This document shows, piece by piece, positions 1-64,000 of a DNA stretch of 64,000 nucleotides. Where the stretch lies: positions 50,316,390 to 50,380,389 of the forward strand of contig NC_068576.1 of the NCBI RefSeq assembly GCF_025698545.1. The letters run 5' to 3'. Source of the DNA: Gossypium raimondii. Taxonomy: Eukaryota; Streptophyta; Magnoliopsida; Malvales; Malvaceae. How positions within the stretch are numbered: the first letter of the stretch is position 1; every line of letters begins with the position of its first letter. Made by a program: the position numbers and the translations under genes. The notes under the pieces were generated by a model, which saw only the letters and a list, made by a program, of their open reading frames with translations, was not told where the DNA came from and did no database searches.

Positions 1-542
1 TAAAATAAGGAAATCAAGGTAAGATTTTGAGGTGTGAATAATTTTCTTTTAAGATTTTGATTATATTTTTAGGTATAGCAAATTCATAAACAATCCAAAC
101 TAAAGTAGTGGAAATGACAAATGGAACTGTTTTATAGGCAGAGAATAGCTACATATTAAAGTATCTGTTTATGAAATAGTGATGTCACATCATCTGTATA
201 TACTTTTTAATAGTTTAATGTCATATTAATATTTTTATCTTAAATTTTAATATTTTCATCCTGCAAAAAAATTAAATCCAAATAAAAATCCTGAAATTTT
301 AAATAAAATTACTAATGTGACATTAAATTATTGAAAAAGGATAATATATGTGTTTCATACCATTTTTTTTCAAGATACATATGTTTTGATGAAATTGATG
401 GCATGTAGAAAAGATGATCTAACTGTGGGAGGAGATAAAGTAAAAGTTGCAATTCAAGTAAGTAGAGATATCATTTAAGGTGCAATTTTATTGCAGGACC
501 CACTACTTTAATGGTTATCCATCTCCATTTAAATGGAACCTT
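1..542. other. AT-rich intergenic DNA, no gene seen
   Basis: Low-complexity AT-rich sequence with no convincing reading frame. It ends at the 5-bp target-site duplication of the Copia element (CTTTG, 543-547). Confidence 0.6.
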
Positions 543-547
543 CTTTG

Positions 548-730
548 TGTTAGAGATAATAGTCAGTTAGAGAAGTAGTTAGAATGAGCTGAGGAGTTAG
601 CTAATCTGTTAAGGAAGGTGGTTATCTGCTTCTATAAATATGTACATTTAACACTGTATTGAGGAGCTTAACAAGAATAATTTCAGATTGAAAACACATT
701 TTATTTCTTTAGTTTACCTAAATTTCTTCA
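548..730 (+). repeat. 5' LTR of the Copia element
   Basis: Direct repeat of 5596-5778. A TATAAATA box lies at 633-640, a plausible core promoter for the genomic transcript. Compared with the 3' LTR it differs near its 5' end (TGTTAGAG versus TGTTTGAG) and at three other sites. Confidence 0.93.
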
Positions 731-742
731 TGGTATCAATCG
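731..742 (+). other. Primer-binding site of the Copia element
   Basis: TGGTATCAATCG follows the 5' LTR directly. The first eight bases match the TGGTATCA used by most plant Copia elements to pair with the 3' end of initiator tRNA-Met. Confidence 0.8.
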
Positions 743-758
743 CTAGGTGTTCTTGAGC

Positions 759-3700
759 ATGGCAACAACAAATTCTGCTGCTTCTGACTCGGTTGAATTG
801 AATGGCTCTGTTTTTGGTGCGGATCGGGTGGTGAATTCGCTTCCTCGGCATGAAGTAGTGAAGCTTGATGAAGGAACTTTTCTTCAATGGAAGCAACAAG
901 TTAGGTTTATTACTAATGGCTATGAGTTGTTTGGATTTCTTGATGGATCTATTTCTGCGCCGCCGAGATTTGTGCAAGCAACGGATGGTGCTCTTGTACT
1001 CAATCCGGCGGCATCCGTTTTTCAGCAACAAGATAATCTTCTTACTTCGTGGCTCCTCTCCACCATAAGTTCGACTATTGTGTCTTCTTTTATGGATGTT
1101 CAATCGGCATCTGATGTATGGAACACAGCGTTGGCGATGTTCGCGGCCGATATAGATCAACGACAGTCAAGATTGCGTCATGATCTTCACTCTCTCAAGA
1201 AAGGGAGCTTGTCGATCCGCGACTATGTGGCAAAGCTAAAAAGTTTGTGTGCTCTCTTGGAGTCGTCTAGAACCACCATCTCGGTGGCGGAGCGGACGGC
1301 AGTGTTACTTGCGGGCCTTCCGTCTGAATTTGAAGGTGTTGTATCTTCGGCCTCGTTGTCCTCTACTCCTTTGCCGTTTCAGCGTTTGGTGGAAGCCTTG
1401 ATCGAGTGTGAGAATCGGCATGTTCAAACAACTCAAGAGGTGGTGTATGCTGCTAACTTGGTGGAAGATGAGTCCACGGAAGGTTCTACAAGAGGAGGTC
1501 GTTCGGGGCTGCGTGGCCGTAGGAGGAACTTTCGGCCGCGTCTTCAATGTCAGATCTGCTCCCGTTTTGGTCACGTCGCTCAGAGGTGCTATTACCGGTA
1601 CCACCATGACGATTCATCGTCGATGCAGGTTCAATTGCCGAACCCTCGTGGTTCTGGAGATGGTGGATGGTCTTCAAAATCGAATACAAGACCTAGGATT
1701 TCCAACCTTGGTCAAAATTATTATGGAAATAATTTTGGTCAAAATTGTTTTGGGGTTGGTCAAAATAATGGTGTTTCTGGTCAAAATGTGTGTGCTGATG
1801 GCTATAATGGTTTTCTGGAACAACGTGCAGGAAATAATTTTGGTCAAAATTGTTTTGGGGGTGGACAAACTAATTGTGTTTCTGGTCAAAATGTGTGTGC
1901 TGATGGCTATAATTGTGCAGGACCGAATGTTGGGCTACATGGATGGCCTAGGCCAGGTAGCCGTGAGTTTAGACCACCTACTAATGGGCCGCATGATGTT
2001 GGGTCACCTGATGGAATTAATGGCAATTTTGGTCCCATTGATATTGGGCCAAATGCTCCCCTTGGACCGAATGCTCCTATTAGGCCCACTAATCCTATGT
2101 TGAATCATGTGCAGCTTGGTTCTTCTACACCGACCGGTAATGCTGCAGTTCCATGGCGCACTAAGCCGCGTGCTCGGGTGTTTTCAGCGTCAAATCCATG
2201 TTTTGGGCTTCCTCGGTTGGGCGATCTTCATGCGTCTGACTCTTCTGATCCGTCCGTTTCGGGTTCGCACATAAATTCTACTCAATATGGAGTGAGTGGG
2301 GATGAGTCTGACTCGCCAGTTCCTGGAACGGTTGGGACATCATCCTGGTATCCCGACTCTGGTGCCAGCAATCATGTGTGTCGTGATTCTTCAGCCCTGC
2401 ATAATACCGTTCCTTACTCAGGTACGTCTTCTATTTTAATGGGCGATGGTACACCTGCTATGATATCGTCTATTGGTCAAGGTGTGTTGCCGACAAGGTC
2501 TAGGTTGCTTCGGTTATCTAATGTTTTGTGTGCTCCATCCATTCAGAAAAATTTATTGTCAGTCTCACAATTTGCAACTGATAATGGGGTATTTTTTGAA
2601 TTTCATTCTACGTACTGTGTGATTAAGGACAACGTGACTCAGGAGATTTTGATGAAGGGGCGTATTCATAATGGACTCTATCAGTTTTCTCTGCCTGATG
2701 GTTCTATTCCTCGTATGTCTCATCCGTCTGCTGCTCAAGTAGAATATTCTACTCAACATGCTGAAAGTCAGGTGTTTTCGCTATGGCATAAGCGACTTGG
2801 GCATCCGTCGTCGAATGTTGTTAAGAATGTTTTAAATAAATGTCAATTTCGTATGAATAAAACTGCTTTTAATGATGTTTGTACTGCTTGTAAAAAGGGC
2901 AAGTTTCATAAGTTGCCGTTTACGGTTCCACTACTGAATATACTGATTCTTTCTCGTTGGTTGTATCGGATGTATGGGGACCTGCGTCAGTTGCCTCTAG
3001 TAACAATTGGTACTATGTGTCGTTCATTGAGATGAGTTCTCGGTTTACTTGGGTGTATTTAATTCTGCAAAAATCTCAGGTTGTTACGTGTTTACTCAGT
3101 TTCAGAAACTTATTCACACTCAGTTTGGTAAGACCATAAAGCAGTTTCAGAGTGATGGTGGTGGGGAATATCGCGCGTTGGCATCAACTTTAGCTTCTCA
3201 AGGCATTGTCCATCGTATTTCGTGCCCACATACTTCTGAACAAAATGGCGTTGCCGAGCGTAAACATCGGTACATTGTGGAAATGGGCCTTACTCTTCTA
3301 GCTCAAGCCGGACTGTCAATGGAATTTTGGGCATATGCGTTTACATGTGCAGTTCACTTAATAAATCGACTTCCCACGCCAGTGTTAGATGGTAAGACTC
3401 CATATAGTGTTCTTTATGAGTGTGAACCTACGTATGATCATTTACGTGTTTTTGGATGTTGCTGCTATCCGTATCTGCGCCCGTTTCAGCGTCACAAGTT
3501 AGAGTTTCGTTCTCAACCTTGCACATTCTTGGGTTACAGTCCTTGTCACAAAGGGTATCAATGTCTTTTGCCTGATGGTCGTGTTGTTGTATCTCGTCAT
3601 GTGGAGTTTTATGAATCCCGATTTTTGTCTCCGACGTCTCTGTCACGGTCCACTCGGGAGGTGAGTACTGTATCTCCTTGTTTTCCTGTTGTTTAGAAAA

Positions 3701-5607
3701 AGTCTTCTTGTCAAGGGAACTCAGTTGCTGATCCTGTTTGTCCGTATACTGTGACTGGGACTTTGAGTCCTCAGAATGAAGTAGGGGCTACTCCTACAAA
3801 TTCTAACTGTCATAATACTCCGTCTTTGGATGTGTCTTCGGTTCCTCGTGATGGAGTAGGTAGTTCTCATAGTGGTTCAGTGCACTCTGGAAATCAGGGT
3901 CCCACACCTGTTGTTACGATTCCGTCTGTTTCTACAGAGCCAGAAATTTCTGTACCTACCACGAATGTTCATCCCATGACCACTCGGTCAAAAGTTGGAG
4001 TTTTTAAACCCAAGGTACTTGCTATTGAAGTTGTCGAACCGTCTACGATTGAAGAAGCTCTCACTAGCTCGAAGTGGCAGACTGCGGCTCAAACTGAGTA
4101 TGATGCCCTGATTCGTAATGGTACATGGGAACTTGTCCCTATGCCATCAGGTCGCAATGTTATTGGTTGCAAGTGGCTGTTTAAAGTCAAGAAAAATCCG
4201 GATGGTACAGTTGACCGGTACAAAGCTCGTTTGGTTGCAAAAGGCTGCTCGCAAGTCCCGGGTTGCGATTTTCAAGAAACATTTAGTCCTGTTGTAAAAC
4301 CTGCTACTATAAGGATTATCTTGTCGATCGCGGTTACTAAAGGATGGTCGCTTCGACAAGTTGATGTCAACAATGCCTTCTTAAATGGTGATGTGGATAG
4401 TGAAGTGTTTATGCAGCAACCTCCGGGATATGTTCAGCTTGGGTTTGATGGGAGACCATTGGTTTGTCGCTTAAAGAAGACTTTATATGGTTTGCGTCAG
4501 GCTCCACGAGTTTGGTTTGAGAAGTTGAGAACGTTTCTTCTAACAGTTGGGTTTGTTGGTTCGAAGTCAGATGCCTCTCTGTTTGTTCGATTTCACTCAG
4601 GGTCTATTCTCTATGTTCTTGTCTATGTTGATGACATATTTATTACTGGTGATCTGTCGTCGTCTATTGACTAGTTTGTACAACTTTTGAATAATGAGTT
4701 CTCGTTGAAAGACATGGCTGAGTTGCATTATTTTTTGGGTGTTGAGGTTACCCGATCCTCTTCTGGGAGTCTTCATCTATGTCAGAAAAAGTACATCCGG
4801 GATATGTTGAAATGTAGTGGGTTGGAGAATGCTAAAAGTGTTCATACGCCCATGATTAGCTCGTCACATATTTCTAAGAATATTTCTAAGAATGACGGGG
4901 ATCCTTTGTCGGATCCAACTGAATATAGGAGCCTGGCTGGTGCGTTACAGTATGTGGTTCTTACCAGACCTGATATTGTATATGCGGTTAATAGGGTTTG
5001 TCAGTTCATGCATTGTCCGACCACAGTTCATATGGTTGCTCTTAAGAGGATATTACGGTATTTGTCTGGTACTCTCGATTTTGGCATTATTTTTCGTCGG
5101 TCTGATTGTTTGTCTCTGGTTGGGTTTTCGGATGCGAACTGGGGGTTGGACTTCGATGATCGGCGATCTACTACGGGATATTGCATATTTTTTGGATCTA
5201 ATCCTGTATCTTGGTCATCGAATAAGCAGCAAGTGGTGTCTCGATCTACGGCTGAGGCTGAATACCGTAGTCTTGCTGCTGTCACTAGTGATGTTTTATG
5301 GTTGATTTCGTTACTGCAGGAGTTGCGTATTGTGTCTGTTTCTCCGCCTAATATTTGGTGTGATAGTTCCAGTGCAGTTGCAGTTGCTGCCAATCCTGTT
5401 CTACACTCCAAATTTAAACATGTGGAGTTAGATTTATTCTTTGTGCGTGAGAGGGTTGCCGATGGTTCTATTTTGGTCGGGGAAGTACCTGCGTCCGATC
5501 AAGTTGCCGATGTCTTAACTAAGCCTCTTTCAGTTTCGTGTTTTTCTCGATTCAGAAATTTTCTTCGAGTCTTTTCAGTGGAGAATGTGGATGCATGTTT
5601 GAGATAA
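759..5607 (+). pseudogene. Copia gag-pol polyprotein, broken by two frameshifts and two stops
   Basis: The start is taken at ATG 759, the first ATG after the primer-binding site. Gag comes first, with one zinc knuckle (CX2CX4HX4C, around 1548-1590). Next come the aspartic protease motif DSGAS (around 2355), the GAG-pre-integrase segment with a WHKRLGHP motif (around 2785), and the integrase with DVWGP, SDGGGEY and EQNGVAERKH. Reverse transcriptase has YVDD near 4625, and RNase H has DANWG and AEAEY. The frame shifts near 2935 and near 3090, both inside integrase. In-frame TAG stops sit at 3694-3696, between integrase and reverse transcriptase, and at 4672-4674, inside reverse transcriptase. 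The final codons and TAA stop lie inside the 3' LTR. Confidence 0.93.
1728..1922 (+). repeat. Tandem duplication inside gag (105-bp unit)
   Basis: A 105-bp, 35-codon unit starting at 1728 is repeated from 1833, with the second copy slightly shortened. The encoded stretch is rich in Gly, Asn and Gln with recurring FGQN and SGQN motifs, and lies between the zinc knuckle and the protease. The length is a multiple of three, so the frame is kept. Confidence 0.85.
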
Positions 5608-5778
5608 TAGTCAGTTAGAGAGGTAGTTAGAATGAGCTGAGAAGTTAGCTAATCTGTTAAGGAAGGTGGTTATCTGCTTCTATAAATATGTACATTTAAC
5701 ACTGTATTGAGGAGCTTAACATGAATAATTTCAGATTGAAAACACATTTTATTTCTTTAGTTTACCTAAATTTCTTCA
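5596..5778 (+). repeat. 3' LTR of the Copia element
   Basis: Direct repeat of 548-730, followed by the target-site duplication CTTTG at 5779-5783. The pol reading frame runs 12 bases into it, stop included. The preceding GTGGAGAATGTGGATG is a purine-rich but weak polypurine tract. Confidence 0.93.
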
Positions 5779-5783
5779 CTTTG

Positions 5784-7212
5784 AAGAAGAGAACAATTGC
5801 CAATGAGCCGAAGACCCTTTTTGGTTCTTTTATTTTCCATAAAATACATGAAATGGGTTGAGAAAGAAAGAGAATGATGCCGATGACCCTTTTTGAATAA
5901 CTAAAATTTACTATGTCCATGCCCTAGAAAACTTTGGAGATTAGTTTTTTTTTTTTTAAAGCAACAACAACAAAGGGAAACACCAAACCCAAGTTGAAGC
6001 ACCTACGCAGGAAAAGAAGGAGGCAAAGACAGGCATGGTTTTGGTCCCTTCAACATCTCAATTCTAGTAAATATGTTAATGTATTCTTATAAAATTCCAA
6101 AATTAAGGGCATGAAATGTAATTATCAAAGTATTAATTATACCTCATAATCATAATTTTTTTTAATTCTTTAGACCTGTTAGATTCATAGAGTATAATTA
6201 TATTGTAATTACCTTGGATATTCATGTCATGTAGGGGTTGGTTATATATAAATTTAAATAGTATTTAATCATTTTTTATTTTTTTATTTTTTTATAATGA
6301 TGTTTTAAATAGATATTAGTTAATTTTTTTAAATAATTAAAATGTTTGATTCTTTTTTATCTAATTTGGGCATAAATTGAGAACTAAGTAGTCAAACTCT
6401 CTAATTATAGTGTTTAATGAATGGATGTTTGTAAGAGCTTGTTGAACTAAAACCTCCAAAGTAAAAAACGCTAGAATGGACGTCGTCTTTTTTCACAGCC
6501 ATTTGTGAACGAGATATGTAGAATGACATATCTGACTATACTTGCTCAAAAATTACCCCATTTGTCACATGTTCTCAAACCTAATTATCACTAATTTACA
6601 TACTAATAAGAACATTACATAATTATCACTAAGAATATAGTTTACAATTATATTGATACACTATTAGTATTCATCAATTTTCACAAGGTTAATATTTGCA
6701 AATAAGGAGCTTAAGAAATTTAATTATTTAAATTTTTAAAATATTTACTAATTAATTTTCATAATAAATGTTTTTTACGAATAATAGATGTTTTAATTCC
6801 TTCGTAATAGTGTTTTATTTCAATAATTTTACCAAATAAAACTAAATTATTATAAAAAAATAAATACTTAACTATAAAATGGGTCATGCCCTTATTTGTC
6901 ATTTTACACATATCAACTTTCAGCTATTAATTAAGTTTTACCAAACACTTTTAAATAAACGGTTAATAGAATCAGTTGGTCAAACCAGCCACTGCAATCA
7001 ATAATTAGCTATCAGTTATCAACCAATTGCCAAACATGGTCTATATAAATAATATATAAATGGCTTAAATCTTATTCCAAATAAAATTATTTGTATAATA
7101 TTTTAAATACATTTTATATAGATTTTTAAAATTAAATTAGCCTTTTTGAAAAAAAAACTAATTTATTGAAAGAAGATTTATAAATATAAATAGCTTTAAA
7201 TAAGTTTTTTTT
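5784..7212. other. AT-rich intergenic DNA
   Basis: No reading frame, RNA gene or clear repeat boundary recognised. The sequence is rich in A/T homopolymers and short runs. Confidence 0.55.
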
Positions 7213-7943
7213 ACACAGTCATTGAAACATAATTACAAAATGATGTGTTTTTTTAAAAAAAAATTAAGGGTGGAGAGTGTGAGAGAGGCGACACTAGTAT
7301 TTTCTGGTGTAGAAATACAGTTTAATTAGTGGAGGGTGAGAGAGAGGCAACACCAATATTTATTTTTGTATTTATTTATTTATTTTATAAATTGTTGTGT
7401 TGATTTAGTTGGGCTTTTGATTTTGTAGAAAGGGTGTGTTTGAAAGAAAGACATATCTATTTATGTTTTTATTTAATATTTGTTTTTTTGTTTTTAATTT
7501 AAATGCAAATAACAAAAAGGGTATTAGTTTAATTTTTGTTGAGGAGTTTATTTTGTAGAGAGGGTGTTTTGAAGAAAGGAAACAAGTATATTTCTATTTT
7601 TTTAACATTAATTTTTGTTGTTTATGTACTTAATACATGGTTTTATTGTGTTGAAATTTTTGAGAGTTTTTTTTTGCTATTTACTTAACTACCATAAAGA
7701 CGATTATTATGTCCAAAATGTTATTTTTTCAAATTTTATTTGTAATTATTATGAATTTATTTGTTGGCTTTGCTATCCCAAAATACAAAAAAAAAAAAAC
7801 CAACTCAAATGGTAAAATAAATAAATACAAAAATAAATACTAGTGACACCCCTCTTTCTCCCTCCTTGCCTCTCTCACACACTCCACCCTTAAAAGATAC
7901 TTAAAAAAAAAATCATGTTGTAATGATGTTTTAATAATTGTGT
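7213..7943. mobile_element. Inverted-repeat element, probably a non-autonomous DNA transposon
   Basis: About 100 bp at 7213-7310 is an imperfect inverted copy of about 7838-7943. Both arms, read inward, run ACACA, then ATTACA, then a T-rich stretch, then AAGGGTGGAG, then GTGAGAGAGGC, then CACTAGTATTT. A further degenerate copy of the GTGGAGGGTGAGAGAGAGGC motif lies inside at about 7327-7350. The interior also holds a rough direct repeat (around 7409 and 7540). No transposase is present and I could not fix a target-site duplication, so the superfamily is unknown. Confidence 0.6.
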
Positions 7944-8687
7944 CACCTTCTCTATGCCCTCTACCCCTTAATATACATACCATTTTGGTAAATAATAGTA
8001 TTGGCATTCTATTTGGACATTTATTTTTTATTTTTATATTATGTAGGTAAAAAGTAAAAAATAAATAAATAGCACAATCTATGTGTGAAAAACATTATAA
8101 ATAATAAGAAAAACAAATACTTTGAAGTGTTTACGAAAGATTCCATTTATTTTCATATATATATTTCTACTTTTATATTTCAAAATTGTTTAATATTAAT
8201 TATAAATCAGACTAGTAAAATAGTTTAATAATTTGCGAAACATTTAGCCACAATTTAAAAATTTAAGAATTAAATAATATAAAATATTATTATAACTTTA
8301 TAAAATATACATAAATAATCTTAATCATAACTATCTAATAAGATCATGCTTAAAAGTGAAAAAAGCAATTAAAATGCTCAAATTATACCCAATTGAATGA
8401 GATTTACTAATTAAGTGGAGGAGATGAAAAGTCAAATGTTTTGGATCATGGGAAAGGAAATCGTTTTCAAATAAGGTGTTGGTATATGGAATAGACATTC
8501 CAAAACTGTTCAGTGCATAGAAAACGAATTGCCTGTAACGACACTAAAGCAAATCTCCAATAGAGATAATGACACTTTTGTACACTTACAATTATTGGGG
8601 GAAGCCCACGCATTTCTCCATAACTTTTTATTCATTTATGGATTACTTTATTCCGTCTTTCTCCATGGGAACATTGAATCAAACCAT
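7944..8687. other. Intergenic DNA upstream of SURNod19 copy 1
   Basis: AT-rich sequence without recognised genes. It grades into the promoter region of the next gene. Confidence 0.5.
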
Positions 8688-8854
8688 TGACGTCATGGCT
8701 TATGTTTTCATCTTCTTTATTAGCGACGGAAATTCCTTCCGTATCCATATGCATTGTTCTCATCGATCCAAAACACGTGGCAATATCCTATGTGCTCTAT
8801 GTCCTTGTCACCAATATAGATCTTGTATTTCCAACTCCCCTTTCTTTTTATATA
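8688..8854 (+). promoter_or_regulatory. Putative promoter of SURNod19 copy 1 (CRE/TGA site, ABRE, TATA box)
   Basis: A palindromic bZIP site TGACGTCA lies at 8688-8695. A G-box/ABRE core ACACGTGGC is at 8773-8781 and a TATATA box at 8849-8854. The order and spacing fit a stress- or ABA-responsive plant promoter. The segment around the first site is homologous to 38290-38330 upstream of copy 2, where the palindrome reads TGGCGTCA and the ABRE is absent. Function is inferred from motif identity only. Confidence 0.5.
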
Positions 8855-8879
8855 GGTGTGCAAGTTAGCTTTATGCCCA

Positions 8880-8947
8880 GCGTTTCAGGCGAGTGGCGCG
8901 AGCAATTGGACTTCAAGGCCGACAACAAATAATCTCAGAACCTTTAG
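8880..8947 (+). other. Putative 5'-UTR exon of SURNod19 copy 1
   Basis: The sequence before GTACGTTTTC at 8948 resembles the segment ending at 38443 upstream of copy 2 (shared CTCAGAAC and a GTACG donor). A conserved acceptor before TTAGCTTTGAAG exists in both genes (AG at 11252-11253 and 39021-39022). This implies a non-coding first exon and a 5'-UTR intron. The exon's left end is not resolved. Confidence 0.4.
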
Positions 8948-9607
8948 GTACGTTTTCGATTTTTTTCTTGTTTTCTTTTCTGAAGATTAGAAAGCTTTAA
9001 ACTTTGTTTTAATTTGGACAGTGCGTTTCGCACTTCCTCTTTATTTGCTAAAATATCTCAGTTGAAAAATTCCAGTCTGGGTTTGTTTTCTCAAATCAAG
9101 ATTGATTAGTTATTCATATCTGCACCAAGGAGTTTAGTTTTTAAGAACATATTCTTTTTAGCCGAAAGAGTCTAAAACACAGAATCGAAACATTAATTAA
9201 AATTTTCAACTATTGAGCATATCGCATGGTTAAATATGTTTGGTATGAACATTGCCACTGGACAACGTCTCACTAGTCAATGATAATCTATGTCAATCTC
9301 ATTGCTTCCATCGGTGGGTTTTTTACATAAATAGGTTGAAAAAAAAAATTACTGAAATAGGGTGTCAGAAAAAGTATTTACCAAAATGGGTTACTTTTTT
9401 CATTGGAGCCTATTAGATAGGCGCCAATGAATAAAAAATAATAAAAAATTTTTTGAATAAAATATTTTTATATTTTTTAATAATTTTTAAAAAATACGGG
9501 TCAAAATACGCCAACGGTCGGGTCAGTCCGGTGGCGCCTATCGTAGGCGCCAATGAAGGTGCCTCATAGAGGCGCCAATGAAGGTGCCTATAGAGAGGCG
9601 CCATTAT

Positions 9608-9888
9608 TAGACCTGTCCATGGGTCGGGCCGTGCCCAAAAAAATTTCGGCCCAACTCCTAGGCCCGGCTCGAAATATGGGCCTAAAATTTTGTCCAGGCC
9701 CAGCCCTAGAAAAATCATATGCCCAAGCCCGGCCCGGCCCGGCCCATTTTTTAAATAAACACCAAAAATTTTAAAAATAAAAAAAGTATTTTAAAAATAA
9801 AAATAAAATATATTTATTGTATTCGGCCGAACCTCCTATATTTCAGGCGGGCCATCGGCCGAAGCCACCCAGCCATGGATGAAGTCTA
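9608..9888 (+). mobile_element. Short non-autonomous hAT-like element (TAGACCTGTCCATGGG family)
   Basis: It begins TAGACCTGTCCATGGG, followed by GGCCCGGCCC-rich blocks, and ends in a degenerate inverted copy, CCATGGATGAAGTCTA. It belongs to the same family as the element at 35041-37691. No matching 8-bp duplication was found, so the ends may have decayed. Confidence 0.65.
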
Positions 9889-9897
9889 TGGCGCCAA

Positions 9898-10520
9898 GGC
9901 CTCATAAATTTAGGATTATGTTATAAATTTTGTGTTTGTAATTATTTAAAATTTAATTTATTAGTAATAAATTACTAAATTACTAATAAGTTACTAATAA
10001 ATTTATAACATAATCTTAAATTACTAACAAATTAATTATAAAATAATTACAATATTCATACAAAAATTATAATATTACAATATATACCGACATTCAATAT
10101 TCATACAAAATTATAATATTACAATATTCATACAAAATTACAAAATTACAATATTCATATAAAATTGCAATATTTTTGTTATTAATTATTAATTATAAAT
10201 TATCTATATTTAGTATGAATATTGTAATTTTTTGTATAAATATTGTAATATTATAATTTTGTATGAATATTGTAATTTTTTGTATGAATATTGTAATATT
10301 ATAATTTTGTATGAATATTGTAATATCGGTATATATTGTAATATTGTAATTTTTTGTATGAATATTGTAATTATTTTATAATTAATTTGTTAGTAAATTA
10401 GGATTATGTTATAAATTTATTAGTAACTTATTAGTAATTTAGTAATTTATTACTAATAAATTAAATTTTAAATAATTACAAACACAAAAATTTATAACAT
10501 AATCCTAAATTTATGAGGCC
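9898..10520. repeat. Large inner palindrome (623 bp, arms about 300 bp)
   Basis: The sequence starts GGCCTCATAAATTTAGG and ends with its inverted copy. Matching blocks (TTATTAGTAATAAATT, ACAATATTCATACAAAA and their complements) run nearly to the centre at about 10209. It is very AT-rich and would fold into a single long hairpin as RNA or single-stranded DNA. Confidence 0.85.
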
Positions 10521-10532
10521 TTCATTGGCGCC

Positions 10533-10674
10533 TAGACCTGTCCATGGGCCGGTCCGGGCCCAAAAAAATTTTCGGCCCGACTCCTAGGCCCGGGCCCGAC
10601 CTAAAATATGGGCCTAAAATTTTGTCTAGGCCCGGCCCGGGCAAAAATCATAGGCCCAAGCCCGGCCCGGCCCA
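10533..10674 (+). mobile_element. 5' half of a TAGACCTGTCCATGGG-family hAT-like element
   Basis: It starts TAGACCTGTCCATGGGCCGG and runs through the conserved GGCCCGGCCC blocks, then stops at CCCGGCCCA without the far inverted end. It has the same orientation as the copy at 9608-9888. Confidence 0.65.
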
Positions 10675-11306
10675 TTGGCGTCTCTCAGAATGGCACCACC
10701 ATTGGCGCCTCCCAGATAGGCGCCAATACTATGTATTATACGGGTTCTATACTAACCCGAAAAAGTATAAAATTATATTTTATTCAAAAAAAAATTTTTA
10801 TTATTATTTTATTCATTGGCGCCTATCTAATAGGCTCCAATGAAAAAAGTAACCCATTTTGGTAAATACTTTTTCTGACACCCTATTTCAGTAAATTTTT
10901 TTTTCCAACCTATTTATGTAAAAAACCCTCCATCGATGCTTATCTAGAAGGTTATTATGCTCTTTTAAGAAACTAATCATGACATCACATGTTATATCAA
11001 CATTTTCTTCTCCTCTCATTATTACAATTTACAAGGAAATCACGTTTCACTAGCGAAGTTTTGACGTTTTCAAAGTTGTGCTTCCCAGTTGCACCATAAT
11101 AGAAGCTACTCATACTGGTTACTATATATTCAATCATCTTTGAATTGTCCATATATAATCTTATTATTTTGTTGATAATTTAGTCCCACCCCCATAAAAC
11201 GAGCTGTTTTATTATTCTATATTCTTTGAAGTTCTCATCCATGAAATATACAGTTAGCTTTGAAGAGATTATATGGTTTGACTCCAGTTGTCAAAATGAC
11301 AGGGAA

Positions 11307-13450
11307 ATGGCAAGTTACAATCAAGGATGTTTAATCTTGGTTGGGATTTTGGTGACACTGAGTTTACCATATTCACATGCCTTTTGGAGAAATGAAAATA
11401 AGATACAAACTGCTGTTTTTCTATCACCTAAGTTCGTGCTCGGACCAGGATCTGTGGAAAATAGGTTCTATTACAACGTCGACTTTCCGAAAGGTCATAT
11501 TGCGGTGAAAAGTTTTGATGCAGAAGTAATTGACGAGGCCGGGAATCCTATTCCACTGCACGAGACGTATTTGCATCATTGGGTTGTTGTTAGATACTAT
11601 GTACGTAAAGGTGTGGAAATATCAGAGTTTGATGACCCTAGAAAGTTTAACGAGTCGGACTATATTTCTGGGAGAAACAGTGGGATATGTCAGAATCTTG
11701 GTCAGTTCTTTGGCCTTGGGTCTGAGACACGGAAAACTTCAACTCATGTTCCCAATCCATATGGAATAGAAGCCGGTAATCCTGCTGAGATTCCTTCAGG
11801 ATTTGAGGAGCAATGGATGCTTAATGTTCATGCAATTGATACAAGGGGTGCTGAAGACAAGTTAGGATGTACGGAATGTCGTTGTGATCTGTATAATATT
11901 ACAGTCGATGAATATGGAAGACCTTTGAGACCTGACTATAAAGGAGGCTTGTTATGTTGTTACGATCATACACAATGCAAGGTAAAACATGGGTTCGAGG
12001 CTGTTAGAAGAGCCCTTTACCTTAGATACACTGTGACGTGGGTTGATATGGATACGTCCGTCTTGCCTGTTAAAATTTATATATTTGATATTACCGATAG
12101 TTGGAAGAGGAGCCGCAGTTCAACTGGGATTATAGCAGAGCACGAGTGCAAGGTATATGAACTATTTATGTGCTGTAAGAGGCAAAGTCAATAATTTTAT
12201 TTTGGAAGAATGACATAAAATTATAAAAATTTGAAGGATTAAAAATGAAAAAATTTCGTTTATTCAAAAGCTAAAAAGTTGAATGATTTGTGTTTTGAAA
12301 GGGGATAAAGGGAAAATTTTTCATTTAACTGCCTTCTCTTCTCCCGGCTTCGCCATTGTGCTGAAACACTATCGTTTTTTGTCAAATAGAATATTTTGTG
12401 AAATGTCATAATTTAATATCTTGGATGCAGGTTGAATATGATATTGGATCTTGCGATGCCACCGGAATGGGCGATGATGGATGCATCGACACCAGAAGGA
12501 TAAGCCTTGACATGCCATTTGGTGGTTATCTCATATATGGTGTTGCACACCAACATTCAGGTGGCACTGGTTCCGCTCTCTATAGAGAGGTATTGAAATG
12601 CCGTACGTCTACTTTACACTTTTATAGATCGTTTTAAGGGTATTTATGTTTTTTAAATATTTTGAGATTTAAACTCAAAATATTTTAATCTTTATTATCT
12701 CAATTTTATCATTTCAATCAATGACATATTTATTTTTTATGTCACTTTTTATGTTAATTTTTATAAATTTGTTATGTAAATTTTTTCATCCATATCTGGA
12801 TGTATTATAATTTAGTATATATACACACGCATATTCATGCATGCTTTAGTATATATACACACGCATATTCATGCATGCTATCTGATGACGATTATGAGCT
12901 GTGTTGAACTTCAGGATGGCCAACTTATGTGTTCTTCATTACCGACTTATGGGGAAGGAGAAGAACCTGGAAACGAAGCTGGTTACATTGTAGGAATGAC
13001 CACCTGCTATCCTAAACCCGGAACTGTGGAGATATCTAAAGGGGAGACTTTGATTTTGGAGTCCAATTACAGTAGAATCAGGCATCATACTGGTGTCATG
13101 GGGCTGTTCTACATTTTGGTTGCAGACGAGTTGCCCAAGCCAATGCACGCCTTGCACACTGTTGTTCAAGTAAGTTTCCGACTCTCAAATAGTAAAATTG
13201 ATGAAGAAAATTCATTAACCCAACCAGATGGTAACTCATTATTCACAAATATGTTCTTTTACTAATGTTAACTTCGATTAAACCAATGATGTTTTAATAT
13301 CATCTGATGCAGACACAGGACAGTATTATGGTGGTAACAATCCTCTGGGCTGCGGTAGCTTTGATCGGTGTGGTAGCTGTTATCGCTGTTGCGGTTCATT
13401 ATCGACTTAAACGCGAGGGAGAAGATGGCTATGAAGCAATTGGGATGTGA
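11307..13450 (+). CDS. SURNod19-family protein, copy 1 (465 aa); PHM-like copper monooxygenase fold proposed
   Basis: Four coding exons, all GT-AG: 11307-12152, 12431-12589, 12915-13169 and 13313-13450. The ATG at 11307 is chosen because it starts a signal peptide (residues 1-26), matches the start of copy 2, and lies after a conserved 5'-UTR acceptor; the upstream in-frame ATG at 11241 would fall in that intron. The protein resembles plant 'stress up-regulated Nod 19' proteins, whose biochemical role is not known to me. A C-terminal membrane helix spans about residues 425-450 with a short basic tail, so the Cys-rich body should face the ER lumen or apoplast. His90-His91, His175, His322-x-His324 and Met397 match, in order and local context, the six copper ligands of peptidylglycine/dopamine monooxygenases. 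Family call firm; copper role inferred. Confidence 0.92.
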
Positions 13451-14374
13451 ATGTGCTGTTATGAGCTCTACACTGTATTGCATCTTAGAGTTCCAGCAAT
13501 TTTGTTGTCAAAATAGTGATATGTATAACATATATATATTAGTAACTTTTGAACGTTACGTTCATATGGAAGACGCCATTTTTGTAGATACTTTTGAAAG
13601 ATATAGATCATGGTTAAGGTGTTTCAGTGGTCCAAAATACGATCTGGCAATGGCTCATCTCTTTCTTTGGTGTGGAATGAGCCCTTTGCTGCCTTATTAT
13701 CAGCCATGGATTTCTCTAGGAATATTATATGAATAAGATGGTTGAAAGAAAGTCTAAATTAGTTATTTAAAATTATACTAATTTTAATTTCATTAAATAA
13801 ATTTTCAGTCTTTGATTTAGTGTGTACAAAAAATGAAAGGGTTATTTCAAAGAAAGAATTGATTTATGTTCAAGGATTTATTTACATACAACTTAAAATT
13901 TTCATTTTAATGGTGATTGCGGTTTTGGTTCAGTGTTTTAGTTTTCTTAAATTATTCCTTTGATTTTCGATTTTCACATGTTTTATTTTGATAAATTTTG
14001 TTTTACTTTATTGCTTAGGCTAAAGTTTTAAATTTTTTTATAAATATTTTAAAAATAAATTTTCAAGTGAATAAAATATAATGAATAACTCTTATATATT
14101 GTAGAATTTTAAGTTTCCTTTATTATGTTAAATATTTATTTTAAATCATAAAAATTAAAATTAATTATAAATAAAAATAGAATTTATCCAAGTTGATAAA
14201 TGTGGTTTTTTAACTTGTTCTCATTTTAACTTCTAAAATGGCGCGGGGGAAGGCTATGTTTTATAATATCTTTTAGGGTAAACTACATTAACAATCACTC
14301 AACTTTAGTGTAGCTGACAAAACAGTGGCTCAGGTTTCAATTCAATCACTCAACTTTCGAAAAATAATAAAACA
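13451..14374. other. 3' flank of SURNod19 copy 1 and intergenic DNA
   Basis: The first part is the inferred 3' UTR; it shares GAACGTTACGTTCA with the downstream flank of copy 2. The rest is AT-rich. From about 14275 there is a dispersed repeat with 'cactcaactt' phrases, which is the target of the Gypsy insertion (target-site duplication GTCAC at 14375-14379). Confidence 0.5.
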
Positions 14375-14379
14375 GTCAC

Positions 14380-16901
14380 TGTTGACACCATTTTTTGGAT
14401 GAAAAACGGGGTCGACTTGGGTTTGAAAATGAAAACAAAAAAAAGGAGTCGCCACCAATCTTTTTTTTATGAGGTGTGATCGGATCACCTTGAAAAGTTG
14501 TTGTTTTTAATAAATGATTTGATTTTATTAAAACAACGGTTTTGGTCCACGAAATTAAAAAAAAGTTCGGAGTCTCATTACATACGAGGAAGGATTAGCA
14601 CCCTCGACACGCCCAAAAATTGGTACCTAGTTGATTATTTAATGTCTTAGTGTCGAAAAGCTGAAAACTTTAAAGAATTTCAAAATACGATCCTTAAAAA
14701 AATTTCGAATGGCATGGATTAAAATTCAAGAGGATATTTAGCAATTTGGCTAAACGTGAAATCGAAACCCAGTACCTTAGGGCACGTTCCTCGAATTTCC
14801 AAACGCAAAATATTACCTTATTTTGAAAATTTTTGAAAAGGATATTAAGTCATTTGGTCGAATGAGAAATCGAAACCCAATACCGTATGGCACGTTCCTC
14901 GAATTTCCAAACGCAAAATATTGCCTTATTTTGAAAATTTTTGAAAAGAATATTAAGTCATTTGGTGGAACGAGAAATCGAAACCCAGTACCTTAGGGCA
15001 CGTTCCTCGAATTTCCAAATGCAAAACATTGCCTTATTTAGAAATATTTTCTTTTTTTGAAATATGATATTAATATGCAAAGTGGAATAATAAATATGAT
15101 AATGTGAACAAAAATAATATGAGCAAAAACAAATCATTCATGTATATACAATAACAAGTAAGAAAAATTAAAACATTAAAAGAAAATTATGGACATATAA
15201 ATAAATAAATAAATAAATGAACACTAAGTAAACAAGGATAATAAGGAATAAAATAAATAAAGCTATGAAAATATGAAAATATATGTAAGTATATATATGT
15301 ATACTTTATATATTTATGTAAAAGAGAAGAACTATGTATGTATAAACATATTACGTAAATGTATTCACGTGTATGCATATATATATAAAATATAAAACAT
15401 ATCTACATATTTTAAAATTATTATATAAATATATATATAAGTATATACATATACGTATGTGAATTAAAATATGAAAAGTATATATGTATAGGTATATATA
15501 TATATGAATCATAATATATAAAATACATATATAAAATAAATATTTTAAAAATGAAGAATATGTAAATATATATATTTATGAAAATAAAATACATACATAT
15601 AGATATGTAAATATGTACAAAAATCATACAATATACATAAAAATGTAGGTATGTATATAAGTATATATATATAAAAGCAATAATAATAATAATAATAATA
15701 ATAACAATAATAATATGAAATTTATTAAGAAAATAAACAAACTAACAAAAGGACTAAACTAAAAAAAATTAAAACGAAATTCGGGGTTAAATCTAAATAA
15801 AATCAAAGGGAAGGGACCACATTGAACACGCGAATAACATAGAGGGGCTAGAAGGGAAATTTTCCCTTCTCCTCTAAAACGCATAGCTTCAAAGGGGATT
15901 AAATTGAAATCTAAAATAAAATAAAGGGATAAATTTAAAGAAATAAAAAAAACTAATTGGGGAGGCATTAAAAAGCGGAGGGGCTAAAAGCGCAAATAGC
16001 CCCTCCAAGCATAACACGCGGATCCTCCCCTCGGGTCGGGTCACCGCGCGGGTCAAGGGAGCCTTAAACGTCGCCGTTTTGAAATTCCTATAAAAGCTAA
16101 ATTTTTTTTCTGCTATTTCATTTCTTAAAAAAAACATAAGAAAAAAACAAAAGGGTCTTCCCCTTTCTCTGCTAGGGTTCCAAACTTGGAACCCCGCCGC
16201 CGTCTGCCGCATCTCCATCGCAGCGCCACCAAGGACGGTGGCCGGAGTCGTGCGAGAAAAAGGGGTTTTTAACCCTCATCGTGTGGCATCCTTGAGATCT
16301 CAGATCTCTCAACCTGCGGGAAAGAGGGAAACCCACAACCCCTCTCGGACCCGAATCGGCGATGGAGGAGAAGCCCTCCGACGGCGCAACCACGGTGGTT
16401 CCTTGTGAGTCCCCTTTCCCTTTTTATTTTCTATTTAATGTACGAAATAAAGAAAAATAAATAAATAAAAAAGAAATGCGAATCTGATATCCAAGCCTTG
16501 AATCTGTTTTTTTGATTGTTTTATTTATATGAAAATGTTACAAAAGAAAAGAAAAGCCCCGATTGGTGATGAAGCCCCCATTACAAAGATGATATTCGGC
16601 CCCTTTATAGCCGATTTTGCTTCTATTTTTTTCTCTGCTATTGCATGTTTTCTTTTCTTTTGCAGGTCCTACAGGCGGCGGTTGGTGGCGATGGGACGTG
16701 CGGCGGTGGCAGCAGGTCAAGTGGCCGACCCTAGGTGCGGCGCACCTAGGGTTAGGGTTACTTTTTATTTTGTTTCTGATTTTGGCTGATTGGGTTAGTG
16801 GGTTGGTAGTTGGGCTTGTATTTGTTGGGCTTGGGTAGATTTAGGTGGGTTTGGGTATTGTTTGGGTGTATTGGGCTCTGGGCAAAAAATGGGCTTGTAC
16901 A
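14380..16901 (-). repeat. 3' LTR (element orientation) of the Tat-like Gypsy
   Basis: On the plus strand it begins TGTTGACACC and ends GGGCTTGTACA. It is near-identical to 24026-26552 apart from single-base changes and small indels. Internally it has three direct repeats of a block ending GGCACGTTCCTCGAATTTCC (about 14750-15020), a long AT/TATA-rich stretch (15060-15720) and a GC-rich part. A CTATAAAGGG box is at 16601-16610 on the minus strand. Confidence 0.93.
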
Positions 16902-16919
16902 GCTGCCCCTCTTTGCTCG
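16902..16919 (-). other. Polypurine tract of the Tat-like Gypsy
   Basis: Read on the minus strand, CGAGCAAAGAGGGGCAGC abuts the LTR. This purine run at the internal edge of the left LTR marks that LTR as the 3' one. Confidence 0.75.
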
Positions 16920-17029
16920 TTGTCGTGTAACGATAACAGAGCAAAGACTAAGAAAGCCTAATTTTTCCCGGGCTCGTCGAGTCTCGACTTCTCTTGACGC
17001 TTCTCTTCTTCAGGTAGCCTCATTCCAGT

Positions 17030-17614
17030 CTACTGTGTCTTGACGCTTCAATCCACTCCACTGCACTTCAACAAGATCCGACTTGTAGTTTCAATCTTCT
17101 TTGCAGCAACTTTAGGGGGACGAGATTCGTGGTTTTAGTCTGTCCTACTGCAATGTCAGGGAGATAAGACTTGTAACTTTAACTGCAACTTCAGAGGTAT
17201 AGGCATTGGCGCTTCGACCCACTCCGCAACGTCGGAGAGATAGAATTACTGGCTTCAATGTACTCCACTGTAACCACAGGGAGGTAAAACCTGATGCGAT
17301 CTACTCTCGTAACCCGGATAGATAAGATCCTTTGTTTTAATCCGCTCTACTGTAATCTCAGGGAGATAGGATTACTAGCTTCAATCTGCTCCGCTGTAAT
17401 CTCAGGGAGATAAGACCTGATACGATCTTCTCTACTGTAACTTCAGAGGGATAAGATCCTTTATTTTAATCCGCTCCACTGTAACCTCAGGGAGATAGGA
17501 TTACTAGCTTCAATCTGCTCCGCTGTAATCTCAGGGAGATAAGACCTGATACGATCTTCTCTACTGTAACTTCAGAGAGATAAGATCCTTTATTTTAATC
17601 AGCTTCACTGCAAC
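17030..17614. repeat. Decayed about 44-bp tandem monomers with a 129-bp higher-order period
   Basis: Units resembling 'gggagataggattactagct' plus 'tcaatctgctccgctgtaat' recur every 43-44 bp. The phrase GATCCTTTRTTTTAATC recurs at 17326, 17455 and 17584, giving a 129-bp period made of three monomers. The array decays leftward. It is non-coding and lies between the pol remnant and the 3' LTR of the element. Confidence 0.75.
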
Positions 17615-18730
17615 CGATGGAGGCAAGGCTTTGTTTTGATCTGCTCCGTTGTTAATGTAGGAATGCAAGATTTGCTATCTTCAATCAGCTCCACTATAAC
17701 CGATGGAGACAAGGCTTTGTTTTCAATCTGCTTCGTTGTTAACGCAGGAAGGCAAGATCTGTTATCTTCAATCAGCTCCACCATAACCGAGAGAGGCAAG
17801 GTTTGTGTCTTCGACCTGTTTCGCTGTCAATGCAGGAAGGCAAGATCTGTTGTCTTCAGCCAGCTCCATCACAACTGAGAGAGGCAAGGTTTGTGTCTTC
17901 GACCTGCTTCGCTGTCAATGCAGGAAGACAAGATCTTTTATCTTCAACCAGCTCCATCACAATCGAGAGAGGCAAGGTTTGTGTCTTCGACTTGCTTCGC
18001 TGTCAATGCAGGAAGGTAAGATCTTTTGTCTTCAACCAGCTCCATCACAACCGAGAGAGACAAGGTTTGTGTCTTCGACCTGCTTCGCTGTCAATGCAGG
18101 AAGGCAAGATCTATTATCTTCAACTAGCTCCATCACAACCGAGAGAGGCAAGGTTTGTGTCTTCAACTTGCTTCGCTGTCAATGCAGGAAGGCAAGATCT
18201 TTTGTCTTAAACCAGCTCCATCACAACCGAGAGAGGCAAGGTTTGTGTCTTCGACCTGCTTCGCTGTCAATGCAGGAAGGCAAGATCTATTATCTTCAAC
18301 CAGCTCCATCACAACCGAGAGAGGCAAGGTTTGTGTCTTCGACCTACTTCGCTGTCAATGCAGAAAGGTAAGATCTTTTATCTTCAACCAGCTCCATCAC
18401 AACCGAGAGAGGTAAGGTTTGTGTCTTCGACCTGCTTCGCTATCAATGCAGGAAGGCAAGATCTTTTATCTTCAACCAGCTCCATCACAACCGAGAGAGG
18501 CAAGGTTTGTGTCTTCGACCTGCTTCGCTGTCAATGCAGGAAGGCAAGATCTTTTATCTTCAACCAGCTCCATCAAAACCGAGAGAGGTAAGGTTTGTGT
18601 CTTCGACCTACTTCGCTGTCAATGCAGGAAGGCAAGATCTTTTATCTTCAACCAGCTCCATCACAACCGAGAGAGGCAAGGTTTGTGTCTTCGACCTGCT
18701 TCGCTGTCAATGTAGGAAGGCAAGATCTTT
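17615..18730. repeat. 88-bp tandem array (about 12.7 copies), a dimer of 44-bp monomers
   Basis: Unit starts fall every 88 bp: 17615, 17703, 17791, 17879 and so on to 18671. Each unit splits into two diverged 44-bp halves, one with GGCAAGGTTTGTGTCTTCGA and one with GGCAAGATCTTTTATCTTCA. The first two copies are more diverged. Because 88 is not a multiple of three, the long reading frames across the array rotate through all frames and are artefacts. Only scattered single-base differences separate most copies, suggesting recent amplification. Confidence 0.92.
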
Positions 18731-21242
18731 AACTTCGTTGATCTGTTTTCTGGGGAACATGACCTGTATGTTCTATTTTATGAACCTAATTGTGCCTAGT
18801 GATTAAGATGACATGATCATAACGAATCAAATGCTCCTAACTATATGTGCATGAATGACATTTGAATGAATGCAAAATGTCATGAAAATGATTCATTAGG
18901 TTATCATCACGCAAAAGTTTATTAAGGTTTTATCACTGACGTGCTACAACGCCTTTTTGCTCGACTAGCATATCCAAATAAACACTTAATCCGGTTGCCC
19001 CCTACTGTGAACGTCAAAGTTCAATCCACGGGACATAAAATTTGTACCATCAATCTCCCACTGTAACCCAAGGGTAGAAAGGTATGGCTTTTCTCAATCT
19101 TCTCCTATCGCAATTCAATGATATTGAATGTGAAACTCTTTGGTCCTTTACCTCATCCTCAAGGTGTCATACCAAATGCTCATGCACAATTGCAAAATTG
19201 TCTTCTCCCAGAAGACTTTTTCTTTTTGCCTGGTAAACATCGCTTGTTGGTTCATTGAAGCTTTGCCACCAACACGACATCTTGTCATTTTGTTCAATCA
19301 ATGTTTAGACAACAAAATCTGAAAGGATAGTTTTTAACTTAGACTCTTCCTTCTTAGATATTTCACTCTTTAAACTTGGTGTTTTCTAAACAATAGTCCT
19401 GTTTCAGGTCCCCATATTATTTAGAAACTTCTAGAGTAATATGCAAAACTTCCATTGTAAAAGTATTATTAGTCCATTAATCATTATTCTAATGCAACAT
19501 GCTTGCAAAAAAAATCATAATGATAGGTAAAATAGAATTGATTTGAGAGCATAGCTCGAAATGAATAAATTATCAAGGATAGCAAGAATAAAAAGAGGAA
19601 TTGATTAGAACATGTATCTTGAAAAAGAAAGAAGTATTCCAAGAATTACAAATTCAATATATAAATAGTATGAATGTCAGGTGCCCCAGATATCGCAGCT
19701 TGAACTTCTCTGTACAAACTTTCTGAAGACTTTCCTGAGTTTGCCATGTGTTTAGGAGATCTACAGGACTTTGTCGATGCCCCAAGATGTCGCCTTACCC
19801 TTTCAGGTATAGCAGGATCACCACATGCCCCAATCTGATCACTTCATGCCCCATTCTGATCAATATTTGAGCCGCCCTTTTCGGGTTTTCAACTCAAATC
19901 CCCTTTGGCCTAAGGTGCCCTTTGCGAGTTTTCCCCTTAGCCTCTCCATTTTTACTTTTTCATTTTTTCATCTTTTTTTTGACTCAAAGTGCCCTTTTGC
20001 AGGTTTTCACCTTGGTCCTTCCTTCTTCTTTAAATGAAGTGTTTATTGACTGGATCCGAGTTTATAGGATTAGCAATCTCACTCAGGATCAGTGCTCCTC
20101 TAAAAATGGTCTTCTTTACAACATAGGGACTTTCCTAGTTTGGCATTCATTTCCCTTTAGAATCCTTTCATTAAGGAAGAATCTTTTTCAACATCCAGCC
20201 CTCTTGTGGAATTCTCTGAGACGAGTATGTTTATTATGGGCTCATATTATTTATTTATGGTACATCTGACCCTGATGACTAGCTTTTAACCCTTTTCCTA
20301 GGGCCAACTGATCACATTGCAATTGGATCCCTTCAACAAGCAATGAGGGGACTTTAATAGGTAGAACTACCTCAATCCTGTAAACCAAAAAGAGAAGTGT
20401 TACCCCAGTACCGATGTTCAACAAACAATGAGGGCAAATGGTAATTTCTCACGTCAATCCTTGTAAGTCTCAGTCATTTTCCTTCAATTTTCGATGTTCA
20501 ACTCTAGGAACTTCATGGATTTAATCGTGGTGTCCACTTCGAGTTAATTTGAGACCTCAGCTATCGTGCTATTGTTTAAGCTCAATGCATTCTCCAATAC
20601 CCTCTTCTCTGAAATTCTGTATCGGTATACGATGACTTTGGCTCATGAAGTAGCCTCTCAAAATAAAGCAATGCCCATTAGAAGTCTTCAATAATGGTGA
20701 TGTCCATGCCCCATTTTGCTCAAAATTTGAGTCGCTCTTTTTCAGGTTTTCAACTCAGATCCACCTTTGGTCAAAGCGCCCTTTGTGGGTTTTCACCTTG
20801 ACCTCTCCTTTTTCTTTTTCTTTTTCTTCTTTTCTTCTTTTTTTCTTCTTTTCTTTTTTTTTCCTTTTTCTTTTTTCTTATTTTGACTTTGATTTTTTTT
20901 TGAGTCTGAACTCATGAGATCAGGCAAGTCCTGGTCATGCTTTTCGACCAGAATCAATGTTATTCTAAAGTCTTCTACATAAGATCTTCCACTTTCTTCT
21001 TGTATGTGAAAAACCTTCTTAGGTACCAGATTTCTTTCATAGAGCCCCTTTTGGGACGCAACTACGACAAAAACTTTGGATCTTCCTCTTTAATCCGGAC
21101 AAAATCCAACATCTTGAAGGGATGGAAACTCGACTTCAAATGGGCAAAGCTATGCTGACTCAACGAGAGAGGCATTGCCCCGGCAAAGAATTGCATTGTT
21201 ATCACTGTAAATTTCTAATATCGTGCTGTTGTGCAGGTTTTA
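18731..21242. other. Degenerate internal region of the Gypsy element (3' of the pol remnant)
   Basis: No intact frame was found. Around 18985-19110 are further decayed repeat monomers (CCCCCTACTGTGAACG, CTCCCACTGTAACCCA). A block of about 110 bp around 19840-19950 (ATGCCCCATTCTGATCA, GAGCCGCCCTTTTCGGGTTT) is repeated in diverged form at about 20702-20810. A pyrimidine-rich low-complexity tract lies at 20810-20900. Confidence 0.6.
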
Positions 21243-21488
21243 TTATAAGAATCGAGGCATACCCTGGTATGACCATACAAAGACATCTTTGAACTCTAGA
21301 GGTAACTCAACAAGGTCTTGCTTCATCTCTATGGTCAAGTCAATTCTAGTCTTCACCAAGCTCACAATTTCTAATGATTCCTTGAGAGGTAGGATCTGCT
21401 TATCCACTTGTTCTACCATCCTCAACAAGTTTGGAGATAAGCTACGATCTATGTCATCTTCAAAGTCGTGAGATCCCTCTAAACACAT
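21243..21488 (-). pseudogene. Remnant of Gypsy pol, start of reverse transcriptase
   Basis: The minus-strand frame ends with FKDVFVWSYQGMPRFL, which resembles the segment just before the reverse-transcriptase core in Tat-lineage Gypsy elements. The catalytic core that should follow is absent. Confidence 0.6.
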
Positions 21489-21836
21489 GACTCACTCAAA
21501 AAGAGATTCTAAGTTTGTAGCAGTGTCATTCATGTCGTTGATATCCAGGGACCTCTTGTAGGTACAAGAGAGTATACAAAGAATGTATGAATTTAAGAAT
21601 AATTATCTGCACAATATGATTATGAATGAATGAAAGAATGATTTGGATGAAAGAATAAAAGAATAAAAATAATCATTCATAAGAAATGAAAGAATATTGG
21701 TTCAAAAGATCACAAAGATGCATTCCATTAAAATAATGACGTTCAGACACTAGCCTATTTCACAAAAGACTTCTTGTTGCTCTAGGCTAAAAGCAACAAG
21801 TGTGTTTTGAATATTACTCTGAGTAAGCTCTAAATA

Positions 21837-22871
21837 CTACAGGGGTTTCTTTAGAACACTCCCAAGTTTATAAGGGCGAACATCTAACAAGATCTCTTCT
21901 CCGGTTGCTTCTTCATATTTGGCACTGATGCGAACATTTCCCAACATCTCTTCATTCATCGCATTCCTTTCATTATCCGTATGATTGAGTAGCGGGTTTT
22001 CTGTACTGAGTGAATCCTCAAATTTGACGATGCCCATATTGATAAACCTTTTGACCAGCTTTTTAAAGGCAGTGCAGTTTTCTATAGAATGCCCCGTAAT
22101 TCCCGCATGATAGTCACATTGCGCATTTATGTCATACCATTTGGGATATGGGGGTTGTAAAGGCTTCAAGTAGAAAGGGGAGACAACATGTGCGTCAAAT
22201 AAACTCTGATACAGCTCCTGGTACGACATTGGGATTGGTATAAATTGTGACTTCTTAATGCTTTCCTTAGTGCCAGATTCATGCCTTGGGGATATCTGAT
22301 GGCCAGTAACAACTGACCTTTGCTGACCTGCGATAATCGGCTTTGAATAACCCTTATTATGTCTACCCACATTGCTCACCTCATTTTTCCTCTTCCTCGA
22401 AACCTTTGAAGTATTATTTTGAGAGTTCCATTCTTGTCCTTTCCGTTTGTAATGATCTTCGAATTGTTTTGAAAACTCTACCCTTGCCTGTTTTGTTCCC
22501 GCTAGATCATCAAGGACAGCAGAATTAGTTAGATTGCCCCTCAGGTTGGAACCTGAACCTGTCGCGAAATTCACCGGTGTCGAAGTATTGGTCTGGATGT
22601 TGACAGTTACCCTTTGTGGATATGTGTTTGGTTGTGCTTGGATGTCGGTTGGAGTAAAGTCTGAAAGATATGCAGGACCTTCATTATCATTCCCAAAGTG
22701 GACCACTGGGTTTTTTCCTTTCTCCAACCTCATATCCAACAACTAGGTTAACTGGCTCATCAGATTTCTCTGGACTTCTAGCATCTAATCCTTCACATCT
22801 TGTTGAAATTTGGCCAATTACTCTAGCATCTGTATCTGCATTCGCTCTAATCTCTCCAACCTTTGGTCCAT
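21837..22871 (-). pseudogene. Gypsy gag (Tat/Ogre type) with three in-frame stops
   Basis: The frame runs from an ATG at 22871 through an N-terminal coiled-coil-like segment rich in Leu, Gln and Arg, then a polar linker. It then reaches the conserved motif around QCDYHAGITGHSIENC (about 22085-22130) that marks gag of this type. Three in-frame stops (one TAA, two TAG) fall between 22871 and 22745. The downstream 301 codons are open. It is the best-preserved coding remnant of the element, but not functional as read. Confidence 0.8.
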
Positions 22872-24003
22872 TCCTTTAGTCTCTATTCGGGTACCGCAAA
22901 AATGTTGGTTTTCCAGACTTTTTTGAAATAATTTTACCTAATTAGGGTCACTTCGTGAAAATCTAATGCATATGATGCAATGTAATGCAAATGCATGAAA
23001 TGGATACCTAAAGAGACGTTGATTCTGATTCAATTACATTTAGGAAACTTTTCTAGAAAGTAAATTCCCTTACATAAAACGGATACATGTACGACCTCAC
23101 CCTCATATTCCAAGAAACAACATCGGTCTTTTTCTTCATCTGCATGTTTGAAGTAATCTCGCCAATAGATGCCATTGCTAGCTCATTTTCTTAATCTTGG
23201 TCGCGATCCATCATCTGCCCATCTTCATAAGGCTCATCAACTTGTCGAAGGCTTTTGAACAATCGTCTCGAACCCTTAGGCCATGAAGTAAAGATCACGA
23301 ACTCTTCTATCGCCCTTCTTGTGTTTCTCAGAATATATTTGGGAAGTTGTATTGTTTTCCATTTTATCAAGGAATCCGTATTCCATGACAAGCTTTCTAA
23401 TTTAGTAATCGGACTTGAATCAATATCTCTTTCCTAAGATGCAGATGCGATGCAATCATAATCAAAGCACAAAAAGAGGGGTTAGTACAAAAATAAACAA
23501 GGAAAACAGAAAGTACCTAATCGGGTGACTACTAGGGGTTTGGAGTGGCTTTATCTAGGCTAAGTTCCTAAGTCCACTGTATGAGGTTTGGCTCTAAAGA
23601 TAAGGTACTCGAACCAGCAGATTCCTCGATCCTCACCCATTATAGGCTCATATAGACCGAGTTCGGTTCAGGGGAATACATTTCCCTATGGCTGCACGGA
23701 GATGAAAATGTCACGAAGACATAGGTACGGATGTATCCCGAAAGTGATCCACTATATTGCACGGAGCTGAAAACCTCACGAAGGAGTAGCTTCTCACTCC
23801 CACTTAAAAGGTGTGACCAACGGTCATGCAATGCAATGTGTAGAGATATATAGAAATTTGAAATACAAAACATTATAAAAACTATAACTCAAAACAAATG
23901 AAATGCAATCAGAGGATCGTATATTTAAATCAAATTTCAACTTTCGACAAAAAGACAAGAAATAATCAACCCGTGGCTCGACTCACTTATTTTGAAAAAA
24001 AAA
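22872..24003 (-). other. 5' untranslated/internal region of the Gypsy element
   Basis: This lies between the primer-binding site and gag in element orientation. Only short frames are present, none recognised. Around 23640-23790 a segment with 'tgcacggagatgaaaatgtcacgaag' is followed by a similar 'tgcacggagctgaaaacctcacgaag', a small direct repeat. Confidence 0.5.
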
Positions 24004-24025
24004 GTCCCCAGCGGAGTCGCCAAGC
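24004..24025 (-). other. Primer-binding site of the Tat-like Gypsy
   Basis: Read on the minus strand, TTGGCGACTCCGCTGGGGAC starts two bases after the LTR. From memory, Ogre/Tat elements use a tRNA-Arg-type site like this; the tRNA was not verified here. Confidence 0.65.
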
Positions 24026-25316
24026 TGTTGACACCATTTTTTGGATGAAAAACGGGGTCGACTTGGGTTTGAAAATGAAAACAAAAAAAAGGAGTCGCCA
24101 CCAATCTTTTTTTTATGAGGTGTGATCGAATCACCTTGAAAAGTGGTTGTTTTTAATAAATGATTTGATTTTATTAAAACAACGGTTTTGGTCCACGAAA
24201 TTCAGAAAAACAGGTTCGGGAGTTTGTTACGCACGAGGAAGGATTAGCACCCTCGATACGCCCAAAAATTGGTACCTAGTTGATTATTTAATGTCTTAGT
24301 GTCGAAAAGCTGAAAACTTTAAAGAATTTTAAAATACGATTAAAAAAAAATTCGAATGGCATGGATTAAAATTCAAGAGGATATTTAGCAATTTGGCTAA
24401 ACGTGAAATCGAAACCCAGTACCTTAGGGCACGTTCCTCGAATTTCCAAACGCAAAATATTGCCTTATTTTGAAAATTTTTGAAAAGGATATTAAGTCAT
24501 TTGGTCGAATGAGAAATCGAAACCCAATACCTTAGGGCACGTTCTCGAATTTCCAAACGCAAAATATTGCCTTATTTTGAAAATTTTGAAAAGGATATTA
24601 AGTCATTTGGTGGAACGAGAAATCGAAACCCAGTACCTTAGGGCACGTTCCTCGAATTTCCAAACGCAAAACATTGCCTTATTTAGAAATATTTTCCTTT
24701 TTTTGAAATATGATATTAATATGCAAAGTGGAATAATAAATATGATAATGTGAACAAAAATAATATGAGCAAAACAAATCATTCATGTATATACAATAAC
24801 AAGTAAGAAAAATTAAAACATTAAAAGAAAATTATGGACATATAAATAAATAAATGAACACTAAGTAAACAAGGATAATAAGGAATAAAATAAATAAAGC
24901 TATGAAAATATGAAAATATATGTAAGTATATATATGTATACTTTATATATTTATGTAAAAGAGAAGAACTATGTATGTATAAACATATTACGTAAATGTA
25001 TTCACGTGTATGCATATATATATAAAATATAAAACATATCTACATATTTTAAAATTATTATATAAATATATATATAAGTATATACATATACGTATGTGAA
25101 TTAAAATATGAAAAGTATATATGTATAGGTATATATACATATGAATCATAATATATAAAATACATATATAAAATAAATATTTTAAAAATGAAGAATATGT
25201 AAATATATATATTTATGAAAATAAAATACATACATATAGATATGTAAATATGTACAAAATCATACAATATACATAAAAATGTAGGTATGTATATAAGTAT
25301 ATATATATATAAAAGC

Positions 25317-25369
<53 letters not shown>

Positions 25370-26552
25370 TAATAATATGAAATTTATTAAGAAAATAAAC
25401 AAACTAACAAAAGGACTAAACTAAAAAAAATTAAAACGAAATTCGGGGTTAAATCTAAATAAAATCAAAGGGAAGGGACCACATTGAACACGCGAATAAC
25501 ATAGAGGGGCTGGAAGGGAAATTTTCCCTTCTCCTCTAAAACGCATAGCTTCAAAGGGGATTAAATTGAAATCTAAAATAAAATAAAGGGATAAATTTAA
25601 AGAAATAAAAAAAACTAATTGGGAGGCATTAAAAGCGGAGGGCTAAAAGCAAATAGCCCCTCCAAGCATAACACGGATCCTCCTCGGGTCGGGTCACCGC
25701 GCGGGTCAAGGGAGCCTTAAACGTCGCCGTTTTGAAATTCCTATAAAAGCTAAATTTTTTTTCTGCTATTTCATTTCTTAAAAAAAACATAAGAAAAAAA
25801 CAAAAGGGTCTTCCCCTTTCTCTGCTAGGGTTCCAAACTTGGAACCCCGCCGCCGTCCGCCGCATCTCCATCGCAGCGCCACCAAGGACGGTGGCCGGAG
25901 TCGTGCGAGAAAAAGGGGTTTTTAACCCTCATCGTGTGGCATCCTTGAGATCTCAGATCTCTCAACTCATGGAAGAGGAAACCCACAACCCCTCTCGGAC
26001 CGAATCGTGACGGAGGAGAAGCCCTCCGACGGCGCAACCACGGTGGTTCCCGGTGAGTCCCCTTTCCCTTTTTATTTTCTATTTAATGTACGAAATAAAG
26101 AAAATAAAATAAATAAAAAAGAAATGCGAATCTGATATCCAAGCCTTGAATCTGTTTTTTTGATTGTTTTATTTATATGAAAATGTTACAAAAGAAAAGA
26201 AAAAGCCCCCCGATTCAGTGATGAAGCCCCCTTACAAAGATGATATTCGGCCCCTTTATAGCCGATTTTGCTTCTATTTTTTTCTCTGCTATTGCGTGTT
26301 TTCTTTTCTTTTGCAGGTGCTACAGGCGGCGGTTGGTGGCGATGGGACGTGCGGCGGTGGCAGCAGGTCAAGTGGCCGACCCTAGGTGCGGCGCACCTAG
26401 GGTTAGGGTTACTTTTTATTTTGTTTCTGATTTTGGCTGATTGGGTTAGTGGGTTGGTAGTTGGGCTTGTATTTGTTGGGCTTGGGTAAATTTAGGTGGG
26501 TTTGGGTATTGTTTGGGTGTATTGGGCTCCGGGCAAAAAATGGGCTTGTACA
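24026..26552 (-). repeat. 5' LTR (element orientation) of the Tat-like Gypsy
   Basis: Direct repeat of 14380-16901. TATAAAGGGG at 26251-26260 on the minus strand is a candidate core promoter. The target-site duplication GTCAC follows at 26553-26557. Confidence 0.93.
25316..25378 (+). repeat. (AAT)n microsatellite within the LTR
   Basis: About 20 AAT triplets with one AAC interruption. The matching tract in the other LTR (about 15679-15716) is much shorter, so the two LTRs differ here by microsatellite expansion. Confidence 0.85.
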
Positions 26553-26662
26553 GTCACCACTAACCATTTTTCTTTACAAACGTAACAGAGTTACCATTTT
26601 CCGTTACAGACTTTCATTTTTCATCCTCCTCTCCCATCCCTCTCCCTCTTCCCCACCATCCC

Positions 26663-29190
26663 TGTAATGACCCAAAATTTACAAGCATCGGCAAAGTAAA
26701 TTATCGGGCCTCCGTCTTAGTAAACTGAGTCATAAAAAAAATTAAAATTAATTAATTATTTATTTGAAGTAATTATGAGTTTAGTTGAGTGCTTAATTAG
26801 GTATTAATTAGGTGAATTTAGTTTAATTAAGAGAAATTAGGAAAAAGGACTAAATTAAATTAGGGATAAAAGTTAAATTATAAATTAATAGAAAATAAAA
26901 AGGATTAAAATGGCAATTAAGCCATTAATAAGAAACGAGGCAGCATAAGTGATAAAAATCTTAAATTTTATGTTTTATATATATTATTTTATTATATAAT
27001 ATATTTTATTATATTCATTATATTATTATATATTAAATAAACTAAATAGATGACAAATGTATGGTAAAAATTAAGGACAAGTGTAATAGTAATAATTATA
27101 TAGGTACACTTGTAATAAATATAAATATATGCTTAAATAATAAGTAAAAGATTTTTTTTATAATAATATTTTATTAATATTACTAGTTAAAATAAAAGAA
27201 ATAAAGTAAGTAAGTAAAACAAAAGAAGAACAGAAAAGAAACAGAGAAAGAGACGAAAACAGGGGAAGAAGAAGGAAAAGAAAAGAAAGGGAAAAATTTG
27301 AGATTTTAAAGCTTCAAGTTTAATTGGTAAGCTAAATTTAGCCATTTTCTCTTAATTTTGATGTTTTAGAAGCTTTAAAACAAAGTTTTGTTGAAATTAA
27401 GTGGAGGTATGGAAGTTCATAGGTTTTTGAATATTTTTCATTTTGAACAAGTTGTTAAATTAGGGGTTTAGTTGATAGAATTTCTAGTTAGAATAGATAA
27501 AATGATTAAATTGTAAACTAAGTTATAAGTTTTATATAGTTGGGATTAAGTTATAAAAAGCCTTAAATTAGGGTTTAGTTATGAATATTGAATAGTTGAG
27601 TTAAATATGGCAAGAAATTAAGTAGAAAAGAAGTATGAATTAAGTTAGAAAATTAAGTAAGCTTAGTTAGAATTAAATTGGGAATAAGTAGGAATTGAAT
27701 AAAATTTAATTATTATTTTTTATGTTGTAATTAATAGTGAAAATAATTATTATTTTCGTAGCTAACAAGGAAAACGAGGCATCGGAATCCAAAGGAAAAG
27801 AAAAGATCGTTGAGGAGTAAACGCGTATTCCGGGTTTGTATTACTATAACTTAAACTATTTACTAAATGCTATATTGAAATTGTAACCATGGGACATTTA
27901 AAGTAAGGTAAGTAATAACATTTGAAATTAAGTAAGAATATGTGTGAATATTGAATTATATGTGAATTGAAATAATAGATGTTTTGAATTGTTTGAATAT
28001 TTGAAATTGTTGTGGAAATGAATTCGAAATTGGAAAAGTAAAATAATACCCCATTAACTTATCGGACTAGATTTGATACAAATGACATGCCAATGGATTT
28101 GTGATGTGACAAGGAGATTTGTAGTTCGGCCGAGAAGATGATTCTGTTATTATATGCTTCGGTTTATCCGAAGAGACATCTAATGCCTTATTGGTGTTTG
28201 GGAGGTTATGATATACTGGTGTGTTATGGAGGATTTATATTATTCCGAGTGTGATTAGGTTGGATATTCTGGTGTGTTTGGGTGGAATCTGAGTATCTGT
28301 CAGAGTCCGAGCCTTGTTAATAGGGTAAATAATTGAAATGAAAATTTGAAAATGAGATTGGTTGATTTGACACTATTGAAAAATACGAGAAAGAATGTAT
28401 GAGTTAAATTATGAATTGAATTAGTATGTAATATATATATATATATATATATGAATTTAAGATTTGTGAAGTGATATATAAATATGTATATTTAGTTTAA
28501 GTGATTTATAAAGCTTATGGTCGATGTTTGAAATTTTATTATTATTAAATAGCTTAATTTATAGTAATACCACTGAGTATGAAATACTCAGCGTACGGTT
28601 GTTTCCGTGCTCAGGTTGTAGAAGTCAAGTACTGAACCAGCATCCAAAACCAGACCCAACTTCAGCAAATTTTGGTGATGTATATTTTCTTTTGGTAATG
28701 TGGCATGTACATAGTGTGTGTATAAATGTTATTATGTTTTGAATATAAATAGTTAAAAATGTTAGTAATATAAGTCTAAGAATTTTAATGAAAGAAGTTT
28801 ATCCATTTTAATTTAATTAGTACATTGATAAATTTAAATTGATATTAAGTTGATTGAGTTTGATTAGAAGGCATTTAGAATAGAAAATGAGAATGTGAAA
28901 TGAATTGGTTGAATTGGTTATATTTGGAAGTAATATGGTTTTATTTGCAGGGGGTTTTATGTAAAAATAAGCAGAAATGCTGTCGAAATTAAAAAAAATG
29001 GAATATTCGAACAAGTTCTGTTTTTTTATATATATATGTCTTGGGCTTTGAGAGTCCATTATATGGATTTTGTTATTAAATTATATTACGAATGTTAATT
29101 TATGTATGAATTATTCGTAAGTTGTCTGATATGTTCGGTAATGCCTCGTAACATTGTTCCGGTAACGGTTTGGGGTTAGGGGATGTTACA
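26663..29190 (+). mobile_element. Solo LTR of a Gypsy (probably chromovirus) element, 2.5 kb
   Basis: It begins TGTAATGACCCAAAATTT and ends GGGGATGTTACA. A perfect 5-bp duplication, ATCCC, flanks it at 26658-26662 and 29191-29195. No internal coding region or second LTR is present, so it is a solo LTR left by recombination. A (TA)n tract lies at about 28430-28452. It shares GGTAATGCCTCG near its 3' end with the solo LTR at 35193-37435. Confidence 0.88.
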
Positions 29191-29195
29191 ATCCC

Positions 29196-30113
29196 TCTTC
29201 CTACTCTTATGCTTTCCTTTCCCCCCCCCCCCCACACTGTCTCTTTGCTAACCCTCTTCCCCTACTTGATGAAGGTATCGATACTTGAGGCCTAGGTATC
29301 GATACCTAGCCTTCAATATCGATACCAACATAAAAAACGATACCAAAATTACATTTTGTTTTGGAAATTTTAAAGCCTAGATATAGGTATGTTTTGATAC
29401 CTTAGGTAAGTTTTGATAAAACTCAGCTGAAAATTTTGCTAAAAATCCTTGCAAAATTTTGGATTCTTTATAACACTTAAAACCATTTCAAAGTGCCTTC
29501 AAGCTATCTAAAACAACTCCGAATCAGCCAAACTATCACAGAATCAACCACATACGCAAGCATGCCTATGGCTATCAACAATTCATTTTAAGTAGAATCA
29601 AAATACTTCAATTTAAAATACCAAAATAGATAAAGTTTAAAGAGTTTGCATTTTAGTCCCTAACACTTTGGAACACATTTGAACTACCTATGTACATGTC
29701 ATTTTAACTCAAAATGTAGTACCTACATTCGTTGCCTTTGAAGATGTCATGAGATGAAATGACTTCTAACTCTAATCTAGCTCTACAAGTCTAACTGTAT
29801 CTATCCTTTGAAACAAACGCGTTAAGCCAGTGAAGACTTAGTATGCACTACAAGAATAAAAAGGTAAATGAATCATAACATAATGTTTAATCTTATTCGA
29901 TTAATAGACATACTTACACACATACAAATTTCTACAACTATACTTTACTTTAACAAAATTCAACCTACCTTTGAAATGTATTAAACTTACCTCAACACTC
30001 TGATGATTCACTTTTGTTCACATTTCATATCCTTAGCCCATAGTAGACTTTTATAGAACATACCAGATATACAGAACAAATAAAGAGGTGCATTATTATG
30101 CACTAATGAACAG
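29196..30113. other. Repeat-derived DNA with TATCGATA-containing palindromes
   Basis: A C13-14 run is at about 29221-29234. GGTATCGATAC-type sequences cluster at 29275-29335, including a perfect 18-bp palindrome, CTAGGTATCGATACCTAG, at 29292-29309. From about 29640 the reverse complement resembles parts of the Gypsy LTRs nearby, so this may be an old LTR fragment on the minus strand. No gene seen. Confidence 0.45.
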
Positions 30114-30220
30114 AGAGCACTAAGGTGCTATACAAAGAGCACAAATGTGCTAAACGGAGAGCATTAATGTGCTAAACTGAGAGCACTAATGTGCTAATAA
30201 TCGGAGAGCACGCTAAGGTC
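30114..30220. repeat. 22-bp tandem repeat with internal dyads
   Basis: Units start at 30114, 30136, 30158 and 30180, with a partial one at 30205. The consensus is AGAGCACTAATGTGCTAAAC followed by two variable bases. Most units contain AGCAC, a 4-base spacer and GTGCT, so each could form a small hairpin. Confidence 0.8.
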
Positions 30221-30854
30221 CCTTAATGGCATGCCACTAATATCCTAGTAGTTTTACATTCTGTCTACTTGGGCATTAAAACCGGATTTAGTACAATTTC
30301 TCATAATAAATATATGTCTTGAAAAATATTCCATATTTTTCCTATTTCACAATTTAGTCTTTAATAAATAAGTCACATGTATAACATCTTTTTCATACAT
30401 ATATTTCTTTCACAACATTATTACTTAGTATTCAAACAAATATATTGTTTCATATTCTTCCTCTATAATTCTATTTATAAATCTCATGATTTCATAATTT
30501 AACCCTTTATTTAATATCTATTTATAAATATATATATATAATTAACATTTCTATCCTAAGAAATTTCATATTAGCATTTAAATAAAATAAATTAAAATTT
30601 TATAGTCCTTACAAAAAATGATTGAGATGATGTATTTTCTTTTCTTCTCACTCATTGGCCTTCTCTTTCACTTTTTCTTCAACTTGATCCTTTCCTTCTT
30701 TTCTTTGTCTTCAATTTCATATAAAACATATATCAATTATAAGTTAAACTAAAATCATATAACTTTTCTATGTTAGTTAATGAAAATAAACATGTATGAC
30801 ATGATAATTTCATCATCATCTCTTACCTTAATTAACTCCTTGAAAACCCAAAAC
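30221..30854. other. AT-rich repeat-derived DNA
   Basis: Probably the continuation of a degenerate LTR fragment. It has no reading frame of note and ends in a pyrimidine-rich stretch before the next solo LTR. Confidence 0.4.
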
Positions 30855-30859
30855 CCTAA

Positions 30860-33492
30860 TGTTGACACCATTTTTTTTGATAAAAACGGGGTTGACTTGG
30901 ATTTTAAAAATGAAAACGAAAATGGGAGTCGCCACCAATCCTTTTTGATGAGGTGTGATCGGATCACCTTGAAAAGTGGTTATTTTTAATAAACGATTTG
31001 ATTTTATTTAAAACAATTTTGGTCTACGAAATTCAAAAAAATAGGTTCGGGAGTCGACTACGTACGAGAAAGGATTAACACCCTCGTAACGCCCAAAAAT
31101 TGGTACCTAGTTGATTAATTAGTGTCTTAGTGTCGAAGATTGAAAACTTTGAAGGATTTTAAAAATGCGATCCTTTATTGAAATGTTGAAAATTTTCGAG
31201 AAAATGTCATATTTCACGTTAATCGAGGAAAATAATTATATCCAGTAAGTTAGGACACAATATCTTGAATTCCCAATACGCGAATGGATGCCAAAAATTA
31301 CTTATTCAAAAGATATTTAGCTATCTCAGATATAAAAAAGAGATCATTACCCAGTAAGTTAGGACACGATCTTTTCTTACTTCCCGAGATCTTTTAAAAC
31401 TTGAGAAAAAAAGATCATGCCCAGTAAGTTAGGACACGATCTCTTCTTAATTCTCGAGATCGTTTAAAACTTGATTTTGAAAAGATTAGTGTATTTAGAT
31501 TTATTGTGAAAATCGAAACCCAGTAAGTTAGGGTATGACCTTCTCAAATCTAAATACAAGATTTTGCTTGTTTTAAAAAATTCCTTTTTATACATTGCGT
31601 AGAAAGGTCAAATATGTTTAAACATAGTGTATGGTACAATGATAATGAAATAGTGTGAAATGGCTATGTGGGTAGAGTAATACATAAAGGAATATTATAA
31701 TATTTACAATGTAACTATAATAATAATGCACCAAATAATAATAGCGATAATCATATTAATTACTATAGCATGAAAATACGAATAAATGAAATAATACACA
31801 TAATGACAATACTTACACCACACACCAAATACAAATATTAATAACCAAAGAAGATGAAATATAATAGAACATAAAACAATTTAAAGAAAATAATAATTCA
31901 AATAAATTATATATAAGGACAATTCAAAATAAATAAAAGAGGGTTCCAAATAAGCATAATATATATAAAAAACTAAAAAAGCAATAAAACACTTTAAAAT
32001 AAATAATATATATAAAAATAACACATAAAACAGTTTTTTTAAAGAATATATATATACATAAAAATTTGAAAGATATATATACACAAATTTACAATAAATA
32101 ATATATAAAAGAAATTTAAATAAATTATACATAAAACAGTTCAAGTAAATAATAAATATAACAACTTAAAACAAATGATGATAAAAGAGCATTTTTTAAT
32201 AAATAGATAAATTAAATGGACTGATGATGAAATTGAAATGGAATTTAAAATTTGGGATATAAATTAAAAATCATAAAAATAGTAAAACAAGATAAAGGGC
32301 TAAAATAAATGAGCAAATGAAGAAAGGGGACCAAAACGGAAATTATCCCAAACCACCTAAACGAGCAGTTTCGCGCGGGGTTAAAATGAAACAGAAATAA
32401 AATTATGTGGAAAAATTAAAATAAAAGAAAAGAAAGCAAAAGGGACCAAATTGAAATACTCTGAAAATGAAAAAGGACCGAATGCGAAAATAACCCATGT
32501 GCTAGAAAACAGGCGGATCCTAGCCTCGTGGGTCGGGTCATCGGGTCGGATTCTGGTTATTGTTGAAACGACGCCGTTTTGGTGACTGAAAATAAAACCC
32601 AAAACGACGCCGTTTTCGTATGCTATAAAGGTAGAATTTTTTTTAAAAGGCCATTTGCTTCTCTTTTGAAAAAATAAAAAAATAAAAGCTTTCTCTTCAT
32701 TCTCTCTCTGGGCATTGCCCAAGATTCGGCCATGGGGCCACCATCCGTCCGTCATGGCCGTCGGCCGGCGACGGCGGTGACCGCCGTATACGGCGGTCGG
32801 AGTCCCAAAAAAGAACCCATTTTGATCCAATCGACCTCCCCATGCCCGTTTTGAAGCCGCAATCTTCAAAAGACAAACGAAAGTACCCGAACGAGCCAGA
32901 GACCCCCCAAATTCCGGCCTCGCTGTTAACGGCCGATTTCGGCGACTGAGGGAGGGCCCCCCAACGACATGGCCGTGGCACGTTTCAGGTACGCTTCTCT
33001 CTTTTCCTTTTTTATTTTAGTACAAAAACGAAAATAAAAGAGATAAAAAATAAAAAGTGATAAAAACAATAAAATGAAAACAAGAACCGAAAAAAAGCTT
33101 TTCCTTTCGAAATTTTCTCTGCTTTTCTTGTTTTTTTTATTTAGATGTTCGTAAACGGAAGAAGAACTACAATCGTCTGATTTTCGGCTTTTATAGCCGA
33201 TTTACAGCCTTTTAGTTTCTATTTTTTTTGTCACTTTGCTATTTGGCTTTTCTGCTGCTGCGTGTGGCTTCGTTTTGCAGGTGACAGAGCAGTGTCAGAC
33301 GCGTGAAGGAGGTGGCGTGCGGCATGCGGCGCTGGGCAGAAGCAGGAGCGGCGGCCAGCAGCAGCTAGGGTTCTCTGCTGCTGAAATTTTAATTTCCTGG
33401 GCTAGGGTTTTTTATTGTTGGGCCTGTTGGGTGTTCGTTTTGGATATTGGGTTTTTGAGTGTGTTGGGCCCGGGCAGATTTTGGGCTTTACA
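30860..33492 (-). mobile_element. Solo LTR related to the Tat-like Gypsy, 2.6 kb
   Basis: It starts TGTTGACACC and ends GGGCTTTACA on the plus strand, like the LTRs at 14380 and 24026 but clearly diverged. A perfect duplication, CCTAA, lies at 30855-30859 and 33493-33497. The internal region is absent. By analogy with the full element its transcriptional orientation is minus. It is an older member of the same family. Confidence 0.88.
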
Positions 33493-33573
33493 CCTAACTT
33501 TTGCTTTCTTTCTTTTAACACATTTATGGAAGTTTTCTCATGAGACTAAGATGCTCACTACCCTTCTTTATAG

Positions 33574-33834
33574 TGCCAGAGCCAAGGAGGGATTGGCAAG
33601 GGCCTTGGCCCCTAAAATAGAAAATTGTTTATTTAAGCTATTTATAATTTATAAAATTTTAAATTAATAATGGTAAAAACGTACATTAGCCCTCTAAAAT
33701 GATAAAATTTTGATTTAATTCTTTAAAAATTATAAAGATATAAACTATTAAAATAGTGAAATTATATTTTCACTATCATAAAAATATACAATTTAATTCC
33801 GAACGCTCCCCTAAATTTTCTAGCCCCGCCGCTG
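33574..33834. mobile_element. Short MITE-like element, copy A (261 bp)
   Basis: An 11-bp duplication, CTTCTTTATAG, flanks it at 33563-33573 and 33835-33845. The ends are poorly conserved inverted sequences containing GAGCC and CCCCGCC. The body (ATTATAAAGATATAAACTATTAAAATAGTGAAATT) is shared with 34478-34690 and, inverted, with 54932-55163. Confidence 0.75.
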
Positions 33835-33845
33835 CTTCTTTATAG

Positions 33846-34477
33846 TTTTTACTAAAGAAATTTCAAAAAAAAGAAAGAAAGGTTTTGAGCTTAATTGGTT
33901 CAAGAATGGAGGAAGGATACAAAGGGAAATAAAAGAAAAGTTTGATGGAAACTTGGGGGGTAAGTAACGGTGAGCTTGGCGAAAAGATGACAACTTTTCA
34001 TTTTTTCTCGCACTTTTTACACCATTTCATAAAAATATCTCATTTTTTTGTATTAAAAAAGGTCAAATTGCTAATAGGTCCTTAAGTCATCCATCTTTTC
34101 ACTTCAGCCCTAATCATTGTCTAAAAATATCTACTTGGCTAATTATCATCTTATCATTTTTTATCTTTTATAATTACTCATATTTCACCCTGGTTAAATT
34201 TATTCTTAATCCTTCCTTCCTTTTCACTACTACTATGTATCTCCTAACTTTTTATTTTCCCTTATTTGGTCACAACAAATTCTCTATTCTTTCAATTAAA
34301 TCAATACTTCTATTTAAAATTTTCCTATCTAAGGAGCATTTTCTAATCTCCTACCGGGTCTAAATACTTCCGAATTAGATACTCAAAATTCCTATTTGTT
34401 CTATTTCAAAAATTTTGCACTAATTCCTGATTCGATCCATCACTGTATCTAACTCTGAGTTAAAATGTGAATGTTCC
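33846..34477. other. Intergenic DNA
   Basis: AT-rich, pyrimidine-biased sequence. No gene or clear repeat boundary recognised. Confidence 0.45.
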
Positions 34478-34690
34478 GTAGGCCCTTTAAAATTTTTAAA
34501 AATTTAAATTAGTAAAAGTAGAATTGCACTTTGTCCCCCCTAAAAATATAAAAAAAATTGATTTAATCCTTTAAAAATTATAAAGATATAAACTATTAAA
34601 ATAGTGAAATTATATTTTTACCATCATAAAAATTACAATTTAATTTCGGCCCCTAATTTTTTTTTTTATTTTGCCCCTACCGATCGGCAA
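34478..34690. mobile_element. MITE-like element, copy B (partial)
   Basis: Shares AAAAATTATAAAGATATAAA and neighbouring sequence with copy A in the same orientation. The ends and target-site duplication are not recognisable. Confidence 0.6.
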
Positions 34691-35040
34691 ATAAATATTT
34701 GTCTCATAACCACTATTCTATAATTTATGTATAATCTTGCTAGGGGTGTGCATAATTCGGGTAAAACCGAAAAAATTCGGTTAATCTGTCGGTTAACCAA
34801 ATTTTTTCGGTCAGGGGTCAGTTAATTTTTTTTATGATTTTTCGGTTAACGGTTAATTCAGTCCGAAACCGGTCGGTTAACCGAAAAAATTAATAAATAA
34901 AATTATTCAACCCAACCCAATAAAACTAAAACTAAAGTCTACCCAATTACCCAACCAAATAAAACTAAAACTAAAGTCTACCCAATTATCAACCCAATAA
35001 AAATAAAACTAAAACTAAAGTTTAACTCTTAAGTATCTAC

Positions 35041-37691
35041 TAGACCTGTCCATGGGCCGGGCCGGGCCGGGTTCTGGCAAGACCTGGAAAAATTTTTGGC
35101 CCGCCTCCTAGGCCCAGGCCCGGCCCGAAATATGAGCCTGAAATTTTACCCAGGCCCGGGCCGAGAAAAATATCATAAGCCCGAGCCCGGCCGTAACAAC
35201 TCGATTTTGGGTCTAGTCGGAACAGTGGTTTCGGGACCACAAATCCAACGAGGAAAAATGAAATTGTAATGGCCTCAATTTTCAGTGGTGTCGGAATGGT
35301 GATTCGAGATCACTAAATCTGACAAATGAGTAGAAAATATTATTAATTTAGTGAGTATAAGTTAAATTAAATGTGAAGATAGGAAAATTTTTGAAATAGT
35401 GAATAGTGTACTAGGAATAAATATTAAAATAATTAGAATCGAAAATGAGGTATTGAAACTCCAAACTCATAAATCGAGCCATAAATATTTTTAAAAATAT
35501 TTATAGAGTGTCATTGAGTTGGTATTAAAGTTTCGTTAGAAAATTCTAACTTTTGGGTGGTCAATTAATTAAAAAGGACTAAACTGAAAATAATGTAAAA
35601 TTTGTTAAAAGTGATTAAATAGCTTAAGTGGTAAATAAGGAGGGACTTAAGGAATAAATGTGCCAATATGGAATAGTTGAGACGGCATAAGAGAAGAAAA
35701 ATCTGGAAAAGTGATGTAATAAGGGCAAAATTGGAAATTTTGTAAAAGTTAACAAATAAAAATCTTAAGTAAAAGAGTTTCTAGGCCATTCTTCATATTT
35801 CTCAGCAAAAAAAAAACGCCATTGAAGGGTCCCTCCAAGCTGTTTTTTCATATATTTGGATCATGTAAGTTCAATTCTTGATTATTTTTTGAAATTTTTG
35901 TGTTTTTGTGACTTTTACAACTAGGTCCACTTGTTGAATTCATTAGTTTTTGATTTTATGAACGAAATTGAAAGTTGCTATGAATATGTGTTGTAAGTTT
36001 ATGATGAAATAGCATGAAATGGAAGCTTTAATTTGTTTGTGAGATGGTTTTATTAGGTAATTTCGATAGAAATTGATTTGTAGGATCTAATTGTGAAAAA
36101 GTTTAGAATTAATGTCTAGTGCTAAAATTCTGATTTTGAAAGGTTATAAAATAGTTTAAAGTGATGGAATAGTGTGTTAATTGAGAAAAATCAGCTCAAT
36201 TGAGAGGTTAATTGAGTAGGGATGAAATTATCATTTATTGAAAGCTTAGGGAAAAATGGTAATTAACATTATGCACTAAAACAGTTTGGACAGTTGCAGT
36301 AGGTTAACTTTGAAAAATCACCATAAATTGTAGAAATTGAATTAGAGGATGAATAAAATATGAAATTAAAGCTTATTGAGTCTAGTTTCTCATAGAAGAA
36401 ACGGTATAAGCAATAAAATTGTAATTCATGAGATATAATAGGTTTTGTGAGACAAGGTCAGAATGAATTCGGGTTCCCCTGTTCTGACTTTGGAAAATCA
36501 TTAAAATTTGTACAAAAATAATTATGAATTATAATTTATATGCTTAGAATCCTTAATGAGTCTATTTTCATAATAAACAAACGGAAACATCATCCAAATT
36601 CTGTACAATGAGATAATTAATTTTTAGTGAAGAAGGGTCGGAACTGTCAAACAGTGAAATAGGGGAAAACTTTAAAGAATAAACTGTACTTATTGGCTGA
36701 ACCAAAAATTCTGAAAAATTTATGGTAAGAAGATATGTGAGTCTAGCTTCAGATAAAATTTACGGATCTTAATTTTGAGTTTCGTAACTCAAGATATAAA
36801 TAATTTAGCGACTCTGACTCGGATAGACAGATTGGAATTTACTTACAAGTAAATTGTGAAAATATAGTTAATGTTATTTAAGCGTGTTATATATATTACG
36901 GATGTGGAATGAAGAGGAGAAGGAGGAAAATTGGAAAATATATGAATGACTTGTGTATAAATCGGTCTTATATTCAATCATAATTGATAAACGTTGAGTT
37001 AAATGGTAAATACGTGTTAGTATTGAACTTAATGATATTGAATTGTATGAGAAGTAAATGGAAATTTCTATTGCTAGTGATATGACTTGAATTAAAAGAA
37101 TTATGGTGATATTGAAATGTATATTGGACTAAGAAATTGATTTGAATTGTGAACATGAGAAATTATGAATTGAATGAAAAGGAAATGAAGCATTGAATTG
37201 TTAAGACTTTGTGAATTGCATGAATATAAATCGAGTCTCGTAGGCCCTATTTATTATGAATATAATATTTAGAGGATATATTGTTAAAAATTATAAAAGC
37301 ATGTTAAATAAAAAAATTTGAAAGCTTTAATTTAGTTGAAATTTTATAATACGATTAAATACGTTTACAAGTGTATGTGTTCTGGTAATGCCTCGCACCC
37401 TATTCCGGCGACGGATACGGGTAAAGGGTGTTACACGGCCCGGCCCGGCCCATTTTTAAAATAAACATTAAAAAATTATTTTAAAAATAAAAAATAAAAA
37501 AATTTATTTTAGAAGTATTTTAAAATTAAAATAATAAATATATATTTATCGGGCCAAAAAAGTGGTGCCCGAGGCCCGGCCCGTTTTTTTGCCCAAGCCC
37601 ATATTTCGGGCCTATATTTTTACCCGAACCCTCCCATATTTCGGGCGGGCTGTCGGGCCGGGCCGGGCCGCCCGGCCCATGGACAGGTCTA
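35041..37691. mobile_element. Non-autonomous hAT-like element (TAGACCTGTCCATGGG family), middle level of the nest
   Basis: The terminal inverted repeats are TAGACCTGTCCATGGGCCGG and its complement at the far end. A perfect 8-bp duplication, GTATCTAC, lies at 35033-35040 and 37692-37699. Subterminal GGCCCGGCCC blocks are frequent. Excluding the inserted LTR it would be about 400 bp. Relatives are at 9608-9888 and 10533-10674, with a more distant one at 56095-56754. Confidence 0.88.
35193..37435 (+). mobile_element. Solo LTR of a Gypsy element, innermost level of the nest (2.2 kb)
   Basis: A perfect 5-bp duplication, CGGCC, lies at 35188-35192 and 37436-37440. The LTR ends GGGTGTTACA but begins GTAACAACTCG, so the first T of the usual TGTAACA is missing. 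It has no internal region. A GGTAATGCCTCG motif near its end is shared with the solo LTR at 26663-29190. Confidence 0.87.
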
Positions 37692-38121
37692 GTATCTACC
37701 CAATTACACATGTTTTTTTTTAGGTTTAATGCAAATGAAGATTTTTTGGATAGAAGAAATGTATATAAATGCAGAATATTAAAGACTTACATTTCAACTA
37801 TGTGTTAATTTCAAGAATTATATAATGTTTTTAATTATGTAATGATTCAAATACTTATGTAATATTTTTAATTATGTAGTGATTCAATTCGGGTAATTCG
37901 GTTAATTCGGTTAATTTTTAACCAAAAATAAAAACTATATAATTTTTGGTTAATTCGGTTAACCGACCTAATTAACTGAAAAAATTTTGGTTCGGTTAAT
38001 TTTTTTTTTAAAAATTCGATTCAGTTAACGGTTAAAAATTTTAAAAGGTTGGTTAATTCGGTTATAGCTATTTCGGGTCGATGAACCGGTCGGTTAACCG
38101 AATACACACCCTAAATCTTGC

Positions 38122-39075
38122 TACTACCGTTTGGAGTTGGTTAATAGGATTATAAACTAATTTAGGTATCTTGGTTATAAATGGAAACTAATGGTTTTGA
38201 TAACAGTCCAATTATCTTGGAGATTTTATCCCAAATCGTCATGGCTAAATCATCCGAAAAACTTTAATTAAATATTAAAAAAGAAAATCAAATTATTGGC
38301 GTCATCGCTTATGTTTGCATTTTGTTAGGTTCAATTTCCCATTCCCATCCCATATCGATGTGTAACTTAAATATGTGAAGAGAAACGAGTGGCTCGTGGA
38401 GTAGTGGCTGAAGGGTGAGTAGCGGTAAACTCAGAACGCTTTGGTACGCTTTGTTTTGTTTTGTTTGTTTGTTTGTTTGATCGTCCCTATTTGTTTCCTG
38501 GTTTTCTGAAGATTTGCAGCTTTAAATTTTGTTTTCCTTCTTTGGGTTTTCTTTTTCATTTGGATTGCTTTCATGTATGGATTTGGTAGTTGCCCTTATC
38601 TGTATTTCTTCCCCCAAATTGCACTTACTCGTAATTTGCTGAAATCCCCGGTGGAATTTTCCAGTTTGGGTGGTTGATTTCGTTTTCATTAGTAGTATAC
38701 ACACAGGCATACTGCTTCAAAAATATTGCTTTCAAAATTGTTCCTCAGAACTATCAAAATAAACTGGGTGAAGATGAATAGTTATCAACTGACTATTTTA
38801 AAAATCTTTTATTGCAATGTACTGTTGCCAAAAACTATGTTGCTTCTGTACTTAGATATTAAGGTCGGATACATGTATATATCTGGTACGAATGATTACA
38901 TCACGGGTACTGGTGACTACAACATAATCTTATTAACTTGCTGATAATTCATCCCCTCCCCCATAGAACTAACTCTTGTCTTATTACATTTACTTTTTAG
39001 TTCAAATACGTGAAATATATAGTTAGCTTTGAAGAGATTGTATGGTTTGACTCTAGTTGTTGAAATGACAGGGAA
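38122..39075 (+). promoter_or_regulatory. Putative promoter, 5'-UTR exon and intron of SURNod19 copy 2
   Basis: The segment around 38290-38330 is homologous to 8680-8720, but the bZIP palindrome reads TGGCGTCA (38297-38304) and no ABRE is seen. A likely non-coding exon ends at 38443 before a GTACG donor. A conserved acceptor, AG at 39021-39022, gives an intron of about 580 bp, against about 2.3 kb in copy 1. (GTTT)n lies at about 38455-38478. Confidence 0.45.
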
Positions 39076-40827
39076 ATGGCAAGTTATAATCCGGGATGGT
39101 TAGTTTTGGTTGGGATTTTGGTGACGTTAAGTTTACCATATTCACATGCCTTTTGGGGAAATGAAAATAAGATACATACTGCTGTTTTCCTGTCACCCAA
39201 GTTCGTGCTCGGACCAGGATCCGTGGAAAATAGGTTCTATTTCAATGTCGACTTTCCGAAAGGTCATATTGCCTTGAAAAGTTTCGATGCAGAAGTAATT
39301 GATGAGACCGGGAATCCTGTTCCACTGCACGAGACGTACCTGCATCATTGGGTTGTTGTTAGATACTATGTACGTAAAGGCGTGGAAATATCGAAGTTGG
39401 ATGACCTTAAAAAGGTTAACAGGTCGGACTATATTTCTGGGGGAAACAGTGGGATTTGTCAGAATGGAATTCTTAGTCAGTTCTTTGGCCTCGGGTCTGA
39501 GACACGGAAAACTTCAACTCATATTCCCGATCCATATGGAATAGAAGTCGGTAATCCTGCTGAAGTTCCTTCAGGGTTTGAGGAGCAATGGATGCTTAAT
39601 GTTCATGCAATTGATACAAGGGGTGCGGAAGACAAGTTGGGATGTACAGAATGTCGTTGTGATCTGTATAATGTTACGGACGATGAATATGGAAGACCTT
39701 TGAGGCCATACTATAAAGGAGGATTGTTATGTTGTTACGATCGTACCCAATGCAAGGTGAAACATGGGTTTGAGGCTGTTAGAAGAACCCTTTACCTTAG
39801 ATACACTGTGAAGTGGATTGATATGGATAGGTTCGTCTTGCCTGTTAAAATTTATATATTTGATATCACTGATAGTTGGAAAAGGACCCCTAGTTCAACT
39901 GAGATTAATGCAGAGCACAAGTGCAAGGTAGATGAACTATCTCGTTTATGTGCTGCAACACCATTTCTGTTTTGTCAAATAAAACTTCTTGTGAAATATC
40001 ATCATTGAATACATTTGATGCAGATTGAATATGATATTGAATCTTGTGATGCCACTGGATTGGGCAATGATGGATGCATCGACACCAAAAGGATAAGCCT
40101 TGACGTGCCGTTTGGTGGTTATCTCATATACGGTGTTGCACACCAACATTCAGGTGGCACTGGTTCTGCTCTCTATAGAGAGGTATTGAAATGTCTTATT
40201 TCTGCGCATCACTTTTATACCATTATATAATGTATATGTATATGTATGTATGCATACATGCGATCTGATGATGACGAAAAAGTGTCTGTTTGATTTTGGT
40301 GACTTTGAGGATGGCCAACTTATGTGTTCTTCATTACCGACTTATGGGAAAGGAGAAGAACCGGGAAACGAAGCTGGTTACATTGTAGGAATGACCACCT
40401 GCTATCCTAAACCCGGAACTGTGGAGATATCTGAAGGGGAGACTTTGATTTTGGAGTTCAATTACAGTAGAATCAGACATCATACTGGTGTCATGGGGCT
40501 GTTCTACATTTTGGTTGCGGATGACTTGCCCAAGCCAATGCATACCTTGCGCACTGTTGTTCAAGTAAGTTTCCAACTCCCAAATGGTGAACATTGACGA
40601 AGAAAATCCATTAGTCCAACTATTTCAAATATACAAATGTTAACTTCGATGAAACCTATAATGTTTTAATGAAACAATCATCTGATGAGACACAGGACAG
40701 TATTATGGTGGTAACAGTCCTTTGGGCCGCGGTAGCTTTGATTGGTGTGGTAGCTGTTATCGCTCTTGCCGTTCATTATCAATTTAAACGCGAGGGAGAA
40801 GATGGCTATGAAGCAATTGGGATGTGA
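39076..40827 (+). CDS. SURNod19-family protein, copy 2 (467 aa); PHM-like copper monooxygenase fold proposed
   Basis: Four exons, GT-AG: 39076-39927, 40024-40182, 40310-40564 and 40690-40827. Exon lengths equal those of copy 1 except for six extra bases in exon 1 (residues 130-131 region). Upstream of this ATG the frame is closed, which fixes the start. It has a signal peptide at residues 1-26, a Cys-rich body and a C-terminal membrane helix. The proposed copper ligands are all kept: His90-His91, His177, His324-x-His326, Met399. The exon 3 and exon 4 acceptors (TTTGAG and GATGAG) are weaker than the CAG acceptors of copy 1, so splicing may be less efficient. The introns are shorter than in copy 1. 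It appears intact, and is a local duplicate 27.8 kb downstream. Confidence 0.92.
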
Positions 40828-42448
40828 AGGTGCTCCGATGAGCTCCGCTCTGTATTGCATCCAAGAGTTCCAGTAACTTTGTTGTCAAAATAGTGATATA
40901 TATATATGTATCATATATATTTTAGTTGTCAAAATGGTTAAGAGTACAGCTGCAAGTCAGTTAGGCAGTTCAACTTGTTAGTAGGTTGTTACTATTTGGC
41001 ATGTAATCAACAATAATCAAATCATGAATAATACACTAAAAGATTCAGAATACAAGTATTCAGTTTTTACCAGTTTAGCTTTAATAGTTTCTTTCAAAAG
41101 TAGTGATATGTATAATATGTATTTGAACGTTACGTTCAGATGAACTGTGCAAATCATGCAGAAAAAAATTTCTGGAAAATCATGCGCAAAATAAGGAGAG
41201 CAAAACAACGTTTTATAATTAATGAATTAAAATAGTAGTGTAGTCAATCCCAATGGAGCTCCTGTATCAGGCTTTTAAGCTCAAGTTCACCTTTAAAATT
41301 ATAATTTCTTTTTTTGAAACTTTTAGAACATTTTGTAATTTCATAAAAAAAAGCATTTAATGTATTTTTTAATAATCTTAGCATTATTGTAACTTCAGGA
41401 AAAAAAATATTTTTTAACTTGCAAGAAATATTGATTTTTTTAAATTTATGAATTCTTTTAAAACATGGGAGATTTGTTCACCTGGATTGAAAACAATGAA
41501 TGATTTAAGCCCATTTACTGCTCAACAGCCACTCGGCTATTACAAATCACTCACCTCAACAACTTTATTTACATCAAATACTAGATAAAAAATCAAAAAT
41601 TCCAAGTAAAAGATCACTTCAAGTAAATTGAAAATTATTTTACTAAATAAAATGGAGATATTGTGAACCTTTTATGACTTTATGAGAATAAAATTTTAAG
41701 GATTTGGAGCTACTTCGTTACAAGAATATGTTTACAAATTAAATTTAAATTTAAACTTAATTCTTTTAATTTTATTATTTTAAACAAAAATTAATTTAAT
41801 TCATTTAAAATTAATAAATATTTTCGTTCGTGTCATAACGTAGTCTTATTTATTTGCTTAAAATTCATCTGAAACTTTTACAGTTCATTTCCAGAAAATC
41901 ATGCGTAAAATAAGGAGATAGAGAGTTTGATCAAGGGTGAGCCCATTTTCACTTAAAACTCCTACTACATTATTTATTTATTTATTTTTAAAATTAAAAT
42001 ATATTTTAAGCAAATTTTTTAAATTAGATTACTCAGTCATTCGTTTGTATTATTGAATTAAACATATCATTAAAAGAAGTTTAATCAATTTTCTAGCCTG
42101 AGGTTTAAGGTTCGTGGATTAACCAGTCAGATGTCTTTTTCCGATTAATACCTCGCTCAATTTTGGGTTTGATTGACTTGTTTGGTTCAAAGAACCATGA
42201 CTCTAAATTTCTACACTTTGTATATTTGAAACGCAGTTCTTTTACTTTTATTTTCAAGAATTTAATCTTCTAATTCTTTCATTTAAAAAATCACTTTCAA
42301 GTTATATATAATCACACAATATTTTAATTACAATACATGAAAAAATCAAGTAATATATTTCTAAAATATTTAAGCACCGAGTAGCTGGGGTGGTAGTGCA
42401 AGCCTCAACAAACTGAGGTTGTGTTCCTGGAAGGCAAAGCCCATATAT
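40828..42448. other. 3' flank of SURNod19 copy 2 and intergenic DNA
   Basis: Compared with the flank of copy 1, about 170-190 bp (about 40933-41105) is inserted between two TCAAAA sites. It resembles a short Copia-type solo LTR (starting TGGTTAAGAG), but the ends are unclear. A 29-bp phrase (AAAATCATGCGCAAAATAAGGAGA at its core) recurs near 41170 and 41890. The stretch 42370-42440 has a tRNA-like look (TAGCTGGGGTGGTAGTGC) and may be part of a SINE split by the next element. Confidence 0.4.
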
Positions 42449-42956
42449 TTTAATTTTGGGCAAAATACAAGAAAAAAACCCTTTTTTTTTTAAAAAAATT
42501 ATCGAAATGGGCCCGGTATTTTATTATTTACCGAAATGGCCCATTTTCCCCGAAAGCGTGTCCACATCAGTGCGATGTCAGGGGACGTGGCAGAAAAACG
42601 CGTCCCTGAGGGCGCGCTTTGCTTACGTGGACATAAATCGCTCCCTCAAGGGCGCATTTTGTTGCCACGCAAGCGCTCCTCTGGAGACGCGTTTTACCCG
42701 CGTGTGAACAGTAGCAACGGCTACTTTTTTGACCGTTGGTGACCCCCCAACGGTAAAAAAAACTATAAAACCCCCCCAACCTTCATTCTTTTTCACAACT
42801 AAATCCTTTCTCTCAACTTCTCTCTAATATTCTCTCAAATTCCTCTCAAATTCCTATTTAAAAGAGCTTCAAATTTTTAATTTTTTTTAAAATAGTTTTA
42901 AAATTTATTTTTTTGAATTCTTTTTTTAAATCGTAAAAATTTTTACCAATTTAGCA

Positions 42957-45075
42957 ATGGCCAGGGAATTGATTCGTCTTGATGACAAGCATATATCCGT
43001 GGAACAAATGAAAATGGTAAGTGTTAAATTTAATTTTTAAATATTATTTAGGATTTTTTATTTATGCAATTTTAAATAATTATTATTTTATTATTTGTTA
43101 TAAAAGTCTGTAGATCGGATATTGCAATGTTATATCCGCAATATGCATGGTCCTCCATCACTGTTGGTAGAGAATTACCTGCGGGAGGCGGGTTTTTGGC
43201 ATGTGGCGACAGTAGGCCGGGGATGCAAGTTGGACCTGAAACTCACCAGTGCGTTGATTGAGAGGTGGAGACCCGAGACGCACACATTCCATCTTCCATG
43301 TGGAGAGTGCACTATCACTTTGGAAGATGTCAATATGCAATTGGGGTTACCAGTGGACGGGTACGCAGTCACCGGGTCTATTCAATCTGGTGATTGGGGA
43401 GCGGTATGCTACGAGCTATTGGATGCTATTCCAGAGATTATTAACAGAGGTCGAATCAAGATGAGCTGGTTACGAGACACATTTCCGGATCCGGATGATG
43501 ATTCAACCGAAATAGAAAGAATCATATATGCTCGGGCATACATTCTTCAGATAATTAGAGGTTATCTGATGCCGGACTTGTCACGTAACCTCGTGCATCT
43601 AAGATGGCTGCTGAAACTCGTTGATTTTCGAGCAGTTGGTGAATTTAGCTGGGGCTCTGCCGTGTTGGCAACATTGTACCGGGAGATGTGCGGGGCGACA
43701 CGACCGAATAAAGCGAAAATCGGAGGTTGCTTGTCACTACTGCAGTCATAGACACGGTTTCGCTTTCCATTTTTACGTCCTCAAGTGGACCACCCGTATA
43801 CATTCTCACTTATAACGAGGTAAATTTTATATTATATTTTATAATTATTACATAGATTTAAAATATAATCGAATGCTAAAAATTTATTTAATTAGGTGGA
43901 ACCATCCGGCAAGTTATGCTCGATTACCTACCTCTCTTGAAGATATACGGCTTCTATTGGACCAACAGTCGGAAGCACAAGTAAGTCGATTGGTATTTAG
44001 TATTTAGTACATAACTAATATTTCCATCATGGTCATATAGTTTGAATGGACACCATACGAGGATCCGGCGATTCGGGCAGTAATTCCGAATGAGTACTTG
44101 CAAAATCCAAATGATTGACATGTGAAAGTCCCATTGGCCAACTTTGTGACTGTGGAGATGCACCAGTCGGACAGAGTATTACGGCAATTTGGATTCCGAA
44201 AATTGATTTCCGTGTCAGCTGAGGTGTTGGATGATCATCACAAAATCGACCTACGGTAATTGCATACAGATTGACCAAGATTCTAGTCACACTACATCCA
44301 GATGTGGGAAGATCGGTATGACTATATACCTACTCGGGAACCGATCATCGTTCCAGAGTTAGCGTGCGTGCCGGAATACATGTCATGGTTTAGGATCCAT
44401 GGCAAGTCGTATTTACTCTCGCCAGAGGAAAGGCAGCGGCAATTGCGTGTCCAAAGGGAACAACGTGGCCCTTTAAATCCAAGAAGAATGGACGACGGCG
44501 CAGGCTCATCAACGAGGCCCAAAAATTTATCCGGTCCATCATCAGCGCCCATAACTTCATCAGGCCCAGCAATAGCACTGACACAGTAACCCAACCCAAC
44601 AGTTCAACCAACGATACCCACGGCACAGCCTTTTTAGATGATGCTAGGTGCGTATCCTAACCCTTTTATGTATCCTAACCCTTATATGTTTCCTTTTCCT
44701 AGTTTCATGGCAGGTTAGAGTCAATGGCCCGGTTCATCTCCATTTTCGAATACGCTGAGTGGACCGCCGATGTATAGGCCATTGTCGTATGAGAGATCAC
44801 AAGAGGGGGCGTCGGGGAGCTCTTCTTTTTACCAAACCCTATCACCATATGAGTTTCAAACACCTTCGCCGTTGGTGATGCAAACACCTCCATATTCACT
44901 ATTCTACCAAGGTGGCTCATCGTCCCAACACCGATAACCAGATCCCCTACTGGATGAACCAGAATCCCCACCAGAGTAACCACAACCCCCGCCGGAAGTT
45001 GGGCAAAGAAGGAATCCAGCGCGTAACCGTTGACGACCGCCATGTGGCATTGAATCCGACAGGCACGGAGATTGA
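42957..45075 (+). pseudogene. Plant mobile domain (PMD, MAIN/MAIL-like) protein, broken
   Basis: Exons can be traced at 42957-43016, 43107 to about 43820, about 43895-43979, and from 44041 onward. The 209-codon open part holds the PMD core: GFWHV, LISALIERW-like LTSALIERWRPETHTFHLP, TLEDV..QLGLPV, and LMPDLSRNLVHLRWL. In-frame stops include TAG at 43749-43751, TGA at 44116-44118 and TAA at 44257-44259, with more after that. The tail (44460-45075) keeps a Pro/Ser/Gln-rich composition with further stops. PMD proteins of plants include MAIN and MAIL1, and PMD genes are known inside transposons. This copy is a transposon passenger and not a working gene. Confidence 0.85.
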
Positions 45076-45139
45076 TTTTTATTTTTATTTATTTGTACAA
45101 AATAGTTTATATTAATGTAATAAAATACAAAATAGTTTA

Positions 45140-47041
45140 TTTTGGAAGCAACGTGCCTTAGGCAATATCGATGGTGTGTGCGCTGCCATAAGCTTCCTTG
45201 TCGATCAAATGCAGCTAGTATACCTGTACCTCAATCTGAAATAACACAGATATTAGGTTGGGGGCACACATGCCTCCTTAACCTAGATAGAAAGAAATCT
45301 CAGTCATCAGATGACTCCCTCGGTGTTATTGCAAACGCGATTGGAAAAATTCTCTCACCGCCATCCTGTGCCGCTACAAGCAATAGCCAATGTGTATACA
45401 TACCAAACATAAATGTACCGTCAATTTGTACCAATGGCTTGCAGTATGGAAATGCGTCTCGGTATTGCTTAAAGGTCCAAAATAGGCATTTGAACACTTG
45501 GCATCCACGTAGTAATCGGTCGTTGTAGTACCCATTTTTAATTTCAAGGTCTGTGATGCAACCTGGGACGTATCTCTCTAGCACTTGACACCACTACCAT
45601 ATTTCATTATATGAAGCTTCCCACCCACTATGCATCTTCTCAAACGCCTTCTGCTTAGCTATCCAAGCCTTGCGGTAAGAGGGCGTGTACTCATTTGGCT
45701 ACGAATATTGGCAATTAAGACTGACACTAAAGTCTTGGGATTTACCTTCACCGTAGGTAGTATCAAGCTAGCTAACATAGCTGAATCCATCTTGGGATGA
45801 TCTTATAAAACACCTATAAATGGAGTACATTAAATAATGCAACATTACATAATAACAGTATTATTCAGAAACCGTCAATACTGTACCTGTAGCACATGTA
45901 TGTGGACCTTTGTACTTTTTTATCTCCCACAACCTTGTCCTTTTCCTCAACGAGGCGTAGATTTTTTATGAACATGTGACGTCTTGCACGGCACACTTTA
46001 CCTCAAACTTATCAGATTTAGATTTAACCACGTATTAGTAGTTAACGCCGTTGGTGATGTTATGTTGTTTCAAAGCACCAATAAAACTATCATTGTTGGA
46101 AAATTGATTACCAACTTTAAATTCACCTGAATCTAGCCCCGAACTTATACGATCACGCAACCGATGTGGTAGCTCTAGAAACTCCAACGCATCATCTGTA
46201 GGCAGATCGACATTATGCATGTGGGCTGGAGGTGAGTATGCTCTGAATCGTGGATTTTTTTCTTCTTTTGAACTCCTTTCAAGATCTTGAGTTCATTGGA
46301 ATAGGCTCGGTCGTAAAATAAGCCAACTTCTGCACCATCGGGCCCGGGCTCTCGAGGTATATCCACATCGGAGTCATCTTCTAACCCAGCATCATCTGCA
46401 ACGTACGAGGTCCCCTCACCGGTGGACGTCGTAAGGAGTACATCATCCATTCTTCTGGGCATTTCATAACGTCCCCAATTAAATGTAGATTGCCAACCAC
46501 TAGAACTTGATGCCGTTCCCCAATACGTATTTCCAGCATCACACATCGAGCCACCGACGTACATGTCACATCCACAGACAGAGTATCTTGCAAGGGATGT
46601 GCATTCCACACCGCTACCAAACATAGGCTGTTCCGTGTTTTGTAACCCGCTAACCGAGTGTCGGCCAGGGGTTGTGTATACCTTTCGAACACCAGTCGCA
46701 AGTACATCATTTGGCGATGTAAATTGTACATATAACTCAATATAAGGTACTCCACTAGCAAGATGGGTTTGCACCATTGCCTCCAAGCTACGAGTACCTT
46801 TTATGTCGAACAAGTCATATGTCACCGGATCAACAGAAGAATAAAATCGATACGTAATAGACAAAACTTTCATTGGCGTCGTTCTGAAAATTTTACGCCT
46901 AATTCTTTTACGAAGTTCTGTCAAATCTATGTTCTGGTTAAAAATTAGTTGCACTGTATTCTCCGATAAAAAAACAACACCATTCTCGGTGTGGCAAACC
47001 TCACCATCATAATAAATAACAACATTAATACGTTCACTCAT
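45140..47041 (-). pseudogene. MURA-type (Mutator-like) transposase, frameshifted and truncated
   Basis: It starts at ATG 47041 with a 270-280-codon N-terminal region (MSERINVVIYYDGEV) typical of plant Mutator-like transposases. The frame changes near 46205. The MuDR DNA-binding segment follows (FKVGNQFSNNDSFIGALKQH, ending 46035), then more disruptions. The start of the catalytic domain is at 45584-45300 with LVQIDGTFMFG, where the Asp is the expected first DDE residue. The homology stops at about 45140 after a CLRHVAS motif. The remainder of the catalytic domain and the SWIM zinc finger are absent, and the PMD tail begins just beyond. Confidence 0.85.
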
Positions 47042-47142
47042 CTTTAATTTCTAAATTTCTTAGCCTCTCTAAATTGTTTTTGCTGTAACTTATGCAATCT
47101 GAGAACATTTCTTGCCTCATTTATAGCCTCAACCCAAACATG

Positions 47143-47427
47143 CTACTGTAGTAAAAGCGCGTCCACGTGGGAGCGATTTCAGAAATTCTTCTGATAAAGC
47201 ATTCTGCTTGAAGCATTTTTTATACTATTTGCTTAGAAACGTCAACTCGAAATTATTTTTCAGGACCTACTGTAGCAAAAGCGCGTCCACGTGAGAGCGA
47301 TTTCAGAAATTCTTCTGATAAACATCCTGCTTGAAGCGTTTTTTATACTATTTGCTCAAAAATTTCAACTCGAAAATATTTTTGCAGGACCTACTGTATC
47401 AAAAACGCGTCCACGTGGGAGCGATTT
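47143..47427. repeat. 124-bp tandem repeat upstream of the transposase start
   Basis: Units start at CTACTGTA in 47143, 47267 and 47391 (the last partial). Each carries GCGTCCACGTG followed by GGAGCGATTT or GAGAGCGATTT, so each has a CACGTG G-box core. The array lies about 100-390 bp upstream of the transposase ATG on the minus strand. Confidence 0.85.
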
Positions 47428-47912
47428 TCTTAATAAATTTTTAATTAAATTACTCATGTAACCGTAAACCCTAATTTAATTAATTTTTTCTTAAAAAACT
47501 ATAAACACGAAACCTAATCCAATTTTGAAAAAAATTATAATTAATTTAATTAAGAAACCCTAGACCCTAATCCCTTATTTGTTACTCTTTCTTTAAAACC
47601 CTAAAAATTCTAAAAACCTTAATCCTAACCCTAAAAATCCAAAACATAACGTGGAAGAAACGGGCAAAACGCGTCCCTAGGGGAGTGCTTATGTGGCAGC
47701 AAAATGCGCCATTGAGGGAGCGATTTATGTCCACATAGGCAAAGCGATTTATGTCCACATAGGACGCGTTTTTCTGCCATGTCCCCTGACATTGCGCTGA
47801 CGTGGACGCACTTTCGGAAAAAAGGGTCATTCTGGTAAATAATAAAATACCGAGCTTATTTCGATAAATTAAAAAAAAAGGGGCTTTTAATGGTGTTTTA
47901 GCCTTTAGTTTT

Positions 47913-48609
47913 ATCCCGACTCAGTTAATGCTTAATTAATTTTGATTGTTTAAAGAGCTTTGGGGGGGGGGGGGGGGTAATACGTGTTATCTCATCATCT
48001 GGACCTTGGGTTTTCAAAGTTGGGAATTTGAACCATACTCTTTGTTCTACCTTCAATAATCTTGCACGTGTATTTTCCCAATTTCTCTTTCTCCCCCTTT
48101 CCTTAGAACCGCCCTCTTTTTCCTTCCTTCATTCAATCCCGCTCTATTATTGTTTTCTTTGATTGAATTTGATATTTGGAACAGAAAAACAAAACACAGC
48201 ATTCAAACTACTTGGAATTCATCCCCATTCTTTTTTATTTTATAAGCCTGTTCCTTTGGAGTTTTGACTCTATTTTTCCTTCTTTTTTGACCTCCCCTAC
48301 CCCAAAGAAAAGTCTACCTCTTTTATTTCTCTCACTAATTCCAGTCAATTTTTTGCGTCCTTTCCTTAATTGATTCTTGGGTATATTATTTGTACCCCTT
48401 TTTTTTTAAAAAAAAGCAGGAATAAAGAAAAAAAAAGGCTACTTATTTATTTCTGTTGTTTGTTTCCGGTTTAATAAAAAAACAGATCTTCCCTTCGAAG
48501 CTCCATGATTGCAGAGAACAGTGCCGAGATACAACAACATTCACAGAAAAATAAGTGATTTTCGGATTAAAGGTAAATCGTAAACGTCATCGTTTTGGTG
48601 TTTGTTGTT
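47913..48609 (+). promoter_or_regulatory. Putative promoter and 5' UTR of the APC carrier gene
   Basis: Between the Mutator-like element and the start codon lies a G-run of about 15 bases (47962-47977), a G-box CACGTG at 48065-48070, and a pyrimidine-rich leader region. No clear TATA box stands out. Which sites act is unknown. Confidence 0.35.
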
Positions 48610-51470
48610 ATGCCTGGCGCAGCAGGGCAGGGCGTGGAACATGTAGGCTTGCCTAAAATGGAAGCGAAATCCGAAGCCGGATGTAGCAACCCCGTCAAAA
48701 AGAAGGGACCCGTCTCAATGGATCACGTTCTCTTGGCATTACGCGAGACGAAGGAGGAAAGGGATTTAAGGATTCGGAGTTTGTTCAACTTTTTCGATGC
48801 AGCCAATGTGGGATTCTTGGATTACGGTCAGATCGAAAAGGGTCTCTCGGCTTTGCAGATTCCGGCCGAGTATAAGTACGCCAACGATCTGTTGAAAGTC
48901 TGCGATGCAAACAGAGATGGGCGCGTGGATTATCAAGAGTTTAAAAGGTATATGGATGACAAAGAGCTTGAACTTTATAGGATTTTCCAAGCTATTGATG
49001 TGGAGCACAATGGGTGCATTTTGCCTGAGGAGCTTTGGGATGCGCTTGTTAAGGCTGGTATGCTATGCTCCTTTTTTATAGTATTTTTTATATTAATTTA
49101 TTTTTCTTGGTTTTGTTTTCTTTATCTTGACATGTTTGATTGGTGTGGTGAGGTAGTTGCATTAATTGGGGTTGATAGTGAAATCATTATAAAGTTTGCT
49201 TATAAATTGAGAAATTGTATGTTGCTTTCAATCTTCGTATTGCCCCTTTTGCTCCGAAAACTTGCCATCATTGTGAGATTGGAGAAATTGCTTTTGCAGT
49301 GTTTTGTAAATCAAACCGCAGTTTGGTACCTTTAAGGAAAGTAGATAGCCTTATTCATCCAAATGCATTAATTCGGTTGGCAATTTGAATTCTTCCGGTA
49401 TGTTTGTGTTGTTGGGGATAGGTTACATTGCGAGTTGTGGGAATGCGTTGTCTTGCTCAAATTTCTAAACCGAATTTGGAGTAACTTAAAGTTAGGTGTT
49501 AGGAAGCTGCCTCTGCTGGTTTGTTATGTAAAAGCCCATGTTTGCAATGGTGTATCTTGGGACTGTTCAAAACCCGTCTAATATTATGAGAGGTTATAAA
49601 GCTTCACATGCCCGATGTGTTTGCCATGGTGTTGAATATTGAACTTTTCATATTTTAGTTCTTAAATCAACAGAAACAAAAAGAAGGTAATTGGGAATTT
49701 ATTATTATTATTTTGATGTTCTCTTGTTCAAGTTTGTGTTCTTTTTCTTACAAATTATTCTGAGCCAAAGTTTTGCTTAGCTGAAATCTGAACGGTATGT
49801 CCATTCTATTTTAAAGGAGCTTCTAAAGGGTGTTTTCTTTCCTCCAAAATCTGTCAGACCAGAATCTGTATCTTTTTTTTTTTTTTTTTGTTTATATTTC
49901 CTTTATGAATGCATCTGCATTTGTTGAGGTGCCTCGGCAAATCCTACAGTTTGGCCAGTAAGGATCTATACAAGCTTTCAAGAGAGTTTGCCGCCATTTA
50001 AGGAAAGTGTTTGTCTGGCTTGATATCAAGAGACAGTTTCTTGTCAGTATGAAAGTTGTGTCAGTTTGTTTTTGCTGGATGCTGAGGGGCTGGTTGTTTC
50101 CATGGTTGTAATAACAGTTGTTTTCATCTTATAAGCCCTGGCAGTTTGTATTTTGCAGGGATTTGTATCGATGATGAGGAACTTGCACGATTTGTAGAGC
50201 ATGTTGATAAGGACAACAATGGAATTATAACATTTGAAGAATGGAGAGATTTCCTTCTACTCTATCCTCATGAAGCTACTATGGAGAACATCTATCATCA
50301 TTGGGAAAAGGTTTGCCTTGTAGATATCGGAGAAACAGCTGTTATTCCCCAGGGCATCAGTACACATGTTAAGAGAAGCAAGTATTTTATTGCAGGAGGA
50401 ATAGCCGGAGCAGCTTCTCGCACTGCAACTGCTCCTCTTGATCGCCTGAAGGTTGTTTTACAAGTGCAAACTACAAATGCTGATATTCTGCCAGCTGTAA
50501 GAAAAATATTGAAGGAAGATGGTATTTTGGGGTTTTTCCGTGGTAATGGGTTAAATGTTGTGAAAGTAGCTCCTGAAAGTGCTATAAAGTTCTATGCCTA
50601 TGAAATGTTAAAGACTGTAATAGGAGACAGTAGAGGGGATAAGAAGGGTGATATAGGTGCTAGTGGGAGACTTTTTGCTGGTGGAGTAGCCGGTGCTGTG
50701 GCACAATGTGCTATCTACCCAATGGATCTCGTAAAAACTCGATTACAGACTTGTGCTTCGGAAGGTGGAAAGCCTCCCAAGCTGGGGAAATTAACTAAGG
50801 ATATATGGGTTCAAGAGGGTCCTCGAGCATTTTATAAAGGTCTTGTGCCATCTCTTCTTGGGATTATCCCATATGCTGGCATCGACCTTACCGTCTATGA
50901 GACCTTGAAAGATTTTTCGAGGTCATATATTCTTCAAGATAGTGGTATTTATACTATCTGCCTCTCTTATTTTATGCTTGTTTTTTGCTCTTTTTCTTAT
51001 ATCTTCTTTTCTGGTTTTTCATTTTTCATTAATTTGTGTGTTTCTTCTGAATTTCTTACCCAATTTGCTTTCTGATGACTCTTTCTTCGTCTTATAGAAC
51101 CCGGTCCTCTTGTGCAATTAGGCTGTGGAACAATTTCTGGAGCTTTAGGAGCAACCTGTGTTTATCCTTTGCAGGTTATTCGAACGAGGTATGATTATAA
51201 TGTGTAGAAATTCTTTTTCTGGTCATTCAGGTTCATCCGTACATCATCGTAACTAGTTTCTTTTTTTGTTCTCACAGAATGCAAGCTCAACGCACTACCT
51301 CAGGTGTTGCGTATAATGGAATGTCTGACGTATTTTGGAAAACCTTTCGGAATGAAGGTTATAGAGGTTTTTACAAAGGACTATTTCCTAATCTTCTCAA
51401 AGTTGTCCCAGCTGCAAGCATTACATATTTGGTTTATGAGGCTATGAAAAAGAGTCTAGAACTTGACTAG
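48610..51470 (+). CDS. APC1: Calcium-dependent mitochondrial ATP-Mg/Pi carrier (APC/SCaMC type), 505 aa
   Basis: Four exons, GT-AG: 48610-49057, 50159-50944, 51098-51188 and 51278-51470. The N-terminal half has four EF-hands with loops at residues 63-74, 99-110, 130-141 and 166-177. Loops 2 and 4 are canonical, while loop 1 ends in Gln instead of Glu. The C-terminal half (from about 223) has three mitochondrial-carrier repeats with signatures PLDRLK (242-247), PMDLVK (337-342) and PLQVIR (about 435-440). Family members sit in the inner mitochondrial membrane and exchange ATP-Mg or ADP for phosphate under control of cytosolic calcium. The symbol follows the Arabidopsis family and its conserved neighbours; APC2 or APC3 orthology is not excluded by sequence alone. 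Confidence 0.95.
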
Positions 51471-52630
51471 AGTCCACAGGAGTTCTGCAGTCGGGCCTAG
51501 CTGCCTTATATTTATCGCAGAACCGAAGTTAGAGTTGACGAATACAATGATAATAAGATGATTAAATGAGTAAGATGATTATTTTGAGTTAGGTGATAAT
51601 TCCCCTTCAGAGAATGAGGTACATAGTTTTGTAGTAAAATTTTTTTAGACCAGGCTTATCGAAACGAAACGTTGAGAATCGGGTTTATATGACATAATTA
51701 TGTCGGTCTTCGAAATCAATAGGTATGATACTGTTCAATTTTTTCTTCTTTTGCCCCTCTTGTTCATATCGTGTTCGAGTCGGATGCAGGAGATGAAGGG
51801 GATCTCTCATCTCATAGAAATTGATTTATTGAAGTTATAGGTTATGAAATGGATTGATCTGTATTTGATATGCATTCTATTTGTTAAGAACATAGTCATA
51901 GCTTTTTCTTAATGATATTGTTGACTATATAACTGATTTTATGGCTGTTTTAGTCACAATTTTTTCCATTTAACATGAAATCAGATATTGTTAGCTTTCA
52001 TGAAAAACACCCAACATGCCCGGATCAGTCTCTGTTTAATTTGTTTTGTTGAGGACGAGTAGTAGTTAAAGAGAAGCGAAGAGTTGGAGCAAGAATTCAT
52101 GTCTTTTATAAACGAAATAGAGTGGAGATTTTGTCTTCCACATTAGAGCCGCCATGAGTATCTGCTAACTTATGTAAGACTGAACTGACAATTAATGAAC
52201 CTGACGATGTTTTGTAAGATTACATGTTTTGATGAAGAACAATTTATTCATAATCTGAAACATTTCAAACCCACCCAATTTGTCAGCTGAAAGAAATCTA
52301 AGCAATGAAGCACTAATTATTCAGCTGAAATAGCAGACGTACAACCAACCATTTTTGTTCAACAAACTTTGAGGGGAAAAAACATAAAACAGCCTGGAAC
52401 AACCAATTAATCTGCTACAAATTTCGACTTTTTTCATGTGTTTTATGCTCATTTTGATCTGAACTCTGACTGAAAACAAAGATGCAGAAATGAAGATAAG
52501 ACAGAAAAAAGTAAAAATAGAAAGAAAGGCATGGCCTTCCCTTTGCCTCAAATGACTTGCCTTTTAAGCCCCCTTTCAAATCCTCTACGAGGAGTAGGCA
52601 GAAGAGGGATGGTTAATAATGGTTGCAGTG
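51471..52630. other. 3' UTR of APC and intergenic DNA
   Basis: No further gene recognised. The first 200-300 bases probably hold the 3' UTR. Confidence 0.5.
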
Positions 52631-52662
52631 TTCTTCTTCTTCTTCTTCTTCTTCTTCTTCTT
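52631..52662. repeat. (TTC)n microsatellite
   Basis: About ten TTC triplets in a row. Confidence 0.9.
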
Positions 52663-54923
52663 TCTCCACATGTTTTTGGTCTCAAAGTTTGAGCTCAAAA
52701 CTCAGACAGAAGAAACAAAAACAACTTATTGCATTGCATTGCCTTTGTTTGTGCAACAACCTGTATCTTTATATACACCTTTGAGAAGTGTTTAAACCTG
52801 TGTCAGAAGTCCAACATTTCAGGTTTCTTTGGATTTTTTTTTAAAAGAAAAAGAATAAGAAGAAAAAAGACAAAGGAAAGCAGATCAAACCAAGGTGTCA
52901 AATTTGCAGTGGTCCCCTTTGGTATAATTCCTTCATTGGGTCATCTTATCTTCCACTAAGAATATTTACTTTTCTCTTGCTTTTGCATAAATCATGGTGA
53001 GTACTTCATGTTACATGCATAGCCTCCTTGGATTTACTCTTTTCTTATGTTAGTTTTGTCGAGGGTTTCAACTCTAGTATTGTTGAAAATCTAAATGCAT
53101 GAAGAGACAATAAATTTATAAAGTAAAAATATCTCGTCAAGTACTTATCACTTGTTGAAAGTACAAAACTTTGATAATGGTTTACATATATTATTCAGGT
53201 TTTTCTTTTTCTTTTATGCTTCTACATATACCAGCTTCTCATAGGAAAGATATAAAAGCAGCAATGTAATTAAGCAAATTTATCTTTATATTCATGTAGT
53301 GAGTTCAAATGGCTAAAATTATATGGTAGTAACGTATGAGTTGTATAATAATATGTAAAAGATAGCTGAGAAAAGGTTCCCTCTCCAATGAAGGGGTCCA
53401 AAAAAGAGACTGAAACCATAAACAAATGGAAAAGTTAGTTAAAGCAAAGTCATGGCCAGAAATGAAAGAATATGTATTAAAAAAAATGTAAACAAGAATA
53501 TTGAAGGAGATATGCCCTTTTACTTTGGACCGTCCACTTACTAGTTTTAGTCTTACCCCATCTTGGAAAATGGTGAGATCTGAGAATCTTTGTGGATTGG
53601 CACTAATCCAAAATTAGTGGGAGATTTTAACAAATAATATTTGAAAATATAAAACAACTTTTTTTTCCCTTCATGATTGGTTCCTTGGATTAACAATTGA
53701 AGTTTGAAGAGCTATTCTCCTAAACTTAATAGAGGTGGTATAGATTTTACATCCCTTTTAAGTTATTTTATTGTAAAATATTTAACAATTTAGTCGTATA
53801 CAATAATCACTCACTATCACAGCATTTCGTTATAATAATGAAGTTTTTAATAGAGAAGGTGTAAGGATTTGAAACCTATGAAAATTTAATAATAAGCTCT
53901 AAGAGACTATATGTAAGGGAATGAATCAAATGAAATTGATACTCGAAAATTTGTTTGTATCAAATGAAATCTAGCTATATGGAGTTGATGGGGAGAAAAT
54001 AGTCTATAGCGCTATTGCAAATGAAAAACTAGGGCAGAAAAGTGGTCCTACAACATGGGTGTCATACCTCCTTTAAACAATAGATATTAGTTGGTATCCA
54101 TATTTTGAGATATGTATCAATACCCTTGCCTTCTGTTTTGTTCTATCACTTCTAATTTGCCATGTATCAGTACTTGACCACCAAATTGTTTTAGAAACAC
54201 TTGAACACTCCAAAATAACTTGATATTAACTCAAAAACATTTAGTATAAGATAAAACACATTTAAAACATGTTTGAGTTTTGATATTTTTAAAGGATATT
54301 TTCACTAAATGTCTTGGTAATAAAATTTATATTAAATATTGTTATATAAAAACTTAAGAACAAAAGAACAAACAGGAATTATATATATATTTTACTATGA
54401 ATAAGTTAATACCGAAAACTCAAATGAAAGAAAGGCTAATTTTGGCTTGGTTCTTTTCTTTCTATTTACATGGAAATGTCACTATTCTACCAATTATTAA
54501 AAGAATAATTTTTATTATTTGTAGGAAAGTAAATTTTAGGAGCGATTGGTTCATTGATAATAGAATTACCAAAATGTAAGATAACATAATTTTTTTATTT
54601 GGTTGATAGAAGGTAAGATTATCTAAAAGCATATTTTATTAAATAAAATTATTAAAAATTAACCATGAAAATATAGAAAAAAATAGATAATAATATACAA
54701 AATGTTAACTTTTCTCAACTAATAAATAATTAATAATGGAAACACACTTATAATAATTAATTAAAATTAGGAAAATATAATCGATAAAATGTAATACAAT
54801 AAGCAAATGTATAATTTTCTTAAATAATAATTATGGTTGTCGTTATCATATGTTATTAGGTTCTAATGAAAATGAGTTTATATCTTAAATAAAAATAATT
54901 CCAACTTAATAAATTGCATATAA
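52663..54923. other. Intergenic DNA
   Basis: AT-rich with scattered short frames, none recognised, and no repeat boundaries that I can define. Confidence 0.5.
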
Positions 54924-54931
54924 CATGAATT

Positions 54932-55163
54932 TAAGAGCGAATCTAAAAAATTTTGGGACCAAAATTAAATCATATATTTTACGATAGTAAAATTTAATTT
55001 CACTATTTTAATAGCTTATATCTTTATAATTTTTAAAGGGCTAAATTAATTTTTTATCATTTTTGAAGGGGTCAAAGTGTAATTTTATAAAGTATAAAGA
55101 GTCTAAATGAAAAAAATTCCATTTTAAGGGTTGGTGCCCTTCCAACCCCTAAATTCGCCCCGG
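54932..55163. mobile_element. MITE-like element, copy C (232 bp, inverted relative to copies A and B)
   Basis: An 8-bp duplication, CATGAATT, lies at 54924-54931 and 55164-55171. The ends read GCGAATCTAAAAAATTTTGG and, inverted, GGCGAATTTAGGGGTTGG. The body is the reverse complement of the copy at 33574-33834. Confidence 0.75.
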
Positions 55164-55171
55164 CATGAATT

Positions 55172-56055
55172 GAAAAAATAAAAAAAAATAAAAAAAGTTA
55201 TTAAATTTTAATTTGGTAAATTTTTTTTAAAAAAAAGAACAAGAAAAATATTAAAATAACTAAATGAATTGCATTTGAAAAAAATGAGGAGATGAATTTC
55301 AAATACTTGAATTTAAATTTAAATTTAAACTTAAAATAATTATATTATATATTTATATTGAGCTTTTAATTGAGTTGGTATTACAAGTTAATCAAGCAGC
55401 AATTTAATTGAGAAATTACAAAAATTATATATCTATACATATATGAGCTTCTAATTGAGTTGGTATTACAAGTTAACGGGCACTAATTTAATTGAGAAAT
55501 TACAAAAAAATATCCTTTTATATACAAAGTAACGGATGTTTTATCTTTTTATATTTTTCAATAAAATAATATAATGATAATATTTAAACTTAAGACACAT
55601 TTTTGTTGAGAGGTGAAGCAAATAAGTTTTAAAGTTTTAATTTAACAATTTGAAAGAGCTTAACTTGGTTGTAATAAAATTGTTATAAATATAATTTTTA
55701 CATAAATTATTTTCATCCATATAATCCAATATTAATTAAGGAGATAAACCTTAAAAATAATTACATGGCATGTTAATTAAGGGATAAATATATGGTTTAA
55801 TGGTAAAATGATAAAATTGAAAGATAAAATTGAAACAAAATATCAATCATTTTAGAATCTTACATTAAAATATGGTAATGAGATTATTTCTATATTGGGG
55901 AATCCTGACAAACTCAATATAATTTTTGAAATGCACAAAAAAAAAAAAGTGATATAAGATTTCTTAAGCCAAACATTTAATAAAAAAATAAAAAAAAATC
56001 ACTTTTCACAAATCAAGCATTAATATCACATCTTAACTCGTAAATTAAGATGTTG
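55172..56055. other. AT-rich intergenic DNA with an 85-bp tandem duplication
   Basis: A unit beginning TGAGCTTTTAATTGAGTTGG at 55359 is repeated from 55444 (TGAGCTTCTAATTGAGTTGG), together with the following TATTACAAGTTA and TTTAATTGAGAAATTAC. Otherwise only low-complexity DNA. Confidence 0.6.
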
Positions 56056-56865
56056 ATTGAGTTTTAGCTCAGTTGGTATCAACATTGTTGTCAGTAGACT
56101 TGTTCATAGGCCAAGCCGAGTCCGACCCAAAGGCCTCCTCAAAAAGTGGGAGGGTTTGGAAAAGAATATAGACTCGAAAAATGGGCTTAGATAAAAAAAT
56201 AAGGCCCGTTTTAAAAACAGGTCAAGCCTCGAGTAAGTTTTTTTTGCCTGAGCCCAGCCCGAATTTACTAAATGACAAAAAGAAATCTATTTTTTTTTGT
56301 TATTTTAATGATATTTTCTTGTTGTTTTCTCTCTATTTTGCTACCATTTCACTATTATGTTGTTATTGTTTGAATATTGTATAATACTTGTTTTATTGTT
56401 AATTTTGTTATTATTTTAGAGCCATTTTCTTATTAAGTTGCGTCTATCTTAATATTATTTAAGTATACATATTTTTTAAAATTTATTTTTAATTTGTTCG
56501 AAAATATTTATTTTAATGTTTTTAGTATTTTTGATGTATTATATATATTTAAAAATTATGTTAAAAAACAATATAATATAAAAAAAATCTTAAAATGAGC
56601 TGGCCGGGTTGGGCCCGAGTTTTAGTATTTTTATCCGGATTGGGCTTGGGGCAATATTTTAGGCCCATTTTTCGAGGTCAGACCGGCCCGAGCCTAGCAA
56701 ACGGGCCCAAATTTTTGCTGGAACACGGCTTGGCCCGGCCCATGATTACCTCTACTTTCCAATATAGGAGGATGTAGGTTCAAGTGCGCTGAAGCACATT
56801 ATCCTCCTATTTAAGAGTAGGGGAGGGGCTATGAGTAAATCTAGGCACTGTATGAAAAAATAATG
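56056..56865 (+). mobile_element. tRNA-derived SINE, split by a hAT-like insertion
   Basis: The left part (56056-56094) has a Pol III box A-like TTAGCTCAGTTGGTA. The right part (56755-56865) resumes with a box B-like GGTTCAAGTGC (from 56777), then GCTGAAGCACATTATCCTCC and GTAAATCTAGGCACTGTATG followed by an A-rich end. Joined, the order and spacing match a plant tRNA-type SINE. The target-site duplications are not resolved. Confidence 0.7.
56095..56754. mobile_element. hAT-like non-autonomous element inside the SINE
   Basis: It begins TAGACTTGTTCATAGGCC and ends GGCCCATGATTACCTCTA, an imperfect inverted pair. Subterminal GGCCCG/GGCTTGG blocks resemble the TAGACCTGTCCATGGG family. The flanking 8-mers (GTTGTCAG and CTTTCCAA) match poorly, so the target-site duplication is not confirmed. 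Confidence 0.65.
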
Positions 56866-58033
56866 ATTAAGAATCATGTTACCTTTATATGAAATGAAGT
56901 AAAAAAAAAAAACTAATAAATTAAGAGTATATAACCTAACTAGCCACTAAACTTTTACCATGTTTCTGTTTTGGTCATCCAATTATGAAAAATTTCAATT
57001 TAATCAGCAAACTATTTGGATTCGTTTTTTTGTTGTTGTGCCATTAAGTCTAAAACGATTGGATGACACGGCCATTTATTTCTTAGATAAACTACATGAA
57101 TGGTCACTCAACTATGAGTGTTTCTATTTTGGTCACCCAACTAATTATTTTTTCGATCTAGTCACTAAAATTTATGAAATTAAAATTTTTAATCACCATG
57201 ACATTAAATTGATAATGGAAGTTTGATGTGGCATTTTTTATTGGCCTAATAACAATTTTTTTCCTTTAATATTTATAGGTTTTATCAATTTAGTCTTAAC
57301 TCTTAAAGAATTAAATAAATCAACCGTAAGCATTCTTACTACTATTTGGTGCTAGAAAGTTTTATATAATTTTTTATTTGATGCTAATAAGATTTGAGTT
57401 TTCAGCACTAGAGAACCACTATTTAACATAAAAACTTATTATTTTTTAAAAATCCAACTATTTATGATCTTTCTAGTGCTGAGTTTTTCAATGTTGGAGA
57501 AACACCATTTAATTCACAGGAAACTGGAAACATTTGAGTTTTTCTGTGCTAATAACATAGCTAAAAGCATAAAAGAATAGGTAGAGAGAGAAAAAGGTTA
57601 ATAATTAGGATTAAATTGATAAGTATTGTAAGTGTTGAGTAAATTTATTGGTTTTTTAAGAATTTGAACTAAATTAATAGAATGTATGAATATTGAAAGG
57701 TTAAATTTATTATTAGGTCAATAAAAAGGTTACATCAAACTTAATAACTTGATGATTAAAAATTTTAATTTATTCGAGAAATAAAGAGATATGTCATCTA
57801 GCAGTTCCAAATTTAATGACACAATAACTAAAAATGGATTCAAATAGTTAATGATTAAATAGATAGTTTGATACCCTAAAGAGGAACACAATGAAATCTA
57901 ATAAAATCTTAGTGACTAATTAGGTTGTTTACCCTAAAATCAATTATCATGCCAAATGTTTTCCTAAACAACGTGACAAAATGTGGGAAAAGCAAAACAA
58001 TAATAAGCGAAGAATCAGGAAATGTGTCGCTTT
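56866..58033. other. Dispersed repeat and intergenic DNA
   Basis: The segment 56930-57240 has repeated phrases such as 'tttggtcacccaacta', a dispersed repeat also hinted at around 14280-14370. An imperfect inverted repeat, CAGCACTAGAGAAC with TTTCTAGTGCTGA, lies at 57404-57485. No gene seen. Confidence 0.5.
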
Positions 58034-58280
58034 CGTGGTCCAATCAACTTTCGCCAAATGGACCTTTCCTCCTCTAGACTGGGTCAAGCTCCGAAAAACA
58101 ATAATAATAAAAAGGTTTCCATTTCGAAGGCAAATTAAATAAAAAAAAAGTTAAACCACAGATTAAAATCGTACATAGCGATTAACGAAGTTGCATGATT
58201 TGCTTACGTGGCGACAAACGGTTGGTTGATTTCATGCAGCACGTAATATCATTGCATCACTGTCACGAAGATCTATAAAA
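58034..58280 (+). promoter_or_regulatory. Calnexin promoter with ERSE-II, ERSE-like site and TATA box
   Basis: CGTGGTCCAAT at 58034-58044 is, on the minus strand, ATTGG-A-CCACG, a perfect match to ER-stress element II. CGTGG-N9-GTTGG at 58207-58225 is one base away from the inverted ERSE-I (CGTGG-N9-ATTGG). A TATAAAAA box is at 58273-58280, about 100 bp before the start codon. ER chaperone genes are known targets of the unfolded-protein response, so the sites fit the gene. Confidence 0.65.
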
Positions 58281-58380
58281 AACGACACGCAATTGAAGTT
58301 TTGATTTTGATTTCCAAATTTTTTTTAAGTAACAAAGGAGTATTTTCGATCGTCTTTAGAACAAGGGTTCTTGGATTGAT

Positions 58381-60962
58381 ATGATGATGGGGCGTTTAGC
58401 TCTTCTTCTTCTCTTAGCTTTTGCGTCACTGCAGCTCTTTTGCTTCGCCGATGATGATAATAATGACGATGATGTGGTTTTTTTTTTTTTTAAATCTCGA
58501 ATTGGTGAAGAATATTTTGATATGTAAAATTTGAAAATAAGATTTCTTCTGTTCTGTTTTTAGGTTTTTTATGAATCATTTGAAGAGTCATTTGAGGGTC
58601 GATGGATCGTCTCTAATAAAGATGATTATAAAGGTGAGATTTTCTTATTTAATTTTATGGAACTCTTCATTGGGATGTTTACTTACGGATTGATTTTTAT
58701 CATTTTATAGTCTGATTTCTTCATGTTGTTTGTCCTGAAAACATATGCATAAAACCAAGATGAAAAATTGATCTTTGGGAAACTAGAGGGTACTTAATGA
58801 TTTTTATAATCTAACATTTATGGGATCCTTAATTTTGTTTTTAAATCATAAATTTGATGATCTCATTGACAATCAATATTTTGATGCGTTACTGGGAATT
58901 GCTAATGGAAACTAGATAAAGTATATGCTTTGTGATATGGATATGGTTTTAAAAGATAGATAGTTGTATGATGTTCATAATATATGTAGGGCTGGTAGCG
59001 TTGGGTGTAGATATTGATGTTGTTTTTGGAGCTGCAGGTTTATGGAAGCATTCAAAGAGCGAGGGCCACGAAGACTATGGTCTTCTGGTGAGTGAGAAGG
59101 CAAGAAAGTATGCAATAGTGAAAGTGGTTGATGAACCGGTGAGTCTGAAAGATGGAACCACCGTGCTTCAGTTCGAGACTCGGCTCCAGAGTGGAATCGA
59201 ATGTGGTGGTGCCTACATTAAATTTCTTCGTCCTCAAGAGGCGGGTTGGAAGCCTGAGGAATTCGACAATGAATCCCCTTACTCCATCATGTTTGGACCT
59301 GACAAATGTGGGACAACAAACAAGGTGCATTTCATATTTAAGCATAAGAATCCCAAGAATGGGGAATATGTTGAACACCATCTTAAATACCCACCTTCTG
59401 TCCCATCCGATAAGCTCACTCATGTCTACACTGCAACCTTAAAACGCGACAAAGAGGTTAAAATTATGATTGATGGAGAGGAGAAGAAGAAGGCAAACTT
59501 CTTAGCAGCCGAAGATTTTGATCCTCCACTTATCCCAGCCAAGACAATCCCTGATCCTGATGATAAGAAACCAGAGGATTGGGATGACAAAGAAAAGCTT
59601 CCTGATCCAAATGCTGTGAAACCGGATGATTGGGACGAGGATGCACCAATGGAAATCGAGGACGAGGAGGCGGTGAAACCAGAAGGATGGTTAGACGATG
59701 AGCCTGAGGAGATAGATGACCCTGAGGCAACCAAGCCAGAAGATTGGGATGATGAAGAGGATGGTGTGTGGGAACCCCCAAAGATGTATAACCCAAAGTG
59801 TGCAATAGCTCCTGGTTGCGGTGAATGGAAGAGGCCAATGAAGAGTAATCCTGCTTACAAAGGGAAATGGTCTCCTCCACTAATTGATAACCCCAATTAT
59901 AAGGGTGTTTGGAAGGCTAGGGAGATTCCAAACCCCAACTACTTTGAGCTTGACAAGCCTGACTTTGAGCCTATTGCTGCCATTGGTATTGAGATTTGGA
60001 CAATGCAAGAAGGAATACTGTTTGATAATATATTGATAGCTAAAAACGAGAAGGTTGCCAAGTCATATCGAGAGACCAAGTGGAAACCCAAGTTTGAGGT
60101 TGAGAAAGAAAGACAGCAGGCTGAGGAAGAAGCTTCTGGTTTAGACTTCCTTGCAAGCATCAAGGTCATGCTTTTGCAAGTTTATTTATGGTATTATTTT
60201 TCGTTTACTCAATCTTGTAACATTTTAACTTAAAAGTTGGTGATTTCTTAATCTGCAGAGGAAGGTGTTTAATGCCCTATACCAGATTGCTGATATTCCT
60301 TTCTTAAGCAACTACAAGCCTCAAATTCTCGTAAGTTCACGTAATATGCTGTTTCTCATATGCAATATCAGTATTTCATTGGTGGAGAGCGGAAAAGCCA
60401 GAAAATTTTGTTAATTTTAAAAAATTTAAATGGTGGAGCCTACCAGCTCCCTCCTAGATTCGCGGATGACATCTGAATTTTGAGTTTTTCACTTTAGGAT
60501 CACATTAAGAAGGCTGAGAAGCAACCAAACCTCACCATGGGAGTCCTAGTCTCTACTGTCGCCATTATCCTCACGATTTTCTTGAAGCTCATTTTTGGTG
60601 GCAAGAATCAGGTTGGTCTATGTTTCTCTATTCTGCCGCTGTTTGTATATATGTTATTCAAGTTCTGATTTGACATTTGTCCGGAAATGTGCCCGACATG
60701 GATATGTTTAATACCCTTTTCAAGAATGCAAGGTCCTTTGAAAATCCTTGGAAGAATATATCCGTAATGGATACTTTAAGAACTAGGGTTGTTCTTATTC
60801 CCTTGGTTAATGCTTGTGCAGCAATGCCCAAGAATAGAAACGAAACCAGTACCCGTGGTCGCTGAAACATCAGATGATCAAGGAAGCGATGGAGAAAAGG
60901 TTGAAAAGGCAGAGAAAAATGAAGCTGCTGCTGCTGCACGACGAAGGAGGCGTGAAACATAA
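58381..60962 (+). CDS. CNX1: Calnexin, ER membrane lectin chaperone, 538 aa
   Basis: Six exons: 58381-58473, 58564-58633, 59038-60164, 60259-60330, 60498-60611 and 60822-60962. Residues 1-23 are a signal peptide followed by an acidic run. The lectin domain holds the Cys110-Cys145 pair and the [15 protein letters not shown] and [12 protein letters not shown] motifs. The P-domain (about 218-360) has four KPE/DxW-type repeats, then repeats of the [17 protein letters not shown] type with Cys309 and Cys315. A membrane helix spans about 466-488 and the short cytosolic tail ends RRRRRET. Calnexin binds monoglucosylated N-glycans on folding glycoproteins in the ER. Length and order match plant calnexins. 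It converges with the Tudor-SN gene. The exon 6 acceptor (GCAG at 60818-60821) is inferred from frame only. Confidence 0.95.
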
Positions 60963-62085
60963 TATAAAAAGGAAAAAAGTCTTTAAAACAGAGTGGTCGG
61001 TGATCATCAGTTCCAATTGTGGCTGATTTTTGGGCTTTTAGGTGGTTTTCCCTTTGTAGCTGAAACTTGGTTTTTAACTTTTTGGATATTAGAATTTCCC
61101 TTATATTCAACATGTAATATCTTTTTGCTGTTGAGTTCAATGACATGAGGAATCCCCAATTAGAAAAGGATCGTTGGTTAGTTATATGAAATGTTTTCTA
61201 TGTGAAACGTTAACTTACAAAATGGCTGAGAATTAGAAGTAAATGTAGAGCCCTCCATACATTGTTACTTTTCAACTAGATTTTTTTAAATCTAAATTTT
61301 CTTTGTAACGACTTTTCACCAAATTGAGCCTTCCGAAATAATATAACTTCACAAAATTTTTAGAATGTGCTCTCGTCAATTAATTGGTATAACTAATAAT
61401 AGAACCATCAGATGTCAAGAGCAAATTTTAAAAACTACAGAAACCTTTATTAGGAACAAGCACCCCCCCCCCTCTCACAAAAGATAATTTATATTCTAAA
61501 AAAGTCTTCGACCTAAAACTATATGTTCGTAACTTTTAAAATTAATTTTGTGCTCTTGGTAATCACATGTCAGTACTATTTTCGTGTTTTTAAAATTAAT
61601 AAATCTACTCAATTCACAATTATTTGATCAATGAGTTTCCCGCATTGACCTATTGTCACATAACAATTAAGTTACTCTCGTTGAACTGTTACATTGATTT
61701 AATGCATTCTGACATTCAAACCAATACTTACAAATAAATAAAAAGAAGAAATTTCCGTACCATAGAAATATCCAAAATAAACATAGATTAAAAATTCTAT
61801 CCAACGGGAATTTGAAAAAAAAAAAATGTTCCTATCGGTCTCCCACATGGAAACATAACAGAAATGCTACTGTTCACCTTATTTAAACATGTATTAAAAA
61901 AATTGTCTCTCGTAATGTTAAAAAAAAAGATTTTAAAAAAAGAGTCAAAATTTAAGCATGTTATAGTTGAGATTTTTCTTTCGAGGAGCTCTTGTAACTC
62001 TTCAAACGAGAATGATCCACACCTATAACTTAGAACTCTTTAGATGTTTAACCCCAAAAAGTGATTGATAAAAAAATTACAATAC
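60963..62085. other. Intergenic DNA between convergent calnexin and Tudor-SN genes
   Basis: Holds both 3' UTRs. There is a C10 run at about 61464-61473. No gene or defined repeat seen. Confidence 0.5.
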
Positions 62086-64000
62086 CTAACGCCGACCTCC
62101 GGTTTTCTTAGCCGCAACTGGCGGAAATAAATCCTCATCATCCGACTCCACATCTCCATACTGCCACATTCCACGCCGACCAGTTTTCGCTTCCTCCTGA
62201 CACTCTTCCAATTTATTAAGCATCAATTTTCTCTCCTTCGATTCCCATTTCTTCCTCTTCTCCAACCTAGCAAGACCGTCCTGCAAATAAAACAAACAAA
62301 TAACACGCTCGTAAGATTTAAGAAATTCGATACAGAAATTAGTAAATGGTTGACACTGTTTTGTCACAGCAAGGATGACCTGGATATAACCCTCTAAATT
62401 CATGAAAATCAAACCTTTAAACATATCAGAATTTTTAAAAGAATCAGAGGTTGAGTAGAACAGAGAAGGGATAATTTATTGTTCAAACCTTCAGCATTGC
62501 TGCATTGATGCTATCCTCCGGGTCCTCGGTAAAGAGGGTTACAACGAGACAAGTACCAGTTCCCTGCCCCTTGACTTTTCCCCCAGAGGTATCCCTTTCC
62601 TCTATCACTGCCTTGAATTGCAGTGAACTTCCTAATGTCTGCTCACTCAAAAACTGGGCAGCCTCAGTACCCAATTCATCATCGAGGCTTGGAACTTTCA
62701 AAAATGCAAGACTGCATAACTGAGCAAGCCCGGGTGTTGCTGATAATGAAGCATCAATAGGCCGTAATTGATTGTAGGGAACCAACTCTTGGTTTCCATA
62801 ATCGAGATAAAACACTTCAAACCTGTCATTTGAAGACTGAACTCCTCCTCGAGGTGCATTGACAATCTTCACCCGTCAAACAAGATGCTTTCAGTACCAA
62901 AAATGAAAAGAGAAGTGAAAGGTGAAAGCACAAACATGTCAAATGGCACACGAATATGCATAATATGCGGGACAACCATGATTCTTGATTTTAGAACATT
63001 GAGAACCAGTGTTTCAAAATTTGTCCTGTTAGATTCAAAATATTTTAGAATGCCTTTAATATTTAAATCTTGTTATGGGTTCAAAATTAACTATGCCAGA
63101 CGGACATTTGGAAAATTTTGGCATTCCTCACCCCCACCATCCTTTAAACAAAAACAGCAGGCACAATATGAAACCAATTGAAAATTCCGCAGCCAAAACC
63201 ATTCAAATAAAGGATTACAAAAAAAAGAACATATTCAGGATCAAGTTTACCGAACTAACCAGTGCACGGTTCCATGAGTTATCCATGCTAAACTGAGCAA
63301 GGACAGCGTCGCCCTTCTTAGGATTAAAAGCACCAATCACAGGAGCCTCTTGGATATTTAAAGATGCAAGCTGTTTCTGAATAGAAGATACTCTCTGATC
63401 TCCAACTGTTTGGACGTAAAATTTTCCACCGTTCAATACTTCAGTAATAACAACCTGAAAATAACAAGAAGAATAAGTTATTTCTAGTTAAGTTCATGAT
63501 TCAGTCAGATAGGTATTATTTTTAGTTAAGTTCCTAAACCACCTCCAGCAATTCCTTTTGTTTGTTCTCTACAGGGGCGGATCCATTGGAAACTTCCTCC
63601 CCTTCAACATAGTTCTCCCAAATCTGCAATTAGAAGTTCAAAGATAATAAAGCCAAAAAGTTTCATTAAGCATTACCAAAAGAATATGCATGATAAAGAA
63701 AAGTCCATCAGCTACTTACTTTCAGTTTCTGCCTCTTGGCGGATTGTTCAGCCTGTTCGAGAAGATGAGCATCAGGAATCCTGTCAGCACCAAATGAAGT
63801 TTGTAGCTTTGCCAGGCCAGCTTCAACTAGTGTCACAGCCATATTGGTTCTGGACTCCCACAAAGACCCCAAAAATGTTCCAGTTCTATCGACAGTTTCC
63901 ACTTCAATCTATGTAGAAAAACATACATTTGTAAAAAGGGAAAAACAAGATCATGGCAGACAAGCAATTCAAACAGAATCCATACCTCCACATCTCTCTG
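62086..64000 (-). CDS. TSN: Tudor-SN (staphylococcal nuclease-Tudor) protein, C-terminal part, 350 aa visible
   Basis: Minus-strand exons read from high to low: 63986 to beyond 64000, 63720-63908, 63543-63623, 63260-63454, 62489-62866 and 62086-62280. All junctions are GT-AG and in phase 0. The visible part begins in the fourth nuclease-like domain (RDVEIEVETVDRTGTFLGSL). It continues through an acidic linker (NYVEGEEVSNG) to the Tudor domain (GDAVLAQFSMDNSWNRAL, FEVFYLDYGNQELV), then the C-terminal partial nuclease fold and a basic end (KKTGGRR). The 5' exons lie outside the window. Family members are RNA-binding cytoplasmic and ER-associated proteins involved in stress granules and mRNA stability. 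Confidence 0.95.

Follow-up and report, generated by a model that had tools for sequence, protein, structure and literature searches.

Predicted PHM/DBM fold and six candidate copper ligands in the SURNod19 proteins of cotton and other flowering plants

Members of the plant family SURNod19 appear to carry the right fold, with a full set of ligands, for a copper monooxygenase of the PHM/DBM type, a reading supported by the predicted fold, by residue conservation, by the ends of structural alignments and by the register of profile alignments. The animal enzymes of this type, peptidylglycine alpha-hydroxylating monooxygenase (PHM; the rat enzyme in PDB 1phm, 6ala and others) and dopamine beta-hydroxylase (DBH), produce neuropeptide amides and noradrenaline. 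SURNod19 is likely to be a copper oxidoreductase. We consider it probable that the family belongs to the PHM/DBM fold (type II, uncoupled dicopper) as a branch found in plants and acts as a secreted, apoplastic, ascorbate-dependent monooxygenase.

SURNod19 genes in cotton and their surroundings

Three SURNod19 loci (nine exon-level matches) were found in the Gossypium raimondii genome, one on contig C7 and two within the window, by which we mean the whole stretch of 64,000 nucleotides analyzed here. Copy 1 is encoded on the forward strand by four spliced, in-frame exons, all of its introns being GT-AG, and specifies a protein of 465 amino acids (table 1). By Pfam this protein is a plain member of the SURNod19/MtN19 family (PF07712), scoring 627.7 bits against a cut-off of 25 (E-value 7.4e-189) over residues 31–406. 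Copy 2, at window positions 39076–40827, has the same ligand motifs; with the splice sites chosen in this analysis it gives a protein of 467 amino acids, 88.7% identical to that of copy 1. It corresponds to G. raimondii LOC105764847 (P0006), the annotated protein of which deviates from our model where exons 3 and 4 begin.

The two genes lie among repeats and other genes. A Copia-type retroelement occupies window positions 747–5607, with gag and pre-integrase at 747–3035 and a reverse transcriptase piece at 4675–5607 in different frames. A tandem array at 17582–18730 consists of 13.1 copies of an 88-bp unit (91% matches), several frames being open across parts of it, and one tandem unit of approximately 107 bp is present at both 14753–15050 and 24378–24695, about 9.6 kb apart, between the SURNod19 copies. 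Farther along are a Plant mobile domain (PMD) open frame at 43104–43751, which is probably transposon-derived, and, as neighbouring genes by Pfam, EF-hand and mitochondrial carrier pieces (48577–51075), a calreticulin family protein (58953–60233) and a Tudor-domain piece (62483–62875).

Table 1. Exons, candidate copper ligands and other features of the two SURNod19 copies, in window positions
Feature	Residues	Positions	Strand	Remarks
SURNod19 copy 1 exon 1	1–282	11307..12152	+	Signal peptide (likely), N-domain, Cys-rich stretch, C-domain start; spliced translation
SURNod19 copy 1 exon 2	283–335	12431..12589	+	Contains H322-Q-H324
SURNod19 copy 1 exon 3	336–420	12915..13169	+	Contains H393 and M397
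SURNod19 copy 1 exon 4	421–465 + stop	13313..13450	+	Hydrophobic helix, short tail
Likely signal peptide, copy 1	~1–25	11307..11381	+	Hydrophobic N-terminus read from sequence; predicted in Arabidopsis NOD19 (PMC10326430)
His90-His91 codons	90–91	11574..11579	+	Proposed CuH ligands; PHM H107/H108, DBH H262/H263
His175 codon	175	11829..11831	+	Proposed third CuH ligand; PHM H172, DBH H333
Cys-rich stretch	183–234	11853..12008	+	C188, C191, C193, C217, C218 and C224 conserved; putative insert between PHM-like domains
His322-Gln323-His324 codons	322–324	12548..12556	+	His codons from 12548 and 12554; proposed CuM ligands; PHM H242/H244, DBH H412/H414
Met397 codon	397	13098..13100	+	Proposed CuM thioether ligand; PHM M314, DBH M487
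Likely transmembrane helix, copy 1	~425–448	13325..13396	+	Positions are those of the hydrophobic stretch; followed by a short charged tail ending GYEAIGM; sequence reading and orthologue model
SURNod19 copy 2 exon 1		39076..39927	+	Splice sites chosen in this analysis
SURNod19 copy 2 exon 2		40024..40182	+
SURNod19 copy 2 exon 3		40310..40564	+
SURNod19 copy 2 exon 4		40690..40827	+

Candidate ligands and their conservation

The motifs on which the original prediction was built stand at the residues it gave, HHW starting at His90, NVH at residue 173 (bringing in His175), HQHSGG at His322 and HTGVMG at His393 (bringing in Met397). Its placing of the PHM methionine in a TGEM context was mistaken, since rat PHM has SSDEM preceding Cys315. 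For DBH we take the ligands to be H262/H263, H333, H412/H414 and M487, a numbering that agrees with the alignment arithmetic. The ligands of PHM are H107, H108, H172, H242, H244 and M314 (PMC6123673).

Conservation was scored in 212 homologues shorter than 600 amino acids out of 219 distinct sequences, seven longer tandem or fused models being omitted. The homologues comprise the best 120 of 973 and the best 120 of 950 protein matches, and those that are named are all from flowering plants. Histidine occupies positions 90 and 91 in 208 of the 212 rows each (four gaps at both), position 175 in 209 (three substitutions), position 322 in 210 (one substitution, one gap) and position 324 in 211 (one gap); position 397 is methionine in 206 rows, with four gaps and two other residues. 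Nine rows, mostly short models, are gapped at ligand sites, and all six ligands are intact in 199 of the 203 rows that have no gap at any site. The lack of conservation that would have spoken against the original prediction was not found, the six residues being near-invariant in the flowering-plant SURNod19 proteins examined.

Four rows have lost ligands: P0034 (H322 to Asn), P0244 (H175 to Leu), P0317 (H175 to Arg) and P0261 (H175 to Met and M397 to Lys). P0028 shows other letters at the HH site in a smaller alignment and a gap there in the larger one. Among the omitted long models, a motif scan showed that pea P0003 reads HQN in its second half; in Arachis P0325, NIMVID replaces NVHAID twice and neither LHHW nor TGVMG was matched, and the remaining five show ligand motifs, some halves being partial. 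The NIMVID change is common to P0325 and the clover protein P0261, and paralogues bearing it are possibly an inactive legume form.

The conservation exceeds what chance would give, and few histidines share it. Protein P0001 has 16, and of the 14 histidine columns with at least 150 residues, seven are more than 97% conserved, namely those of the five proposed ligands, H64 and H393. His64 (window 11496–11498), which stands in the motif FPxGHI, equals the ligands in conservation, at 210 of 212 rows, and resembles the RHHI stretch of DBH.

Predicted fold and relation to known copper monooxygenases

The fold predicted by the structure model is the PHM/DBM two-domain double beta-sandwich, as had been proposed, and not an unrelated one. 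Its closest structural match is the DBH catalytic core (PDB 4zel), with chain A in best agreement and 12% identity over the structural alignment; chain A is the closed form (PMC6123673). Foldseek gave modest TM-scores of 0.36/0.31 and 0.35/0.50, and for the N-domain by itself it returned no significant match; in a second look at this domain, VIA ranked DBH/PHM first. Correspondence of the ligands was judged from the ends of structural alignments together with profile alignment. Because model residue 408 ends the alignment opposite DBH 498, and residue 410 opposite PHM 327, M397 falls on DBH M487 and PHM M314 provided that the last strand is ungapped. End pairs in the N-domain place H175 on DBH H333 or PHM H172 in four of seven DBH/PHM rows, the other three being off by one or two residues.

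Sequence searches gave no comparable match. The original prediction had looked to a significant profile–profile match to Cu2_monooxygenase domains, and this was not obtained: hhalign of SURNod19 against PHM/DBH, using a SURNod19 profile that is shallow (Neff 2.2), returned E-values of 0.24–0.77 at full length and 0.065 in the best sub-range. Pfam at E-values up to 10 reported SURNod19 alone for the copy 1 protein, the Cu2_monooxygen and Cu2_monoox_C models being without a match to it; no match was found in PDB by phmmer or by profile search, nor any family in NCBIfam, a library that covers bacteria and archaea. The same two copper models found no matches in the cotton genome, but control genomes were equally silent, which keeps this result from counting as evidence of absence. 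A search for bacterial or archaeal relatives produced 22 pattern matches, none of them confirmed.

The register of the profile alignment is more informative. Aligned unforced to a PHM-plus-DBH profile, with DBH as the reference, SURNod19 had all six ligands paired (H90/H262, H91/H263, H175/H333, H322/H412, H324/H414 and M397/M487); with PHM as the reference four of six were paired and the HH pair (His90/91) was misplaced. Column-permuted profiles scored at least as well as the real one in 57 of 100 cases (DBH) and 56 of 100 (PHM), and reversed templates also scored higher. When all columns were permuted, 100 profiles yielded one ligand pair at most, and keeping the ligand columns while permuting the rest restored six of six in none of 100 (DBH) or one of 100 (PHM). 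Since masking the ligand columns destroys the register, the profile alignment depends on the ligands themselves. The scores are without significance against the permuted controls, and we therefore use the register as evidence and not the scores.

The failure of the profile scores to beat permuted controls would also suit convergence or artefact, with a pair of jelly rolls whose conserved histidines serve zinc or structure, as would the presence of viral capsid jelly rolls in the Foldseek list. The capsid matches reach a probability of only 0.97 at most, however, the VIA separation is 17.4 versus 7.9, and the six residues occur in the same order and domain as in PHM and DBH, so that we regard this explanation as very unlikely.

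The likeness to the known enzymes extends beyond the ligands, with C128 and Y401 of SURNod19 corresponding to Cys295 and Tyr491 of DBH and to C131 and Y318 of PHM. Y401, four residues past Met397, is kept in 197 of the 212 rows. Unlike DBH and MOXD, which carry an N-terminal DOMON domain, SURNod19 has none by Pfam, and no PAL domain was found by Pfam either, a difference from PHM. In the C-domain, the cysteine adjoining the Met ligand is paired with a partner, PHM C315 with C293 and DBH C488 with C466; all are replaced in SURNod19, the first position of each pair by Gly398 (Gly in 203 of 212 rows) and the second, in the hhalign alignment, by Ser385 (Ser in 174 of 212). The spacing from H175 to H322 is 147 residues versus 70 in PHM and 79 in DBH, some 70 more than in the latter. 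PHM Arg240, which serves the peptide carboxylate, would correspond to V320 (Val in 190 of 212 rows) by ungapped offset, the profile alignment being gapped there, and N316 by the same kind of offset to L399. Because Val rather than the Arg240 of PHM stands two residues before the first CuM histidine, the substrate is probably not peptidylglycine.

Given that the Pfam copper models are unmatched, that the Cys pair and Arg240 are replaced, that the H175–H322 spacing is longer and that PAL and DOMON domains are absent from the protein, we place SURNod19 as a separate plant branch of the fold, with the full ligand set, and not as a member of PHM, DBH or Cu2_monooxygen. The PHM/PNGase F fold superfamily also admits a copper-free peptide:N-glycanase-like protein, or some other hydrolytic or binding protein; PNGase F is a hydrolase without these copper ligands, and we hold such a role for SURNod19 to be highly improbable.

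Location, copper regulation and proposed function

In the proposed mechanism of the dicopper monooxygenase, CuH would be held by His90, His91 and His175 of the N-domain and CuM by His322, His324 and Met397 of the C-domain. If it works like PHM and DBH, the two coppers would be reduced by ascorbate from the apoplast and CuM would be the site of O2 binding. The substrate, a small molecule or a peptide, would be hydroxylated at a C–H bond, CuH supplying the second electron. Cytochrome b561, the usual ascorbate-linked partner of PHM and DBH in animals, has 14 exon-level matches in the cotton genome.

A single C-terminal helix probably anchors the cotton protein, its predicted topology turning the catalytic part toward the apoplast. 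The orthologue's structure model has a helix at 415–457, and NOD19 is reported to have a predicted signal peptide and a C-terminal hydrophobic helix, with NOD19-YFP at the cell periphery (PMC10326430). Fewer than 20 residues follow position 410 in 64 of the 199 intact rows (e.g., P0259, P0247, P0242 and P0274), which are therefore without the helix; such members may be soluble and secreted, and among them are legume proteins, for instance P0259, the target of miR398b in bean. The xylem-sap proteome of tomato includes a SURNod19 protein (PMC7700171). Contrary to secretion, a localisation analysis of a Medicago ruthenica member suggests the chloroplast (PMC9203031).

Copper enters the biology of the family through legumes. 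Bean Nod19 is cleaved by miR398b, as seen by 5' RLM-RACE in five of six clones, and is down in copper deficiency and up in copper excess except in leaves; its locus is given both as Phvul.006G127300 and as.127400 (PMC3882225). P0259 is PHAVU_006G127300, and all six ligands are present in it. Soybean miR398 targets are listed as GmNod19, GmCSD, GmCCS and a glycerol-3-phosphate transporter (PMC7201782). A simple scorer found no miR398 site above 30 shuffles in either cotton copy, so the link between miR398 and Nod19 has been demonstrated in legumes only. Silencing of GmNod19-23 leaves fewer infection threads (PMC13355928), turnip and soybean mosaic viruses are attenuated when NOD19 is lost or knocked down (PMC10326430), and SURNod19 is induced by paraquat (PMC5894230).

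Copper-linked regulation in bean (PMC3882225) and induction by paraquat and stress (PMC5894230) suit copper homeostasis equally well. The likeliest alternative is a copper protein of PHM fold without monooxygenase activity, engaged in apoplastic storage, delivery or superoxide/peroxide chemistry, with ligands for metal binding only, and the replacement of the substrate-side PHM residues R240 and N316 fits such a protein. The retention of both separate sites, including the Met ligand, together with that of Y401, nevertheless exceeds the needs of a simple chelator, and we consider this alternative unlikely.

The passages on the family that we found in the literature give no biochemical function for SURNod19. 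InterPro and AlphaFold DB labels aside, the passages found in open-licence PubMed Central do not connect Nod19 or SURNod19 to PHM, to DBH or to any copper oxygenase. Nod19 was not found there together with peptidylglycine, dopamine accompanied it in a reference title only, and MtN19 or stress up-regulated Nod appeared with monooxygenase in unrelated table entries only, among the open-licence passages returned. The word copper is absent from the main text of the SURNod19 papers PMC13355928, PMC9203031, PMC8753364 and PMC9462762, and monooxygenase from that of PMC13355928. Copper is found in passages of PMC3882225 and PMC10326430, in the sense given here, and the word occurs three times in PMC5894230.

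We tentatively suggest, as one possible wider account of a dicopper monooxygenase in SURNod19, that flowering plants, although PAM is considered lost from their land-plant lineage, retain a widespread family of such enzymes in the apoplast under the name SURNod19 or Nod19. In legumes this family may be controlled by miR398, the microRNA of copper economy, as are other copper enzymes that can be dispensed with, and its hydroxylated extracellular product, a small molecule or peptide, may be needed by infection threads and potyviruses, which would explain the effects of silencing Nod19. A copper active site in SURNod19 would also provide a reason for the cutting of bean Nod19 by the copper-saving miR398; CSD and CCS, which are named alongside it as miR398 targets, are copper proteins, yet a glycerol-3-phosphate transporter is also on the soybean list. 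A concrete candidate active site makes these nodulin and stress genes a testable enzyme.
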